NCBI GenBank assembly: GCA_946479615.1
Contig: CAMLGR010000003.1
Span: 1 to 64,000, forward strand
Length of the DNA: 64,000 nucleotides
Direction: 5' to 3'
From: an uncultured Bacteroidota bacterium
GTDB taxonomy: Bacteria; Bacteroidota; Bacteroidia; Chitinophagales; Chitinophagaceae
Below the pieces are notes generated by a model. It had not been told where the DNA came from, ran no database searches, and was given only the letters and a program-made list of their open reading frames with translations. Each line of letters begins with the position of its first letter. Positions within the stretch are counted from its first letter, which is position 1. A program made the position numbers and the translations under genes. Positions 1-64,000 of this stretch are shown here, piece by piece.

Positions 1-176
1 TTTATCCGCTAAGCAGTTAGGAAGGCGGATACAAAACCAACTAAGTACGACATTTATAAAAAGCAACAATCATAGCTTACACAAATCGGAGTATCCACGT
101 ATGAAAAGACAAGAAGAAATCCGGGGGTGCTGCATGTTCCTGAAAATATTTTTACCGCTTGTCCTTAAATAAGGAA

Positions 177-198
177 GGGCAGCCCTTGCAGGCTACCC
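177..198 (-). terminator. Possible terminator of the efflux operon
   Basis: A GC-rich stem (GGGGTAGCC / GGCTGCCC, one mismatch, six-base loop when read on the minus strand) lies about 30 bp past the stop codon of the RND gene and is followed by a T-rich stretch. This fits an intrinsic terminator for the minus-strand efflux operon. The T tract is interrupted, so its efficiency is uncertain. The remaining bases 1-176 hold no gene I can support. Confidence 0.45.
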
Positions 199-228
199 CT
201 TATCCAAATTTTTGCGGGTTTTCAGGTA

Positions 229-3200
229 TTAAAACCAGCTCCCGATAAACGATTCATTGACCTTTTTACCCTTTAATTTCTCGCGCCTGCGACCGACCGT
301 GATCCAGTGAATGATCATGGTAATGATCATCAGCGGCAGGAATACGAGCGTCATCGGAGGTATACCCAGGAAGGATATCCATTTACCGCCATACTGCCTG
401 CGCATGGGCCTTTTCAGCCTTTCAGCGATCAGGTACATACTCGGTACAATGATCAATGTCATGAAGAAGGCAAAGGCCAATCCAAAGATGATGGTCCAGG
501 AAAGTGGCTTCCAGAACACGGCATTATCGCCTCCGAAGAAGATATGCGGGTTCAATTGCGAGAACATCGTTACGAAGTTGATGTTCAGACCCACTGCCAG
601 CGGTATCAAACCAAGGATCGCGGCCAGCGCAGTCAACAATACCGGGATGATCCTGGTTTTGCCTGCCTGTATCACCGCCTCCCGCGTTTTCATGCCCCTG
701 CTGCGCAATTCATCGGCAAATTCGATCACAAGGATACCATTCTTCACCACGATACCCGCGAGACCCACAATACCGATACCCGTCATTACCACCGATACCT
801 GCATTTTGGTGATCGCAAATCCCAATAATACCCCGATCACACTAAAGATGATCTCCGTAAGAATGATGACCGATTTGCTCACCGAGTTGAATTGCAGCAC
901 AAGGATGAGGAGGATCAGCATTAATGCGATTGCCAATGCTTTTCCAAGGAAGGCGCCCGTTTCAGCCTGCTGTTCTCCTTCACCGGTCTGGCTGATGGTA
1001 ACTCCATCCGGCTTGCCTTTAAAGTTGTCGATGTATTTTTTCAATTCCACGTTGACAGCAGTAGGCGTATATCCCTGTGTTTCGAGTACATTGGATATAA
1101 GCGTGATCACTCTTTTATTATTCTTTCTTTTTACACTACCTAATGTACTGGTGTAATCGACTGTTACCAGTGAACTGATCGGGATGCTTTTTATAGCGCC
1201 GCCGCCAGCCATGTCCTGGAACACAATGTTCATATTCAGCAGATCGACCAGGTTCTTACGTTGCACTTCGGCATTACGCAACTGGATCTTGTATTCATCT
1301 TCCCCATCTTTGATCTTGGAAACTTCCCTTCCGAATAAAGCCGTCCTGACCTGCTGACCTATTTGTGCAGATGACACCCCTTCTATCAAAGCCCGTTCCC
1401 TGTTTACCGTCATGGTGATCTCGGGATTGGTGAGATCGACATCCATTTTCAATTCTTCTACGCCCGGCACCTGTATAGAATCAAGGTAGTTTTTCAAAGC
1501 AACGGCCGTTTTGATCATATCATCGAAGTTCTCACTCGCTACTTCAATGTTTACAGGTGGCTGTGTTGGCGGACCGTTCTGTTCCTGGTTAACTGATATC
1601 TCTGCGCCGGGAACACCTTTGATCACAGCACGGATGGAATCGAGATAAGGCGCGGTATGCCGTTCATTTCTCTTTTCATATTCTACAAAGGATACCTGTA
1701 TCCTTCCTAATTCCGGTCTTGTACTCCTGTCGCCACTTGCCGGATCGCTGGCCCCGACTGCCACGTTGGAGATGACACTTTCCACCAATGGATTCTTTTT
1801 ACCATTTTCCATATCCAGTACTTTGTATACCCTGTTCTCGAGTGTTCTTGTAATGGAATCGGTATACTCGATATCTGTACCTACCGGTAGTTTGAGATAG
1901 ACATAGATCTGGTCCGGGTCACCGCTTGGGAAAAATACAACCGGTACTTTCCTTGCTGCAAAGAACATAACTGAAAATATCAATAACAGGAACGTACTAA
2001 GCAATAACCATACAGGTCTCCATCCTTTCAATGCCCAGCGTAAGAGATTTTCATAATGGCTCATGATCCAGGGAAGCGCCCGGTTCTGGAAACCATGTAT
2101 CAATCCTTCCAGTACATATTTATTCAGGATAACCAGCAGTACGAAGAAGATAAGCAGGTTGCCAAGGAAAGTAAGGCCTCCGAGATCGAACAGGATACCT
2201 ACTCCCAACGCTACCCATAATGCCGGTTTTCTGAAAATATCCGATTTACGTTTTACATGTTCCCCTTCGGAGTGATTCATGAAATCAACCGCGAATACCG
2301 GGTTCATGATGAACGCTACGATCAGCGAGGCCGTCAATGTAAAGATCAGCATCGCCGGGAGATAGATCATGAATTTACCAATGATACCCGGCCAGAATAA
2401 TAAGGGGAAGAATGGAGCAAGCGTAGTCAAGGTACCAGCCAGTACCGGTATGAATACTTCACCTGCCGCCATCATCGCTGATTTATGCGCCGATAGTTTT
2501 CCTTTGTTCTCGACAAATATGCGGTGTGTATTTTCAATAACCACGATCGCATCATCCACGATAATACCCAGGCCGAACAGTAATGCAAATAACACGATAA
2601 AATTCAGCGTTACGTGCGATCCTACGATGAGATCCGCAGCCGGGAGAAACACAAAGGCCACGAACATACTCAACGGCACCGACAATGCCACGAAGAACGC
2701 GTTGGTAATACCCATGAAGAACATCAGGATGATCAATACAAATAAGAATCCCAATACGATGGTATTAACAAGATCGTTGAAAGAAGTAGCTGCCGCCTTG
2801 CTCTGGTCGCCGGTGATGATCACATCCAGGTCGGGCGGAAAGTTTGTCTTCTGCATTTCCTCTACCACTTTCTTCACCCCTGCCGATGTTTCGATCAGGT
2901 TTTCCCCTGCACGTTTAATGATATTCAGTGTGATTACATTCTTACCCTCGAGACGTGCGTAGCTTTCCTTTTCTTTGGTGGTGTCGCTGATATGGGCGAT
3001 ATCTTTCAGATAAACCGGTGCGCCTTTTTTATTACGCAATACGATCTTTTGAATATCGAATGATGTTTTTAACTGGCCCTTCAATTGCAGGTTACGTTTC
3101 ATATTCCCCACCTCCAGCAAACCACCGGTGATATCCATGTTCTCTCTTGCTACTGCATTCGCGATATCATCAAACGTGATACCGGTTGCCTGCATACGGT

Positions 3201-3813
3201 TGTTATCGACATTGATCTGGAACTCACGTTCAGGAGCGCCTACGATATCCACCCTTGTGACCTGTGATAATTCTTCCAGCCTGTCCTGCATATCTTCTGC
3301 ATATTCCTTCAGTCTTACTACATCGTAGTTACCACTGATATTGACATACATGATCGGCTGTTCGGAAAAACTCACTTCCAGCACACTTGGTTCCTGGGTG
3401 AGATCGGTAGGAAGATCCGTTTTTGCTTTATCAACGGCATCTTTTACTTTTTGCAGCGCCTCATCTGTTTTTACATCCGTATCAAATTCTACCATAATGG
3501 CAGAATAATCCTGGATAGAGGTACTGGTTACTTTGTTGATCTTAACACCCGTGATACCCTTGATCTGTTTTTCGATCGGCTGGGTGATCAGGTTTTCCAT
3601 ATCCTTGGGAGAGTTACCCACGTTGATCGTCGATACATAGATCGTCGGTATCACGATATCGGGAAACTGCTCTTTAGGCAATGTAACAAACTGGAAAATT
3701 CCCGCGAGGCTCACAAACAGCATCACCAGGTAGATGGAGGTCTTGTTCTTTATACTCCATGTAGTGGGGCCAAACTGCTTGAATTTTCCTTTAATATTTT
3801 CTAAAGCACTCAT
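229..3813 (-). CDS. RND efflux pump inner-membrane permease (AcrB/HAE1-like)
   Basis: This 1194-residue protein is an inner-membrane proton-driven drug or hydrophobe exporter of the RND superfamily. It has the family plan: an N-terminal membrane anchor (about residues 25-45), a large periplasmic porter region with FPDIVIPT-type start, and two clusters of membrane helices. The proton-relay pair DD is visible at residues 420-421 in GIIVDDAIVVIEN. It is longer than classic AcrB (about 1050) because of extra hydrophobic segments between the two halves and at the C-terminus, which is common in Bacteroidetes versions. It is the last gene of tetR-TolC-HlyD-RND and is separated from the adaptor gene by a 97-bp spacer filled by an inverted repeat. 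Substrate cannot be told from the sequence. Confidence 0.95.
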   Translation of the reverse strand: MSALENIKGKFKQFGPTTWSIKNKTSIYLVMLFVSLAGIFQFVTLPKEQFPDIVIPTIYVSTINVGNSPKDMENLITQPIEKQIKGITGVKINKVTSTSIQDYSAIMVEFDTDVKTDEALQKVKDAVDKAKTDLPTDLTQEPSVLEVSFSEQPIMYVNISGNYDVVRLKEYAEDMQDRLEELSQVTRVDIVGAPEREFQINVDNNRMQATGITFDDIANAVARENMDITGGLLEVGNMKRNLQLKGQLKTSFDIQKIVLRNKKGAPVYLKDIAHISDTTKEKESYARLEGKNVITLNIIKRAGENLIETSAGVKKVVEEMQKTNFPPDLDVIITGDQSKAAATSFNDLVNTIVLGFLFVLIILMFFMGITNAFFVALSVPLSMFVAFVFLPAADLIVGSHVTLNFIVLFALLFGLGIIVDDAIVVIENTHRIFVENKGKLSAHKSAMMAAGEVFIPVLAGTLTTLAPFFPLLFWPGIIGKFMIYLPAMLIFTLTASLIVAFIMNPVFAVDFMNHSEGEHVKRKSDIFRKPALWVALGVGILFDLGGLTFLGNLLIFFVLLVILNKYVLEGLIHGFQNRALPWIMSHYENLLRWALKGWRPVWLLLSTFLLLIFSVMFFAARKVPVVFFPSGDPDQIYVYLKLPVGTDIEYTDSITRTLENRVYKVLDMENGKKNPLVESVISNVAVGASDPASGDRSTRPELGRIQVSFVEYEKRNERHTAPYLDSIRAVIKGVPGAEISVNQEQNGPPTQPPVNIEVASENFDDMIKTAVALKNYLDSIQVPGVEELKMDVDLTNPEITMTVNRERALIEGVSSAQIGQQVRTALFGREVSKIKDGEDEYKIQLRNAEVQRKNLVDLLNMNIVFQDMAGGGAIKSIPISSLVTVDYTSTLGSVKRKNNKRVITLISNVLETQGYTPTAVNVELKKYIDNFKGKPDGVTISQTGEGEQQAETGAFLGKALAIALMLILLILVLQFNSVSKSVIILTEIIFSVIGVLLGFAITKMQVSVVMTGIGIVGLAGIVVKNGILVIEFADELRSRGMKTREAVIQAGKTRIIPVLLTALAAILGLIPLAVGLNINFVTMFSQLNPHIFFGGDNAVFWKPLSWTIIFGLAFAFFMTLIIVPSMYLIAERLKRPMRRQYGGKWISFLGIPPMTLVFLPLMIITMIIHWITVGRRREKLKGKKVNESFIGSWF

Positions 3814-3841
3814 ACAAGTTGGTTTGATAAATTATTTAGGA

Positions 3842-3911
3842 GTGAATGGTCAATGGTGAATAGTGAATATTCTCATAGAAGCATATTCATTATTCGTCAT
3901 TCACTATTCAC
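3842..3911. repeat. Imperfect 29-bp inverted repeat between adaptor and RND genes
   Basis: Arms 3842-3870 and 3883-3911 match at 24 of 29 positions and enclose a 12-base loop. Each arm is itself made of repeats of the word GTGAAT or GAATAGT. The right arm ends on the last base of the adaptor gene's stop codon. It could form an intra-operon hairpin lowering expression of the RND gene, but its word-repeat make-up resembles the other intergenic hairpins of this window. Confidence 0.75.
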
Positions 3912-5101
3912 TATTTTACGTCTGTGGTGATCGCCTGTCCATCATACAATCCCTGGAAACCATCGGTGATCAGTTTATCTCCTGCCTGCAAGCCACTCTT
4001 CACTTCCAGTTTGTCGCCATACATTTCACCGATCGTAACGGCTTTTTTACGTGCCACTATTTTATCTTTTTCTGTAACGGCTACCAGCACATATTTTCCT
4101 TTCTCATCATTCTGTATGGTATTTACCGGGATCGTGATCACATCTTTTGCTTTATAATCCTGGATCCTTACGAGTGCGATCTGGTTGGGACGAAAATCTT
4201 TGTCAACAGGTATTTTCGCTTCTACCGTGAAACTGCGGGTAGAAGGGTCGATTATTTTTGCCGCTACATTTACTTTAGCCGTGATCGTTTTGTTATTTGC
4301 TTCCGGCAATGTAACCATCAGCGTACTTCCTACACCTACACGATCCAGGTAGTTTTCGGGCACATTCGCTTTTATTTTAAGATCACCAATATTCACGATT
4401 TTAATACCTGACTGGGCAGCACTGGCTGCAGAAAAAGATTCACCCACTCTGATATTCACCACATCTGCCACACCATTCATCGGGGCGTATACATTGGTAT
4501 ATGATAATTGTTCTTTAGCAAGCGCTAATGCTTTTTCCTGCAGGTCTACCTGGTTCTTAGCATTGATCAGTTGTACTTCTGTACCAATATTCTGATCCCA
4601 TAGATTCTTCTGGCGCTGATAGAGATCCTTTGCATGAGCCAGCGCGATATTCTGTTGCTCTACCTGTGTTCTTTCGGCTACATCACTCAGCTTCATAAGC
4701 AACTGTCCTGTTCTTACATTATCACCTTGTTTTACATAGATGGCCTGCACCTGTCCGCCCATGCCTTTGGGGGTAACAAAGGCGATATTCTGCGCATCGA
4801 TAACGCCTTGCAGGTCGATATAATGCGTAAACTCATCAGGACCCAGCGTGGTGATGGCAACGAGTTTTGTTTTCTCATTTTTTACAGAAGTATCCAGCTT
4901 GGCGATCTCGTCTTCCAGTGAAGAAATCTGGTCAGCCAGCTTTTTCTGCTGTCCTTTCAATTCTTCGAGTTTAGCCTTTTTATCTCCCAAATCTCCTTTC
5001 TTATCTTTTGAGCTGCTTCCGCAGGCCGCCAATACCAGCAGCAATATTGCTACCGGTGCCAGTCTGATTATCTTTTGCATATTGTTCAATTTATTGGTCA
5101 T
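3911..5101 (-). CDS. Periplasmic adaptor subunit of RND efflux pump (HlyD/AcrA family), lipoprotein
   Basis: This 396-residue protein is the membrane-fusion subunit linking the RND pump to the outer-membrane channel. It begins with a lipoprotein signal peptide ending LVLAAC (a start at 5080, giving MQKIIRL, fits the signal equally well). After a charged coiled-coil stretch (about residues 35-75) come the barrel-sandwich lipoyl half-motif (GQVQAIYVKQGDNVRTGQLLMKL), an alpha-hairpin around residues 150-200, and the beta-barrel and membrane-proximal domains. It lies 18 bp downstream of the TolC-like gene in the same operon. The additional N-terminal coiled coil before the lipoyl domain is somewhat longer than in E. 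coli AcrA. Confidence 0.94.
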   Translation of the reverse strand: MTNKLNNMQKIIRLAPVAILLLVLAACGSSSKDKKGDLGDKKAKLEELKGQQKKLADQISSLEDEIAKLDTSVKNEKTKLVAITTLGPDEFTHYIDLQGVIDAQNIAFVTPKGMGGQVQAIYVKQGDNVRTGQLLMKLSDVAERTQVEQQNIALAHAKDLYQRQKNLWDQNIGTEVQLINAKNQVDLQEKALALAKEQLSYTNVYAPMNGVADVVNIRVGESFSAASAAQSGIKIVNIGDLKIKANVPENYLDRVGVGSTLMVTLPEANNKTITAKVNVAAKIIDPSTRSFTVEAKIPVDKDFRPNQIALVRIQDYKAKDVITIPVNTIQNDEKGKYVLVAVTEKDKIVARKKAVTIGEMYGDKLEVKSGLQAGDKLITDGFQGLYDGQAITTDVK

Positions 5102-5119
5102 GATTTTAGTTTTGTTAGT

Positions 5120-6547
5120 TTATAGTTTACCGGTTGCCGTGAGGAAATCAACCCTTGCTACCACTGCGTTGTACAGGGCATTGATATAATTGGTTTGCGC
5201 TGCTTTCAGATCGGTTTGCGCTACCGTTAAAGAGGTATTATCCGTTAAACCGGCCTCGAATTTCTTCTTGGTCTGGTCATATACCTGTTCGGCCAGTGCG
5301 ATATTCTTTTTCTGAAAATCGAGATTGATAACAGCGGAACGGAAATTATTTTTCGCCGTTTCCACTTCGTTGTCGATAGAAAGTTTCAATGCATCGATCT
5401 GGTTATTCGTTTTTTCTACATCGATCTTTGCCTGGGCAATTTTTGCTTTGGTTAAGAATCCATTGAAAATGGGGATCGCAATATTGAGGTTAACAGAAGA
5501 AATGCTGTACCAGGGACCATTGCCGAAAAAATTCCATTTATCACGCTGGGCATTCTTGGCGTAGTTACCGGTCAGTGATACGGTTGGTATCTGGCTGAGT
5601 TTATACCGGCGCACATTGTATTCATTTAATTTCTGTCCTAATTGTGCATACTGGAATTCTTTCCTGTCCTCGTATTGATAGGCATTGTCCAGCAAGCCAT
5701 CTTTGATATTATCATAGTTCAGAGTATCAGTGAGTACCAGTTCATCTCTTATCGGCATTCCCAGCAATACTTTCAATCCATAGTAGCCGTTAGAAATAGT
5801 GTTCAGTACCGATGTTTTTTCACTTTGCAGGTTGGTGAGTTGAACAGTGGCTTTATCGATATCCAGTTTTTCAGCAAACCCGTTATCGTACATGATCTTT
5901 GCATCGTGTGCCTGTTTTTCGATCAACGCGATATTGGCATCGAGCAATTCGATCTGTGTTTTGCTGACCACCAGTTGATAATAGACCTTGTAAACATTCG
6001 TCTTGATCGTTTCTTTGGTTATATCTGCATTCTTTGTTTTCCAGTCGATAATGGTAGACCGTGATTGCAGGCCGACAAATACCTGTCCATCGAACAGGAT
6101 CTGGCTGAGTGAAACGCCGGCGCTTGCACTGAATTTGGTACCGAACTGGGCGGCGATAAATCCAAAATCGTTGGGCATAGTGATGGGATTACCGCTGCCA
6201 TCTTTTACACCCTGGTCGATCAGTACCTGGTAAGTTGATGGTGAAATAAAGTTGGGAATTACCTGGGTCGCTACGTTAGGGTTATACGATGTACCAAGGC
6301 TGCCGTTAATATGCGGGTAAGCGCTGGCGGTAACTTCCCTGTTTACCTGGCGCTGCATTTCAATATCAAGTAAAGCGTTCTTTACCTGTACATTGTTTTT
6401 GCTGGCATAATCCACGGCCTGCTGAATAGATAATTCATGTCTTGTGATCTTTGCTGTATCACCGGGCGAGCGTTGTGCTATTACCATCAATGGTAATAAC
6501 GCCGCCAGTGTGAGCCATACCCTTCCTTTTGTTGCTTCTTTCATCAT
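5120..6547 (-). CDS. Outer-membrane efflux channel (TolC/OprM family)
   Basis: The product is a TolC-family outer-membrane channel that completes the tripartite pump. It has two repeated halves typical of the family, ending with alanine- and glutamine-rich helices of the type TSLTVAQTDLKAAQ. I place the start at 6547 (MMKEATKGR followed by a clean signal peptide ending VIAQ), which gives about 475 residues. An upstream ATG at 6595 in the same frame would overlap the tetR stop by 32 bp and add a charged extension before the signal peptide. It sits between tetR and the adaptor gene on one strand, so it is almost certainly co-transcribed with them. Confidence 0.92.
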   Translation of the reverse strand: MMKEATKGRVWLTLAALLPLMVIAQRSPGDTAKITRHELSIQQAVDYASKNNVQVKNALLDIEMQRQVNREVTASAYPHINGSLGTSYNPNVATQVIPNFISPSTYQVLIDQGVKDGSGNPITMPNDFGFIAAQFGTKFSASAGVSLSQILFDGQVFVGLQSRSTIIDWKTKNADITKETIKTNVYKVYYQLVVSKTQIELLDANIALIEKQAHDAKIMYDNGFAEKLDIDKATVQLTNLQSEKTSVLNTISNGYYGLKVLLGMPIRDELVLTDTLNYDNIKDGLLDNAYQYEDRKEFQYAQLGQKLNEYNVRRYKLSQIPTVSLTGNYAKNAQRDKWNFFGNGPWYSISSVNLNIAIPIFNGFLTKAKIAQAKIDVEKTNNQIDALKLSIDNEVETAKNNFRSAVINLDFQKKNIALAEQVYDQTKKKFEAGLTDNTSLTVAQTDLKAAQTNYINALYNAVVARVDFLTATGKL

Positions 6548-6563
6548 GATTGGTTTATGGTTT

Positions 6564-7214
6564 TTAAGCATGATATTTTTTTCCGGATTCTTCATGCTGA
6601 TGTTTTTTTAATCGTTGATCGTTATATTTCTGAATCAGTTTATGTCCTTTGATGCTGGCGAGGCCATAAACAAAATGCTCGATGATATGCTCGGAAGTGG
6701 TTGCCAGGTTGTATTTGCCCGGGGGAAACACACTTACATTGAAAGGTATCATCATCGATTCCAGCCGGAACCTGCACATGATATCGATATTGATCTCCGG
6801 GCGGTACAATTCTTCCTTGATGCCCCATTCAATGTTTTCACGGATCACCTGCGCCAGGAATTTGTTTTTATGTTCCCGGAAACGCTGGTAGGACTTGAAA
6901 TGAAATTTCTCCATATCATAGAGCAGCATGGGGTTCATATTGTTGAACTCGTCCATGATCCGTTCCATCATGATAAAAATCTCGTGTACTGCATCTTTAG
7001 CGTCCTTGCGGCAATCCAGGCAATCGCCTTCGATATCCTGGATATGTGATTCCACCACGGCATCTACCAGTTCGTCCTTGTCGGCATAGTATTGGTAGAG
7101 TGTTTTTTTCGACATGCCCAGGCTGTTCGCGATGTCATCCATAGATACGGACCGGATGCCGTATTGCATAAACAACTCCTCCGCTTTTACCATGATTCTT
7201 TCTTTCGCCTCCAT
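6564..7214 (-). CDS. TetR-family transcriptional regulator of the efflux operon
   Basis: This 216-residue protein is a TetR/AcrR-type repressor. The N-terminal DNA-binding helices are clear (residues about 5-50: MVKAEELFMQYG, SMDDIANSLGMSKKTLYQYY), followed by a divergent all-helical ligand domain. It is the first gene of the operon that encodes the pump. A perfect 9+9-bp palindrome overlapping its promoter is the likely binding site, so the operon is probably autoregulated and induced by a pump substrate. Confidence 0.93.
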   Translation of the reverse strand: MEAKERIMVKAEELFMQYGIRSVSMDDIANSLGMSKKTLYQYYADKDELVDAVVESHIQDIEGDCLDCRKDAKDAVHEIFIMMERIMDEFNNMNPMLLYDMEKFHFKSYQRFREHKNKFLAQVIRENIEWGIKEELYRPEINIDIMCRFRLESMMIPFNVSVFPPGKYNLATTSEHIIEHFVYGLASIKGHKLIQKYNDQRLKKHQHEESGKKYHA

Positions 7215-7233
7215 ATCTCTTAAAATTGAGGGG

Positions 7234-7270
7234 CAAAACTATGGAAACTTTTTTCGTTACCAAAGTTTCC
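7234..7270 (-). promoter_or_regulatory. Promoter and TetR-type operator of the efflux operon
   Basis: On the minus strand TTTG (7264-7261) is followed after exactly 19 bp by TAGTTTTG (7241-7234), a perfect match to the Bacteroidetes -33/-7 promoter. Transcription would begin near 7230, 16 bp before the tetR ATG. A palindrome with perfect 9-bp arms, GGAAACTTT (7243-7251) and AAAGTTTCC (7262-7270) around a 10-bp spacer, covers the -33 element and the spacer. This layout is that of a TetR-family repressor blocking its own promoter. Confidence 0.82.
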
Positions 7271-7383
7271 ACGGTCTTTTTTGATGCTTTTTGGGGTGAA
7301 TGGCTGTTTTTTTCCTGTGAATTGCGGGAATATCCCTGTAAAATTCATGCCCGGCCTGTATTTCTAATACCTATTTTTGATTT

Positions 7384-8061
7384 ATGAAAAAAGGCATTGG
7401 AAAGTATTTACCTAAAGAGCCCTTTCGCTGGAAAAAGGTATTTCAGTACTTCCTGCAGGGCTTGCTGATCATTGCTCCCCTGGCCATTACTATTTATACT
7501 ATTTACTGGATTGTATCTACGGTAGATAGCTGGTTACCGATTTTCCGCGAACCTGTGATTGGATATGACGGCAAAGTCGTTGATTATAAAGTAAAGAATT
7601 ATGGATTAGGCTTTGTAGTGGTGCTGGTCGTGGTTGTCACGATCGGCTATTTGAGTTCCTTTTTTATCCAATCCAAGATATTCAACCTGTTTGATTCCTG
7701 GCTGGAAAAAACACCGGGTGTGAAATTTATTTATTCCTCCGTACGTGATTTTTTTAATGCTTTTGCAGGTGATAAGAAAAAATTCAATAAAGCGGTACTT
7801 GCCAGCATTTTTGCAGACGATGTATGGATCGTCGGATTTTTAACCGATGAAGAAATGGCGAAGTTTGACATGGGCGCCGATAAAGTGGCGGTGTACGTAC
7901 CCCAGGCATATAATTTTGCAGGTCAGTTATATATTCTCCCCAGAAATAAAGTCAGGCATATCAGTGCCATTACATCCGGCGAAGCCATGAAGTACGCTGT
8001 TACCGGCGGCGTCGTGGACCTGGATGCGGAAAGAAGCATCCCGGAAAAAGTAGCAGAATGA
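7384..8061 (+). CDS. DUF502 family membrane protein
   Basis: This 225-residue protein belongs to the DUF502 family of small inner-membrane proteins of unknown function. Two strong membrane helices are visible (about residues 25-45, LLIIAPLAITIYTIYWIV, and 75-98, rich in valine), separated by a short extracytoplasmic loop. A conserved soluble domain follows with the family's TPGVKFIYSSVRDF and FLTDEE segments. It is transcribed divergently from tetR. A perfect TAnnTTTG (TATTTTTG, 7372-7379) ends only five bases before the ATG, which would give a transcript with almost no leader. Confidence 0.88.
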   Translation: MKKGIGKYLPKEPFRWKKVFQYFLQGLLIIAPLAITIYTIYWIVSTVDSWLPIFREPVIGYDGKVVDYKVKNYGLGFVVVLVVVVTIGYLSSFFIQSKIFNLFDSWLEKTPGVKFIYSSVRDFFNAFAGDKKKFNKAVLASIFADDVWIVGFLTDEEMAKFDMGADKVAVYVPQAYNFAGQLYILPRNKVRHISAITSGEAMKYAVTGGVVDLDAERSIPEKVAE

Positions 8062-8143
8062 TGGTGATGTTAAGTTTTAGGTTTTAGATGTTAAATGAAT
8101 CGTTAACTATTGCAGGAATCTTTCACACCTGGCACCAGGTTTC

Positions 8144-8915
8144 TTATCCCGCAGGGACATTTGATTGGTAACCCCTATCGCATGAATGATTGAGGTGTCC
8201 CATAGGGGCACCTGGTAATTGCACGGTGAAATTCACCAAACGTCCCTATGGGACGTCGGAACATTCCGTTCATAGGGCTACCAACAATATGTCCCTACGG
8301 GACATAAAAATCATTGTTTGTGTATAAAACCATTTTTAGTATCGAAATGAAGATTTGTGTAAAGTATTAGATTTTAATGACCCTTCAGCTATTTGCAGAG
8401 TATTCAAACCTAACACGCAAGATTTTATGTCCCGCAGGGACATTTGATTGGTAACCCCTATCGCATGAATGATCGATGCGTCCCATAGGGGCGCCTGGTA
8501 ATTGCATGGTGAAATTCACCAAACGTCCCTATGGGACGCGGGAACATTCCGTTCATAGAGGCTACCAACAATATGTCCCTACGGGACATAAGAATCATTG
8601 TTTGTGTATTATAAAACCATTTAGTAGCGAATAAAGGTTAGTGTTAGATTTTAGATGAATCGTTAACTATTGCAGGAATCTTTCACACCTGGCACCTAAG
8701 TTCCATGTCCCGTAGGGACATTTGATTGGTAACTCTTATCGCATGAATGATCGATGCGTCCCATAGGGACGCCTGGTAATTGCATGGTGAAATTTACCAA
8801 ACGTCCCTAGGAGACGTGGGAACGATCCATTCATAGAGCCACCAATAATATGTCCCTACGGGATATGGAAACAATCTATTGACAGAGCTACCATCTAAAT
8901 TTCCCTACAGGACAC
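8144..8915. repeat. Array of three nested-palindrome repeats plus a half copy
   Basis: Three copies of an approximately 160-bp unit start at 8144, 8427 and 8705 (period about 280 bp), and a decayed half copy follows to 8915. Each unit carries four GTCCC-N3-GGGAC palindromes (in copy 2: 8427-8443, 8478-8494, 8524-8538, 8573-8589) and a central GGTGAAATTCACC (8508-8520). The outer halves are also inverted repeats of each other around ATTGGTA and CTAT words, so the unit is a palindrome made of palindromes. Copies 1 and 2 are well kept; copy 3 and the half copy carry mismatches. A leader segment (from 8095) is shared by copies 1 and 3 only. No gene is seen in 8062-8963; function unknown. Confidence 0.9.
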
Positions 8916-8963
8916 AGGGATCATTGCTTGTCCATTATAAATTATTATTAATAACAAGAAAAA

Positions 8964-9938
8964 ATGAAACCCGTGAGAAGGAAAAAAATCTTTGCCGTCC
9001 TATTACTAGTACTCATTTCACCATCTTGTTTTTGCTGGGGATTTTTTGCGCATCGCAAGATCAATTATTATGCTGTGTTCCTGCTTCCACCGGAAATGAT
9101 CAGCTTTTATAAACCTCATCTTGAATTCCTGACAGAACATGCCACCGACCCGGACAAAAGAAGATATGTGATCAAGGAAGAAGGTCCCCGGCATTTTATC
9201 GATATCGATCGCTACGGTGAATACCCTTTCGATTCCTTGCCGCGCAAATGGACGGATGCGGTGAAGAAGTATTCTGCCGATTCGCTCCATGCACACGGGA
9301 TCGTGCCTTGGTGGTTGCAGACCATGTTGTACCGGCTTACTGTTGCGTTTAAAGAAAAGGACCAGGCAAAGATCCTGAAGTATTCTGCCGATCTCGGTCA
9401 TTATATCGCCGATGCACACGTGCCTCTTCATACCAGTAAAAACCACAACGGGCAGCTAACCGGGCAGGCAGGCATTCATGGTTTCTGGGAAAGCCGTATC
9501 CCGGAATTACTGGCTGAAAAAGAATGGAATTTCTTTATCGGTAAAGCGGTGTATATCAAAAACCCGCCAGCCTTTATCTGGGACAGGATATTGGAAAGTG
9601 CGGCGGCTTCCGATAGCGTATTGAAATTGGAGAAGGTCTTGTCTCTTGAATTTCCCGCCGATCAGCGTTATTCCTATGAGAACCGCAACGGCGTTGTTAT
9701 GCGCCAATATTCAGCTACTTACACCAAAAAATATAACGAACGATTGCAAGGCATGGTGGAGCGGAGAATGCGTCAATCAGTTTTTGCTGTCGCTTCTTTG
9801 TGGTATACGGCCTGGGTTAATGCCGGGCAGCCGGATCTGAACCGTTTGACAAATCAGTCGTTTTCCGATTCCGATACAAAAGAGTTTGAAAAGCTTAACG
9901 ATGCATGGAAGAATAGCGGCTCTCCGGTTGAAGATTAA
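8964..9938 (+). CDS. Exported zinc-dependent phospholipase C / S1-P1 nuclease-like protein
   Basis: This 324-residue protein resembles the fold shared by zinc-dependent phospholipase C and S1/P1 nuclease, both trinuclear-zinc phosphoesterases. A signal peptide ends at Cys24, leaving Trp25-Gly as the mature N-terminus; in this superfamily the N-terminal Trp backbone is a zinc ligand. His30, the H146-x3-D150-x-H152 segment followed by PLH, and a later GIHGFWES match the conserved zinc ligands. Whether the substrate is phospholipid or nucleic acid cannot be decided from sequence. It stands alone between the palindrome array and serC. Confidence 0.8.
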   Translation: MKPVRRKKIFAVLLLVLISPSCFCWGFFAHRKINYYAVFLLPPEMISFYKPHLEFLTEHATDPDKRRYVIKEEGPRHFIDIDRYGEYPFDSLPRKWTDAVKKYSADSLHAHGIVPWWLQTMLYRLTVAFKEKDQAKILKYSADLGHYIADAHVPLHTSKNHNGQLTGQAGIHGFWESRIPELLAEKEWNFFIGKAVYIKNPPAFIWDRILESAAASDSVLKLEKVLSLEFPADQRYSYENRNGVVMRQYSATYTKKYNERLQGMVERRMRQSVFAVASLWYTAWVNAGQPDLNRLTNQSFSDSDTKEFEKLNDAWKNSGSPVED

Positions 9939-10016
9939 GTGATTAGTGGGACAGAGTTGTTTACAGAAGAATAGAACACGGATAATCCTGGACGGACGGA
10001 TGACAAATTGATTTTT

Positions 10017-10055
10017 TGCCACGGATACACGGATAAATCCCGTGTATCCGTGGCA
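10017..10055. repeat. Perfect 16-bp inverted repeat downstream of the zinc phosphoesterase gene
   Basis: Arms 10017-10032 (TGCCACGGATACACGG) and 10040-10055 are perfectly complementary around a 7-base loop, preceded by six T and followed by TTTTA. It can serve as a bidirectional terminator 79 bp past the stop codon. Its wording, repeating CACGGAT, recurs in decayed form near 35055-35080 and as ATACACGGATT near 40405, which suggests a dispersed repeat family. Apart from this, 9939-10157 holds nothing I recognise. Confidence 0.75.
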
Positions 10056-10157
10056 TTTTAAATTACCGAAGCAGCGGAGAGTGGCGGCAGTATGATTATC
10101 ACTGCCTCGCTGCCTGAAACCATCATAACTCCTCACTCTTAATTAATCATCTATGGT

Positions 10158-10165
10158 TATCTTTG
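10158..10165 (+). promoter_or_regulatory. -7 promoter element of serC
   Basis: TATCTTTG matches the Bacteroidetes -7 consensus TAnnTTTG. Transcription would begin near 10169. A TTG inside this box (10163) is in frame with serC but cannot be the start if this is the promoter. No convincing -33 TTTG was found at the expected distance. Confidence 0.5.
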
Positions 10166-10213
10166 TGGCCCTTAATTTTTCAGTATATCATGCTTCAAAC
10201 CGCAAAATCTGTG

Positions 10214-11287
10214 ATGCACAATTTCAACTCCGGGCCTTCTATTCTTCCCAAAGAAGTATTTGAAGAAGCAAGCCGCGCTATTATCGATTTTAATGACAGT
10301 GGTCTCTCCATTCTTGAAATTGGTCACCGTACCGCTTTGTTTGAATCCGTGATGAATGAAGCACTGGACCTGGCAAAAGAACTGATGAACCTTGACAGCG
10401 ATCATGCCCCTATGTTATTGCATGGCGGCGCTTCCACGCAGTTTATGCAGGTGCCTATGAATCTCCTGAATGAGAACGAAGTAGCAGCCTATACTGAAAC
10501 GGATATCTGGGGAACCAAAGGGATCAAGGAAGCCAAATTATTTGGTCATGTAGAAGTAGTATGCAGCAGCAAGGATAAAAATTTTACTTACCTGCCCAAA
10601 GATTTTCATGTACCGGCTACTTCAAAGTACCTGCATATCACGACCAACAATACCATTTATGGTACGCAATGGCAGGATCTTTCTTTCTTCAATAAGTTCA
10701 ATGTGCCGCTGGTAGCCGATATGAGCAGTGATATTCTCAGCCGCACCGTTGATTTCAATAAGTTCGACCTGATCTTTGCCGGCGCACAAAAGAATGTGGG
10801 CGCTGCCGGTGTGAACCTTGTAGTGGTCAATAAAAATATACTGGGTAAGGTAGAAAGGAAACTTCCTACGATGATGGATTACCGGAATCATATCGAGAAT
10901 AATTCCATGGTCAATACGCCTCCTGTTTTTGCGATCTATGTATGCATGCTGACGCTTCGCTGGCTGAAGAACAAAGGTGGGGTAGCGGCGATTGAAAAGA
11001 TCAATGCAAAAAAATCAGCTCTGTTTTATGATACACTGGATAGCCTGCCTGTTTTTAAAGGCACGGTTGCCAAAGAAGACCGCAGTAAAATGAATGCGGT
11101 GTTTGTTATGGAAGATGCATCACTGGAAAAAGAATTTACCGAACTGTGCAAGAAAGAAGGCATGTATGGTTTTAAGGGTCATCGTACGGTAGGTGGTTTC
11201 CGCGTTTCCATGTACAATGCATTACCGCTTGAAAGCGTAGAAGCTATGACGGCATTAATGAAAGACTTTGCTGTGCGTAAAGGATAA
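10214..11287 (+). CDS. serC: Phosphoserine aminotransferase
   Basis: SerC converts 3-phosphohydroxypyruvate and glutamate to phosphoserine, the second step of serine synthesis, in the cytoplasm with pyridoxal phosphate. From ATG 10214 the protein is 357 residues, the usual family length, and begins with the expected HNFNSGPSILP. The lysine that binds the cofactor lies in FAGAQKNVGAAG, and HRTVGGFR near the C-terminus is typical. Another ATG at 10190 would add eight residues. Many Bacteroidetes carry serA directly after serC; here that position holds a nucleotidyltransferase gene, then DUF1015. Confidence 0.95.
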   Translation: MHNFNSGPSILPKEVFEEASRAIIDFNDSGLSILEIGHRTALFESVMNEALDLAKELMNLDSDHAPMLLHGGASTQFMQVPMNLLNENEVAAYTETDIWGTKGIKEAKLFGHVEVVCSSKDKNFTYLPKDFHVPATSKYLHITTNNTIYGTQWQDLSFFNKFNVPLVADMSSDILSRTVDFNKFDLIFAGAQKNVGAAGVNLVVVNKNILGKVERKLPTMMDYRNHIENNSMVNTPPVFAIYVCMLTLRWLKNKGGVAAIEKINAKKSALFYDTLDSLPVFKGTVAKEDRSKMNAVFVMEDASLEKEFTELCKKEGMYGFKGHRTVGGFRVSMYNALPLESVEAMTALMKDFAVRKG

Positions 11288-11333
11288 GAGGGTCTCTGTT
11301 ACTTGTAAAGACATAGATATCACGTATTTGGCG

Positions 11334-11341
11334 TAGGTTTG
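11334..11341 (+). promoter_or_regulatory. -7 promoter element before the nucleotidyltransferase gene
   Basis: TAGGTTTG is a perfect TAnnTTTG match. The implied start of transcription (about 11345) coincides with the GTG start codon at 11346, and the frame has a stop (the TAG of this box) just upstream, so no earlier start is possible. Either the message is leaderless or the box is fortuitous. Confidence 0.4.
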
Positions 11342-11345
11342 CGGA

Positions 11346-11639
11346 GTGAAAATTTCCGGTCACGATATTGAAACAATTAAAAAATTCTTTACAGATAAAC
11401 CCGTCCTGAAAGCTTATCTGTTTGGATCTTATTCACGTAATCAGGCATTGAAAAACAGTGATGTTGATATCCTTGTTGAACTTGATTATTCCCAGCATAT
11501 CGGGCTTGGTTTTATACAAATGAAAATCGATCTCGAAAAAGAGCTGCACAAAACAGTTGATCTTATTTCTTCACAAGGTGTTTCAGAACATGTCCTTCCA
11601 TTTGTAAACAGAGACAAGCAATTGATCTATGAAAGATAA
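11346..11639 (+). CDS. MntA-type minimal nucleotidyltransferase (antitoxin-like)
   Basis: This 97-residue protein is a minimal nucleotidyltransferase. It shows the exact GSX10DXD signature: Gly27-Ser28 and Asp39-x-Asp41, the metal-binding site. Proteins of this family (MntA) act as antitoxins that AMPylate a HepT RNase toxin encoded immediately downstream, usually with overlapping genes. The start is GTG 11346. The stop overlaps an ATG at 11629, the expected junction for hepT, but the following frame is broken. It may be an orphan antitoxin left after loss of its toxin, or an active enzyme with other targets. Confidence 0.8.
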   Translation: MKISGHDIETIKKFFTDKPVLKAYLFGSYSRNQALKNSDVDILVELDYSQHIGLGFIQMKIDLEKELHKTVDLISSQGVSEHVLPFVNRDKQLIYER

Positions 11640-11699
11640 TATTGGAAATATCCTGCACTGAAATCTGCAATACAAAATATACATACTCAACTAAAATAA
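11629..11699 (+). pseudogene. Probable remnant of a HepT-like toxin gene
   Basis: An ATG overlapping the end of the nucleotidyltransferase gene reads MKDNIGNILH and then meets a TGA at 11659. Shifting by one base at 11658 continues with LKSAIQNIHTQLK before a TAA at 11697. Together these look like the first helix of a HepT protein (an initial MKD followed by a HIL-x-AI-like segment), with about one base lost. The rest of a roughly 110-residue HepT is absent. The stretch is short, so this rests mainly on the overlap position and partial wording. Confidence 0.4.
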
Positions 11700-11715
11700 G
11701 TCTACAAAAATAACA

Positions 11716-12936
11716 ATGGCTCTCATCAAACCCTTCCAGGCATTACGCCCCCGCCCCGATATCGCGAACAAAGTAGCTTCCAAACCCTATGATGTGCTTA
11801 ACAGCGCGGAAGCAAAAGAAGAAGCCAAAGGCGATCCTTTTTCTTTTTTACATATCACCAAAGCGGAAATAGATCTGCCCGATGGTACCGATACCCATAG
11901 CCAGGCAGTATATGAAAAAGCCAAAGACAATCTCCAGGATTTTATCGACCAAAATATTGTTTTCAAAGAAGAGAAGCCTTGCTACTATATCTACCAGCTT
12001 ATCATGAATGGGCGTAGCCAGACCGGGCTGGTATGTGTTTCTTCCGTAGAAGATTATTTCAACGATGTGATCAAAAAACATGAGTTTACCCGTCCCGAAA
12101 AAGAAAAGGACCGTATCGATCATATGAAAACGATCCGCGCACAAACGGGAAATGTTTTCCTGGCTTATAATAATGTACCGGAAGTAGATACGATCATCAG
12201 CGACTGGAAGAAAACACATGAACCGGTCTATGATTTCAAAGCGACTGATGATGTACGCCATACGATATGGGCCGTCGATGCCGATCCTATCGTTGCCTCG
12301 ATCACCCGCCTGTTCCGTGAAAAAGTACCTGCTACTTATATTGCCGATGGGCATCACCGCGCAGCTTCCGCTGCTAAAGTGAGCCAGGCCCTTCCCGGCA
12401 GTGAAGCGGCCAAATATTTTCTCACTACCATTTTCCCGGCCAGCGAATTGGCTATTATGGATTATAACAGGGTGGTCAGGGACCTGAATGGTCTCGATTC
12501 AAAAGAATTTATTTCCGCTCTCCAGGACGATTTTATGATCACGCATAGCCCGGAAGCGGTAAGACCCGCCCAATTGCATGAGTTCGGCATGTATTTGGAT
12601 AAACAGTGGTATATCCTGACATCAAGAAAAGGCAGCTATACAAACGACCCGATCGGCATCCTGGATGTTACCATCCTTTCCCATAATGTGCTGGATAAAT
12701 TACTCGATATCAAGGACCAGCGGACCGATAAACGGATTGATTTTGTGGGTGGGATCAGGGGCCTCAAAGAATTGGAGAAACGGGTGGATAGTGGCGAGAT
12801 GAAAGTAGCGTTCAGTCTTTACCCGGTTACGATCAGGCAATTATTCGATATTGCCGACAGCGGCCAGGTAATGCCACCTAAAAGCACCTGGTTCGAGCCA
12901 AAATTGAGGGATGGATTATTAACTCATGTGATATAA
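11716..12936 (+). CDS. DUF1015 family protein
   Basis: This 406-residue cytoplasmic protein belongs to DUF1015 (COG4198), which has no proven reaction. Recognisable blocks are the N-terminal IKPFQALRPRPD, SKPYDVL and the conserved ADGHHRAASA at about residues 210-219. The family very often sits in serine-synthesis operons, and here it follows serC with only the nucleotidyltransferase between them, so a role in serine or phosphoserine metabolism is a reasonable inference. The DGHHR motif recalls the active-site motif of ParB/Srx-fold kinases, but that resemblance is not proof. Confidence 0.88.
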   Translation: MALIKPFQALRPRPDIANKVASKPYDVLNSAEAKEEAKGDPFSFLHITKAEIDLPDGTDTHSQAVYEKAKDNLQDFIDQNIVFKEEKPCYYIYQLIMNGRSQTGLVCVSSVEDYFNDVIKKHEFTRPEKEKDRIDHMKTIRAQTGNVFLAYNNVPEVDTIISDWKKTHEPVYDFKATDDVRHTIWAVDADPIVASITRLFREKVPATYIADGHHRAASAAKVSQALPGSEAAKYFLTTIFPASELAIMDYNRVVRDLNGLDSKEFISALQDDFMITHSPEAVRPAQLHEFGMYLDKQWYILTSRKGSYTNDPIGILDVTILSHNVLDKLLDIKDQRTDKRIDFVGGIRGLKELEKRVDSGEMKVAFSLYPVTIRQLFDIADSGQVMPPKSTWFEPKLRDGLLTHVI

Positions 12937-12947
12937 ATTCAAAAGTA

Positions 12948-12982
12948 AAAATTCAAAATATCAAACTCATATTTTGAATTTT
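12948..12982. repeat. 14-bp inverted repeat made of AAATTCAA words
   Basis: Perfect arms 12948-12961 and 12969-12982 (AAAATTCAAAATAT and complement) flank a 7-base loop; the right side continues with another copy of the word. It follows the DUF1015 stop by 11 bp and may act as a terminator. The wording is shared with the longer repeat at 50002-50094. Confidence 0.65.
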
Positions 12983-13037
12983 GAATTTTGACTTAACATT
13001 ATCATTTGACCATTGTGTTTATAGTTAATTTCATACT

Positions 13038-14051
13038 ATGAAGAAATACGTTCTCTTTTTCGCCGCCGTTTGTATCACCCTGGTATCTTTTGCTCAGGAT
13101 GATGTAAAGACCCTGCATGAATCGGCCAAAACATTTATGCGCTCCGGCGATTTTGATAATGCCATTATCATCCTTAACCGCGCTTTACAAAAAGATAATA
13201 ATAACCTGGAACTTCAAAAGGACCTGGTGATGAGTTATTACCTGAAAAGAGATTATGTGAAAGCATTGGATGGAGCGAAAGCGTTGATTGATCGCGATGA
13301 TGCCGATGAGATCACTTTCCAGATTGCAGGAAACGTATACAAAGCGCTGGAAGAAGTGAAAGATTGCGAAAAGATGTACAAGAAAGCGTTGAAGAAATTT
13401 CCCAAAAGTGGTCCCCTGTATAGCGAATATGGTGAATTGCTCTGGGCTGCCAAAGATTATTCAGCCATCAATCAATGGGAAAAAGGAATACAGCTCGATC
13501 CCGCTTACGGCGGCAATTATTACAATGCAGCCCTTTATTATTTTTATACCAAGGATAAGGTCTGGAGTGTGATCTATGGAGAGATCTTTGTCAATATGGA
13601 AAGTCTTTCCGAAAGAGGTTCTGCCATGAAACAATTGTTATTACAGGCATATAAGGAAAAGTTCTTTTCGCAGGCAGACCTGATGAAGGGGGAAGAAAAG
13701 AACAAGAGTGAATTTGCCAAAGCATTCCTGACCGCTTTCAATAAACAAACTTCATTAGCTTCCAAAGGTATCAATGCCGAAACGCTGACGATGATACGCT
13801 CACGTTTTATACTGGATTGGTACCAGAATAATTCAGGCAAATATCCTTTCCGTCTTTTTGACTACCAGCGCCAGCTATTGCAGGAAGGAATGTTTGAAGC
13901 GTATAACCAGTGGCTTTTCGGTTCGGTCGATAACCTGGCCGCTTACGATAACTGGACAAAAACGCATCCTGATCAATACGAAGCGTTCAATAATTTCCAG
14001 CGCAGCCGTGTATTTAAGATGCCGGCCGGACAGTATTACCAGGCCAATTAA
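13038..14051 (+). CDS. Exported tetratricopeptide repeat protein
   Basis: This 337-residue protein starts with a signal peptide (MKKYVLFFAA to VSFAQ) and continues with helical TPR-like repeats over about residues 25-170 (for example SGDFDNAIIILNRALQKDNN and AKDYSAINQWEKGIQLDP). The C-terminal half is also helical but without clear repeats. TPR proteins are protein-protein scaffolds; the partner is unknown. It stands alone between DUF1015 and the acyl-CoA synthetase gene, so context does not help. Confidence 0.8.
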   Translation: MKKYVLFFAAVCITLVSFAQDDVKTLHESAKTFMRSGDFDNAIIILNRALQKDNNNLELQKDLVMSYYLKRDYVKALDGAKALIDRDDADEITFQIAGNVYKALEEVKDCEKMYKKALKKFPKSGPLYSEYGELLWAAKDYSAINQWEKGIQLDPAYGGNYYNAALYYFYTKDKVWSVIYGEIFVNMESLSERGSAMKQLLLQAYKEKFFSQADLMKGEEKNKSEFAKAFLTAFNKQTSLASKGINAETLTMIRSRFILDWYQNNSGKYPFRLFDYQRQLLQEGMFEAYNQWLFGSVDNLAAYDNWTKTHPDQYEAFNNFQRSRVFKMPAGQYYQAN

Positions 14052-14244
14052 TGCCGGTTTTGATAGTGGCCGGTTTACCAGCCAGCAGCCATCATTATTA
14101 TTCCTGATTTTCCCCTTATTACCAGGGAAAATAATCGAACTGTGGGCGTTGACTGTCTGCCACCGGGCCGGATATTGCCGGCTGACCAGTTTTCCTCTTT
14201 TTTCCCTAATTTGTCTCTATTAAATCATACTCAACGATTGATAT

Positions 14245-16026
14245 ATGACTGAACCGCGCAGACTATTCGATTGTATCGGGCAGCAGATTGAAAGAGGTGG
14301 TCTTCCTGATATGCTGGCCGCCAAAGAAAGAGGCCAGTGGAAAAAATACAGCAGCACGGCAGTAAAAGAACTGGTCGATACGCTGAGCGCCGGTTTACTG
14401 AATCTTGGTGTCAGTCCCAATGATATGTCTATCGAAGGCCGTGACAAGATCGCGATCATGTGCAAGAACCGGCCGGAATGGGTGATACTCGACCTGGCCG
14501 TGCAACAGATAGGCGCTGTGCTGGTACCGGTATATCCTACGATCGGCGTGAATGATCTTGAATTTATTTTTACTGATTCCCGTGTTAAATATTGTTTTGT
14601 CAACGATGAAGAATCGTTCCTGAAGGTATTAAGTATAAAGAACCGCGTTGAACACCTGGAAGAGATTTATACGTTCGAGCATGTTCCCAATGCAAAGCAT
14701 TGGAAAGAAGTACTTGATCTTTCTACAGCAGAAGCGAAGGACCGCATCAAACCTATTGCTGACCGTATTGGTTACAAGGACCTGGCTACACTGATCTATA
14801 CATCGGGCACTACAGGCACTCCCAAAGGGGTGATGTTATCGCATGAGAATATTTTATCGAATGTACTGGCCTGTATTCCCTGCCTGCCCAGGTTTCAGAA
14901 TATGAGAGCGTTGAGCTTTTTGCCGCTCAATCACATCTTCGAAAGAATGATCAGTTATTTTTATTTGTTTACCGGCGCTGCTATTTATTATGCCGAAAGC
15001 CTGGATACGATCGGCGATAATTTAAAAGAAGTAAGGCCCGATATGTTCACAACGGTGCCGCGGCTATTGGAAAAAGTGTACGACCGTATCATGCAAAAGG
15101 GAAGTGAGCTGACCGGTATTAAAAAGAAATTATTTTTCTGGGCGCATGATCTTGCTGCCAAATACGAGATCAATACCCACCAGGGTATGTGGTATAAGTT
15201 CCAGTTATCGATGGCCAATAAGATCATCTTCAGCAAATGGAGAGAAGGATTGGGAAATAATATAAAGGTGATCGTATCGGGCGGCGCTGCCTGCCAGGTA
15301 CGTCTTATCAGGATATTTACCGCCGCGAAGATACCAGTACTCGAAGGATATGGACTTACGGAAACTTCACCTGTTATCAGCGTGAACCGCTACGAAGTAG
15401 CCAATAGAAAATTCGGTTCCGTAGGTCCGCTGATAGACGGGGTAGATGTAAAGATTGCAGAAGACGGGGAGATCCTTTGCAAAGGGCCCAATATCATGAT
15501 GGGGTATTATAAACGTCCCGATCTTACTGCCGAAGTAATTCATGACGACTGGTTCAGTACCGGTGATATCGGAACAATGGTTGAAAATAAATTTTTAAAG
15601 ATCACCGACCGGAAAAAAGAATTATTTAAAACAAGCGGCGGCAAGTATGTGGCGCCATTACCTATCGAAAATAAATTAAAGGAATCCATGCTGATCGAAC
15701 AGGTCATCGTACTGGGTTCTGAAAGAAAATTTGTAGGGGCCCTGATCGTTCCTTCCTTCCCGAACCTGAAAGACTGGTGCAGGCAGCATAATATTCCCTA
15801 TACTACTCCCGGGGAAATACTGAAAGATCCGAAAGTGATCGAAATGTATCGTGAGCTCGTTGAAAAATTCAACAAGGATTTCAACCATGTAGAGCAGGTG
15901 AAGCGATTTGAATTACTTCCCGACGAATGGAGCATCGATACCGGTGAAATGACCCCCAAGCTATCCCTGAAACGAAAAGTGATCATGGAGAAGTACAGGG
16001 ATGCGATTGAGAGGATATACAGTTGA
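14245..16026 (+). CDS. Long-chain fatty acid-CoA ligase (AMP-forming)
   Basis: This 593-residue enzyme activates fatty acids to acyl-CoA through an acyl-AMP intermediate. The phosphate-binding loop YTSGTTGTPKG begins at Tyr185, GYGLTETSPV is the adenine-binding motif, and the hinge STGDIGTM followed by TDRKKELFKTSGGKYVAP carries the C-terminal domain. The overall length and motifs match the bacterial long-chain synthetases related to FadD15. It ends convergently with the pectin locus and is separated from exuT by a perfect 27-bp inverted repeat. Confidence 0.93.
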   Translation: MTEPRRLFDCIGQQIERGGLPDMLAAKERGQWKKYSSTAVKELVDTLSAGLLNLGVSPNDMSIEGRDKIAIMCKNRPEWVILDLAVQQIGAVLVPVYPTIGVNDLEFIFTDSRVKYCFVNDEESFLKVLSIKNRVEHLEEIYTFEHVPNAKHWKEVLDLSTAEAKDRIKPIADRIGYKDLATLIYTSGTTGTPKGVMLSHENILSNVLACIPCLPRFQNMRALSFLPLNHIFERMISYFYLFTGAAIYYAESLDTIGDNLKEVRPDMFTTVPRLLEKVYDRIMQKGSELTGIKKKLFFWAHDLAAKYEINTHQGMWYKFQLSMANKIIFSKWREGLGNNIKVIVSGGAACQVRLIRIFTAAKIPVLEGYGLTETSPVISVNRYEVANRKFGSVGPLIDGVDVKIAEDGEILCKGPNIMMGYYKRPDLTAEVIHDDWFSTGDIGTMVENKFLKITDRKKELFKTSGGKYVAPLPIENKLKESMLIEQVIVLGSERKFVGALIVPSFPNLKDWCRQHNIPYTTPGEILKDPKVIEMYRELVEKFNKDFNHVEQVKRFELLPDEWSIDTGEMTPKLSLKRKVIMEKYRDAIERIYS

Positions 16027-16038
16027 AATAAAGAATAA

Positions 16039-16110
16039 GGAATAATAAATAAGAAATGAGAAAGTGACAGTACCAAATACGCTACTTTCTCATTTCTTAT
16101 TTATTATTCC
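16039..16110. terminator. Bidirectional hairpin between the acyl-CoA synthetase gene and exuT
   Basis: Arms 16039-16065 and 16084-16110 are perfectly complementary over 27 bp with an 18-base loop, between two convergent genes whose stops are at 16026 and 16121. The position fits a bidirectional terminator. The arms consist of ATAA/GAAAT words (AATAATAAATAAGAAATGAG) closely related to those of the repeat at 48450-48544, so it also belongs to a repeat family. Confidence 0.8.
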
Positions 16111-16120
16111 TTGTTTCTTA

Positions 16121-17428
16121 TTATTCCACTCGCTTCATCGTTGGCACCAGCAAATGCATCACCAGCCATCCAAGCAGGTAGGCGCCACCGCAGATCAGGA
16201 ACATGATAAAATATCCTTTTTCAATTTGTCCGATCGATTCATAGTGGACAAACATTCTTTTTTGTACAAGGAAGGTCAGCAGGAAACCGCCCAGTCCACC
16301 AAATAATCCGCCGATGCCTGTTACAGAGGCTGTCGTGTTTTTCGGGAACATATCACTTACCGTGGTAAAGATATTGGCGCTCCAGGCCTGGTGAGCCGAC
16401 ATTGCCAACCCGATGGTTAATATGGCGAACCACATATTGATTGTGCCCAGGTATTGGGCAAAGACAATAGGCAGTACACAAATTGCATAGATCAGCATAC
16501 TTGTTTTACGCGCTTTGAATACCGGCCAGTTTCTATTGATCAACCGCATAGGAAGATATCCACCCAATACACTACCAAAACTGGAAATGATAAACGGAAT
16601 AGCAGAAGGCCAGATCAGTTCAAGCGTAGTGAGATGATATTGTTTGCGAAGGAAGTCCGGCAGCCAGAATATATAGAACCACCATACAGGATCTGTAAAG
16701 AATTTACCCAATGCAAAGGCCCATGTCTGGCGATATGTAAGCAACTGCGCCCATGATAATTTAGGTCCTTCCTCCTCCAGTGGTTTTTCATCGAGATCAC
16801 TGTTAATATATTGGAGTTCGGCTTCGCCCAATCTTTTTTGTTTGCGCGGCACTTCATAGTAAATAAACCAAAGGACCAGCCAGATAAAACCGATAGCACC
16901 TGTTAATATAAATGCCAGTTTCCAGCCGTATCTTTCTGCGATCTGTGGTACAGTAAACGGAACGATGATCGCCCCGATATTGGAGCCGGAATTGAATATG
17001 CCCGTAGCCAATGCTCTTTCCTTTTTAGGGAACCATTCTGCAATGGATTTGATGGCCGCAGGAAAATTTCCTGATTCAGCAACACCTAAAGTAGCTCGTG
17101 CCGTGATCAATCCCCAGGCGCCGGTAGCGAAAGCATGGCAGACAGCAGCCAAACTCCATAGAGCTGTAGCGAGTGCATACCCGATCCTGGTACCCAGTTT
17201 ATCGATCACGCGCCCGGCAACCAGGAAACCAAAGGAATAAGCCAGTTTGAATGCCATTTCCATATCAGCATAATGGGCTGCTTCCTGTGCAGGGTCCCAT
17301 CCAAACGAAGAGGCAAAATAAGGTTTCAGAAAACTAATTACCGTACGATCGAGGTAATTGATCGTGGTGGCCATAAATACCAATGCACAAATTGTCCACC
17401 TGTATTTACCAATCGTTTGTTGCGTCAT
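16121..17428 (-). CDS. exuT: Hexuronate transporter, MFS (ExuT-like)
   Basis: This 435-residue protein of the major facilitator superfamily has about 12 membrane helices and belongs to the anion:cation symporter branch that includes ExuT of E. coli. The start MTQQTIGKYRWTICALVFMATTINYLDRTVISFLKP matches the family's NYLDR segment, and GVAESGNFPAAIK is the characteristic motif near helix 4. It should import galacturonate or glucuronate across the inner membrane. It is the last gene of the catabolic operon, two bases after kdgA. Confidence 0.93.
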   Translation of the reverse strand: MTQQTIGKYRWTICALVFMATTINYLDRTVISFLKPYFASSFGWDPAQEAAHYADMEMAFKLAYSFGFLVAGRVIDKLGTRIGYALATALWSLAAVCHAFATGAWGLITARATLGVAESGNFPAAIKSIAEWFPKKERALATGIFNSGSNIGAIIVPFTVPQIAERYGWKLAFILTGAIGFIWLVLWFIYYEVPRKQKRLGEAELQYINSDLDEKPLEEEGPKLSWAQLLTYRQTWAFALGKFFTDPVWWFYIFWLPDFLRKQYHLTTLELIWPSAIPFIISSFGSVLGGYLPMRLINRNWPVFKARKTSMLIYAICVLPIVFAQYLGTINMWFAILTIGLAMSAHQAWSANIFTTVSDMFPKNTTASVTGIGGLFGGLGGFLLTFLVQKRMFVHYESIGQIEKGYFIMFLICGGAYLLGWLVMHLLVPTMKRVE

Positions 17429-17430
17429 GT

Positions 17431-18093
17431 TTATTTTTTTATGGCATGAATGATCTCCAGTACTTCCCTGGTCAATTTTTCAATGGTTGCATACTCTTTT
17501 TGTTCCATCAGCTTTTTACTGATCAGTTTACTTCCCATACCAACTGCACATACACCTGCTTTGAACCAACCATCGATGTTTTCTTTTGTCGTATCTACTC
17601 CGCCGGTTGGCATGAATAACAGTTTCGGGAAAATATCTTTGATACCACTTAAGAATTCAGGTCCGAGCATATTACCCGGGAAGAGTTTAATGAATTTAAT
17701 ACCGGCATTTTCTGCAGCAATGATCTCCGACGGTGTCATACAACCGGGTGCATAAAAAATATCTTTACCGGTTGCATAACTAGCCACTTCAGGAACGAAG
17801 CCCGGGCTAACCAGGAAGTCGGCGCCTGCAGCCACATAATCTTTTGCCTGCTGCAGGTTCTTGATCGTGCCTACACCCAGGAGCAGTTCCTGCATTTCAC
17901 TATTGCGAACTTCTACCATTTTTTTAAAGTTGTTCAATGCCGCATCACCGCGATTGGTATATTCCACGGCTTTGATACCCGCTTTATAGATCGCTCTTAG
18001 CACTTCCACACTCACCGTTTCATCTGCATTGAAATAAAGCGGCAAAATTCCCTGTTGAACAATGGCATCGGTTGCCTGTGCGCTTGTAATCAT
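17431..18093 (-). CDS. kdgA: KDPG/4-hydroxy-2-oxoglutarate aldolase
   Basis: This 220-residue class I aldolase splits 2-keto-3-deoxy-6-phosphogluconate into pyruvate and glyceraldehyde-3-phosphate, the last step of uronate breakdown. The catalytic Glu44 (GIKAVEYTNRG) and the Schiff-base Lys136 (FIKLFPGN) are both present, as is the GVGTI strand. It is embedded between yhcH-like (3-bp gap) and exuT (2-bp gap), consistent with translation from one message. Confidence 0.95.
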   Translation of the reverse strand: MITSAQATDAIVQQGILPLYFNADETVSVEVLRAIYKAGIKAVEYTNRGDAALNNFKKMVEVRNSEMQELLLGVGTIKNLQQAKDYVAAGADFLVSPGFVPEVASYATGKDIFYAPGCMTPSEIIAAENAGIKFIKLFPGNMLGPEFLSGIKDIFPKLLFMPTGGVDTTKENIDGWFKAGVCAVGMGSKLISKKLMEQKEYATIEKLTREVLEIIHAIKK

Positions 18094-18096
18094 ATT

Positions 18097-18549
18097 TTAT
18101 AGTTTTACCTTGATCACTAATTTTTTAATTTCCGCATCGCCGATCATTGGCGCATGCACATCACCCGGAAAGAAGATCGCGAATTGCCCATCGGTCAATG
18201 AGAAAAACATATCAGGTGCATCATTATAAAACAATACATCCTTTTCTTCATTGTAGTCGCCTTTTTCCTGGCTGCATTTTTCGCGGGGTTTCCAGCCGAT
18301 CTGTTCTTTTCCATGGATGCAAAGCTGAATATCGACATATTTATTATGACATTCGAATTTGGCTGTCGATTCTGCGGCTGTCATTCCTTTTTTATTGGAG
18401 ATGATGGCTTTCAACTGATCGCCATCGATCTCATACTTTCCTACTTCTATAATCGCCAGGTCTGTTTTATTGATATAGTCAAATGCTTTGGCAAATAAAG
18501 GATGCACCCCGAAGTATTTAGATGCGTTTTGTATAGTATCGATAATCAT
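18097..18549 (-). CDS. YhcH/YjgK/YiaL (DUF386) family cupin-like protein
   Basis: From ATG 18549 this is a 150-residue protein, the normal length of the YhcH/YjgK/YiaL family; an upstream extension to 18606 in the same frame is unlikely to be translated. Conserved blocks include KFECHNKYVDIQLCIHGKEQIGW and FAIFFPGDVHAPMIGD, whose histidines and glutamate form the putative metal site of this cupin-like fold. Family members occur in sialic acid, diketogulonate and uronate operons and are proposed sugar-ring handling enzymes. Here it lies between kdgK and kdgA, in an operon that lacks KdgF. Confidence 0.88.
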   Translation of the reverse strand: MIIDTIQNASKYFGVHPLFAKAFDYINKTDLAIIEVGKYEIDGDQLKAIISNKKGMTAAESTAKFECHNKYVDIQLCIHGKEQIGWKPREKCSQEKGDYNEEKDVLFYNDAPDMFFSLTDGQFAIFFPGDVHAPMIGDAEIKKLVIKVKL

Positions 18550-18627
18550 AAGCTCCCTTGAATTAATTATACAGCAACCTTTTTTACTAAATGCAAAAGT
18601 GAACACCGCCTATCAGCCCGTTCTTCC

Positions 18628-18657
18628 TTTTACATTTTACATTCTAAATTTTACATT
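18628..18657. repeat. Three copies of TTTTACATT
   Basis: The 110-bp gap between kdgK and the yhcH-like gene holds TTTTACATT at 18628, 18635 (overlapping) and 18649. No inverted partner is present nearby. It resembles one arm of the word-repeat hairpins elsewhere in the window. Confidence 0.55.
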
Positions 18658-18659
18658 CC

Positions 18660-19685
18660 CTATCTCTGCACCCGTCCGCTGCCGTCACCTTTTACCAGTT
18701 CTTTCACTTCATTGAGCGTGGCATGGTTAAGATCGCCCGGAATCGTATGTTTCAATGCAGAAGCAGCGACACCAAATTCGGCCGCATCATTCATCGGCAT
18801 TCCTGTTACAAGACCATAGATGAATCCGCTGGCAAAGCTGTCTCCGCTTCCTACACGGTCAACGATGCGTACTTCGTATTTTTTGGTATGATAGAAATCA
18901 GTACCGTCATACACCAGCGCACTCCAGCCGTTATCGCTGGCGCTATGGCTTTCACGTAATGAAGAAGCGATGTATTTGAACCCGAATTTTGCTTTCATTT
19001 GTTTGAAAACGTCTTTGAAACCATCCAGGTTCAGTTCACCTTTGGTAACATCGGTATCTTTCGCCTTGAACCCTAATGTCGTATCTGCATCTTCTTCATT
19101 ACCGATACACACATCTACATACTGGCAAAGTTTTGTCATGACTTCTCTTGCCTTTTCCTTGCTCCATAATTTTTTACGATAGTTAAGGTCGATGCTGGTC
19201 GTGATGCCTTTTGCCTTTGCCGCTTTTAATGCAGCTTCCGTCAATGCAGCCGCTTTATCGCTCAGTGCCGGTGTAATACCGGTAGTATGAAACCATTCGG
19301 CACCTTCGAATATTTTATCGAAATCGAATTCTTTAATATCCACATCAGCGATAGACGCACCAGCGCGGTCATACACTACCTGGGAAGCTCTCATGGAAGC
19401 GCCCGTTTCCAGGAAATAAATACCTAAGCGATCGCCGCCTCTTACAATAAATTGTGTATCCACACCATAACGACGCAGGTGATTGATAGCCGACTGACCG
19501 ATAGGATTGCCAGGCACTTTGGTAACAAAGGTTCCATTCAATCCATAATTACATAATGCGGCAGCCACATTCGCTTCTCCACCACCATAGGTTACATCGA
19601 AACTATCAGACTGCACGAAGCGTTTGAAATCAGGAGTTGATAAACGTAACATAATCTCCCCAAGCGTAACTACTTTCTTTGACAT
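18660..19685 (-). CDS. kdgK: 2-keto-3-deoxygluconate kinase (PfkB family)
   Basis: This 341-residue PfkB-type sugar kinase phosphorylates 2-keto-3-deoxygluconate to KDPG. The N-terminal substrate region (TYGGGEANVAAALCNYG) and the C-terminal anion-hole signature DRVGSGDSFASGFIYG, with its catalytic Asp, are intact. Position between kduI (25 bp upstream) and the aldolase gene makes KDG the natural substrate. PfkB kinases are hard to assign by sequence alone, so context carries much of the call. Confidence 0.92.
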   Translation of the reverse strand: MSKKVVTLGEIMLRLSTPDFKRFVQSDSFDVTYGGGEANVAAALCNYGLNGTFVTKVPGNPIGQSAINHLRRYGVDTQFIVRGGDRLGIYFLETGASMRASQVVYDRAGASIADVDIKEFDFDKIFEGAEWFHTTGITPALSDKAAALTEAALKAAKAKGITTSIDLNYRKKLWSKEKAREVMTKLCQYVDVCIGNEEDADTTLGFKAKDTDVTKGELNLDGFKDVFKQMKAKFGFKYIASSLRESHSASDNGWSALVYDGTDFYHTKKYEVRIVDRVGSGDSFASGFIYGLVTGMPMNDAAEFGVAASALKHTIPGDLNHATLNEVKELVKGDGSGRVQR

Positions 19686-19710
19686 TGTTATTGGTTTAGT
19701 TTTCTATTAA

Positions 19711-20541
19711 TTATTTTAATTCGGGTACCGGCGCCGCGTCCATATCGCTATAGACTAAATTTTCCCCGGCCATACCCCATATGAAACCATAATTGCTGGT
19801 GCCGCATCCGAAATGCGTACTCCACGGAGCCGAGATGACCGCTTCATGATTAGCCATGACAATGTGCCTGGTTTCCTGCGGTTCACCCATGAAATGAAAC
19901 AAACGATGCTGTTCACCCAGATCGAAATAGAAATACACTTCCATCCTGCGCGTGTGCGTATGCGGCGGAACAGAATTCCATACACTACCTTCTGCCAGCA
20001 CTGTTAATCCCATTACGAGCTGACAGCTTCTTATTCCATCGAGGTGAATGTATTTGTATACCGTTCTTTTATTAGCTGTTTCAACGGCTCCAAGCTGAAC
20101 CGGTGCTGCCTGCTCTTTGGTAAATTTTTGAGCAGGATATGTTTGATGCGCCGGCGCTGATAATAAATACAATACCGCCGGATCGGTTTTGGAAGCCGAA
20201 GAGAAACTTACTTTCTGTGTGCCTTTACCAAGGTAAACACATTCCATTTTGTTTATTTCAAATTCTTTTCCATCGGCAGTTACTTTTCCCGGGCCGCCTA
20301 CATTGATCACGCCGATCTCTCTTCTCTCGAGGAAATAATCAGCTTTCAATTCACTATGCGTTGGCAGCTCTATGGATTTATTCACTGGTTTAACGCCGCC
20401 GATGATGACCCGGTCGTAATGAGAATATACTAATTGTATAGTATCATCCTGCATCAGGTTCTGTACCAGGAAATTTTCCCGAAGCTCATCCGTACTCATC
20501 TGCCTGGTTTCTTTCTGACTATTTGCAAATCGTATGTTCAT
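19711..20541 (-). CDS. kduI: 5-keto-4-deoxyuronate isomerase (DKI isomerase)
   Basis: This 276-residue cupin isomerase converts 4-deoxy-L-threo-5-hexosulose uronate (from unsaturated galacturonate) to 3-deoxy-D-glycero-2,5-hexodiulosonate. The zinc-binding residues stand in PPHTHTRRMEVYFYF and in STHFGCG, and the length matches E. coli KduI. It works directly before KduD. A 231-bp gap separates it from kduD, the largest gap inside this operon, so kduI to exuT may also have their own promoter. Confidence 0.96.
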   Translation of the reverse strand: MNIRFANSQKETRQMSTDELRENFLVQNLMQDDTIQLVYSHYDRVIIGGVKPVNKSIELPTHSELKADYFLERREIGVINVGGPGKVTADGKEFEINKMECVYLGKGTQKVSFSSASKTDPAVLYLLSAPAHQTYPAQKFTKEQAAPVQLGAVETANKRTVYKYIHLDGIRSCQLVMGLTVLAEGSVWNSVPPHTHTRRMEVYFYFDLGEQHRLFHFMGEPQETRHIVMANHEAVISAPWSTHFGCGTSNYGFIWGMAGENLVYSDMDAAPVPELK

Positions 20542-20565
20542 ATGCTACATTTTCTACGTACCACT

Positions 20566-20580
20566 CGTCCCGATGGGACG
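20566..20580. repeat. Single GTCCC-type palindrome upstream of kduI
   Basis: CGTCCCGATGGGACG is a perfect 6+6 palindrome with a 3-base centre, the same module that makes up the array at 8144-8915. It lies 25 bp before the kduI start, on its leader, and could form a small hairpin. Confidence 0.55.
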
Positions 20581-20672
20581 AAGAGTATTTTATTTAGCTA
20601 TTCTATCCGGTTTCTATCTATAAAAGTACTCTATTGAATGTTTTAATCTCTTGTTATTATCCCCCAATAAAA

Positions 20673-20687
20673 TATCCTTAGCGGATA
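20673..20687 (-). terminator. Weak hairpin with T-rich tail after kduD
   Basis: Read on the minus strand, TATCC-GCTAA-GGATA is followed by TTTTATT, about 85 bp past the kduD stop. The five-base stem is weak; it could be an attenuator separating the upstream and downstream parts of the catabolic operon. Confidence 0.3.
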
Positions 20688-20772
20688 AAAAAATCCTTGC
20701 CAGCATGAATGTCACTTTCATTGAGCATTGAATAGTATACTCATTGCTATAGCTGTCCATTAACTCACGATC

Positions 20773-21543
20773 CTATCTTCCCATCCATCCGCCATCAACC
20801 GTCAGGATCGTTCCGTTCACATATCCCGAAGCCGGCGATGCGAGGTATACCACGGCTCCTTTAAAATCTTCCGGTTCACCCCATCTGCCTGCCGGTATAC
20901 GATCCATGATCGATTTACTTCTTGCCACATCATTGCGCAGGGCTTCTGTGTTATCAGTTGCAATATATCCCGGGGCAATTCCATTTACATTAACGCCTTT
21001 GGATGCCCATTCATTCGATAATGCTTTTACCAGGCTCGATAAAGCTCCTTTACTCGCTGCATAACCGGGAACGGTGATGCCGCCCTGAAAACTAAGCAGG
21101 GAACAGGTAAATATTATTTTACCGCTTCCTCTCTGCAGCATGTGTTTCCCGATTTCGCGGGCCATGATAAACTGTGAATCCAGGTTGATGCCGATTACTT
21201 TATCCCAGTATTCATCCGAATGTTCCGCAGCCGGTGCGCGCATGATCGTACCTGCATTATTCACCAGGATATCGATCGCCGGATTTTCCACCAATGCCTT
21301 CTTGATAAATGCATAGAGACTATCACGGCTGGAAAAGTCTGCCTGGTAGGCCTTGAATTTTCTACCGAGCGCTGTTACTTTTTTTTCTACATCGCTTCCG
21401 CTCAGTTCCAGTGAGGCTGACACGCCAATGATATCGGCGCCGGCTTCTGCCAGTCCCAATGCCATTCCTTTACCAATGCCTTTATTACATCCTGTTACCA
21501 ATGCGGTTTTACCGGTGAGATCGAATTGCTGCAATACTCCCAT
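20773..21543 (-). CDS. kduD: 2-dehydro-3-deoxy-D-gluconate 5-dehydrogenase (SDR)
   Basis: This 256-residue short-chain dehydrogenase reduces 3-deoxy-D-glycero-2,5-hexodiulosonate to 2-keto-3-deoxygluconate. The cofactor loop TGCNKGIGKGMA, the NNAG motif and the catalytic YAASK are all present, and GRWGEPEDFKGAVVYLAS is typical of KduD. It lies nine bases after uxaC and upstream of kduI in the catabolic operon. Confidence 0.95.
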   Translation of the reverse strand: MGVLQQFDLTGKTALVTGCNKGIGKGMALGLAEAGADIIGVSASLELSGSDVEKKVTALGRKFKAYQADFSSRDSLYAFIKKALVENPAIDILVNNAGTIMRAPAAEHSDEYWDKVIGINLDSQFIMAREIGKHMLQRGSGKIIFTCSLLSFQGGITVPGYAASKGALSSLVKALSNEWASKGVNVNGIAPGYIATDNTEALRNDVARSKSIMDRIPAGRWGEPEDFKGAVVYLASPASGYVNGTILTVDGGWMGR

Positions 21544-21552
21544 TCCTGATGT

Positions 21553-22995
21553 TTATATAGTAGTGACTTTAATCGTAGCTGGTTGCTGTTGCAATTGCCA
21601 GTTGAAATAGTTTTTATTATTGTAGAAACAGATATCCTGTATAATTTTACCGATCCAGTTAATATCGTTCGGCAGTTCGCCATTTTCTACTTCATCACCA
21701 AAGAGATCACACAGTATACGACGGAAGTATTCATGTCTCGGGTATGAAAGGAAGCTCCTGGAATCGGTCAGCATTCCTACAAAACGGCTCAATAATCCCA
21801 TGTTGGAAAGGGCATTGATCTGTTTGGTCATGCCATCTTTCTGATCCAGAAACCACCAGGCCGCTCCCCATTGAATTTTTCCGGCCGATGAACCATCATT
21901 AAAGTTACCAACCATGGTAGCCATGAGTTCATTATCTGCCGGGTTAAGGTTATACAGGATCGTCTTCGCCAGTTTATTGTTGCTGTCTAATTTGTCGAGG
22001 AATTTGGCCAGTACTCTTGCCTGTGAAAAATCACCGATAGAATCCCAACCGGTATCAGCACCGATCTGTTGGTTCATGCGGGTATTGTTGTTGCGCAAAG
22101 CGCCGAGATGAAATTGTTGCGCCCATCCTTTTTCCCAATCCCATTCTGCAAAATGGATGAGCATGGCCGATTTGAATTTGCGCTGTTCGGAATCGTTCAG
22201 GAATTTACCGCCATGTACTTTATTGAAGATGGCATCGATCTCCGAACCCGTAAAGTCTTCAGCATATATTTCTTCCAGTCCATGATCCGATACGCTGCAT
22301 CCCATTGATGCAAAGAAATCATGACGGTTTTGCAATGCGTATAAGAAATCATCAAAAGAGGAAATAGCGATGCCTGTTATTGCTTCGAGTTTTTTTGTAT
22401 AGGTTACAAATTTTTGCGGATCGCTTACGTTCATCGCATTATCAGGGCGGAATGCAGGCAGGATCGGTATTTCAAATTCGTCTTCTTTTAATTTTTTATG
22501 AAATTCCAATGAATCGACAGGATCGTCCGTCGTACAAACCAGGCTCACATTCATCTTGCGAAGCAGATTACGAACGGAGTAAGCGGGTGTTTGCAATCTG
22601 GCTGTACACTCATCATATATTTTACGTGCGGTATCCGGGTTGAGTGTATCATGAATATCGAAATAACGCTGTAATTCTAAATGTGTCCAGTGATAAAGAG
22701 GATTGCGCAGCGTATAGGGAACTGTTTCGGCCCATTTCTTAAATTTATCGAAATCAGACGCGTCGCCGGTACAGTATTTCTCATCGATACCGTTGGTACG
22801 CATAGCGCGCCATTTGTAATGATCGCCATACAACCATGCCTGGGTAATATTCCCGAATCGCAGATCTTCTGCTATCTGTTGCGGCGGAAGATGGCAATGG
22901 TAGTCGATGACCGGCATGTCCTTCGCAAATTCATGATAAAGACGTTGTGCTGTTTTTGTCTTTAATAAAAAATTCTCATCCATAAAATTTTTCAT
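21553..22995 (-). CDS. uxaC: Glucuronate/galacturonate isomerase
   Basis: This 480-residue enzyme isomerises D-galacturonate to D-tagaturonate (and D-glucuronate to D-fructuronate), the first cytoplasmic step. Its DYHCHLPPQQIAEDLRF start carries the metal-binding histidines of the amidohydrolase-like barrel, and the C-terminal LTDSRSFLSYPRHEYFRRILCD is a UxaC hallmark. It follows uxaA by 10 bp. An ATG at 22983 is an equally possible start. Confidence 0.97.
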   Translation of the reverse strand: MKNFMDENFLLKTKTAQRLYHEFAKDMPVIDYHCHLPPQQIAEDLRFGNITQAWLYGDHYKWRAMRTNGIDEKYCTGDASDFDKFKKWAETVPYTLRNPLYHWTHLELQRYFDIHDTLNPDTARKIYDECTARLQTPAYSVRNLLRKMNVSLVCTTDDPVDSLEFHKKLKEDEFEIPILPAFRPDNAMNVSDPQKFVTYTKKLEAITGIAISSFDDFLYALQNRHDFFASMGCSVSDHGLEEIYAEDFTGSEIDAIFNKVHGGKFLNDSEQRKFKSAMLIHFAEWDWEKGWAQQFHLGALRNNNTRMNQQIGADTGWDSIGDFSQARVLAKFLDKLDSNNKLAKTILYNLNPADNELMATMVGNFNDGSSAGKIQWGAAWWFLDQKDGMTKQINALSNMGLLSRFVGMLTDSRSFLSYPRHEYFRRILCDLFGDEVENGELPNDINWIGKIIQDICFYNNKNYFNWQLQQQPATIKVTTI

Positions 22996-23005
22996 ACGCG
23001 TCGTT

Positions 23006-24643
23006 TTATAATGATACTCCTCTTTTCCAGGGTATAAAGTCGTCCTGATTTAATAATACAGCTTTGGGAATTACTTCACCGCTTGCTGCTTTAATACAAT
23101 ATTCTAATATTTCTTCGCCCATTTGTTCGATGGTCTTATCTCCATCGATAACGGGACCGGTATTGATATCGATAATGTCGGCCATTCGTTTTGCCAGTTT
23201 GGAATTGGTGGCTACTTTGATCGTTGGACAAACAGGATTACCGGTAGGTGTACCCAATCCTGTTGTAAACAATATCAGCGTAGCTCCGCTGGCAGCTTTG
23301 CCGGTAGTGGCTTCTACATCATTTCCTGGTGTACATACAAGGTTCAACCCCGGTTTGACAACAGGTTCTGTATAGTCCAATACATCTTCGACCGGCGATG
23401 TGCCTCCTTTTTTAGCAGCGCCGGTGCTTTTGATAGCATCGGTGATCAATCCGTCGCGGATATTACCGGGTGAAGGATTCATATGAAATCCTGAACCCAC
23501 TTTCATAGCTGCATCGTTATAGGAAGTCATCAGCTGAATAAATTTTTTCGCTGCCGCTTCATCTTTGGTACGATCGATCAGGTCCTGCTCGGCGCCACAT
23601 AGTTCAGGAAATTCGGCCAGTAATATTTTACCGCCTAATCCTACAACCAAATCAGAGCAATAACCGACAGCAGGGTTGGCGGAGATACCACTGAACCCAT
23701 CGCTGCCACCACATTTTACACCAATAACCAGCTTGTCGAGTGACGCAGGTTTTCTTTCCAGTTTATTGGCTTCAATTAATCCCAGGAATGTTTTACGGAT
23801 AGCTTCTGCAATTAACTGCTCTTCGCTTTGTGATTGTTGCTGCTCAAAAATATACAATGGTTTATTAAAATCGGGATTGCGCTGCTTCAAATCTTCCAAA
23901 AAATCTTTGGTCTGCAGATTCTGGCAACCCAGGCTAAGCACGGTTACACCGGCGACATTCGGGTGATCGGCATACGCCGCCAGCAGCTTCCCCAGGATCG
24001 CTGCATCCTGCCTGGTGCCCCCGCATCCTCCCTGGTGATTCAGGAATTTGATACCATCTACATTTTTAAAAGGCCGGTCATGTACAGCCGTTGCAGGTGA
24101 AAGATTCACCGATGCTATGTCCTCACCGTTTTTATAGGCTTCGAGTAAATGATGAGAGTATTGTTTGTATTTATCCGATACCGCATACCCCAGCTCATTG
24201 TGCAATGCTTCGCGGATCACGTCAAGGTTCCTGTTTTCACAAAACACCATTGGCATGAATAACCAGTAGTTGGCGGTACCGACCCTGCCATCGCTGCGGT
24301 GATAACCATTGAAGGTGCGGCCTTTAAATTTAGATACGTCCGGGGCCTGCCATTCGTAATGATAAGGCCGGTAGGTAAAAGGATCTGCAGCATGTTTTGT
24401 ATTCTCCGTTGTCATGCGGCCACCTGCGGGCACATCGAATTGTGTTTTACCAACCAGTACACCATACATGATGATCTTGTCACCAGCATGCATATCGCCG
24501 GTAAAGAATTTATGCTTGGCAGGAATATCATCCTGCAAAGTATATTCATCGTTATTATAAACGATCTTATCTCCTTTGGCCAGGTCCTGCAAAGCAACCA
24601 GTACGTTGTCAGCAGGATGCACCTTTAAAACCTTATACTTCAT
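23006..24643 (-). CDS. uxaA: Altronate dehydratase
   Basis: This 545-residue iron-dependent dehydratase turns D-altronate into 2-keto-3-deoxygluconate. It has the N-terminal SAF-like domain (about residues 1-90) joined to the large UxaA catalytic domain, with LNHQGGCGG, LGCQNLQT and KCGGSDGFSGISANPAVG. The fused full-length form is expected. It begins one base after the uxaB stop. In Campylobacter jejuni a UxaA-type protein pair takes part in L-fucose breakdown as the fuconate dehydratase, which matters because this window has an L-fucose gene set without its own dehydratase. Confidence 0.96.
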   Translation of the reverse strand: MKYKVLKVHPADNVLVALQDLAKGDKIVYNNDEYTLQDDIPAKHKFFTGDMHAGDKIIMYGVLVGKTQFDVPAGGRMTTENTKHAADPFTYRPYHYEWQAPDVSKFKGRTFNGYHRSDGRVGTANYWLFMPMVFCENRNLDVIREALHNELGYAVSDKYKQYSHHLLEAYKNGEDIASVNLSPATAVHDRPFKNVDGIKFLNHQGGCGGTRQDAAILGKLLAAYADHPNVAGVTVLSLGCQNLQTKDFLEDLKQRNPDFNKPLYIFEQQQSQSEEQLIAEAIRKTFLGLIEANKLERKPASLDKLVIGVKCGGSDGFSGISANPAVGYCSDLVVGLGGKILLAEFPELCGAEQDLIDRTKDEAAAKKFIQLMTSYNDAAMKVGSGFHMNPSPGNIRDGLITDAIKSTGAAKKGGTSPVEDVLDYTEPVVKPGLNLVCTPGNDVEATTGKAASGATLILFTTGLGTPTGNPVCPTIKVATNSKLAKRMADIIDINTGPVIDGDKTIEQMGEEILEYCIKAASGEVIPKAVLLNQDDFIPWKRGVSL

Positions 24644-24644
24644 C

Positions 24645-26168
24645 TTACGCTATCGTTTGACGAAGCTGCCCGCTGTTCAAAGCATGAATGGCTCCGTCTT
24701 TTTGTATGATTCTTATATTTTCTTTTACCGCAGCGGCAAAACCATTAAGGGCTGACAGGTCTGTTCCCCAACGATCTTTATCTGCCAGTACTGCATCAAC
24801 CAGTGCATCCACATTATTGCCGGCCCATTTTTCAGCAAACCAGGGAGCGGCATCATCTTCTACCAGGTAGGTACGGCCGTTGGCTTCACCATAATAACGT
24901 TTGTCTGTACCCTGACTGCATTTCATAAACACAAGATACGCCGCAAATCCCAGAGCCATTTGCGCAGGAACCTGTCCTGTCTTATTATAAAATTGTTGCA
25001 GCAATGGTATATTACGCATCCGCATTTTTGAACTATAGTTCATGGTAATGCTGATCCATTTATGTTCCAGAAAAGGATTGCGGAAACGATCCATTACTTT
25101 ATTGGCAAATGCACAGGCTTCATTGTAAGGGGTTGTTTTGCCATCCATAGCGGAAGCGATCTCCAGCATCATGATACGTTTGATATAGGCAGCCAGCGCT
25201 TCATCACTCATTCCCTCTTTCACGGTATCGAACCCGCCAAGTACAGCCAGTCCGCAGGCGAAAGTATGTGTGCCATTCAGCAAGCGAAGTTTCAACTCGC
25301 GGAATTTTTCAATATCGGGAGTAATGACAACACCGTCATCCATGCTGCTGAAGGAAAGAACATCTTTTACTTTCTGATTGTCTGATTCAATGACCCATAA
25401 CCGGAATGTTTCCGCCATGATCATCAAATCATCGGTATAGCCTAATTTCTCTTCAGTATTTTTTTTATCAGCCGGAGCGAGTTTACCGGGTACGATCCGG
25501 TCTACCAACGAATTACAAAAATGATTGGACATATCGAGCCAGGCAATAAATTCTGTTGCCAGTTTATTTTTCTTTGCGAGATCAAGAACAATACTGCGCA
25601 GTTTCTGACCATTATCGGTTATCAGTTCGGTGGGAATGATCACCATGCCGCTGGCATCGCTTCCGTTGAAGGCTTTGTAACGCTCATGCAAGAAGGCCAG
25701 CAATTTACCAGGGAAAGAAGGCGGTGGTGTTTGAGTGATATCATCATCAGAAGCAACGATACCCACTTCCGTCGTATTGGATATGATAAGCTGCATTTGC
25801 GGGTTGTGCGCGCATTTCAATATTTCCTTCCATTCTTCCGCAGCAGATAACACACGGCTGACAGAAGAATTGATGATGGTTTCTTCGACCGTTTTCCCGT
25901 CTTCAATACCTTTTACACAAAGTGTATAAAGACCATCCTGTTTTTCGAATTCATCTGTTCCGCCTTTGGCGGTTGATTTAACGATAACGATACGGCCATT
26001 GAAAATGCCTTCTTTATTAGCTTTATCGATAAAGTAATCAGGTAAGCCGCGTAATAAGATACCGGTTCCAAATTGTAATACTTTTTCAGGTAAAGACAAT
26101 AATTTTTCACCGGGGATAAGGACCCCGTTCGGAGATAATTTTTTTAAATTTTCTTTCGAGAGTTGCAT
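24645..26168 (-). CDS. uxaB: Tagaturonate reductase (altronate oxidoreductase)
   Basis: This 507-residue NAD-dependent polyol dehydrogenase reduces D-tagaturonate to D-altronate. The N-terminal FGTGILLRGLPDYFIDKAN is the Rossmann segment of the mannitol dehydrogenase family, and KLRLLNGTHTFACGLAVLGG contains the family's catalytic-domain signature. It sits between a pectinesterase gene and uxaA in the order uxaB-uxaA-uxaC. Confidence 0.95.
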   Translation of the reverse strand: MQLSKENLKKLSPNGVLIPGEKLLSLPEKVLQFGTGILLRGLPDYFIDKANKEGIFNGRIVIVKSTAKGGTDEFEKQDGLYTLCVKGIEDGKTVEETIINSSVSRVLSAAEEWKEILKCAHNPQMQLIISNTTEVGIVASDDDITQTPPPSFPGKLLAFLHERYKAFNGSDASGMVIIPTELITDNGQKLRSIVLDLAKKNKLATEFIAWLDMSNHFCNSLVDRIVPGKLAPADKKNTEEKLGYTDDLMIMAETFRLWVIESDNQKVKDVLSFSSMDDGVVITPDIEKFRELKLRLLNGTHTFACGLAVLGGFDTVKEGMSDEALAAYIKRIMMLEIASAMDGKTTPYNEACAFANKVMDRFRNPFLEHKWISITMNYSSKMRMRNIPLLQQFYNKTGQVPAQMALGFAAYLVFMKCSQGTDKRYYGEANGRTYLVEDDAAPWFAEKWAGNNVDALVDAVLADKDRWGTDLSALNGFAAAVKENIRIIQKDGAIHALNSGQLRQTIA

Positions 26169-26177
26169 ACACTTCTT

Positions 26178-27194
26178 TTAATCCCCTGACGGGTTCCATC
26201 TATCTTTAAATACCCAGTTAACCGTTATCGCTTTTGCATCAACAGCAGCCGGTAAATTGTTTGCGTACCATTTATAATCATTGCCGCCTTCCCGGTGACA
26301 GTTGTAATAATATATTCTTTGTCCCCACCTGATGGTATTGTTTGTTGGCACCAGGTAGATGGCTGTATCCGCCATATTTTTTGCAAACACACAATTCACC
26401 AGGAAAAACTGTGCATCGCGGTGATAGCGTCCTAATAAGAAACCATCATATCCTTTAAAACGGCAATTCACCAATACCGTTTTCGAATCTTCGTATTTCG
26501 ATCCGTCGTGCCAGATCGCTGCCGGGCCATTCCAGGAAAGGAAATCGCAATTCTCGGCCCAGGCCCAGCCACGCGGGCAATAAAAATCAACACCGCCTTC
26601 CATCGTACAATCCTTGAAATACCACATGCCATTGTCAACATCCCAGGGACTGACCGTATCGCCGCCAAACGATTTAAAATGACAGTTGATCGCTTTCATT
26701 TTTGTAGCATGCAGTGTACGCAGTGCCATCTGGTGACCGGCCTTACCGATCCTTTTTTCTTTATGCAAAGAATCACCTGCACAATAAATAGTGGTTTCCT
26801 GTTTCCAGTCAAATCCATAACTGTTCGTGATGGTGAGGTTTTTCAGCGTAATATCGTCAGCGCCTACATTCATAGTAGCAACGCCCCAATCATCTTTATG
26901 TTCACAGCGCCATTCATCGCGGGCGATAGCTGCTGTAATAATTGTTTTCTCCCTGCTTTCTCCTTCCAGTAACAGGTTTGCCTTTTCTATGTACAACTTT
27001 TCTTCATATACACCATCCTTTATAAAAATGATACGCGGTGTTGCAGAAGAACCCGGGAGACTATTGATAGCTTCCTGTACAGAATGAAAGTCAGCTTTTC
27101 CTGTTTTAGCCACCGTGATCTTTGTTTGTGCCTGTACACTTACGATCACAGCAAAGAACCATGCAATAGTGCTATATATTTTTTTTCCGATCAC
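26178..27194 (-). CDS. Divergent pectinesterase (CE8), exported
   Basis: This 338-residue right-handed beta-helix protein is a pectin methylesterase relative with a signal peptide ending VQAQ. The family start KITVAKTGKADFHSVQEAINSLPG and LYIEKANLLLEGESREKTII are kept. The catalytic region differs from classic pectinesterases: the DFIFG motif is replaced by VDFYCPRG (Asp203), and the usual GRPW is replaced by LGRYHRDAQF. Substrate may therefore be an unusual pectin ester or oligomer. Its start is GTG at 27194, overlapping the GH105 stop by four bases (GTGA), which argues for translational coupling. Confidence 0.88.
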   Translation of the reverse strand: MIGKKIYSTIAWFFAVIVSVQAQTKITVAKTGKADFHSVQEAINSLPGSSATPRIIFIKDGVYEEKLYIEKANLLLEGESREKTIITAAIARDEWRCEHKDDWGVATMNVGADDITLKNLTITNSYGFDWKQETTIYCAGDSLHKEKRIGKAGHQMALRTLHATKMKAINCHFKSFGGDTVSPWDVDNGMWYFKDCTMEGGVDFYCPRGWAWAENCDFLSWNGPAAIWHDGSKYEDSKTVLVNCRFKGYDGFLLGRYHRDAQFFLVNCVFAKNMADTAIYLVPTNNTIRWGQRIYYYNCHREGGNDYKWYANNLPAAVDAKAITVNWVFKDRWNPSGD

Positions 27195-29089
27195 CTTTTA
27201 CTTTGGGTTAACAACCAGGAAGACAGGTATTCTCCTGCTTTATAATTATTAAAAGGAGCCGGTAATTTTCTTCCGTCGGTATATTCATTATATAACCAGG
27301 GATCTCCAACAGCAAATACAGTTCCTTTACCATACCTGGCAGTAGCCATGATGATATCACCTTCCTTCGTCACCAATGCCGTGGCAGGCGCTTTTACTTT
27401 GATCACGCTGACTTCTTTCAAATACATTTTTACCGGTTCTTTGAAAACTATAGTGTTATCCGGAACGACAGCGCCTGTTTCAAATTCATCCCGCTGCACC
27501 ATGTTACGGCTTTTGTTGGTAAACGTGATGCCGAATTGATTGGCGAGTGTATTAAAATGTTCGAGGTCACAGTTAGCACTGTCATTGGCCATCAATACCA
27601 GTACGCCGCCCTGTTTCACCCAATCGCTGATAACCTTTACATCTTTCGCCGCTACATAATTCGGTGTTGGATTATCTTTTATATGATCGGGATCCACAAT
27701 GATATAAACAGAGGCTTTGTTCAATGCCGCAGCGGAAGGAGCTACATCCAGTGAAGAAAGTTTAGCACCATATTTTGTAAAGGCATTTCCCCACATGGTG
27801 ATGCCGGAGTTGGAACGGTCCTCCCATATATAATGCCAGTAGTTTTCCTGGCCGCCTGCATCTTTTTTCTTTTCGCTGTTAAAGTACCTGTCCAGCAAAA
27901 CTGTTTTGTTCTTTCCTGGTTTGGGAGCATTCGCCATTTCCATTTCTACACTACAGAGAATAAAAGCGCCCATTCCTTTGGGATCGTTCGTCACTACTTT
28001 CTCGCTCATATAATAATCAAAGCTGCCATCCCGGTAAGGATTGCCGCCCAAACCGGATACGCTGACAGTCCCTTTCAGGTTGGTTTGACCATTGGCATCT
28101 TTTTCAATAAATTCTTTGATGATGCCATCGTATCCTTTTTTTGCAGGCGCGAGGTAAGAAGCAGGCAGGTAGCCCTTACGTACACCTTTCAATAATGTAT
28201 AAACGAGCATGGAGGAGGCTGATGCTTCGTGATAATTTTTAGGATTGTCCGGCATGTTCACAATATCATACCATAACCCGGATTTGGCATCCTGTACATT
28301 CACGACCGCTTTGGCAAAGCGGTTCAATATTTTAATGATGGAATCCCTGCCCCAATGACCTGCCGGGAAGTAATCCAGTACATCCACCATGGCCACACCA
28401 TACCAGCCCAGGGCACGACCCCAGAAATGCGGAGAATTACCGGTTTCTTTATTCGCCCATTTTTGTTGCTTGCTTTCATCCCATCCATGATACAGCAATC
28501 CTGTTTTAGGATCGCGGGTATGACGTTCTACAAAAACGAACTGGTTAGCGATATCATTAAAAGCGGTATCCTCGTGAAAGAGGCTGGCATATTCTGCATA
28601 AAAAGGTTCTCCCATATATAATCCGTCGAGCCACATCTGGTAAGGGTATACTTTTTTGTGCCAGAAGCCGCCTTCGTTGGTACGCGGATGTGAACGTAGC
28701 TGGCTGCGTAACAGGTCGACTGCTTTTTTATATTTTGCTTTTCCTGTTACACGGTAAAGAAGCAGTAACAGTTTTCCATTGTTGATATGATCGATATTAT
28801 ATTCATCCGGCCTGTAATCATAAATGGAACCATCTTCCCGCACATAGAAATCCATACTATGCTGGATATAGTTGAACCATTTACCATCGCCGGTATTATT
28901 CCAGATACCTTCCACTCCTTTCAGGATCACCCCCTGGTCGTAGCTCCAGCGGGCTCTTCTGCCACCCATCCCAAATGAATCGGGCCATATTTTCATGGCT
29001 GTTTCGGCCAGTTGTTGCGAATAGGGTGTTTGCTGTGCTTCGCTGATCACTGCCAGTAAAACAAATCCAATCGTTAAGAGTTTTTTCAT
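27191..29089 (-). CDS. GH105 unsaturated rhamnogalacturonyl hydrolase with C-terminal DUF4350-like domain
   Basis: This 632-residue exported enzyme (start ATG 29089, signal peptide ending VISEAQ) is a GH105 hydrolase of the YteR/GH88 group. It removes unsaturated galacturonate from lyase-made oligosaccharides. QMWLDGLYMGEPFYA carries the catalytic Asp and HFWGRALGWYGVAMVDVLDYFP is a family signature. After about residue 390 a second domain follows with SVYIIVDPDHIKDNP and a flavodoxin or glutamine-amidotransferase-like layout (DUF4350 type), role unknown. It is second in the operon, 40 bp after the GH28 gene. Confidence 0.93.
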   Translation of the reverse strand: MKKLLTIGFVLLAVISEAQQTPYSQQLAETAMKIWPDSFGMGGRRARWSYDQGVILKGVEGIWNNTGDGKWFNYIQHSMDFYVREDGSIYDYRPDEYNIDHINNGKLLLLLYRVTGKAKYKKAVDLLRSQLRSHPRTNEGGFWHKKVYPYQMWLDGLYMGEPFYAEYASLFHEDTAFNDIANQFVFVERHTRDPKTGLLYHGWDESKQQKWANKETGNSPHFWGRALGWYGVAMVDVLDYFPAGHWGRDSIIKILNRFAKAVVNVQDAKSGLWYDIVNMPDNPKNYHEASASSMLVYTLLKGVRKGYLPASYLAPAKKGYDGIIKEFIEKDANGQTNLKGTVSVSGLGGNPYRDGSFDYYMSEKVVTNDPKGMGAFILCSVEMEMANAPKPGKNKTVLLDRYFNSEKKKDAGGQENYWHYIWEDRSNSGITMWGNAFTKYGAKLSSLDVAPSAAALNKASVYIIVDPDHIKDNPTPNYVAAKDVKVISDWVKQGGVLVLMANDSANCDLEHFNTLANQFGITFTNKSRNMVQRDEFETGAVVPDNTIVFKEPVKMYLKEVSVIKVKAPATALVTKEGDIIMATARYGKGTVFAVGDPWLYNEYTDGRKLPAPFNNYKAGEYLSSWLLTQSKR

Positions 29090-29129
29090 GTAGTAAAATA
29101 TTGCTGACATTAAAAATTAGCGGGTACCA

Positions 29130-30767
29130 TTATTTTAACGACACACTTTTTTCCGATGCACCCAGTTCATAGGATATTTTTTCTTTTGCTTTTGCAGCAT
29201 CCGTGTTTTTGATCACGATATTATTGCTTCTGTCTCCACTGACCCTGAACAATAATTCAGAACCATCTTTATACGTGATGTTATCAAATACCAGTTTATC
29301 GCTTTGCACGATATCGATCACGGGAGCCGTTTCTTTGCTGATCACTTTTATATTTTTAAAAGAAATGCCAGTCGCTTCCTGTATATCGAGACCTTTTCTT
29401 GCCTGGAGCACCATATTTTCCAATACGATATCCTTTACATGCATTTCAGGAAGGCCGCGTAAGAAGATGCCTTTTTCAGCGCCATTGCAATACACATTAC
29501 TGATATGAAAATTCCTGAACTGTGGAGTTGTTTCATCTACCGTTTTGAATTCCACTTTAGGCAATTCTCTTTTTTCACCAGCCAGGGGCACAGGATCTTT
29601 TGCCATATAGTACAGATCGAAGAGAATAGCTTCACCGGGAATATCTTTCATATAGATATCATTGATAAAGATATCTTCTACCACACCGCCCCGGCCACGG
29701 GTCGATTTGAAACGCAAACCGATATCAGTACCCAGGAAAGTGCAGTTGCTGACATGGATATTACGTGCGCCGCCGCTCATTTCGCTGCCGATGACAAAAC
29801 CACCATGCGCTGCATATACGGTACAGTTGCGGATGATCACATTTTCTGTTGGCATTCCTCTTTTACGTCCTTCGGCATCGCGACCGCTTTTCATGCAAAG
29901 AGCATCATCGCCTACATCAAATACAGAATTTTCGATCAATACATTTTTACAGCTTTCTACATCGATGCCGTCGCCGTTTTGAGCAAACCAGGGGTTTTTT
30001 ACAGAGACGTTACGGACGGTAAGGTTTTCACTCATTAACGGATGCAGGCACCAGGCCGGTGAGTTCTGGAAGGTGACACCTTCCAGCAGGATCACTTTAC
30101 AATTGGCGATCACAAATAAATTGGGACGAAGAAAATCTTTTACGCTTTCATAATAAGCAGCGTCTTTCGTATCGGTAATAGCGCCGGGGTTAGGTGTTTT
30201 TGATCCTTTGACATAACTCTCGGAAGGGTACCATGTTTTTTTATCTTCACTTAGTACACCGCCTGATTCCAATAAATTCCTCCATTGAGAAGCGGTGAGT
30301 TTATCGTTTTTGACAGCGCGCCATACACCACCATTTCCATCAATGATACCGCTGCCGGTAACGGCGATATTAGTAGCATTGGTTGCTGACAAAGGTGATT
30401 GGTTGCGCATTTGCGGTATGCCTTCCCAGCTTCCTTTTACCAATGGATACTGCGATTTATCTTTTGTAAAAAGCAAGGTAGCACCGGTTGCGAGGTGCAG
30501 GTTGACATTACTTTTTAATACAACAGGACCGGTAAGCCAGAGACCGGCAGGCAGTAATACAACGCCGCCGCCTTTTTTTGTACAGGCTTCGATGGCGTCG
30601 CTGATACTTTTTGTATTTAGTGTATTGCCATCGGGTATGGCGCCATATTTTGTGATGTTGAAAGTGTCCTTTCTGAATTGTGTTTTCTGAATAACGGGTA
30701 ATTTGCCTGGTTGGGCTAATGCGGCAACAGAAATAAACAGAACCAGGACAGTAATGATTGGCTTCAT
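29130..30767 (-). CDS. Polygalacturonase (GH28), exported
   Basis: This 545-residue parallel beta-helix hydrolase cuts galacturonan or rhamnogalacturonan backbones. Start ATG 30767 gives a signal peptide ending AALAQ. The catalytic aspartates are in NGDGIDVESC and DVGDDALCMKSG, and AAHGGFVIGSE contains the conserved histidine-glycine segment. It is the first gene of the long operon running to exuT. Its upstream spacer holds the 30-bp LacI-type operator candidate and a 12-bp palindrome CTACAATTGTAG at 30805-30816. Confidence 0.94.
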   Translation of the reverse strand: MKPIITVLVLFISVAALAQPGKLPVIQKTQFRKDTFNITKYGAIPDGNTLNTKSISDAIEACTKKGGGVVLLPAGLWLTGPVVLKSNVNLHLATGATLLFTKDKSQYPLVKGSWEGIPQMRNQSPLSATNATNIAVTGSGIIDGNGGVWRAVKNDKLTASQWRNLLESGGVLSEDKKTWYPSESYVKGSKTPNPGAITDTKDAAYYESVKDFLRPNLFVIANCKVILLEGVTFQNSPAWCLHPLMSENLTVRNVSVKNPWFAQNGDGIDVESCKNVLIENSVFDVGDDALCMKSGRDAEGRKRGMPTENVIIRNCTVYAAHGGFVIGSEMSGGARNIHVSNCTFLGTDIGLRFKSTRGRGGVVEDIFINDIYMKDIPGEAILFDLYYMAKDPVPLAGEKRELPKVEFKTVDETTPQFRNFHISNVYCNGAEKGIFLRGLPEMHVKDIVLENMVLQARKGLDIQEATGISFKNIKVISKETAPVIDIVQSDKLVFDNITYKDGSELLFRVSGDRSNNIVIKNTDAAKAKEKISYELGASEKSVSLK

Positions 30768-30851
30768 TGGCAAGTTTTAGAACCGTTGAAAAGGGGTTTC
30801 CGAACTACAATTGTAGGCAGATATTAATTGTCTATCAACGAATTGTGAGTG

Positions 30852-30881
30852 TTTTTTTACGCAAACGTTGCCGGCAACGAT
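30852..30881 (-). promoter_or_regulatory. LacI-type operator candidate 1 (GH28-to-exuT operon)
   Basis: Seven T (30852-30858), ACGCA, then the palindrome AACGTTGCCGGCAACGAT (30864-30881). The element is 27/30 identical across three sites in this window. It lies about 85-115 bp upstream of the GH28 start. Read toward the gene, the palindrome is followed directly by TTGCGTAAAAAAA, whose TTG could be a -33 element, but no convincing -7 box was found. Confidence 0.8.
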
Positions 30882-30939
30882 ACCATCTGCTAACGGGATC
30901 GGGGCCGCCGGAAAAAAGCTGCAAAAAAGGATGGTTTTA

Positions 30940-30990
30940 AGGTGACACCTTGTATCCCCGAGGTGTCACCTCCTACCCAAGGTGACACCT
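30940..30990. repeat. Three phased AGGTGWCACCT palindromes
   Basis: AGGTGACACCT at 30940-30950, AGGTGTCACCT at 30961-30971 and AGGTGACACCT at 30980-30990 are perfect palindromes spaced 21 and 19 bp apart, i.e. about two helical turns. The third ends inside the stop codon of the NTF2-like gene. They could be protein-binding sites on one DNA face or a 3' hairpin cluster. Confidence 0.85.
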
Positions 30991-31418
30991 CATGGGATTT
31001 TAACCGCCTGTCTTGCGAGTAAAAGCCATTTTCCATGGTTTTTTTGCCAGATAGTAAGGATATGAAGTTTGACAGTTCCCGGTTTTCCCCCATCATTGGT
31101 TGAGGCTCCAAGATTATGACGAACAATCGCTGCATCACCACTGACCGCAATAGTCTGTTCCGTGAGATCAATCGTTACAAAGTCAGAGGCGCCACTGACG
31201 ATCTTGCCGACAAATTCTTTTTGATCTTCCAGGTGACCGCTTGAATGGCCATAACTCAATAAAGGAGATGTGAGTTTGGTCAATGCTGCCCCATCACCAT
31301 CGACCATGGCTTTGCGAAGCTGTTCTACAGCCGCCGCTACGTCTTTTTCAACTTTGGTTTGGGCAAATGAAATAGTCCCTGTTAAAAGAAATACCGCAAT
31401 GATTATATACTTTTTCAT
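30990..31418 (-). CDS. Small exported NTF2/SnoaL-like (DUF4440) protein
   Basis: This 142-residue protein has a signal peptide (MKKYIIIAVFLL to ISFAQ) and a single cone-shaped NTF2-like domain, recognisable from VEQLRKAMVDGDGAALTKLTSP, LSYGHSSG and the final TIWQKNHGKWLLLARQ. The family covers enzymes and binding proteins, and no catalytic residues can be assigned. It stands apart, with repeat-filled spacers on both sides, between the catabolic operon and the GH43 gene. A part in sugar handling is only suggested by position. Confidence 0.8.
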   Translation of the reverse strand: MKKYIIIAVFLLTGTISFAQTKVEKDVAAAVEQLRKAMVDGDGAALTKLTSPLLSYGHSSGHLEDQKEFVGKIVSGASDFVTIDLTEQTIAVSGDAAIVRHNLGASTNDGGKPGTVKLHILTIWQKNHGKWLLLARQAVKIP

Positions 31419-31502
31419 GTGTATGTTTTTTAGTTGTTGTTATGTTGAAGTTTTTCTGCTACGGATGCATGGATCAGTTGAGGCGATTCAGGCTTAGTTC
31501 TC

Positions 31503-31608
31503 TCTATGTGAAAACTATTCCTATGTGATGAACCTATGCTACACTGATAATGAACTATAACTGATTGGCGTAATCTTACCACATAGACACTTAGAAACAT
31601 AGGTTTCT
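31503..31608. repeat. Diverged copy of an inverted-repeat element
   Basis: This stretch of the spacer upstream of the NTF2-like gene matches the element at 42497-42620 in both arms (CTATGTG and CATAG words) and, more strikingly, in the loop: AATGAACTATAACTGA is identical and the neighbouring GCGTAAT is shared. The arms have decayed here. The rest of the spacer (31419-31502) shows nothing recognisable. Confidence 0.75.
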
Positions 31609-31613
31609 CCTGG

Positions 31614-33242
31614 CTATTTTTCTACCCTGAACCAATCGAAATCGGCGTAACCTGAATCATTGGTCTGCGTTTCTCTTGTACAAAAAATTCCCACTTTCGC
31701 CCCGATCCATTGTCCTACTTCTGCCTGAAATGTATCACCCGCTTTGATAAATTCTATTCCATTTGTGCTATAACTAAAGCTACATACAGCGCCCGCAGAA
31801 ACTTTTACACGCAAATAAATCGCTGCCCCATCAGCCACTTTTGCAAGTACCGTCTCCTGTTCTGTCTTGCCCCGGTTCGCATCTTTGCAAACCGTGTATA
31901 CCAATGAGATTCCTTCCTTCTGATTTTTCAATGCAATATTCGCATAGCTGAATCCCATGATCGTTAATCCCACTTTCTCATTTTCAAGTTTGGTATTGGG
32001 TTTGAATAGAAGTTTGGTTGTCACCATAAATTCTTCTGCCGGGAATTTCTGCAACAAGACGTTCGGCGCCATCCACAGGTTTGCCGCGCTATCCGGTTTA
32101 TCAGAATATAACCGTAATGAACCATTGGACGCATTGGGGAAAGCCCAGGTTGCTTTGGGATTGGCCATCCATTGCCATTGTAATCCTAATTTTTGATCAT
32201 TGAATTCATCACTTTCTGCAGGTGTGCTTACAGGATATGTTTTACCCACGTTGGGTTTTTTATACGTAAGCACAGGCTCACCTTTTCCATCCCCATTTTT
32301 ATCGATGCCAATAACCGGCCAGTCGTTTATCCATTTCATTGGTTGCAAATGCACAATTCTTCCATATGCTTCTTTATCCTGGAAATGTAAAAACCAATCC
32401 TCACCGGTTGCTGTCGTTACCCATGCACCCTGGTGCGGACCATTAATAACCGAGATCCCCTGGTCCATCACTACTTTTCTTTCGTAAGGACCATACATAT
32501 TTTTACTCCGCAATACCAATTGCCAGCCTGTTGATACACCACCGGCCGGAGCAAATATGTAATAGTAACCATTACGTTTGTAAAATTTAGGCCCTTCAAT
32601 TGTCGGATCGGTCTCATGACCATCATAAACAATAACACCCTCGTCAATGACATTGGTTCCTTCTTTGTTTAATTTTTTTACCGCGATAACACTTTTAATA
32701 CCGGCACGACTACCCGCATACGCATGCACGAGGTATACCTGGCCATCATCATCCCACAATGGACAGGGATCGATCAATCCCTTTCCACCCTGTACCAGTA
32801 CCGGCGCTGACCAGGGACCTTCCGCTTTTTTTGCCTTGATCACATAAATACCAAAGTCGGGATCAGGATAATAGATATAGAATTCCGAATTATGATAACG
32901 GATCGAAGGAGCCCATACTCCTTTACCATGTTGAGGCTTGTCGAATACTTCAGGCGGAACCTGTCTTGTCAATGCATGACCTACCAGTGTCCAGTTGACA
33001 AGATCTTTTGAATGAAGAACCGGCAATCCAGGTATATCTTCAAAACTGGAAGCCGTCATATAAAAGTCAGTGCCGGCCCGACAGGCATCGGGATCAGAAT
33101 AATCCGCATGAAGAACAGGGTTTTTATACATTCCATTTCCCAGGTCAGCTACCCACACATTGGATACAGTATTTTTTGTCTGTGCACCGGAAACAGTGAC
33201 CACTACTGATAGTATCGATAAAAAAATTACCCGCATATTCAT
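31614..33242 (-). CDS. Exported GH43 glycosidase (arabinosidase/xylosidase type) with C-terminal beta-sandwich
   Basis: This 542-residue protein is a five-bladed propeller glycosidase likely to trim arabinose or xylose side chains of pectin. After a signal peptide (to VSGAQ), LHADYSDPD holds the first catalytic Asp (about Asp47); DPCPLWDDDGQ and TIEGPKFYKRNG hold the other acidic residues. From about residue 335 a beta-sandwich domain (LGLQWQWMANPKATWAF onward) is typical of GH43 enzymes of this type. The start overlaps the preceding alcohol dehydrogenase stop by one base, tying it to the fucose gene block. Confidence 0.9.
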   Translation of the reverse strand: MNMRVIFLSILSVVVTVSGAQTKNTVSNVWVADLGNGMYKNPVLHADYSDPDACRAGTDFYMTASSFEDIPGLPVLHSKDLVNWTLVGHALTRQVPPEVFDKPQHGKGVWAPSIRYHNSEFYIYYPDPDFGIYVIKAKKAEGPWSAPVLVQGGKGLIDPCPLWDDDGQVYLVHAYAGSRAGIKSVIAVKKLNKEGTNVIDEGVIVYDGHETDPTIEGPKFYKRNGYYYIFAPAGGVSTGWQLVLRSKNMYGPYERKVVMDQGISVINGPHQGAWVTTATGEDWFLHFQDKEAYGRIVHLQPMKWINDWPVIGIDKNGDGKGEPVLTYKKPNVGKTYPVSTPAESDEFNDQKLGLQWQWMANPKATWAFPNASNGSLRLYSDKPDSAANLWMAPNVLLQKFPAEEFMVTTKLLFKPNTKLENEKVGLTIMGFSYANIALKNQKEGISLVYTVCKDANRGKTEQETVLAKVADGAAIYLRVKVSAGAVCSFSYSTNGIEFIKAGDTFQAEVGQWIGAKVGIFCTRETQTNDSGYADFDWFRVEK

Positions 33243-34249
33243 TAATTCATTTCAACGATCGCTTTGATCACCCCATTGGAAGGATCAAGCCATTTTTTAA
33301 AATTATTTTTTACTTCTTCAAAAGCAACCCGGTGTGTGATATATACCGATGGGTCAACCAGTTTTCGTTTCATACAATCAATTACCTGCTCAAAATCTTC
33401 ACGGGTAGCATTTCGGCTGCTCATCAATGTCGCCTCGCGCTTATGAAATTCAGGATGGTTAAAACTGATATTCTCCTTCTGCAATCCTACCAGCACAAAT
33501 CTCGCTCCATGCGCCATGTATTGAAAGGCATTGTTAACAGCTTTGAGACTTCCTGTAGCATCGATCAGTACCGTAGGCATATCGCCGTTCGTGATCTGCT
33601 TTAATTGTTCGCTGACATCGGCCGATATCCCATTTACAACATACTGTACTTTTAATTGCTGTTTACAAAACGAAAGCCGCTGCTCATTGATATCAAGTAC
33701 GATCACATGAGCACCGGCAATACGTGCAAATTCCATTATTCCCAACCCAATAGGACCTGCTCCTATTATCAAAACAAATTCACCGGGTTGAATACCTGCT
33801 CTCCGCACCGCATGTGCACCAACGGCCAGTGGTTCAACCAGCGCCAGTTCATCAAACGATAATCCACATCCGTGCAGAACGCAATCGGGAGGAACAGTGA
33901 TGTATTCTCTCATTCCACCATCTATATGCACTCCAAGAACACGGATCGTTGCACAACAATTTGTTTTACCTGTACGACACGCGATACATTTGCCGCAATG
34001 GAAATAAGGAATGATCGTTACGGCTTCTTCTTTTTCAAAACCTTCCGCTTCTTCTACTTCCAATGCCAACTCATGCCCCAGTATTCTTGGATAATTGAAA
34101 AAAGGCTGTGTGCCTTCATACGCATGAAGATCAGTACCACAGATACCGATCCGCTTTACTCTAAGAATAGCCTCACCCGGTTGTGCAACAGGTTTAACAG
34201 ACTGCTGGTATTCCAGTTCACCAGGCTTATTACATACAAGTTCTTTCAT
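33242..34249 (-). CDS. Zinc-dependent alcohol dehydrogenase (medium-chain family)
   Basis: This 335-residue medium-chain dehydrogenase has catalytic-zinc ligands Cys37 and His59-Glu60, structural-zinc cysteines Cys85, Cys88, Cys91 and Cys99, and the Rossmann motif GAGPIGLGIMEFA. It resembles the threonine/idonate/galactitol dehydrogenase group. It is co-transcribed with the L-fucose genes (9 bp after the SDR gene), so it may oxidise L-fucose, a related sugar or a pathway side product such as lactaldehyde. The exact substrate is not readable from sequence. Confidence 0.88.
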   Translation of the reverse strand: MKELVCNKPGELEYQQSVKPVAQPGEAILRVKRIGICGTDLHAYEGTQPFFNYPRILGHELALEVEEAEGFEKEEAVTIIPYFHCGKCIACRTGKTNCCATIRVLGVHIDGGMREYITVPPDCVLHGCGLSFDELALVEPLAVGAHAVRRAGIQPGEFVLIIGAGPIGLGIMEFARIAGAHVIVLDINEQRLSFCKQQLKVQYVVNGISADVSEQLKQITNGDMPTVLIDATGSLKAVNNAFQYMAHGARFVLVGLQKENISFNHPEFHKREATLMSSRNATREDFEQVIDCMKRKLVDPSVYITHRVAFEEVKNNFKKWLDPSNGVIKAIVEMN

Positions 34250-34258
34250 GTTTAGTAC

Positions 34259-35038
34259 TTATGCATTGGCCAGCGCCCTGTCAAGATGAACATAGCCGCC
34301 ATCCACGTGAATGATCTGGCCCGTCGTATGACTTGACCGCCGGCTCAACAGGAATACCACCATATTGGCAATCTCTTCCGAGGTGGTCATCCTGTTTTCC
34401 AGCGGTATTTTTGATTCGATCTCTTTCAGCTTTTCTTTGGGTGATGGTAACGTCTCTATCCATCGTGCATATAAAGGAGTAAAACATTCCGCTACTACTA
34501 CTGCATTGACGCGAATGCCATGTTTCAATAATTCAACAGCCCATTCCCTGGTCAATGCATTACGCCCTCCATTAGCTGCTGCATAGGCGGATGTATTTCC
34601 CTGCCCGGTTTCGGCCGTTTTGGATGTGATATTGACAATACTTCCTTTTGATTTTTTTAATTCCGGTAATGCATGATGTGCCAATAAATAATAATGCACC
34701 AGGTTTTTGTGTAAGGAGGCCATGAATTTCTCATAATCACCTTGTTCCAGGCCCACACCATCATTAACACCGGCATTATTGACAAGTCCGTCGATACGAT
34801 TATATTTTTTTACTACTTCAGCGATTGCTTTTTCGCAGGCAGCGGGGTCTGTGAGCTCAGCTTCCACACCAAAGCCTTTGCCATTGATCGTTGCGATTGC
34901 CTTATCATTATCCTCCTTATTTCTGCCGATAATAACAGGGATCGCACCTTCGGCGGCCAGCACTTTTACAATGCCTTCACCGATTCCTTTAGCGCCTCCG
35001 CTGACAATGATGATGTTATCTTTTAATTGCAAGTCCAT
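34259..35038 (-). CDS. SDR oxidoreductase, probable L-fucose dehydrogenase
   Basis: This 259-residue short-chain dehydrogenase likely oxidises L-fucose to L-fucono-1,5-lactone. The cofactor loop SGGAKGIGEG, NNAG, and Ser139 are present, and the C-terminal HTTGQIIHVDGGYVHLDRAL is like known L-fucose dehydrogenases. The usual YxxxK, however, reads Y152-AAA-N156: the catalytic Lys is replaced by Asn. Gene order (lactonase, hydrolase, mutarotase, fucose permease upstream in the same direction) supports the call. Either Asn is tolerated in this subfamily or the enzyme is impaired. Confidence 0.82.
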   Translation of the reverse strand: MDLQLKDNIIIVSGGAKGIGEGIVKVLAAEGAIPVIIGRNKEDNDKAIATINGKGFGVEAELTDPAACEKAIAEVVKKYNRIDGLVNNAGVNDGVGLEQGDYEKFMASLHKNLVHYYLLAHHALPELKKSKGSIVNITSKTAETGQGNTSAYAAANGGRNALTREWAVELLKHGIRVNAVVVAECFTPLYARWIETLPSPKEKLKEIESKIPLENRMTTSEEIANMVVFLLSRRSSHTTGQIIHVDGGYVHLDRALANA

Positions 35039-35054
35039 ATTTCATTTTTTTGAT

Positions 35055-35080
35055 GCAACGTATCCGTGCATCCGTGGCAA
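35055..35080. repeat. Decayed copy of the CACGGAT word repeat
   Basis: The 50-bp gap between the lactonase and SDR genes contains TATCCGTG and TCCGTGGCA words that match one arm of the perfect inverted repeat at 10017-10055. The second arm is missing. Confidence 0.4.
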
Positions 35081-35088
35081 CCTATATG

Positions 35089-35922
35089 TTAGTATTGCAT
35101 TAACCTGTAAAATTTCACTGCATTTTCACCAAAAACTTTTCCTTTTTCCTCCTGTTCCATATTCTCCATATATTTTTCCAGCAAGCTTTTCCATTGCACA
35201 TACATGCCCGATAAAAGAATAACCGGCCAGTCGCTACCAAATAATAACCTGTCTATCCCAAATGCTTCAAATACCACATCGAGATAAGGATAGAAATCAG
35301 CCGGTGACCATTGCTTCCATTTGGCCTCTACAAATAAGCCTGACAATTTGCAATACACATTCGGATGCTTTGCCATTTCCTGCATCAGCACTTTCCATTC
35401 ATCGATCTTCTTATCCGCGATATCCGGCTTTGCACAATGATCGATGACCATCGGCAAATCAGGAAATTCCGATACAAATTCCAATGCCGGTTTTAACTGG
35501 TGATGATAGATCAGTATATCATACGTATAGTTATACGGCTGCAATAAACTAATTCCCCGCTGAAAATCTTTTCTCAATAAAAAATCATCAGGCTCACCCT
35601 GCACCACATGCCTCCAACCCTTGATCACCGGGTATTGAGAAAAATGATGCAGGCGTTCTTCAATATCATCTTTACATAGATCAACCCATCCAACAATACC
35701 CTTTATGATATCGTGCATATGCGAAAGTTCGAGCAGGTAATGTGTTTCCAGTTCTGTCTGGCTGGCCTGTACCGCTACACAGGCATCTATTTCATTTCGC
35801 TTTAATGTCGCTGCCAATTGCCCGGGTAAATAATTTTCCTGCAGGATTTTCATATTATCCGTGATCCAGGCATCTTTTTGTTTTTCGTATTGCCAGAAAT
35901 GGACATGTGTATCAACCTTCAT
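35089..35922 (-). CDS. Amidohydrolase-family L-fuconolactonase
   Basis: This 277-residue TIM-barrel hydrolase belongs to COG3618, whose members open sugar lactones such as L-fucono-1,5-lactone. The start VDTHVHFW gives the metal-binding His6 and His8; IDHCAKP and LLFGSDWPV carry the remaining conserved His and Asp. It overlaps the FAH-family gene by 11 bp and lies just upstream of the probable L-fucose dehydrogenase, so fuconolactone is the most likely substrate. Rhamnonolactone cannot be excluded. Confidence 0.88.
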   Translation of the reverse strand: MKVDTHVHFWQYEKQKDAWITDNMKILQENYLPGQLAATLKRNEIDACVAVQASQTELETHYLLELSHMHDIIKGIVGWVDLCKDDIEERLHHFSQYPVIKGWRHVVQGEPDDFLLRKDFQRGISLLQPYNYTYDILIYHHQLKPALEFVSEFPDLPMVIDHCAKPDIADKKIDEWKVLMQEMAKHPNVYCKLSGLFVEAKWKQWSPADFYPYLDVVFEAFGIDRLLFGSDWPVILLSGMYVQWKSLLEKYMENMEQEEKGKVFGENAVKFYRLMQY

Positions 35923-36760
35923 ACGCTACACATTTTTGTTTGCTTGTTCCTATACCATCAATACCCAGTTCCATTATATCACCCGGTTTTAAATATACCG
36001 GGGGATTGAAACCCAAACCCACACCAGCCGGTGTGCCGGTAGAAATAATATCTCCCGGCAGTAATGTCATGAACTGACTGGTATAGGCTATTAAAAAAGG
36101 AATGGAAAAGATCAGGTTGGCAGTAGTCCCATTCTGCATGATCTTATCATTTACTTTCAGCCAGAGCTTTACATTCCCAATATCTTTTATCTCCTCTTTT
36201 GTTACCATCCAGGGGCCGATCGGGGCAAAGCTGTCACAACCTTTTCCTTTGTCCCAGGTACCATTACGTTCCAGTTGAAATTCACGTTCGCTGATATCGT
36301 TATGCAAACAATAACCGGCTACATGATCCATCGCCTTGCTTTCTTCCACATAACTTGCTTTTTTCCCGATCACAACGGCGAGTTCCACTTCCCAATCTGT
36401 TTTTACGGATTTCCGCGGAATGATCACATTATCATAAGGACCGGTAATCGCTGTTGTCGCTTTCATAAAAATGACCGGTTCAGTTGGTGTTGCTGCACCT
36501 GTTTCTTTGGCATGATCTGCATAGTTGAGGCCAATACAAATTATTTTAGAGGGTCTTGCTACAGGGCAGCCCAGCCTGGTAGCGGCAGGAACAACGGGAA
36601 GTTTTTCTGAAGAAAGGATCTTCTCCAATTTCTGTAATCCATTGTTCTCAAAAAATGATTCATTGTAATCAGTAACATGAGCAGATACATCATAGTAATT
36701 GTCATTTACAAATACACCTGGCTTTTCTTTACCTGCTTCTCCAAATCGTATCAGTTTCAT
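35912..36760 (-). CDS. FAH-family 2,4-diketo-3-deoxy-L-fuconate hydrolase
   Basis: This 282-residue member of the fumarylacetoacetate hydrolase family probably cleaves 2,4-diketo-3-deoxy-L-fuconate to pyruvate and L-lactate. The start MKLIRFGEAGKEKPGVFV is characteristic of this branch, GLNYADHAKETG is the substrate region, and the metal ligands are in DWEVELAVVIGK and HNDISERE. It overlaps the lactonase gene by 11 bp. The same family serves L-rhamnose and L-arabinose routes, but the fucose permease in this block favours fucose. Confidence 0.88.
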   Translation of the reverse strand: MKLIRFGEAGKEKPGVFVNDNYYDVSAHVTDYNESFFENNGLQKLEKILSSEKLPVVPAATRLGCPVARPSKIICIGLNYADHAKETGAATPTEPVIFMKATTAITGPYDNVIIPRKSVKTDWEVELAVVIGKKASYVEESKAMDHVAGYCLHNDISEREFQLERNGTWDKGKGCDSFAPIGPWMVTKEEIKDIGNVKLWLKVNDKIMQNGTTANLIFSIPFLIAYTSQFMTLLPGDIISTGTPAGVGLGFNPPVYLKPGDIMELGIDGIGTSKQKCVAYEG

Positions 36761-36788
36761 CTATTTCCCTTTAAAGATTTATAATAAC

Positions 36789-36830
36789 AAAATGTAAGCC
36801 TGTTATTCACAAACAGTTAGTTCACATTTT
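36789..36830. promoter_or_regulatory. Nested inverted repeat upstream of the FAH gene
   Basis: AAAATGT (36789-36795) pairs with ACATTTT (36824-36830), and inside it CTGTT (36800-36804) pairs with AACAG (36812-36816). It occupies the 83-bp gap before the FAH gene, the only sizeable gap between SDR2 and the dehydrogenase genes, and could be an operator or a leader hairpin. Confidence 0.35.
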
Positions 36831-36843
36831 ATATTTACACGTA

Positions 36844-37602
36844 TTATGTATTCAATTTCAAAAAGCCTCCATCGATAGGATAATCGCAACCTGTTATAAA
36901 AGCTGCTTCATCCGAACAGAGATAGAGAACCAGATTGGCGATCTCTTCAGGTTTTCTTCCAATCGGTTGTGTCTTTGCCAGCGCTTCAAACATTTCTTTT
37001 TCTTTTCCCGGGTAGTTCTTTTGTAAGAAATCATCTACAAAAGGAGTATGTACACGACCCGGTGAAATACTGTTGCAGCGGATATTATCCTTTAAGTAAT
37101 CTTTCGCCACTGATAAAGTCATCGCATATACGGCTCCTTTACTCATGGAGTAGGCAAACCTGTCGGCAATACCCGATAAGGCCGCCACCGAACACATATT
37201 TAATATGACACCACCGCCGTTTGTTTTCATCTGTGGTATGGCAATATGCAGGCAATTGTAAATGCCTTTCACATTTACTGCAAATACTTTATCGAAATCT
37301 TTTTCGGAGGTAGTATCAGCTCTTCCAATATTCGATATGCCTGCATTGTTCATCAATACATGAACAGCCCTGATACCGGCGAACACGCTGGCCACCTGTT
37401 GCTGATCGCTTACATCGCAGGCATGTGCTTTTGCTTTTCCACCATTAGCTGTTATTTCTTTAACTACTGCATTTGCCTGTTCTTCTTTTAATTCTACGAT
37501 ATGAACCAATGCACCCTGTCTTGCAAACGCCAGTGAAGCAGCCCTGCCAATACCACTACCACCACCGGTAACGATCACTGATTTATTTTTATAATCAAGC
37601 AT
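36844..37602 (-). CDS. SDR oxidoreductase, probable 2-keto-3-deoxy-L-fuconate dehydrogenase
   Basis: This 252-residue short-chain dehydrogenase has all canonical residues: TGGGSGIGRAASLAF, NNAGISN, Ser in MCSVAALSG and the catalytic YSMSK, ending with YPIDGGFLKLN. In the non-phosphorylating L-fucose pathway an enzyme of this kind oxidises 2-keto-3-deoxy-L-fuconate at C4 to the diketo acid cleaved by the FAH-family hydrolase, which is the next gene. It lies five bases after the mutarotase gene. Confidence 0.86.
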   Translation of the reverse strand: MLDYKNKSVIVTGGGSGIGRAASLAFARQGALVHIVELKEEQANAVVKEITANGGKAKAHACDVSDQQQVASVFAGIRAVHVLMNNAGISNIGRADTTSEKDFDKVFAVNVKGIYNCLHIAIPQMKTNGGGVILNMCSVAALSGIADRFAYSMSKGAVYAMTLSVAKDYLKDNIRCNSISPGRVHTPFVDDFLQKNYPGKEKEMFEALAKTQPIGRKPEEIANLVLYLCSDEAAFITGCDYPIDGGFLKLNT

Positions 37603-37607
37603 TAGTT

Positions 37608-37952
37608 TTATTTCGCATCTGTTAAGGAAAAAATTTTATCCATCAGGATCCATTTCTCCCCAGGCTTACTACCCGGCAATGCCTGCTGGTATTTCCACAT
37701 CAGGTTTTCCCATTCCTGTACTTTCGGATTTGAGCGGTCGTCCTTTGCCTTTTTTTCAAAATCAAAATTGCTGTTTGTTTCCATGATCATAAATAACCGG
37801 TTAGCTGTACGGAATATTTCCATTTGCACTATACCGGCATCTTTTATACTCTTTATAATCTCCGGCCACACCTGCTGGTGATATTTTTCATATTCTTTAA
37901 TGAGTTCCGGTTGATCGATAAGATCAAGCGCCAGGCAATACTTCCGGTTCAT
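37608..37952 (-). CDS. L-rhamnose/L-fucose mutarotase (RhaM, COG3254 family)
   Basis: This 114-residue dimeric alpha-beta barrel mutarotase interconverts sugar anomers. YEKYHQQVWPEIIKSIKDAGI matches the RhaM active-site region, where the His acts as acid/base, and WENLMWKYQQALP is the typical C-terminal segment. Although the family is named for L-rhamnose, members in L-fucose clusters (as in Campylobacter jejuni) serve L-fucose. It overlaps the end of fucP by 29 bp in a different frame, which suggests coupled translation. Confidence 0.9.
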   Translation of the reverse strand: MNRKYCLALDLIDQPELIKEYEKYHQQVWPEIIKSIKDAGIVQMEIFRTANRLFMIMETNSNFDFEKKAKDDRSNPKVQEWENLMWKYQQALPGSKPGEKWILMDKIFSLTDAK

Positions 37953-39186
37953 ATTGTTTTATTTTATACCCTTTCCATCCAAAATAAAATACCACTACGA
38001 AACAAATCAGCGGCACGATATATCCTGCCTGGATATTATTCGTGGCATCAGCAATATAACCCAGCACCGGTGGCAGCAAAGCGCCGCCTACGATCGACAT
38101 AATGATCAGGCTGGAACCGATCTTGGTCTCATGTCCCAATCCTTTTATACCGAGAGCAAATATGGTAGGAAACATGATCGACATAAAGAAACCGATACCG
38201 ATCAATGCATAGACGGTAATGATACCTGTACTGAATATGGCAATTGCCGATAAGCCAATGTTGATCACGGAATAAACCGCCAGTAATTTTTCGGGTTTGA
38301 TATATTTCATCAGGAAAGTGCCGAGGAAACGTCCGCCCATGAAAGCCAATCCATAACCCGCGAGGTAACCCGATGCAACAGTATCTTTCAATCCTGCCGA
38401 TTTCACAGCCATATTGATGAAAAAACTTGTTACACAAACCTGTGCACCCACATAAAAGAATTGTGCAGCTACGCCCCAGGCCAGGTGCCGGTGCCGTAAT
38501 GTATGCAAAAGACTTTTCCGTTCTGTTTTCTCTTCTTTGATATCGGGCAGTTTCGTCAACACAAAAAGTATGGCTACCAGGAGTATAATAACACCTATGA
38601 TGATATAAGGCATTTTTACGCTGTTGACCTCCGATTGCAGGTAAGCGGCTCGTGCCTGTTCTGTCATTGCTTTAAGGTCAGCTTCACTGAAATCTTTCCC
38701 CGATAGAATAAAGCGACCACCGATCAATGGAGCAACAGTCGCAGCCAGCCCATTGAAGGATTGTGCAAAATTCAATCGTTGCGTAGAAGTATGTTCGGGA
38801 CCCAGTATAGTAGCATAAGGATTAGCCGCCGTTTCCAGTATTGCCAGGCCGCAGGCAATAATGAATAAAGCGCCCAGGAAGAACGCATATTCCTGTGTAT
38901 TGGCCGCCGGCACAAATAAGAATGAACCCAATGCAAATAATAAAAGGCCGATTATAATCCCTGATTTGTACCCGAACTTCTGCATGATCATGCCCGCAGG
39001 CAGAGCCATTACAAAATAACCGATAAATACAGCGGAATCGACCAGCGAAGATTGAAGGGCATTTAAACGGAATGCTTTTCGTAAGTGAGGGATCAGGATC
39101 GGATCCAGGTTATGTACCAATCCCCAAAAGAAAAATAAACTGGTTACTAATATAAAGGGGAAGAGATAGCTTTTTGTATTACTCAT
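37924..39186 (-). CDS. fucP: L-fucose:H+ symporter
   Basis: This 420-residue major facilitator permease resembles E. coli FucP. FFFWGLVHNLDPILIPHLRKAF at the start and ILETAANPYATILGPEHTSTQRLNFAQSFNGLAA match the FucP signature segments, and 12 membrane helices are visible. It imports L-fucose with protons. It precedes the mutarotase gene and follows a Gfo/Idh/MocA gene by 33 bp. Some FucP relatives carry other sugars, but the neighbours agree with fucose. Confidence 0.93.
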   Translation of the reverse strand: MSNTKSYLFPFILVTSLFFFWGLVHNLDPILIPHLRKAFRLNALQSSLVDSAVFIGYFVMALPAGMIMQKFGYKSGIIIGLLLFALGSFLFVPAANTQEYAFFLGALFIIACGLAILETAANPYATILGPEHTSTQRLNFAQSFNGLAATVAPLIGGRFILSGKDFSEADLKAMTEQARAAYLQSEVNSVKMPYIIIGVIILLVAILFVLTKLPDIKEEKTERKSLLHTLRHRHLAWGVAAQFFYVGAQVCVTSFFINMAVKSAGLKDTVASGYLAGYGLAFMGGRFLGTFLMKYIKPEKLLAVYSVINIGLSAIAIFSTGIITVYALIGIGFFMSIMFPTIFALGIKGLGHETKIGSSLIIMSIVGGALLPPVLGYIADATNNIQAGYIVPLICFVVVFYFGWKGYKIKQYEPEVLPGA

Positions 39187-39219
39187 AATGGCAATCTGTT
39201 TTTAGTACATAGCCAATCG

Positions 39220-40281
39220 TCAGGATTTTCTACTCAATTCTATTACTCTTTTTTCTTTGCTGCTGGCAAAAGCCGCTTCGATGATAGTGATCACATTCAG
39301 TCCGTCTTCTCCTGTTACCGGCATGGGTGCATTATTGCGAAGGGCATTGTAAACGCCGGCATAATATTCACCATAGTTGCCCGCCAAGGTCGGCACATAT
39401 TCCTTAATGACTGTCCCGTTCCTTTCTGTATGTAAAAGTCCTTTACCCGATTCCGGTTCCACGCCCCAATCTGCCGTATCAGGCTTTACACCTGTCTGCA
39501 ATTGCGGTTCCTGTATATCACCCCGGGTTTTTAAGAATGAACCCAATGCGCCATGCAGTACAAAGGAAGGAAACGGCTCCCGTACAAAATAGCCTGATTT
39601 CAACCGCACCCGGTGTGCCGGATAGTAAAGAAGTATTTCAAAATAATCGTCGACTTTGGATTGCGGGCGGGTAATGGCCAGGTCAGCAAATACAGCCTGT
39701 GGCATACCAAATAAATATAAAGCCTGGTCGATCAGATGCGGACCCAGATCATACAGGCAACCTGCACCAGGACCAGGTGTTTCTTTATGCAGCTTGGGAC
39801 TTAATACAGGATTGTAACGGTCGTAATGAAATTCTGCTTCTTTTATATCTCCTAATATTCCTTCGTTGAATATCTTTTTTACCGTTTTGAAATCGCTATC
39901 ATAACGGCGGTTTTGAAACACGGATAATTTTACGCCCCTGCTTTTAGCCAATGCCACGAGTTCTTCCGCTTGTGCCACAGTAGCTGTAAATGGTTTTTCA
40001 ACCAGTGTATGCTTTCCTGCTTCGAGCGCCTTTTTCGCATATTCATAATGGGTATAGCTGGGCGTATTGACCACTACGAGTTCTACTTCTTTATCAGCCA
40101 GCATTTCTTCATAGGTCCTGTAGACAAGAACACCGGGATATTTTTCCTGCGCAAGGTTTTTCGATCGCTCCCATACTGCATAAAATTTAAAACCCGGATG
40201 TGTAGTAATAAAAGGAGCGTGAAATACCCATCCACTCATTCCGAAAGAACATAATGCTGCATTGATTGGTTTGCCTGCCAT
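39220..40281 (-). CDS. Gfo/Idh/MocA family oxidoreductase
   Basis: This 353-residue NAD(P)-dependent oxidoreductase has an N-terminal Rossmann domain and the family's EKPFTATVAQAEELV motif with the catalytic-region Lys, followed by the alpha/beta dimerisation domain (CLYDLGPHLIDQAL). It is close to the YdgJ/scyllo-inositol dehydrogenase branch. It heads the L-fucose block, so it might oxidise a free sugar from pectin, but no substrate can be read from the sequence. Confidence 0.87.
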   Translation of the reverse strand: MAGKPINAALCSFGMSGWVFHAPFITTHPGFKFYAVWERSKNLAQEKYPGVLVYRTYEEMLADKEVELVVVNTPSYTHYEYAKKALEAGKHTLVEKPFTATVAQAEELVALAKSRGVKLSVFQNRRYDSDFKTVKKIFNEGILGDIKEAEFHYDRYNPVLSPKLHKETPGPGAGCLYDLGPHLIDQALYLFGMPQAVFADLAITRPQSKVDDYFEILLYYPAHRVRLKSGYFVREPFPSFVLHGALGSFLKTRGDIQEPQLQTGVKPDTADWGVEPESGKGLLHTERNGTVIKEYVPTLAGNYGEYYAGVYNALRNNAPMPVTGEDGLNVITIIEAAFASSKEKRVIELSRKS

Positions 40282-40379
40282 AGACGTATAATTTTTTCCT
40301 GCTAAAAATACTCCTTTTCCACGGTGGATATTGATGCAAAAACAATAGTTTCCCGATCGATACCCGCATTATTATTTCC

Positions 40380-40441
40380 TGTTTGCAAAATTATTTGCCA
40401 GAGATACACGGATTGACTGCTGACATTTGCTGTTGCAAACA
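40380..40441. repeat. 9-bp inverted repeat upstream of the Gfo/Idh gene
   Basis: TGTTTGCAA (40380-40388) and TTGCAAACA (40433-40441) are perfect inverted arms with 44 bases between them, including GATACACGGATT, a word shared with the repeat at 10017-10055. This 178-bp gap probably also holds the start of the fucose transcription unit, though no clear promoter was recognised. Confidence 0.5.
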
Positions 40442-40459
40442 ACAAGGACAAATTTATCC

Positions 40460-41386
40460 TTATTTAAAAGGCAGCGGTACCACCATTTTCGTTTCTTTCA
40501 GCCAGGCTTCCAGCAGTTCCAGCCAAAGATCTGTCGAGCCCGGATTTTCATCCATGCGGATGCCATGTCCACCCTGTGGAAAAATATGGATGCTTGCATT
40601 GACTTTCTTATCCAGCAAGGCCTCATAAAACAACAGGCTGTTCCTGACTTTTACCGTACTATCATTTAATGCATGCACGATAAAAGTAGGCGGTGTGCCT
40701 GCTGTTACCTGCAGTTCATTGGAATATTGTTCGATCATTGCCCTGGTAGTGTCAGTCCCCAGGAAATTCTTCTTGCTGCCGCTATGCGCATAGGTTCCCA
40801 TACTGATCACGGGAGATAATAATACCATAAAATCAGCGCGATAGTTCAACGTATCCATTGCATCGCCGATAGCGGATACATCTGTTAAGTGAGTACCGAG
40901 CGTGGAAGCCACGTGACCACCGGCAGAAGTACCCATTATTCCGATATGATCTTTTTTCAAACCCCATTTATCCGCATTCATTCTTATGATACGCATTGCA
41001 CGTTGTGCATCCTGCAAAGGTGCAAGCTCTCTTTGTTTTAGATCCTGCTGGTGTGGTAACCGATGTATCAATACGAATGCGCTTACCCCGATACTGTTAT
41101 ACCATTTGGCTAAATTAAATCCATTATAGAGATATGATAAACGCTCATAACCACCACCGGGACAAAGCAGCACCGCGGTGCCATTATTTTCCTGCTTCGG
41201 AACAACAAATGCATAGATACCGGGATTACCCACTCTCCATATCCTGTCGTTGAATAAACTATCGGTAACGATCTTTCCATTGAAGTTGGGCTTTTTACCG
41301 GCAGGCCAGAGAGGAATAAATTCCTGGGCGTTAGCGATGGAAATAAATCCAGCTAAAATGATAGTTGCCAATAGTTTTCTGCGCAT
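40460..41386 (-). CDS. Exported alpha/beta-hydrolase (carbohydrate esterase-like)
   Basis: From ATG 41386 this is a 308-residue exported hydrolase (signal MRRKLLATIILAGFISIANAQ). The nucleophile elbow GTSAG, the oxyanion segment LLCPGGGYERLS, Asp in HALNDSTVKV and His in QGGHG make a full catalytic triad. It belongs to the BD-FAE/acetylxylan-esterase-like group. In a pectin locus beside CE8 and CE12 genes, deacetylation of pectin is a sensible guess. An in-frame upstream ATG at 41419 would place the start inside an inverted repeat and is less likely. Confidence 0.87.
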   Translation of the reverse strand: MRRKLLATIILAGFISIANAQEFIPLWPAGKKPNFNGKIVTDSLFNDRIWRVGNPGIYAFVVPKQENNGTAVLLCPGGGYERLSYLYNGFNLAKWYNSIGVSAFVLIHRLPHQQDLKQRELAPLQDAQRAMRIIRMNADKWGLKKDHIGIMGTSAGGHVASTLGTHLTDVSAIGDAMDTLNYRADFMVLLSPVISMGTYAHSGSKKNFLGTDTTRAMIEQYSNELQVTAGTPPTFIVHALNDSTVKVRNSLLFYEALLDKKVNASIHIFPQGGHGIRMDENPGSTDLWLELLEAWLKETKMVVPLPFK

Positions 41387-41408
41387 ATTATTGATCAGTT
41401 TTGTTTCG

Positions 41409-41481
41409 CGCCAGGACACAAAGAAAGTACGAAGGCCCGATACTTTTGTATTCTTTGCGTTTCTCTCTTTGTGTCCTGGCG
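41409..41481. repeat. 15-bp inverted repeat between pectinesterase and esterase genes
   Basis: CGCCAGGACACAAAG (41409-41423) and its exact complement (41467-41481) flank 43 bases that hold further AAGAAAG/CTTTGCG words. It almost fills the 101-bp gap and may act as a terminator or processing hairpin. Confidence 0.75.
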
Positions 41482-41487
41482 TGAAGC

Positions 41488-42483
41488 CTATTTTAGTACA
41501 TATTTATCAAACCAGTTTTTATCCGAAGTTGTTACATTGTTTGCTGACAAGAATATATTCGATAATGTATATTCAGCAGCTTCTTTATCGGTCAATGATT
41601 TACTCCAGGCTACACGACCGGAACGATCAGCGCCGGGACCGGTATTTTTATATTCAGCATACAATACCGTTTTTTCATTGTTGGAATCGGACCAGTTGTT
41701 CCAACCGGCAGGCACAATTTGTTTGGGTAATTCACAACGGATAAAAGCCGTTTTGGAATATGCGCGCCAGGGTCGCCCAAGATGCATTTTTGTGACATTC
41801 GAATCGGCTGTGATCCGGCAATCCAAAAAAACAAACCCGAATTTCTTTCCTTCCGTTGTATTAGCAGCCGTAATAAAGGAATTTGTCTTGCAATGAATTT
41901 CGCAACGCTGGAAAACAGCTGTAGCAGCTCCGAAGATAAAATCGGTGGTTCCTTCGATATAGCAATCGACAAAATATTGGCGTGAGTTTTCCCCCGAAGC
42001 AAAGATGGTATCCTGGTTGCCGGTAAAACGGCAATTCCGGAATATGGCTTTATCGGCATCTACATGCAATGCCACTGCTTGTCCAACCCGTCCGGCTGAA
42101 TTAGCAAACGTGATATTCTCTGCTATAAACCGGTTCCCCGAGATCTTTGCTGTATAGGAAGTAAATGTAGTGAGCTTACCTCTTCCTGAATAATCATTGA
42201 AGACAATGATCGTTTTATCTACACTTTCTCCGATAAAAGTGACATCGGTATTTTCTGCAGGAAGCTGAATTTTCTCATTATAAATCCCATTCTTTATATG
42301 CAATGTGATCCTGGCCAATGGATAAACCCGCATGGCATCGATGGCATCCTGGATATATTTATAATCACCGCTGCCATCCTTGGCTACAGTAAATTCATAT
42401 TTATACTGCCCGGGGTTAGCTGTTTGTGAAATGCCAGCTCCGGAAATGATCATTAAAGCGATAATTGATAAAATTTTTTTCAT
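41488..42483 (-). CDS. Pectinesterase (CE8), exported
   Basis: This 331-residue beta-helix enzyme removes methyl esters from homogalacturonan. ATG 42483 (MKKILSIIALMI) gives a signal peptide ending GISQ; the TTG six bases earlier is less likely. Classic motifs are all present: YKYIQDAIDAM, GNQDTIFASG, TTDFIFGAATAVF with catalytic Asp181, and LGRPWRAYSKT. It follows the CE12 gene, separated by a strong repeat element. Confidence 0.94.
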   Translation of the reverse strand: MKKILSIIALMIISGAGISQTANPGQYKYEFTVAKDGSGDYKYIQDAIDAMRVYPLARITLHIKNGIYNEKIQLPAENTDVTFIGESVDKTIIVFNDYSGRGKLTTFTSYTAKISGNRFIAENITFANSAGRVGQAVALHVDADKAIFRNCRFTGNQDTIFASGENSRQYFVDCYIEGTTDFIFGAATAVFQRCEIHCKTNSFITAANTTEGKKFGFVFLDCRITADSNVTKMHLGRPWRAYSKTAFIRCELPKQIVPAGWNNWSDSNNEKTVLYAEYKNTGPGADRSGRVAWSKSLTDKEAAEYTLSNIFLSANNVTTSDKNWFDKYVLK

Positions 42484-42496
42484 ACTCAATGTATAA

Positions 42497-42620
42497 TCTA
42501 TGTGAAACCTATATGTCCTATGTGCCTATGTGGTGAACCTACGCCATGCTGAGAATGAACTATAACTGACTTGCGTAATTTTTACCACATAGGCACATAG
42601 AGGTATAGGTTTCACATAGA
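42497..42620. repeat. Two-tier inverted-repeat element with conserved loop
   Basis: Outer arms 42497-42513 and 42604-42620 and inner arms 42518-42534 and 42584-42600 are each perfect over 17 bp, giving an almost continuous stem of about 37 bp around a 49-base loop. The loop contains AATGAACTATAACTGA, shared with the decayed copy at 31503-31608. The element fills the gap between the CE12 and CE8 genes. Confidence 0.85.
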
Positions 42621-42625
42621 GATGT

Positions 42626-43375
42626 TTATTTAATGGCTTTTACAATAATTCTATTCGCCAGTTCTAACTTTTGATTTTTGATTTCAGCCAATACGATCTC
42701 GGCGATCTTACGTGCGCCTAGCTCACTGAAATGCGTATCGTCCTGTTTACCATCGGGATAATTCGGATGTTCGCCCGGTGTAAGATAATTGAATAATAAT
42801 TTGGAAGGCTCCACGCCAAGCTGTTGGTACAACTCCTTGCCTTTAACAGCCAGGTCGATCAAGGGCACATTTTCTTCTTTAGCAACATCTCTTACGATCT
42901 GTGCATACACAGCGTGTGTTTCTTCGATCTGGCCGGCATTATCAAATTTGCGCCTTGCCACGGGTGTCAGCAATACCGGGTTTGCCTTTTTGCTTCTTGT
43001 ATCGGCGATATATTTTTTCAAGAGATTTTTAAACTCATCCTCTTTGGTGTATGTTTTTTTGGTAGGCACTTCATCGTTGTGTCCAAACTGGATGAATACA
43101 TAATCTCCTTCCTTCATGTCTTCCATCACAGGTTTCCATAATCCTTCTTCCAAAAATGAGCGGGTGCTTCTCCCGTTCTTTGCCCGGTTATCGACAGTAA
43201 CGGTGGAATCAAAGAAATTAACAAATGGCATACCCCATCCTGTTTCAGGATAGGCGCGCACATCTTTGATCGAGATGGTTGAATCACCGATCAGCCAAAC
43301 TTTTATTTTTTTGACAGGGGGCAGCCCAAATGCAGTCATCACAACAAACGATAAAAAGATAAATACCTGTTTCAT
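42626..43375 (-). CDS. Rhamnogalacturonan acetylesterase (CE12, SGNH hydrolase)
   Basis: From ATG 43375 this is a 249-residue exported SGNH esterase that removes acetyl groups from rhamnogalacturonan. Block I is VWLIGDST with nucleophile Ser32; GWGMPFVNFF, NRAKNGRSTRSF (Asn of block III region), QFGHNDE and DDTHFSE (catalytic Asp and His) follow in order. It is the first enzyme gene after susC1-susD1 and is separated from susD1 by a strong 19-bp hairpin. Confidence 0.92.
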   Translation of the reverse strand: MKQVFIFLSFVVMTAFGLPPVKKIKVWLIGDSTISIKDVRAYPETGWGMPFVNFFDSTVTVDNRAKNGRSTRSFLEEGLWKPVMEDMKEGDYVFIQFGHNDEVPTKKTYTKEDEFKNLLKKYIADTRSKKANPVLLTPVARRKFDNAGQIEETHAVYAQIVRDVAKEENVPLIDLAVKGKELYQQLGVEPSKLLFNYLTPGEHPNYPDGKQDDTHFSELGARKIAEIVLAEIKNQKLELANRIIVKAIK

Positions 43376-43460
43376 AGTTATATATTTTAAGGAAGGCATG
43401 AGGCAATGAATGGTTGCGTATTAATATACAATATATATTTTCATATTTCATTCACTGCCC

Positions 43461-43502
43461 GTAAAAGAAATGTAAACCTATGGAGGTTTACATTTCTTTT
43501 AC
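43461..43502 (-). terminator. Perfect 19-bp hairpin downstream of susD1
   Basis: Arms 43461-43479 and 43484-43502 are perfectly complementary with a 4-base loop, 38 bp past the SusD stop codon. There is no clean T tract, so it may work as an attenuator or mRNA-stabilising structure that sets a high ratio of SusC/D to the enzymes downstream rather than as a full terminator. Confidence 0.8.
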
Positions 43503-43539
43503 AACTGTTTTAGCAGCTATTATATAATACCTCTATGAC

Positions 43540-45204
43540 TTATAAATATCCGTCATTTTGTTTAAACTGATCTTTATTGGTTACCGCATCCAGTTGTGTT
43601 TGCGGAATAGGCCGCAGCACATGATACGGCTTGATATAAGGAGCTGCATCAGGATTTAAGGCTGCCGTTCTCGTTACCAGCTTACCCGTCCTCTTCAGAT
43701 CGAACCAACGGAGTTGTTCACCGGCAAATTCCCTGGCTCTTTCATCAAGAATAAAGTCGAGTGTTACCTGTGCAGGTAATATCTGCATATCAGCGGTATG
43801 TCCCGGAAGCGCTGCTCTTGTTCTGACGGCATTGATATAGTAAGCTGCGGAATCCAGTTTGCCAATATTGAATTCTGCTTCTGCTGCGATGAGGTACATT
43901 TCGGATAGCCTGATCACAAAAGCATCCCTGGCGCTTTGTGCTTCAGCGGCACTTGTTCTTGTTGAATCTTTGAATTTTTTCAAAGAAGCATAGAACTTCC
44001 GCTGAACGGGAACTCCGCTTCCGTTATACACTTTCGGGATATCATAAATGGTATACTTCCTCGTCGCTATATAAGCAGGATCAAGAGTGGTTTTGGGAGT
44101 ATACGCTGCCGTATCACCTATAGCAAATGTGTTACCTCCTACCGTACCTGCTTTATTAGCATACCATACAGTCTGAAAAGAAGCATCATACCTGGAATCG
44201 ATCGACTGGTCATACATATTCAACAGGGCCAGTGTAGGCTGGTAACGGTTAAACGGTCTTCCGTTATTAATATCACGAAGAAGAATGGTTGTATTGACCT
44301 GGTCGTAAACCATCAAAAACATCAGGTGACCATTATTGGATCCACGTGAGTGTCCCGGGAAATTGGAAGTAGCAAGATCATTATAGGCCAGATTGGTAGA
44401 ATAATCTATCGCCCATACAATTTCCTTATTCTTCAGGTTGCCCATGTTCCACAGATCAGCATAATTAGGTAGCAGGTTATAGCCGTAGTTTTTAATTACT
44501 TCGTTGGACAGGGCGATAGCTTCAGCATTTTTCCCACGGGTTAAATACATCCTGGCCAGGAAGGCTTTAGCCACCGGTTGCCACACTCTTCCGTACTCTC
44601 CCGGCGCTGTTGCCGGCAGATTAGTCACAGCGAATTGCAAATCGGAAAAGATATGATTGTAAATCGTATCAACCGGGGTTTTGGTAGCAGTAGTAACAGC
44701 ACCTTCTGTTGGTTGTTCAGAAAAATAAGTAGGACCCCATGTTTCTACAATGTGCCAGTAGTAGAATGCACGGAGGAAACGAAGTTCTGCTTCCCGGGTT
44801 GATTTTTGCAGGCTGGTAAATCCATTCACATCGCCCACAGCTTTGATACCAGTGTTACACAAATTGATCGCTGCATAAAAATTGTTCCACTCCAGTGTCA
44901 GCGCTCCTGTATTACTTCCCTGCAGGTTGTTGTACGTTGATAATTGCGGGTACACATCACCGCTTCCGTTTGTCCATAGGTCAGTACCCATTTCTGAAAT
45001 ACTATATCCTTCTTCTTTTCCATACCAAAAACGGGTATAGGAGTAAGCAGCATCGACCAGTGCTTCAAAGCCCGCTGGTTGTGTATATACGGTAGCTGCT
45101 GTTAAACCGCTGGGATTATATTCTTCCAGTTGCTTTTTGCAGGAAGTAAGCGCAATCGCTAATCCTGAAAAAGCCAGCAGTAAATTTTTTATTCTCTTAT
45201 CCAT
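43540..45204 (-). CDS. SusD/RagB-family glycan-binding lipoprotein (susD1)
   Basis: This 554-residue outer-membrane lipoprotein forms the lid of the SusC1 transporter. The signal peptide ends LTSCKKQLEEY with the lipid-bearing Cys. Helical TPR-like regions and the C-terminal family signature (RLSEMYLIAAEAEFNIG, FILDERAREFAGEQLRWFDLKRTG) are clear. It follows susC1 by 44 bp. The cargo is probably pectin oligosaccharide, because the operon continues with CE12 and CE8 genes. Confidence 0.95.
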   Translation of the reverse strand: MDKRIKNLLLAFSGLAIALTSCKKQLEEYNPSGLTAATVYTQPAGFEALVDAAYSYTRFWYGKEEGYSISEMGTDLWTNGSGDVYPQLSTYNNLQGSNTGALTLEWNNFYAAINLCNTGIKAVGDVNGFTSLQKSTREAELRFLRAFYYWHIVETWGPTYFSEQPTEGAVTTATKTPVDTIYNHIFSDLQFAVTNLPATAPGEYGRVWQPVAKAFLARMYLTRGKNAEAIALSNEVIKNYGYNLLPNYADLWNMGNLKNKEIVWAIDYSTNLAYNDLATSNFPGHSRGSNNGHLMFLMVYDQVNTTILLRDINNGRPFNRYQPTLALLNMYDQSIDSRYDASFQTVWYANKAGTVGGNTFAIGDTAAYTPKTTLDPAYIATRKYTIYDIPKVYNGSGVPVQRKFYASLKKFKDSTRTSAAEAQSARDAFVIRLSEMYLIAAEAEFNIGKLDSAAYYINAVRTRAALPGHTADMQILPAQVTLDFILDERAREFAGEQLRWFDLKRTGKLVTRTAALNPDAAPYIKPYHVLRPIPQTQLDAVTNKDQFKQNDGYL

Positions 45205-45248
45205 AATTTATTTTTTCTAAGTAATAGATAAATAATGTTTGTATTCTA

Positions 45249-48227
45249 TCATAAATCGAAGACAAGACCGGTCACGATCAATTTCGTTAACGGGCGCTCA
45301 AAGGAACCAGCACCTTCCGGATCATAGTCATCGACTTTGGAGAAAGTGAAATAATTCTTGAGGCTTACATACAGGCGAAGTCTGTCCATGTGCAGCTTAT
45401 TCTGAATGTTTTTCGGGAATGTGTAACCCAGCGTCACGTTCCTGATCTTTACAAAAGATCCATCCATGTAACCCAATGTCGTAGCGAAAGGAAGCGCTGC
45501 TCTCGATGTATTCGAGTTTGGACGCGGATAGTCATTTGTAGGATTTTCAGGTGTCCAGTAATCAACCTTCGCTCCGTTTTCAATACCATTCGGTTCAAAC
45601 TTATTGGCATAGTTCGATACAAACATCTGACCCACTCTTGCATAAACATACACATTGAAGTCAAAGTTTTTAAAGGTCAGGTCGTTACTGAAACCGATAC
45701 TGTATTTAGGAACAGCCGAACCCAATACTTTCCTGTCGTTGTTGGCATCGATCTTTCCGTCTGGCTTAGTACCATCAGGACCGGCAAGATCTCTTACACG
45801 GATATCACCAGGTTTGTATCCAAAGCTTTTAGCCAGTGTAGAATCTGCCGTTTGCCAGATACCGATTTTTTCATAGTCATAAAATGAATTGATAGGAGAA
45901 CCCACAAACCAGCCATTACCAATATCGCTTTGCTTGCTGACCAGTTCTACGATCCTTTCTTTATTATGTGTATAGGTAAATGTTGTTTTCCAGGTCAGGT
46001 TAGCATTGCTGATATTCACTGTTTGCAATGATATTTCAAATCCTGTATTTCTTGTCTTACCAACATTCTGTAAAATGCTCGCTACACCAGAACTTGGCAC
46101 CAATCCTCTTAAAAGCAACAGATCTTTTGTTTTGGAATCATAGTAATCAAAACTACCGGTGATCCTGTTTTTAAGAATGCCGAAATCAAGACCTATGTTT
46201 TTGGTGCCGGTAAGTTCCCATCCAAGATTAGGATTACCGATCTGCTGAGCCAGTGAGTAAGCCAGCTGGCTTTGATCATTCCAGGAAAAAGGAACGAGTA
46301 TCAAACCACTTTGTGTCTGGTATGCATTTACTGCCGAGTTACCAGCCACACCATAGCTTACCCTTAATTTAAGATCATTAAAGAGATTTTGATTATTCAT
46401 AAAGCTTTCATCGCTGATCCTCCATGCAGCTGCTGCGGATGGGAAGAACGCCCACTGGTTGCCGCTTGCCAGTACAGAAGCTCCATCCGCACGACCCGTT
46501 AATGTCAGCAGGTATTTTCCTTTATAATTATAATTGGCCCTGAAAGCACCGGATATTAACTTATTAGCCGAATAACCACTGCTGAGAACTATATTGGAAG
46601 GGTTGTTTTGCAACGCATAGAAAACCTGGCTGGCAAACAACTGGCCTGTAGCAGAAGCAGTATAGCTTTCACTCTTATCAGAGATATAGCTGGTAACAGC
46701 CGTCAGACCCACTTCATGATTGTTGAATTTCTTTGTCCAGTTAACAATGTTTTCCCAGTTGATATTAAATCCGTTTGAGTTGGAAACACTGGATAAAGAA
46801 CCGGTTGATAAAGCTCTGCTGATCGTGTTTGCCCCCTGGAATCCTCCATTACGCGTATTGGAACTGGAGATACCCAGGTTAGAACGGATAGAAAGTCCTT
46901 TTATGGGTTTCCATTCTGCATAACCGGTCGATAAGATACGGGCGATCTTGAATTTATTAAAATAAGCACCTGGCTCTTCTTCGAGCAATGGATTTACCTG
47001 GTTGCCATTTCCGGGGAATTTAGGAATCGTTCCGTCAGGATTATAAGCAGCGAAATAAGGAATTACTTTATTTGCTACTGTCAGGATACCATCGGAACGT
47101 AAATTCTGATCATAATAAGCGAGTTGATTCTGAAGACCCACTTTAAAATTCGTAGCAATAGTCTGATCAATGTTCAAGCGTAATGTATAACGGCCGGAAT
47201 AATCATTGTTCAGCAATCCTTTCTCTTTATAATAATCGAAGGAGAAATACACTTTTGTTTTATCTGAACCCCCTGCTACACTGATCGAATAATCCTGCTG
47301 TGAGCCTTTATTCAGTAACAATCCCGGCCAATAAGTAGAAGCCCCGTTCTGTACGGCTGCCAGATCAGCCGCACTGGTAAACACTTTCGGATCATCCGCA
47401 GGGGAGTTCCAGATACCGGCGGTACGATATGCCTGCCTTTTCTGCTCTGCATACTCAGGACCTGTCATCGGTTTTGGATAACCAGCTACATCTGTTATTC
47501 CATAATAACTGCCGACAGAAATTTTGGCTTTACCTGTACTGCCTTTTTTGGTAGTAATGATAATAACGCCATTGGCACCTCTTGATCCATAAATAGCGGT
47601 GGAGGAAGCATCTTTCAAAAATTCGATGGATTCGATATCATTAGGATTGATATCCTGGAAACTTCCGTATTGAATCCCATCTACGATATACAGGGGTGAG
47701 TTACCTGCGTTGATGGAACGGTTACCACGCACGGTCACACTGACATTGGCACCGGCACCGCCGCTGCTTCTTACAATGTCAACACCAGCCACTTTACCCT
47801 GTACACTTTCAATAATGTTTCCGGCTGGCACTTTTCTTACTTCGTCTCCCTTTACAGACACCACTGATCCGGTGAGATCACGTTTTTTAACGGTGCCATA
47901 ACCGATCACAACTACTTCATCCAATGATTTGTTATCCTTATCCATGCTAACGGATACAGGACCGGATGAATTAGCCGTTACCGTTTGAGCAGCATATCCT
48001 ACCAAACTTATTTCCAGTTGTACCTTACCGGTATTGGAAGTTTGAAGGGTGAAATTACCGTTAGCATCGGTACGCGTCCCATTATTCGTACCACGTTCAA
48101 TAACGGAAACATCTGCCAGCCCCAGCTGTGTTTCTTTGTCAATAATTTTTCCTGAAATCTGTCGTTGCTGCGCCTGAGAGAAGAAGACAATAAAAAGGCA
48201 CACCAAAAGAGATGCAATTTGTTTCAT
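45249..48227 (-). CDS. SusC/RagA-family TonB-dependent outer-membrane transporter (susC1)
   Basis: From ATG 48227 (MKQIASLLVCLFIVFFSQAQ) this is a 992-residue transporter; an open frame extends further upstream but lacks a signal peptide. An N-terminal carboxypeptidase-regulatory-like domain (RQISGKIIDKETQLGLADVS) is followed by the plug with VVVIGYGTVKKRDLTGSV and SIEFLKDASSTAIYGSRGANGVI, then a 22-strand barrel ending VTGLVFDL. It imports oligosaccharides with SusD1. Its 5' region carries a LacI-type operator candidate and a perfect 9-bp hairpin. Confidence 0.95.
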   Translation of the reverse strand: MKQIASLLVCLFIVFFSQAQQRQISGKIIDKETQLGLADVSVIERGTNNGTRTDANGNFTLQTSNTGKVQLEISLVGYAAQTVTANSSGPVSVSMDKDNKSLDEVVVIGYGTVKKRDLTGSVVSVKGDEVRKVPAGNIIESVQGKVAGVDIVRSSGGAGANVSVTVRGNRSINAGNSPLYIVDGIQYGSFQDINPNDIESIEFLKDASSTAIYGSRGANGVIIITTKKGSTGKAKISVGSYYGITDVAGYPKPMTGPEYAEQKRQAYRTAGIWNSPADDPKVFTSAADLAAVQNGASTYWPGLLLNKGSQQDYSISVAGGSDKTKVYFSFDYYKEKGLLNNDYSGRYTLRLNIDQTIATNFKVGLQNQLAYYDQNLRSDGILTVANKVIPYFAAYNPDGTIPKFPGNGNQVNPLLEEEPGAYFNKFKIARILSTGYAEWKPIKGLSIRSNLGISSSNTRNGGFQGANTISRALSTGSLSSVSNSNGFNINWENIVNWTKKFNNHEVGLTAVTSYISDKSESYTASATGQLFASQVFYALQNNPSNIVLSSGYSANKLISGAFRANYNYKGKYLLTLTGRADGASVLASGNQWAFFPSAAAAWRISDESFMNNQNLFNDLKLRVSYGVAGNSAVNAYQTQSGLILVPFSWNDQSQLAYSLAQQIGNPNLGWELTGTKNIGLDFGILKNRITGSFDYYDSKTKDLLLLRGLVPSSGVASILQNVGKTRNTGFEISLQTVNISNANLTWKTTFTYTHNKERIVELVSKQSDIGNGWFVGSPINSFYDYEKIGIWQTADSTLAKSFGYKPGDIRVRDLAGPDGTKPDGKIDANNDRKVLGSAVPKYSIGFSNDLTFKNFDFNVYVYARVGQMFVSNYANKFEPNGIENGAKVDYWTPENPTNDYPRPNSNTSRAALPFATTLGYMDGSFVKIRNVTLGYTFPKNIQNKLHMDRLRLYVSLKNYFTFSKVDDYDPEGAGSFERPLTKLIVTGLVFDL

Positions 48228-48307
48228 ACCGCAAGCAGGTTTTTGAGAGTTTGAAATACAGCTGCACTTGTGCATCAATAGCGATAAGCGCAGCCCGGTC
48301 AATCGTC

Positions 48308-48329
48308 AAAACAGTGTGATCACTGTTTT
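48308..48329 (-). promoter_or_regulatory. 9-bp perfect hairpin in the susC1 leader
   Basis: AAAACAGTG (48308-48316) and CACTGTTTT (48321-48329) flank a 4-base loop about 80-100 bases before the susC1 start and downstream of the operator candidate. It can be an RNA hairpin in the leader or a protein-binding palindrome. Confidence 0.6.
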
Positions 48330-48407
48330 ATAATGAAGCAGTTATACTATCCGCATTATACAGCAAGTCTACGTGGATAATAAATAGATATAAGTTAATA
48401 GGTGTTA

Positions 48408-48437
48408 TTTTTTTACGCAATCGTTACCGGTAACGAT
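48408..48437 (-). promoter_or_regulatory. LacI-type operator candidate 2 (susC1)
   Basis: Seven T (48408-48414), ACGCA, then ATCGTTACCGGTAACGAT (48420-48437), a perfect 18-bp palindrome and the best copy of the three. It lies 180-210 bp before the susC1 start. Confidence 0.85.
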
Positions 48438-48449
48438 GCCAATTTTTTT

Positions 48450-48544
48450 AAATAAGAAATGAAGAATAAGGAATGAGAAAGTAAGTTACTGATGACAGAA
48501 TGCCACTTTCTCATTTCTTATTCCTTATTCTTCATTTCTTATTT
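48450..48544. repeat. Long word-repeat inverted repeat between pectate lyase and susC1
   Basis: Arms 48450-48482 and 48505-48544 pair almost completely; the right arm carries one extra 7-8-base word (ATAAGAA). The words AAATAAGAAATG and GAATGAGAAAGT are shared with the hairpin at 16039-16110. It ends 16 bp after the pectate lyase stop and probably terminates the susC2 transcription unit. Confidence 0.8.
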
Positions 48545-48560
48545 CAATATATTCTCAAGA

Positions 48561-49985
48561 TCACCTGGTAAGACTATTTATATACATTTCGATATTAGTA
48601 TAATGCTTATCCAGTTTATTGCCGGCTGCATCGCTGGCATCATTCGGATTTAACCCGTTTTTCTTTTCCCATGTATCAGGCATGCCATCACTGTCAGCGT
48701 CGGCCGGAGCCTGTAAAGATTGCAAAGCAGGCCATGCGCTGATCGTTGCTTCATAGGCTGTGCCATGTGGAAAGTGTCCCTGCACATCGATCAATCCTCC
48801 TGTCCTTTCTTTTACTTCTTTAATGATGCGCTGATCCATAGTATCCCGGCGATAACTGGCGCCCACTTTTTCCAATACAGATTGATAAGCCTTTTCAGCC
48901 GTTTGTGTATTAATGGTAACCGCAGTGACCGGTTTATCTTTCACAGCTTCCTTTTTATCGTCTTCTGTTCCATTGTTACCCATCAAAATGCCTAACCAGT
49001 TATTCTTTGTTACATCGGCCGCACCATCGACATAGTTTCCATCGACATAATATTTACCAAACGGGATCACCGGTTTTTCCCAGCGGCCCGGGTTGACTAT
49101 TCGGTAACGCGCCCTGGGATTGGTAGAAGGTCCGTATTTGAAATAGTTATTGACGAGACTATAACTTCCTCCTTCTCCTGCGTAAATATTATTGGAGCCC
49201 CAGTCGTAGATAACATTATTTCTATAGTCTACATTTTCTTCCGGGATATTCCTGATACCATCAAAACGCGGGTTACGGTTATTGCAATGAGCGAATAAAT
49301 TATGATGCGCAGAAAGATGTCTTCCACCCCAGATACCGCCATAGCCATGATGTTCATAATCTTTATCGCCCTTTTCAAAGTGATAAGAATAGTTAAGCGG
49401 TTCCATAACCAGGTTCCATTGCAGCGTAGTGCTATCTCCTCCATACACAGAAAAGACTTCATCCGTACTCCAACTGAAACTGCAATGATCAATAATGATA
49501 TTGTTACGGCGTGTGCCACCGAATGCATCATCACCACCATTTCCATCTACCATACCACCACGCTGGTATTTATCTCCCATGCGAACGCGGATATAGCGGA
49601 TGATCATATTGTGCCCACCTAGCGACACTGCATTATCGGCTAAACAGATTCCATCACCCGGCGCTGTTTGCCCCGCAATGGTTACATTTCCTTTGATAGA
49701 AATTTTTGTTTCGAGATGAATCGTACCCGATACGGCAAAAACTATGATGCGGGGAATATTTTTTTGTGCGGCTTCACGAAAACTACCGGGACCGTTATCA
49801 TTAAGATTGGTGACCACCATTACTTTTCCACCTCTGCCGCCAGTTGTGTATTTACCAAAACCTTCGGCTCCCGGAAAAGCAATATTTGTGTTATCATCCA
49901 GGCCAGGTGCCAATATTGTCTTTTGCGCCGCGCAGGAAGAAATCACGCCGCAGGCGATCAGTACGGTAATAAGTTTTGTTTTCAT
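48561..49985 (-). CDS. Pectate lyase (PL1), lipoprotein
   Basis: From ATG 49985 this is a 474-residue lyase with a lipoprotein signal (MKTKLITVLIACGVISSC). The beta-helix begins IAFPGAEGFGKYTTGGRGG and holds NVTIAGQTAPGDGICLAD, IIDHCSFSWSTDE and HHGYGGIWGGRH. It cleaves demethylated galacturonan by beta-elimination. The last 45 residues contain a calcium-loop-like DADSDGMPDTWEKKNGLNP, common in this family. It is a close paralogue of the N-terminal module of the giant protein directly upstream, so the two arose by tandem duplication; this copy is membrane-anchored, the other secreted. Confidence 0.92.
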   Translation of the reverse strand: MKTKLITVLIACGVISSCAAQKTILAPGLDDNTNIAFPGAEGFGKYTTGGRGGKVMVVTNLNDNGPGSFREAAQKNIPRIIVFAVSGTIHLETKISIKGNVTIAGQTAPGDGICLADNAVSLGGHNMIIRYIRVRMGDKYQRGGMVDGNGGDDAFGGTRRNNIIIDHCSFSWSTDEVFSVYGGDSTTLQWNLVMEPLNYSYHFEKGDKDYEHHGYGGIWGGRHLSAHHNLFAHCNNRNPRFDGIRNIPEENVDYRNNVIYDWGSNNIYAGEGGSYSLVNNYFKYGPSTNPRARYRIVNPGRWEKPVIPFGKYYVDGNYVDGAADVTKNNWLGILMGNNGTEDDKKEAVKDKPVTAVTINTQTAEKAYQSVLEKVGASYRRDTMDQRIIKEVKERTGGLIDVQGHFPHGTAYEATISAWPALQSLQAPADADSDGMPDTWEKKNGLNPNDASDAAGNKLDKHYTNIEMYINSLTR

Positions 49986-50001
49986 GCTGGAGGAAAATAA
50001 A

Positions 50002-50094
50002 AAAGTCAAAAATAAAAATTCAAAAGAGTAATCTCCTGTTAGACGATATACGGATGTTATACTGTTGCTCTTTTGAATTTTTAATTTTGACTTT
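50002..50094. repeat. 27-bp inverted repeat between the giant pectinase and pectate lyase genes
   Basis: Arms 50002-50028 and 50068-50094 match at 26 of 27 positions around a 39-base loop and almost fill the 122-bp gap. The wording (AAATTCAAAAGAG, GTCAAAA) is related to the repeat at 12948-12982. Confidence 0.8.
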
Positions 50095-50107
50095 GGTTTA
50101 GTATTAA

Positions 50108-53100
50108 TTAATTTTTAATAAACGTCATCATCACTTTATTTTCACCAAGCCTGTATTCTACATAATACATTCCCTGTGCCAATCCGTTAATATCAATCAT
50201 TGTCTCGATGGTATTGGCTTGTGTATTTTGTTTCCTGATGATCTGGCCCGATGTAGTATAGAATGTCAATGTTGCTTGTTGTGTTGTTACCGGGTGCGCA
50301 ATGAAAATCGTGCGCGTTGCCGGAACCGGGTAGATAACATATTCACCGGTTACTTTATTAAATCCGTTCAACTGAACGTTGACTGCATCAGCATCGGAGC
50401 TGGTATGTGTCAATACACCGGAGAACATTCCTGTTACCGGCACATTCAATCTTATTAATAAAGTCGTGGGAGCTACCGCACCATTTACACGTGTCAGTGT
50501 AAGCGGTGTCGATTGCCATGAGGCACCGTTATTTCCAGAGATCTGGAAATGCGCCGGTGGCGTAATGATGATATTACCTGTCAAACCAATTCCTTCCACG
50601 GTATAGCTCTGTGCAGGTTTTGGTCCGCCTGAGGTTTGCGGGAATACTACAAAATGTTGTGTGACTACAATCACAGGTTTTGGAACGGTATTACCGCTTA
50701 CCGCTACATTCTTCGTAGCTGCGCCGCTGCTGGTAACAGCAATGTTGCCTGCATGCCCGCCCAATACAGTTGAATTTAACCTGACAGAGATCGTTGTACC
50801 GGCAATCGTACCACCGGCTTGTGTCAGTGTCAGCGGCGTTGTTGACCAGTTGGTACCGTTGGATGATATTTCATAATCGGCCGGAGCCGTTACGGTAATA
50901 TTACCGGTAAGATTCGCTCCTGCAACTGTAAATGTTTGAACAGCCGATATAGTTCCCAGTATTTGTGTAAAGGCTGTTGGTGTACCCGTTGTAGTGATCG
51001 CCGGAGCAGGAATAGCATTACCGCTTACTGCAAGGTTCACATCCGGTGCGCCCGTACTGGTATGAACGATATTGCCGGATGCATTACCCGACGCTGCCGC
51101 ATTCATGCGAACAGAGATCGTTGTGCTGGCTAATACTCCGCCGGTTTGCGTTATTACCAATGGCGACGCATTTGTTTTCCAGGTAGTGCCACCATCGCCT
51201 GATACTTCAAATCCAACAGGCGGTGTGACAGTAATATTACCGGCCAGGTCAGCTCCTGATACAGTATAGGTTTGCGCAGCCGATGGTGTGCCTACTGTAT
51301 GAGAGAAAGCAGTCAATGTTCCTGTTACTGTGATCGATGGAACCGGAACCGTATTACCGCTCACCGCTACATTTACAGTAGCAGCGCCGGTACTGTTATG
51401 CGCAATATTTCCATTGGATGCACCCAATGCGGTTGCATTCAGTCTTACAGAAATGGTTGTGGCAGCCAATGCGCCGGCTGTTGGCGTCAGCGTCAGCGGT
51501 GTTGCATTATTGAACCAGGTGACACCTGCATCAGCAGATACTTCATAATTCGCCGGTGCGGTAATGATTACATCCTGCGCCAGTCCTGTTCCTGAAACAG
51601 TATATGTCTGTGCAGCCGATGGGGTTCCCAGTATTTGTGTGAATGCTGTTAATGTTCCCGTTGTTGTAATAAATGAGGCAGGTAATGCCGTTCCGCTTAC
51701 CGCTACATTCATTGTGGCAGCCCCTGTACTTGCATTGGCAATAGTACCATTGTATGTACCGGTACTGCCGGCATTCAATCTTACCGAAATAGTTTTGGCA
51801 GCTACCGTACCTGCTGTTTGTGGTAATACCAGTGGCGAAGCATTGGTAAACCATGTCGTACCACCATTGTCAGATACTTCATAGTTAGCAGGTGGTGTAA
51901 TCGTAATACCGGTCGTGAGATCGGTACCGGATACTGTATATGTTTGAACAGCCGATGGCGCTCCTATTGTTTGAGCAAAGGCATTCAATGTGCCGGTCGT
52001 TATAATTGCAGAAGGAGGACCAGCTACCGGTGTAGCGAGACCAATGACCTTTACATCTTTGAGCATACCATATCGTCCGGCGGTACTGCTGCTGCAACTG
52101 AAATAGAAACGGAAGGTGATCGTTTGTCCCGGCGATAACGTAACACCGGATGCACCTGCTACTTCCAACCTGAATTTCGATACGGGTCCTGTGTTTTCGT
52201 TCAACAAGGCAATGGGTGATGCAAACGTGCCCGGTGTTGTGGTCACATCTGCGGAATCACTTACAAAGTTGCTTAATGAATAAACAACGGCCAGCTTGGT
52301 ACTGCTTGAAGTATTGTAAAACCCTGCTGTAGTTAAAATAGAATCGATCCTGATCTCATTGCCTGGTTTAGCTGTTACCGTAAACTGTTCGTACCAGGAA
52401 CGTTGCAAGGTACCCCCGGGACCACCGGCTGCCGTGCCCCATGATCCATCTCCATTGGTGCTCGCACCGAATGCCTGGCCATATTGAGGAGAGTATGCCT
52501 GCACAGCTGCTATTGTAGTACCATTTGATATCGTTAACCTGTTGAAAGTTGGTGTGCTTGCTGTTACTCCCGAAGAACGCACATTGGCGCTATCAGCTCC
52601 ACTGGTAGTAAATGGCCAGTGCTGGATCACTTCTTTGATGGATGAAAGGGCAGTGGATGTTCCGGTCACTTTCACATCTTTTACCATTGCATACCGCCCG
52701 GTACTGCTGCTGCCGCAACTAAAGTAAAGGCGAATCGATAAGGTCTGACCCGGCTGTAATGTAACTCCCGGTAAACCCGCTACTGATAATGGGAATTGTG
52801 TAGTAGGTCCGCTTGTCTGATTTAATAAAGCTGCAGGATTATTGTATCCGCCGGGAATGGTAAATACATCGGAAGAATCATTCACAAAATTGCTTAAGGA
52901 ATAAACAACGCCGAGTTTGGTATTGCTCGATGTATTATAAAATGCACTGGTAATATATACTGAATCCACTTTTACACGATAACCGGTAGCGGCTGTAACG
53001 GTGAATTGCTCATAGTTTGTTCTGCGCAGGTTGCCACCCGGCCCACCAACGGCTGTTCCCCATGAACCATCACCATTAGCCGTAGTACCAAATGCCTGGC

Positions 53101-56100
53101 CGAATTGTGGCGAGTAAGCGGGAATAGCTGGTACGGTTGTACCATTCGAAACATACAAATTACCAAATGTGGGTGCACTGGCAGTTACTCCTGCATCACG
53201 GATCAATACACTGTCCGAATTGTCCAACGTCATTGGCCAGTGTTGTAACGTAACTGTTGTGGACGCAGCAATGACAGCAGTAGTGCCCTGTAGTTTTATA
53301 TATTTGGCAGTACCGCCACTTGTTTCGAGTTTAATGCTGTCTGTATACGTTCCTGCTGCAGCCGCATTTAAACGGATGCCGATCGTTGTTGCTGCGAGCG
53401 TATTGGAAACCGGTGGTAATGAAATAGTGGCTGGATTCGCTTTCCAGGTAGTACCGCCGTCGGAAGAAATTTCAAAATTAGCAGGAGGAGTAAGGATAAC
53501 ATTACCTGTCAGGTTTTCGCCCGACACGGTTGCATTCTGCAATGCAGAAGGCGTACCGAGGTTTTGAATAAATGGTTGTATAGTACCTGTTGTAGTGATT
53601 GCCGGTACAGAAGATATTTCTACTGTATCGGTAATATGTGAAGCGTATCCTGCTTTTGACCCAACGAGATAATAGAAATAAGAAGTACCTGCTACCGGCA
53701 ATGCATCGGTCAACTGGAAGTTGATCAGGCTATCATTCGAAGCCGTCACTTCACCAATTTTTGCATATGCTCCTCCGCGTGTAGCAGAACGATACAATTC
53801 ATATTTTATCTGATCCATTGCCCAGCTGATGTTCCAGTCAAATACGCTGTTCGCGCCGGCTTTTGTACCCCTGAAGTTGGAGATGGCAATATCTCTTGCT
53901 TCATTGCTGCAAAGCAAGGGACTTACGCTACAGGGATCCCATGAACCGAATAAGGTCGCATTGGTATAAGTTGCCGCATCTGTCGCGTTCAACTGGAATG
54001 ACCAGGGTACGCGCTGGCTTACGTCTACCGGTGTGCCATTAAAATGTTTGCTTTGATATTCTCCATAATAGATCAATGCGGTGTTGGTTCCGGCATCCCA
54101 GATGGACCAGCCTTCCGGTTTTACTGTAGTTCCCATACTTGTGTTGAGGAATACTACTTTATTATTCGTCAATGGTGAAGAACCGGTGCTGTTCTGCCAG
54201 GGTCTGCCCAATACGTAAGTGGTGGCGCCGGTGTTATCCGGTATTTTACAATTGCGGAACACATATCCATACGCTTGTCCCGGCGGTGTATTCGCTGCCG
54301 TGATATAAGATCCGCCGGAGGTTGTTCTTGATTTTGGATAGACAATTGTTGAATCGAATACTGCGATCGAACTTCCGAAAATGAAATCGATATTACCATC
54401 GATATAGCAATCCTTGAAATAATGGCGCGGTGTGCCGCTACCCTTAATATATAATGTATCCTGGTTGCCAAGGAAACGGCAATTTTTAAACACAGCCCTG
54501 TCTGCATTCACCAATACGGCTACAGCCTGTGTACCATCGCCCCATGTATTGGCAAAGGTGATATTGAACGCTGAAAAATCCGGTGCATTCACGGTGAAGC
54601 TGGCCGAGTTTTGTGTGCCTACTGTGCCGCCACCTGCGATCGGATCGCTGGCGCCATCGGTATAATAAAGAACCACATTCGCTACACTTTCACCAACAAG
54701 TTGAATAAATGGCTTATTGGAAGGGATAGTGATCTTCTCCTTGTATTTTCCATTCTTTATGAAAATGATAAATGCTGTTGTCTGTCCTGTCGGAGCGGCA
54801 TTGATAGCTGCCTGCACCGTTGTATAATCCCCCGAACCATCCTGCGCCACTACCAACGAGGTACCGGCAGGAGCCGTCGAAGCAAACGCAGTTCCTGATA
54901 CGGCTACATTCGCAATATTTGATCCCGCACTTGTATTGGAAATATTTCCGTTGTAAGGACCAGCCGCCAATGCATTTAATCGTACGCTGATCGCTTTTGG
55001 AGAAACTGTTCCTGCTGTTTGTGCTACGGTAAGCGGATCGGCATTACCATGCCAGGTAGCACCTCCATCACCCGATACCTGGAAATTTGCTGGCGGTGTA
55101 ATTGTGATATCGCCTGATAAGTTCTCACCCGATACCGTATAGCTTTGTGTGGCCGATACAGCAGGAATATTTTGTGTAAATGCATTCAGCGAACCGGTAG
55201 TTACTACCGTTGCTGCATCTACTATTCCATTGATATAATTTTCAAGATTGGTATATCCATTACCAGCTACGCCGGCCCTGTCCGCCGCATCATTGGGATT
55301 TAATCCATGACTGGTCTCGTACGCATCCGGCATGCCATCATGGTCGGTATCAACAGGTGGTGTAGTAGAATTTAATGCGGGCCATGCATTGACTGTAGTT
55401 GCATAGGCAGTGCCATGCGGATAACCACCCTGCACATCGATCAATCTTCCTGTCCTGTTCATTACATCATTAACGATCCGCTGATCGAGTGTATCTCTTG
55501 AAAAACTTGCACCGCCATATTGCAGTACAAGATTGTAAGCCTGCTCTGCTGTATGTGTAGTAACAGGTGCAATATCAAATGCCGTGGTTACTTTCGATAA
55601 CGTGGTATCGGCCTGGGTGCCGCCGCTCATCGCTGCACCTAACCAGTTGTTTTGTGTAACGGCAGCAAAACCATCTACATAATTTCCCGATAAATAATAC
55701 TGACCATAAGGAAGTACCGGCGCCGAAGTTTGTTTACCGGGATTGATGACCATCGACCTGACCGCCACACCACTGGAAGAACCGGTAGAAGTAGAAGGCC
55801 CGTATTTGTAATAATTGTTTACAATGTTATAATTACCGCCTTCTCCGCCATTCACATTATAAGAGGCCCAATTGTACAATACATTATTCCTGAAGTCAGC
55901 ATTTTCCTGCCCGGCTGTAAATGGGGCAAGGTTGCGGCTGCCATCAAAACGTGGCGCCCTTCCTTTTACGTGTGCAATTAAGTTATGATGAAAAGAAGCG
56001 TGTTTGCCTCCCCAGATGCCTCCGTATCCGTGTTCTTCAAAATCAAGATCACCGGTTTCGAAGTGATATGAATAATTCAATGGCTCTGTAATAAAGCTCC

Positions 56101-56707
56101 ATTGAATGGTAAGACTATCTCCGCGATAAATAGTCAACGCTTCATCAGAGCTCCATCCTGATGTAACGTGATCGATGATGATATTTTTATTTCCCAGGTT
56201 GCCGAATGAATCATCGCTTCCACCGCCATCAACCATACCCGCATTCTGATTCTTATCTCCCATCCGGATCCTGATATACCGGACGATCACATTATCGCCA
56301 CTGATCACAACCGGGTAATCAGCCAGGCAAATACCATCGCCGGGTGCTGTCTGACCAGCTATCGTGGTATTGGCCCTGATATTTAATTTGGAAGTAAGAT
56401 GGATGATACCCGATATCCTGAAAACAACAGTACGGTAAGTAGCGGTCTGGCTCAGTGCATAACGCAAACTTCCCGGGCTGTTATCGTCATTGAGGTTGGT
56501 GACTTCGAATACAGTAGTGGGTGTGCTGACTGTTCCCCTGCCGCCGGCAGCAAATCTTCCCGCCCCTTCTGCACCGGGGAAAGCGATCTGTTGCGACCAG
56601 GAAGAATAAAAGGTTAGCAAAGCAAATAAAAACAGGCATACGCGATAACCTGTTGCTTTTGCGATTGAAGGAACAGTAACATGGTTCGTAGAAATGATCA
56701 TATGCAT
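50108..56707 (-). CDS. Giant secreted pectate lyase-pectinesterase with T9SS sorting domain
   Basis: This 2199-residue protein joins two pectin enzymes. After a signal peptide (to about residue 39) come a PL1 pectate lyase (about 40-450, HGYGGIWGG), a calcium-loop segment DTDHDGMPDAYE, a first beta-sandwich repeat (about 499-612), a CE8 pectinesterase (about 616-916; GNQDTLY, DFIFG with Asp774, LGRPW), an Fn3-like domain, a second sandwich repeat, two copies of an unnamed roughly 200-residue module (about 1150-1350 and 1358-1558), five more sandwich repeats (about 1564-2112), and a C-terminal type A sorting domain (YPVPATRTIFI to the end). The last predicts export by type IX secretion and attachment to the cell surface. 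Deesterification and cleavage in one chain would make methylated pectin directly degradable. Confidence 0.93.
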   Translation of the reverse strand: MHMIISTNHVTVPSIAKATGYRVCLFLFALLTFYSSWSQQIAFPGAEGAGRFAAGGRGTVSTPTTVFEVTNLNDDNSPGSLRYALSQTATYRTVVFRISGIIHLTSKLNIRANTTIAGQTAPGDGICLADYPVVISGDNVIVRYIRIRMGDKNQNAGMVDGGGSDDSFGNLGNKNIIIDHVTSGWSSDEALTIYRGDSLTIQWSFITEPLNYSYHFETGDLDFEEHGYGGIWGGKHASFHHNLIAHVKGRAPRFDGSRNLAPFTAGQENADFRNNVLYNWASYNVNGGEGGNYNIVNNYYKYGPSTSTGSSSGVAVRSMVINPGKQTSAPVLPYGQYYLSGNYVDGFAAVTQNNWLGAAMSGGTQADTTLSKVTTAFDIAPVTTHTAEQAYNLVLQYGGASFSRDTLDQRIVNDVMNRTGRLIDVQGGYPHGTAYATTVNAWPALNSTTPPVDTDHDGMPDAYETSHGLNPNDAADRAGVAGNGYTNLENYINGIVDAATVVTTGSLNAFTQNIPAVSATQSYTVSGENLSGDITITPPANFQVSGDGGATWHGNADPLTVAQTAGTVSPKAISVRLNALAAGPYNGNISNTSAGSNIANVAVSGTAFASTAPAGTSLVVAQDGSGDYTTVQAAINAAPTGQTTAFIIFIKNGKYKEKITIPSNKPFIQLVGESVANVVLYYTDGASDPIAGGGTVGTQNSASFTVNAPDFSAFNITFANTWGDGTQAVAVLVNADRAVFKNCRFLGNQDTLYIKGSGTPRHYFKDCYIDGNIDFIFGSSIAVFDSTIVYPKSRTTSGGSYITAANTPPGQAYGYVFRNCKIPDNTGATTYVLGRPWQNSTGSSPLTNNKVVFLNTSMGTTVKPEGWSIWDAGTNTALIYYGEYQSKHFNGTPVDVSQRVPWSFQLNATDAATYTNATLFGSWDPCSVSPLLCSNEARDIAISNFRGTKAGANSVFDWNISWAMDQIKYELYRSATRGGAYAKIGEVTASNDSLINFQLTDALPVAGTSYFYYLVGSKAGYASHITDTVEISSVPAITTTGTIQPFIQNLGTPSALQNATVSGENLTGNVILTPPANFEISSDGGTTWKANPATISLPPVSNTLAATTIGIRLNAAAAGTYTDSIKLETSGGTAKYIKLQGTTAVIAASTTVTLQHWPMTLDNSDSVLIRDAGVTASAPTFGNLYVSNGTTVPAIPAYSPQFGQAFGTTANGDGSWGTAVGGPGGNLRRTNYEQFTVTAATGYRVKVDSVYITSAFYNTSSNTKLGVVYSLSNFVNDSSDVFTIPGGYNNPAALLNQTSGPTTQFPLSVAGLPGVTLQPGQTLSIRLYFSCGSSSTGRYAMVKDVKVTGTSTALSSIKEVIQHWPFTTSGADSANVRSSGVTASTPTFNRLTISNGTTIAAVQAYSPQYGQAFGASTNGDGSWGTAAGGPGGTLQRSWYEQFTVTAKPGNEIRIDSILTTAGFYNTSSSTKLAVVYSLSNFVSDSADVTTTPGTFASPIALLNENTGPVSKFRLEVAGASGVTLSPGQTITFRFYFSCSSSTAGRYGMLKDVKVIGLATPVAGPPSAIITTGTLNAFAQTIGAPSAVQTYTVSGTDLTTGITITPPANYEVSDNGGTTWFTNASPLVLPQTAGTVAAKTISVRLNAGSTGTYNGTIANASTGAATMNVAVSGTALPASFITTTGTLTAFTQILGTPSAAQTYTVSGTGLAQDVIITAPANYEVSADAGVTWFNNATPLTLTPTAGALAATTISVRLNATALGASNGNIAHNSTGAATVNVAVSGNTVPVPSITVTGTLTAFSHTVGTPSAAQTYTVSGADLAGNITVTPPVGFEVSGDGGTTWKTNASPLVITQTGGVLASTTISVRMNAAASGNASGNIVHTSTGAPDVNLAVSGNAIPAPAITTTGTPTAFTQILGTISAVQTFTVAGANLTGNITVTAPADYEISSNGTNWSTTPLTLTQAGGTIAGTTISVRLNSTVLGGHAGNIAVTSSGAATKNVAVSGNTVPKPVIVVTQHFVVFPQTSGGPKPAQSYTVEGIGLTGNIIITPPAHFQISGNNGASWQSTPLTLTRVNGAVAPTTLLIRLNVPVTGMFSGVLTHTSSDADAVNVQLNGFNKVTGEYVIYPVPATRTIFIAHPVTTQQATLTFYTTSGQIIRKQNTQANTIETMIDINGLAQGMYYVEYRLGENKVMMTFIKN
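50370..52013 (-). repeat. Five tandem coding repeats of about 105 codons in the giant pectinase
   Basis: Successive units start near plus-strand positions 52013, 51685, 51345, 51005 and 50675 and encode the pattern TTGTLTAFxQxxGTPSAAQ, YTVSGxxL, ITxPAxYEVS, GTTW, TISVRLNA and NVAVSG. Two more units occur separately in the same gene (about 53270-53610 and 54860-55210). They are beta-sandwich spacers typical of Bacteroidetes surface proteins. Confidence 0.85.
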
Positions 56708-56746
56708 TTATTTATCGTTAGCGGAGAACACAGATTGATGAATTAT

Positions 56747-56830
56747 AATAGATTTCACTGATCGATTTTGATGGTGAGCATATTGCCGTGAATTCTCCTG
56801 GGTGGAGAATAGTAATCAGTGAAATCTATT
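56747..56830. repeat. Nested double hairpin downstream of the surface lipoprotein gene
   Basis: AATAGATTTCACTGAT (56747-56762) pairs perfectly with 56815-56830, and inside lies ATTCTCC (56792-56798) paired with GGAGAAT (56804-56810). The outer stem extends imperfectly on both sides (ACAGATTGATGAATTA against its decayed complement). It fills the gap between the lipoprotein gene stop and the giant pectinase start. Confidence 0.75.
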
Positions 56831-56856
56831 CTAATCCATTAATCCGTACTGTGGTT

Positions 56857-58434
56857 CTATGGTCTCCAGCGCGGATCACCTGAAGTGGTCCTGCCGGGGA
56901 AAGCATTATCGACTATTTTGAAATTACCGGTATACGGACTTTGCCATATTTCGGTAGATTTCTTAGCATAAGGTATTACGTTCGGTAACTGACCTGTAGC
57001 ATTGGTAGAAATGAAATCACCCAATGTATACGTAGCCGCTACATCGATCACCGATGCTGCATTGACACGATATCCTCTTACATCGAAAGCGCCGGCATTA
57101 CTTTTTCCCTGCCCGATAATATTATTCTTAAAGCTCACAGGCAATGTAACGATATCGGTACCTGCTGTGCTGTAATCGATAAAGTAGTTGCCGCCGCGTG
57201 GCGCTTCATTGATCGTGCAATTGTCGATGATCACTGAATTGGAATTATTCCGGCTGGTGACGATCTTTTCTGCTTTATAGATAGTACTGTTGGTAATAGA
57301 GATATTGTTCGCTTTACTGGTGGCCACATCCACGGTGATCACGCCATAACCCGACAAACTATCGAGGATACATTTGTTGACAATAAAATCATTGATGATA
57401 GCAGGCTGTGACTGTGTTCTGAATACGCCTCTGAATATTTCAGCCGTGCAGGATTCAAATTTCACTTTACCGATGGTACAGGCCACATTGATATTGAATA
57501 CATATTTAGCTGCATAATCACTTCCTCTTAAAATGATATCACTGAAAACCAGTGAATCGATCGAGGCGCCGGAAGTGATATTGAAGTTGTTGGACATGAA
57601 AACGATCGGCTGATCGGGTACTAACAGATCGGAGCCCGCTGTAAATACCAGTGATTTATCCAGGTTGATCTGGTTCGTGATATTATAGGTTTCTCCTCTT
57701 TTGAGCAGGATGGTACTTCCCGATGGTATGACAGGAAGCGTATCCTGTAATACCAATGGGCGATCCGTAAAACCTCTCAGGTCAATGATATTACCAGAGA
57801 AAGATGCCTTGGTACTGAAATCTGCCCAACCACGTACTGTTGCGCCACTATAGAGATAAATGATGTACGAGGTCGTTGCATTCAATCCCGATACGATCTT
57901 GTATTGATTGGTAATATCACCTGCAGTAACGGCGACATCCTGTACCACAGAACTATCCGAGTGCAATAGTATTTTGATACCAGTCACAGCAGCACCGCTA
58001 TTGGTCCAGCTAACTTTCACCGAGTTATCATTGACCTCGCTGATCGTAGGCACGTTCAATATAGATGGGAACCTGGCTGTTTTGATAGAACCCAGTCCTG
58101 CTACTTTCGAACTATGCGATGTATCCTCTGCTATTGCTCTTACCTGCACCTGGTACAACCTGTCCCAGGCAAGATTCTGGAAATAAGCGGAATTGGTATC
58201 GAGGTCCATGGTAGCAGCGATCGTACGGAATGTATCGGTACTTAATTGTGCCTTATAGGAAACAGCGCCTTTTACAGGCTGCCAGGTAGCACGGATCCAG
58301 TTGCCCTCGGATGTCAACGCTTCTTTCAACACAGGTCTGAACAAACGCGGCGCTTCGCCCAGGTCGTCTGTTTTATGACAGGCAGTAAGCACTACCAGAA
58401 GGGTAACCAATCCGAAGAATATCTTTTTCATCAT
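56857..58434 (-). CDS. Surface lipoprotein with Fn3-like, DUF4957 and DUF5123 regions (glycan-binding candidate)
   Basis: This 525-residue lipoprotein (ATG 58434 or 58431; signal ending VVLTAC) lies directly after susD2, where PULs encode surface glycan-binding proteins. Two Fn3-like domains (about residues 30-220) precede a beta-helix region (IDLRGFTDRPLVLQDTLPV, INLDKSLVFTAG, VFSDIILRG) matching the DUF4957/DUF5123 pattern seen in pectin loci. No catalytic residues are evident. Binding of pectin at the cell surface is the likely job. Confidence 0.85.
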   Translation of the reverse strand: MMKKIFFGLVTLLVVLTACHKTDDLGEAPRLFRPVLKEALTSEGNWIRATWQPVKGAVSYKAQLSTDTFRTIAATMDLDTNSAYFQNLAWDRLYQVQVRAIAEDTSHSSKVAGLGSIKTARFPSILNVPTISEVNDNSVKVSWTNSGAAVTGIKILLHSDSSVVQDVAVTAGDITNQYKIVSGLNATTSYIIYLYSGATVRGWADFSTKASFSGNIIDLRGFTDRPLVLQDTLPVIPSGSTILLKRGETYNITNQINLDKSLVFTAGSDLLVPDQPIVFMSNNFNITSGASIDSLVFSDIILRGSDYAAKYVFNINVACTIGKVKFESCTAEIFRGVFRTQSQPAIINDFIVNKCILDSLSGYGVITVDVATSKANNISITNSTIYKAEKIVTSRNNSNSVIIDNCTINEAPRGGNYFIDYSTAGTDIVTLPVSFKNNIIGQGKSNAGAFDVRGYRVNAASVIDVAATYTLGDFISTNATGQLPNVIPYAKKSTEIWQSPYTGNFKIVDNAFPGRTTSGDPRWRP

Positions 58435-58470
58435 AGTGTTGTTAGTGTTCGGCATAATAATTTATTTGAA

Positions 58471-60300
58471 TTAATACCCGTATTGATTTTGGAGCGTACC
58501 AAGGCTGCTTGATACTACTGAATTATGCAAAGGCAGGATATACCTCAATGGAGTTGCACCTGTCATATCAGGATATCCTCTCCATTCCTGGTTGATATAA
58601 GCTGCCGGAGCATTGGTGGTCGTATTATACATGGAGATCAGCCAGCTTGTGCGTGTATATCCATCAGGATTATCGCCTACATTGGGTGAGTTGATCACAG
58701 GTGGCGCAACAGCCGGTTTGGTAAATTTGTTATAATACGTGATCGTTCCATCACCATTTCTTTTATAATATAAATAATCGGGGAGTGTAGAGTAAGTACC
58801 CGTACCATTAAAGGCATCCTGTCCCATAGCGATCAGTTGATTTCTTACTTCCGCTACTTTTTTACCAAAGAGATTCCAGCGCGCGAGGTCATATTTACGG
58901 AGGCATTCGCCACCAAATTCCCAGGCTCTTTCATTGACGATCGCATCAAAGAAAGATTGTTTGCTGCCGGATACGGCGTTGATATAAGCTTCTACTTTAT
59001 CGGGCCATTGTGACTGGTCAAAAGCACGTTGCCTTACCAATCTCAGCGCTTGTTTTGCATCTGCAGAAGGACCGGAAAGTTCATTTTCAGATTCTGCAAG
59101 CATCAATAAGATATCCGAGTAGCGCATCAATGGCCAATTAATACCGGTTCCTTTCGCAGAAGCCGAACCCAATGGTGTAGGCACCAGCATACGATTCCAT
59201 TTGCCGGGAGCGATTGAACCCGTGCCGGTTGGTTGCTGCAAGAGGTCCTTATCATAATAAACCAGGTAGCAGGTAACCGGTAAGCGTTTATCCGTTGTAT
59301 CGAAAGAATGATAATATGTAGGAGGAAAAGAAAGATAGTTGGATCCAGCGCCATACGGATGCGTACCACCATCTACACGCACACCCATACACCAGGCTAC
59401 ATCGCCAAAGCCGGGATGGAAGGCCACTTCATATAATACATCGCTGTTCACCGGTTTGATGTATTTATTCTCATTCATAAACACCGTACTGAAATCAGGT
59501 AATGGTCTTGGTTTTAATTCGATTAGTTTTTTACAGTATTCATTGGCGATACGATAATAATCGAGATAATCCGCTTTACGTTGCATGGTATTATCGGGAT
59601 AAAGCCAGTAGCCACCGCGCATCAATGAAAGACGGGCGATCATACCAATGATAAATTCGCGGTTGACACGTTCAATACCATAATCAAGACCATCGGCCCA
59701 TGACATTTTTGGTTCTACCCCTTTCAGGTCATTGATAAGAAAAGTAAGAATGGAATCACGTGATGTACGGGGCAGGTAGAAATTATCACCGGCCCGTGAA
59801 GGGTTTGTTTTAAAAGGAACATCTCCCCAATGGTTCATCAGCAAATAATACCAGATGGCAAGTAATCCTTTTACTTCACCCAGCAGGTTGTTCAATACTT
59901 TGCTATCAGGATTTTTAGGAAGTGCGATCGTCGTCAATCCAAACTCACACTCATTGGCCCTGTTGATCGCGTTGTAGGAATTGTTCCAAACTGTCAGCAG
60001 ATCGGCATTGGAAGGTGTACATTCATATGACCAGATATCACGGCGGGAGTTATCAGGAGAAGCGCTCACCCCACCCACTTCAATATCTGAATTACCGGTG
60101 AAGATATTTGACACCCGGGAAGTGAAAGCATCCTGGTTAAACAGTGCATATACACTATTTACCGCCTTGGCGGCATCCGCTTCACTACTGAATACATATT
60201 CTTCCGAAAAGTTGGACGGAGAATCTGATACCAGGAATTTTTTACAGGAAACAAAAACTATGGCAGTTAATGCTAACCCAAAAAATAATATTCGTTTCAT
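58471..60300 (-). CDS. SusD/RagB-family glycan-binding lipoprotein (susD2)
   Basis: This 609-residue lipoprotein (signal ending VFVSCKKFLV) is the partner of SusC2. It shows the SusD start FLVSDSPSNFSEEYVFSSEADAAKAVNSVY and the C-terminal block (AIVNERAWEFGGECLRKYDLARWN) with the conserved family wording. It lies 28 bp after susC2. It is longer than SusD1 and only distantly similar to it, so the two pairs probably take different pectin fragments. Confidence 0.95.
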   Translation of the reverse strand: MKRILFFGLALTAIVFVSCKKFLVSDSPSNFSEEYVFSSEADAAKAVNSVYALFNQDAFTSRVSNIFTGNSDIEVGGVSASPDNSRRDIWSYECTPSNADLLTVWNNSYNAINRANECEFGLTTIALPKNPDSKVLNNLLGEVKGLLAIWYYLLMNHWGDVPFKTNPSRAGDNFYLPRTSRDSILTFLINDLKGVEPKMSWADGLDYGIERVNREFIIGMIARLSLMRGGYWLYPDNTMQRKADYLDYYRIANEYCKKLIELKPRPLPDFSTVFMNENKYIKPVNSDVLYEVAFHPGFGDVAWCMGVRVDGGTHPYGAGSNYLSFPPTYYHSFDTTDKRLPVTCYLVYYDKDLLQQPTGTGSIAPGKWNRMLVPTPLGSASAKGTGINWPLMRYSDILLMLAESENELSGPSADAKQALRLVRQRAFDQSQWPDKVEAYINAVSGSKQSFFDAIVNERAWEFGGECLRKYDLARWNLFGKKVAEVRNQLIAMGQDAFNGTGTYSTLPDYLYYKRNGDGTITYYNKFTKPAVAPPVINSPNVGDNPDGYTRTSWLISMYNTTTNAPAAYINQEWRGYPDMTGATPLRYILPLHNSVVSSSLGTLQNQYGY

Positions 60301-60328
60301 GTCGATTAATTTATTAATTGAAACTCTA

Positions 60329-63300
60329 TTAGAAAATCACGTTGACACCTACTGTATAGTTACGGCTCTTTGGATAGGCTGAATAATCTACTCCTGGTGT
60401 CAGCTGGGAATAAGAACTGTTTCTTGTTGCACTTACTTCCGGATCATATCCTGTATATTTTGTCCATGTCAATGCATTGTATACAGTCGCATAAATTCTG
60501 AATTTCGTCATGTACATCTTCGATATCCATCTTTTTGGCAAAGAATATCCAATCGAAATATTGTTCAGACGCAGAAACGATCCATCTTCCACTGCCCATG
60601 AATGAAACACCGGTGCAGCTGTACCTGATGAGAACGGTGACCAGATCGTCGCATTTGCATTTAATTTTCTTAATTCTTCCAGGTCAGTTACCAGGTTACC
60701 GTTTGCATCTATGTATTTAAAACGATTGTTGTAATCAGAAGTGGCCAGCATATTACCGTAAGTAGTACGGTATAACATATTAAAGGAGATCTTACCGGTA
60801 TTATAGATATCATTCCCCGCCACCCAGTTAAAGAAGGCGCCGAAATCGATCCCTTTATATACTGCATTGAATCCAAATCCACCGGTATGTTTTGGCAAGG
60901 CGCTACCGATCACCTGGCGGTCGGCACCGGTGATCGCACCATCGCCATCCAGGTCTTTTAATTTCAATACGCCCGGTCTTACAGAGATACCGCCCAGGAA
61001 AGAACCTACATTGACTACACCGGGCTTCAGTACATAGGCATTGGTTGTTGCATTATAAGAAGAAAAATCATCAACCGAATACATGCCATCGGTTACATAA
61101 CCATACATCAAACCGATCGTTTGTCCTACGTACACACGGTAATCATCCTGTGTTTTCAGATCGGTACCGGCCCAGTTGGAAGAGAATGGTTTTTGATCCA
61201 CTCCATCAAGTTTATCAATCTTAGCCCTGTTGATACCGATATTAAAGAAACCGGTTAACTGGAAATCGTTTTTATTAATGATCGTACCGTTCAATGATAA
61301 TTCAACGCCCCTGTTGGAAGTCTGACCGATATTCAACTGTTGTTTGGAGAAACCTGTAGTTGGCGGAATATCTGATTCAACCAATAAATCTTTTGTTGTA
61401 TTCCAGTAGGCATCCAATGTACCGGACAACCTGTTTTTGAACAGGCTGAAATCAAGACCGGCATTCCGCGTGGTGGTTGTTTCCCATTTAATTTCAGGAT
61501 TGGGCAATAAGGAAGAAGCATATCCATAATAAGGTTGAGCCACATCGCCAAAACCGATCGGCCTGTTATCTGTAGGTGTAAACAACACCCTGAACAGATC
61601 GGAGCTTAACCTGTTGTTACCGGCCTGGCCATAACTCAACCTGAATTTCAGGTCGCTGATAAAACTGACGTTCTCCATGAATTTTTCTTCAGACATCCTC
61701 CAGGCAAAATTGGCCGCGGGGAAAATGCCCCATTGATGACCGGGAGCAAATTTGGTAGAACCGTCTGCTCTTGCTGTGATGTTGAAGATATATCTTGAAT
61801 CGAATGTGTAATTGATACGACCGAAGAAAGAAGCGATCTTATCTCCTGATAAAACAGAAGTCGTGTGCCTGTCCTGTGTTCCCAGTGTCATACTGGCAAA
61901 CAATTTTTCAGGAGTAACATTTGCCGCAAAATATTTAGCGCGGTTAAATTCACCAAACCCTTTACCGGTAACAATGATCTCCTGTCCACCCAATACAGAA
62001 AGCTGGTGCTTACCCATCGCTCTCATCGTATAGTTCACGGTATTGGTCCAGCGAAAACCTCTTGCTTCTGTATTGGTGATTTCTCCCAGGGGAAGATTAC
62101 CACCCACGTTTCTTGATTCACCAGTCAATGGACCATAATATCTTCTGTTTTGACCAAAGCCAAAATCAAGACCTACTTCACCACGGTAAGTAAGATTGTG
62201 AAGTAATGACCAGGAAAGACCTGCATTTAAATTGAGGGTTTTTGTTACCTGTCTCCTGTAATCCTGTGCCACCAGTTGTTGCGGGTTGATCAGGCTTTTC
62301 AGGAATTGTTCATAATCATCATCAGGACCAGTTGGGTCGATCTCGATCTGGTCGGCGATTCCATTGACCGGGCGGGTAGTTACGGCATCGCTGATACGAA
62401 AACTGGAACTACCGGAAGAACCGGCGCCATTGACTACTGTATGAACAAAACGTGTAGCAAAATCAAGTTTGAATTTATCGGAGATCTCATGATTGAGTTT
62501 GAAGTTGAGATAGTTTCTCATATAACCCGAGCCCTGCAGCAATCCATCATCTGTATTGTTGGTAACGCTCAGGCTCATTTTTGTTTTGGCGGTACCACCA
62601 GATACACTAAGACTGTGTTGCTGTGAATAAGCAGGCGATCCGAATAATTCATCCTGCCAGTTGGTACCTTTCTGGTATTTATATAAATCCAGGTCGTCGT
62701 AAGCACCAAAGTACTTGGTAAAATTGTCTACTTCGGTTTGATTTCTCAACCGTGCATATTCATATTGCGCCAGTACAAACTCGTAAGGCGATAATACTTT
62801 TAATTTTTTAGGAAGTGTGCGCGCCTGGCCATAACCGTTGTAAGAAACGGTTGTTCTGCCCGCTTTTGGAGTTTTGGTAGTAACGATTACCACACCATTG
62901 GCGCCGCGCGCACCATAGATCGCTGCGGTAGCTGCATCTTTAAGGATATCGATGCTGGCGATATCGGCAGGTGAGATATCATTGATGCTTCCGACAGGGA
63001 ATCCATCCACGATATATAAAGGTGAGTTGTCCTGTGTTACAGAACCGCCACCGCGTATACGGATCACGATCTCAGCGCCGGGTGCACCATCGGTAGTTGT
63101 AACCTGTACGCCGGGCAGTCTTCCGGTGATCGCTTCTGCGGCACTCGATACCGGGATTTTTTCCAGTGTGGATCCAGTGATAGAAGATACAGTACCGGCA
63201 AGATCTCTTTTCTTGGTAGTACCATAGCCGATAACAACCACATCTTCCAGTGAAGACACGTTCTTGCTGATCTTTACATCGAGATTATCCTTGTCTGCCG

Positions 63301-63550
63301 AAACACTGGCAGAAGTATAACCCGAATAGGTAATCTCCAATTCATGTTTGCCGGTAGATGGTACCTGGAGGGTGAATTCACCGTTTGCATTTGTCTGCGT
63401 GGTAGTTTGGGTGCCTTTGATATGAACGTTAACACCAACAAGAGGAAGACCTTCTTCATCTGTTACCTTACCTTTTACCTGTCTTGTCTGACACCATGAG
63501 GTAAGCCCACAAATGAGCATCATGCACAAAAGTGCAGTCAATTTTTTCAT
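60329..63550 (-). CDS. SusC/RagA-family TonB-dependent outer-membrane transporter (susC2)
   Basis: From ATG 63550 (MKKLTALLCMMLICGL) this is a 1073-residue transporter. RQVKGKVTDEEGLPLVGVNVHIKG is the regulatory-like domain, VVVIGYGTTKKRDLAGTVSSI and SIDILKDAATAAIYGARGANGVV belong to the plug, and the barrel ends TVGVNVIF. It heads the transcription unit susC2-susD2-lipoprotein-giant pectinase-pectate lyase and is divergent from the lacI-type gene. The spacer carries an operator candidate and a perfect 11-bp hairpin. Confidence 0.96.
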   Translation of the reverse strand: MKKLTALLCMMLICGLTSWCQTRQVKGKVTDEEGLPLVGVNVHIKGTQTTTQTNANGEFTLQVPSTGKHELEITYSGYTSASVSADKDNLDVKISKNVSSLEDVVVIGYGTTKKRDLAGTVSSITGSTLEKIPVSSAAEAITGRLPGVQVTTTDGAPGAEIVIRIRGGGSVTQDNSPLYIVDGFPVGSINDISPADIASIDILKDAATAAIYGARGANGVVIVTTKTPKAGRTTVSYNGYGQARTLPKKLKVLSPYEFVLAQYEYARLRNQTEVDNFTKYFGAYDDLDLYKYQKGTNWQDELFGSPAYSQQHSLSVSGGTAKTKMSLSVTNNTDDGLLQGSGYMRNYLNFKLNHEISDKFKLDFATRFVHTVVNGAGSSGSSSFRISDAVTTRPVNGIADQIEIDPTGPDDDYEQFLKSLINPQQLVAQDYRRQVTKTLNLNAGLSWSLLHNLTYRGEVGLDFGFGQNRRYYGPLTGESRNVGGNLPLGEITNTEARGFRWTNTVNYTMRAMGKHQLSVLGGQEIIVTGKGFGEFNRAKYFAANVTPEKLFASMTLGTQDRHTTSVLSGDKIASFFGRINYTFDSRYIFNITARADGSTKFAPGHQWGIFPAANFAWRMSEEKFMENVSFISDLKFRLSYGQAGNNRLSSDLFRVLFTPTDNRPIGFGDVAQPYYGYASSLLPNPEIKWETTTTRNAGLDFSLFKNRLSGTLDAYWNTTKDLLVESDIPPTTGFSKQQLNIGQTSNRGVELSLNGTIINKNDFQLTGFFNIGINRAKIDKLDGVDQKPFSSNWAGTDLKTQDDYRVYVGQTIGLMYGYVTDGMYSVDDFSSYNATTNAYVLKPGVVNVGSFLGGISVRPGVLKLKDLDGDGAITGADRQVIGSALPKHTGGFGFNAVYKGIDFGAFFNWVAGNDIYNTGKISFNMLYRTTYGNMLATSDYNNRFKYIDANGNLVTDLEELRKLNANATIWSPFSSGTAAPVFHSWAVEDGSFLRLNNISIGYSLPKRWISKMYMTKFRIYATVYNALTWTKYTGYDPEVSATRNSSYSQLTPGVDYSAYPKSRNYTVGVNVIF

Positions 63551-63597
63551 ACACAAGCAATTTTAGCAGTGACCTGGTTGGTCCGTTAGAAAAAGAG

Positions 63598-63627
63598 AGT
63601 TGTTTTATGTCGCAGGATAAAACAACT
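63598..63627 (-). promoter_or_regulatory. 11-bp perfect hairpin in the susC2 leader
   Basis: AGTTGTTTTAT (63598-63608) and ATAAAACAACT (63617-63627) enclose an 8-base loop, 48-77 bases before the susC2 start and downstream of the operator candidate. It parallels the hairpin in the susC1 leader. Confidence 0.65.
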
Positions 63628-63684
63628 TTAATTAAGACCGTGAATCTACACTCCTCATGATGAATATAGGAACAATAGAAAGCC

Positions 63685-63714
63685 TTTTTTTACGCAATCG
63701 TTCCCGGCAACGAT
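63685..63714. promoter_or_regulatory. LacI-type operator candidate 3 (susC2 / regulator intergenic region)
   Basis: Seven T (63685-63691), ACGCA, then ATCGTTCCCGGCAACGAT (63697-63714, one mismatch between arms). It lies 135-165 bp before susC2 and about 190 bp before the regulator start, so it could control both. The rest of the 351-bp spacer has no gene; a TTG and a TATTTGC 21 bp apart (63726 and 63750) are a weak promoter candidate for the regulator. Confidence 0.82.
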
Positions 63715-63901
63715 GTCATTGAGCATTGTAATACAATTGGTTAGACGACTATTTGCAATTGGTAGTTTGGACAACAGCCCGTTGGGCGATCGACAGTCAT
63801 CAGGCCGCTAACTGCGGGCTGGCAGACTGTCTGCTGCGGAACTGCGATTTAATTCAGTAACTTTAGCCATCTGATTAACCGCTATAGAAGGAATCCACGC
63901 C

Positions 63902-64000
63902 ATGAAGTTTGAAGCTGTAACCATTAAAGATATCGCAAAGGCCCTGGGACTATCAACTTCCACAGTTTCAAGGGCTTTACGCGATAGTTATGAGATCAGC
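63902..64000 (+). CDS. LacI-family transcriptional regulator (partial, runs off the window)
   Basis: Only the first 33 codons lie in the window. They read MKFEAVTIKDIAKALGLS and then TSTVSRALRD, the standard LacI/GalR helix-turn-helix. LacI-family proteins bind palindromes with a central CG, like the CCGG-centred elements found here. Its divergent position beside susC2 makes it the probable regulator of the whole pectin locus. The ligand domain, and thus the inducer, is not visible. Confidence 0.88.
   Translation, partial: MKFEAVTIKDIAKALGLSTSTVSRALRDSYEIS

Follow-up and report, generated by a model that had tools for sequence, protein, structure and literature searches.

Background

The control of polysaccharide loci in the Bacteroidota is generally ascribed to HTCS, SusR-type or ECF sigma systems. 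In the available text of PMC3878776 the Bacteroides pectin PULs that carry SusC/D are placed under HTCS regulators, and this control uses direct repeats as sites. Three LacI-family hexuronate regulators of Bacteroides, KdgR (BT0487), UxaR (BT0824) and UxuR (BT1434), have predicted regulons (PMC3878776, PMC4052901). As far as the available text of these papers goes, the KdgR regulon includes a limited number of periplasmic or extracellular proteins, and the SusC/D operon reported to be under a one-component regulator is that of ManR, which belongs to the GntR family. UxuR2 of Algoriphagus marincola (Cytophagales) is another LacI-family protein, predicted for galacturonate and glucuronate loci; the available portion of PMC5507952 does not mention a pectin PUL. 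Overlapping LacI-type dyads about 13 bp apart occur upstream of 110 operons in PMC4052901, where the available text leaves the mechanism open. The accessible parts of PMC10766802 and PMC5306329 hold nothing decisive on the element considered here. In the open-licence literature we found no paper on a Chitinophaga LacI operator or activator, and none on Chitinophaga pectin transcription with LacI.

The locus described below is like the Bacteroides KdgR, UxaR and UxuR systems in its LacI family regulator, its phylum, its link to galacturonate/glucuronate catabolism and in being a prediction from comparative genomics. It differs from what the available text says of them in that SusC/D, GH28, lyases and esterases share one predicted LacI-type element with the hexuronate genes. 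Like the HTCS pectin PULs as they are described, this would be control of SusC/D pectin loci, but here the site is inverted and centred on CG, and the regulator would be a one-component protein of the LacI family. Compared with the overlapping sites in the available text of PMC4052901, the mirrored CG centres lie 12 bp apart here and the distal one is absent in a set of sites.

Copies of the element in the window

The window is the whole 64-kb stretch of DNA analysed. The earlier note described a 30-bp element repeated exactly three times in it, each time ahead of the leading gene in a minus-strand unit, with a divergent LacI-family gene next to the third copy. All three sites exist, share one orientation and are identical in 27 of 30 columns. 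"Exactly" is a little too strong, because copies 1 and 3 have one mismatched pair each and the 18-bp palindrome is perfect only in copy 2 (48408). The placement holds for all three units, which are pectin-related by Pfam, and the LacI-type start was found at 63902 with a PF00356 match. The features are as follows.

16121..30773, minus: pectin/galacturonate unit by Pfam; operon extent inferred from gene order
30808..30815, minus: predicted -7 promoter element of copy 1, TACAATTG, +66 from the palindrome start
30852..30881, minus: element copy 1, TTTTTTTACGCAAACGTTGCCGGCAACGAT, upstream of the GH28-GH105-uxa-kdu unit; proximal operator 30860-30873, A-tract 30852-30858
31614..48302, minus: susC1 unit or units; one or more, predicted extent
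48364..48371, minus: predicted -7 promoter element of copy 2, TAGACTTG, at +66
48408..48437, minus: element copy 2, TTTTTTTACGCAATCGTTACCGGTAACGAT, upstream of susC1; proximal operator 48416-48429, A-tract 48408-48414
48561..63556, minus: susC2 unit; predicted operon extent
63641..63648, minus: predicted -7-like element of copy 3, TAGATTCA, at +66; degenerate, departs from TAnnnTTG
63685..63714, minus: element copy 3, TTTTTTTACGCAATCGTTCCCGGCAACGAT, upstream of susC2 and beside the divergent LacI-family gene; proximal operator 63693-63706, A-tract 63685-63691
63902..64000, plus: 5' end of the LacI-family regulator gene, 33 codons, continuing beyond the window end

By Pfam the 16121..30773 unit encodes GH28, GH105 (PF07470), a partial pectinesterase, a mannitol-dehydrogenase type protein (UxaB-like), an altronate-hydrolase type protein (UxaA-like), UxaC, an SDR (KduD-like), KduI, a PfkB kinase (KdgK-like), YhcH, KDPG aldolase and an MFS transporter. 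The pectinesterase-type protein (26178-27194) has a Pfam match that spans only profile positions 2-115 of 298. The 31614..48302 stretch runs susC1, susD1, GDSL esterase, pectinesterase and esterase, followed by Gfo/Idh, a FucP-type permease, a RhaM-type mutarotase, L-fucose-oxidation-type genes and GH43. The susC2 unit runs susC2, susD2, a DUF5123 protein, a pectinesterase of 2199 residues with a secretion tail, and a pectate lyase, which was called a lyase from its similarity to the solved structure 9buj. Both SusC proteins were assigned by NCBIfam. No HTCS gene was found among the 42 window proteins scanned with Pfam (39 + 3), and the window ends beside the LacI gene.

Two other things were noticed in these units. 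An L-fucose-oxidation-type gene set lies within the pectin locus at 33242-39186. Its FucP permease and L-fucose dehydrogenase pass the NCBIfam cut-offs, its lactonase-like and didehydro-deoxy-rhamnonate-hydrolase-like proteins fall under them, and an ADH and the RhaM-type mutarotase complete it. Perhaps it serves fucose or rhamnose released from pectin. The 2199-residue protein (50108-56707) has one pectinesterase domain and the secretion-tail domain and is blank in Pfam over most of its length.

The chance expectation for the 22-base pattern of the element in 64 kb is 7e-9 matches. There are no further 22-bp core sites in the window at up to 4 mismatches, and two places have 5. Searching the window for the 16-bp palindrome by itself, with up to 3 mismatches allowed, turns up 12 matches, where dinucleotide shuffles give 1.96. 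Three of these are the element copies and the other nine have 3 mismatches each; the excess of such weak matches over the shuffles may come from codon bias.

Distribution among genomes

The earlier note had called for a genome-wide motif scan, and we ran it on related genomes in place of the window's own. A collection of 84,980 species genomes was scanned with the 22 fixed bases of the element. The exact pattern is found in 84 genome stretches where 0.03 are expected. All are Bacteroidota and most are Chitinophagaceae. The other carriers are Cytophagales (Spirosoma, Fibrella, Fibrivirga, Rudanella, Emticicia) and Sphingobacteriaceae (Pedobacter, Desertivirga). The predicted regulon spans the Chitinophagales, part of the Cytophagales and a few of the Sphingobacteriaceae. 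With up to 3 mismatches allowed, 19 genomes picked as element carriers have 2 to 6 matches each, counting overlapping hits on both strands, and the reversed pattern has 2 in total. Among 195 genomes of one family, 65 have a match at up to 2 mismatches and the control pattern has 1.

These stretches contain 85 element instances. The alignment also has 85 rows, 82 from the loci and 3 from the window, since two loci were dropped at stretch ends and one was a duplicate. Outside the searched pattern the alignment has G at -3 in 77 of 85 rows, and AAAWAAA follows the tail. In Spirosoma luteum and Niabella aurantiaca (L050, L089) both flanks of the palindrome carry the tail, complete or almost so.

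Probable target genes

A downstream ORF could be called within 700 bp for 79 of the 85 instances. The first such ORF is SusC-like in 39 and belongs to a single sequence cluster in 31; the rest are beta-helix proteins (4), pectate-lyase-like proteins (3) and short uninformative ORFs (2). The cluster of 31 holds GH28, GH105 and GDSL+GH28 proteins, and Pfam on four members gave GDSL+GH28 in three and GH88/105 in one. One of the beta-helix proteins matches PF13229.

When loci of up to 8 kb were examined, a pectin homologue was present at only 5 of the 39 SusC-type sites, and the comparison was therefore repeated with 20-kb stretches and controls. This second comparison covers sites with a divergent LacI gene. 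Pectin or hexuronate homologues lie within 20 kb downstream at 20/20 of these LacI-linked sites against 1/20 control stretches, and the lone control match is weak (25% and 34% identity). SusC-like genes show the same trend, with 20/20 against 4/20. The targets of degenerate sites that keep the right half and tail include GH28, UxaB-like, pectinesterase, Eda/ExuT-like and Pel9A-like proteins, and several such sites precede genes that have no visible pectin link.

We conclude that the element is a real and conserved control element, predicted to be of the LacI type, of a pectin regulon. The proposal that such a regulon is tied to the LacI-family gene was already made in the earlier note, and gene content, linkage, co-occurrence and the 20/20 against 1/20 comparison support it. 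As a separate observation, an ECF sigma type gene by Pfam (L260:3941-4579) stands directly 3' of a core site with a -7 at +66. L268 has a gene with a similar N-terminus in the same layout, making two genomes in all.

The adjacent regulator

The 33 residues of the LacI protein in the window match the PF00356 helix-turn-helix (E 4.4e-8), and the same N-terminus is found in the LacI genes of relatives. Since the window's own gene runs off the end, the C-terminal domain was seen only in the relative P0001 (from L003). P0001 matches PF00356 above the cut-off (E 7.8e-15) along with PF00532 (E 2e-33) and PF13377 (E 3.8e-32). By these matches it is a full LacI protein, with a predicted N-terminal helix-turn-helix and a C-terminal periplasmic-binding-protein-like domain. 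Its best NCBIfam matches are RbsR and then CytR, and it lies under all the equivalog cut-offs (RbsR 216/382 bits, CytR 205/436, CcpA 190/442, PurR 185/501). Domain make-up and CG-centred sites are what it has in common with these four. The differences are that the cut-offs are widely missed and that the element's operator lacks symmetry, carries an A-tract and keeps a constant position upstream.

A divergent LacI-type start lies within 700 bp in 44 of the 85 instances, and 10 of the 85 have less than 700 bp of sequence on that side. Among the 65 element-bearing genomes of one family, the element and LacI are at most 1 kb apart in 36 and at most 40 kb apart in 46. A few genomes have the LacI gene distant from the sites, by more than 600 kb in G032. 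Co-occurrence was counted in the 195 genomes with P0001 as the query at E 1e-90. With the full element there were 60 genomes with both, 5 with the element only, 28 with LacI only and 102 with neither. With the 20-bp core (up to 1 mismatch) these numbers were 78, 13, 10 and 94. The Fisher values are 1.9e-22 and 4.8e-29, ignoring kinship.

Operator position 7 (C or T) gave no covariation signal with the DNA-binding domain. Covariation cannot be used here because the helix is nearly invariant (STSTVSRAL in 55 of 60 LacI proteins). The adjacent LacI-family regulator very probably binds the element.

Anatomy of the probable operator

In the direction in which the genes are read the element is TGnnATCGTTnCCGGnAACGWTTGCGTAAAWAAA, followed by 36-37 bp to the -7 (TAnnnTTG). 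It has CG steps at positions 2-3, 8-9, 14-15 and 20-21. There is an inverted repeat with a central CG on 8|9, and an imperfect one on 14|15. A distance of 12 bp separates the two mirrored CG centres, which have the CCGG half in common.

It is worth considering how conservation is divided between the two arms. Across 98 sites of the family scan there are 54 mismatches on seven distal positions against 9 on their symmetric promoter-proximal partners, and 21 against 5 without pair 7/10, the 98 sites being non-independent. The proximal half and tail alone give 67 sites against 3 for the reversed pattern in 19 genomes that were chosen as element carriers; the scan itself demanded the tail. Among the 67, 28 TTGCG sites (some of them pairs from close relatives) differ from the full element at 3 or more places. 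In these 28, positions 0-4 carry at most 0.11 bit, while C7 has 0.71, C8 0.90 and G9 1.78 bit. The sites without the far arm retain CGGNAACGWTTGCGTAAAWAAA, and 9 of the 28 have TAnnnTTG at +65/+66 against 0.38 expected. A strict -7 is in place at 16 of 33 near-full sites and at 0 of 10 TTGCA-type sites in the 19 genomes (the classes overlap).

Because degenerate sites lose the far arm and keep the proximal part and partly the -7 spacing, the essential operator is probably CGGnAAC|GWTTGCG plus the A-tract. The one-sided tail belongs to the better conserved predicted LacI half-site. The earlier suggestion that the element is more than a symmetric operator finds support here. The CCGG palindrome that it took for the operator does exist, but it is probably not essential, the far arm being dispensable in a set of sites. 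CGGnAAC|GWTTGCG resembles the half-sites of the PurR/RbsR/CytR type. The CytR half-site is given as GTTGCATT in the available text of PMC3454398.

Position relative to the predicted promoter

A -7 element of the type TAGACTTG is conserved at +66 to +73 in the 85-row alignment. TAnnnTTG starts at +66 in 55 rows, at +67 in 14 and at +69 in 1, against 0.11 per position elsewhere. It must be noted that 16 of the 85 rows have no strict -7 at this place, including Cytophagales sites and window copy 3. In 21 Cytophagales sites there is a -7 of another consensus, TAnnnTTA-like, at the same place. No fixed -7 was found on the LacI side of the element in 44 loci.

If transcription is taken to begin about 12 bp beyond the first base of the -7, the CC|GG centre falls near -70 and the AAC|GW centre near -63. 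The element thus lies some 63-70 bp upstream of the presumed start because the -7 is at +66/+67 in 69 of 85 sites. This is an activator-type place, upstream of the -33 region and at a fixed distance from the predicted promoter. Since the element is wholly upstream of the -33 and keeps its distance from the -7, the regulator is most likely an activator. The sign of PckR was likewise inferred from site position in the available text of PMC4052901.

Activator or repressor

We argue that the adjacent LacI-family regulator binds the element and controls the pectin regulon, most likely as an upstream activator on an asymmetric operator. We give this a probability of roughly 0.6. The computed support is conservation, gene content, LacI linkage, fixed spacing and the loss of the far arm in sites that keep the spacing. 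The regulator would bind the promoter-proximal CG-centred pseudo-dyad CGGnAAC|GWTTGCG beside the A-tract, which may itself play a part. The far arm ATCGTT would supply a second, mirrored and weaker operator, and this would give rise to the CCGG-centred palindrome. Activation would then come from about -63, a class-I-like place, probably with a bound pectin product (galacturonate, KDG or 5-keto-uronate). Several findings count against this reading: the rows that have no strict -7, the -33 place, where T is partly conserved, the genomes with the core but not LacI or the reverse, those in which the LacI gene is distant, and the right-half sites before genes of no visible pectin link. One can go further and imagine that in the Chitinophagales and Cytophagales the protein serves specifically to activate entire pectin loci, from import and depolymerisation to uronate catabolism. 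Its asymmetric operator would consist of two overlapping mirror-image LacI dyads set 12 bp apart, and the dyad nearer the promoter would be held at 51-52 bp from the -7. This fuller version is tentative, and we hold it somewhat short of even odds. If it is true, the overlapping LacI sites in the available text of PMC4052901 could be tested in a natural activator system.

One can also imagine a classical repressor that binds the element until a pectin product releases it from the DNA. Repressors make up the majority of the LacI-family proteins that have been studied. Going by the available texts, hexuronate catabolism in Bacteroides and Algoriphagus is predicted to be under regulators of this family, and the linkage evidence fits a repressor equally well. 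However, the element does not overlap the -33/-7 region. The +66/+67 spacing in 69 of 85 rows, which is kept with a different -7 in the Cytophagales, is also something that blocking by occupancy would not need. We consider repression unlikely, if well worth keeping in mind. A little less probable to us is a LacI dimer that sits on the CCGG palindrome only, with the tail TTGCGTAAAWAAA left for a second protein, or for the alpha C-terminal domain of RNA polymerase, to bind; the sign of control could then be either. An A-tract beside a promoter is reminiscent of an UP element, and the CCGG-centred dyad is perfect in many copies. This does not explain why sites without ATCGTT keep CGGnAACG and the tail, part of them with the -7 spacing, nor why the promoter-proximal positions vary less than their symmetric partners (the 9 against 54 above). 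AACGWTTGCG also contains a CG-centred LacI-type half-site of its own.

The earlier note read the element as possibly an operator plus a -33 region, and the TTG in the conserved tail does invite this. But the -7 starts 66 bp from the palindrome start, and in 69 of 85 rows it follows the TTG of TTGCG at 49-50 bp. A -33 would stand about 20 bp before the -7. In the 85 rows TAnnnTTG does not stand at a fixed 20-bp distance from TTGCG. The expected -33 place has only a weak TT (T in 55% at -23 and 74% at -22 from the -7). A set of 85 generic TAnnnTTG sites upstream of ORFs, probably mostly chance matches, shows no -33 enrichment either and so gives no information as a control. That reading is very improbable. 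Hardly any credence at all is left for a repeat, hairpin or terminator that has no regulatory role. The palindrome does adjoin a homopolymer run, yet orientation and placement led us to reject the terminator and repeat readings. Read along with the genes the homopolymer is A, and on the opposite strand its Ts come before the palindrome; neither direction has the layout of a terminator. In addition the -7 is downstream of the element, and each of the 19 genomes has 2 to 6 sites.

A one-component LacI regulon over SusC/D, pectinases and uronate catabolism would be a simple handle on pectin use by these bacteria. The element, with a promoter geometry kept across orders, could serve as a motif for annotating regulons. 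It would also be a test case for LacI-family activation and for overlapping LacI operators.

Related sites

Sites of similar layout with TTGCATAA-type tails occur in L138-L140, L142, L144-L146, L150, L172, L190 and L258, many of them in the Cytophagales. The tails in L139 and L140 are TTGCATAG/TTGCATGA. Perhaps the TTGCATAA-tail sites mark sister LacI-type regulons. Some of them are near UxaA-like, KduD-like or GH105 genes.
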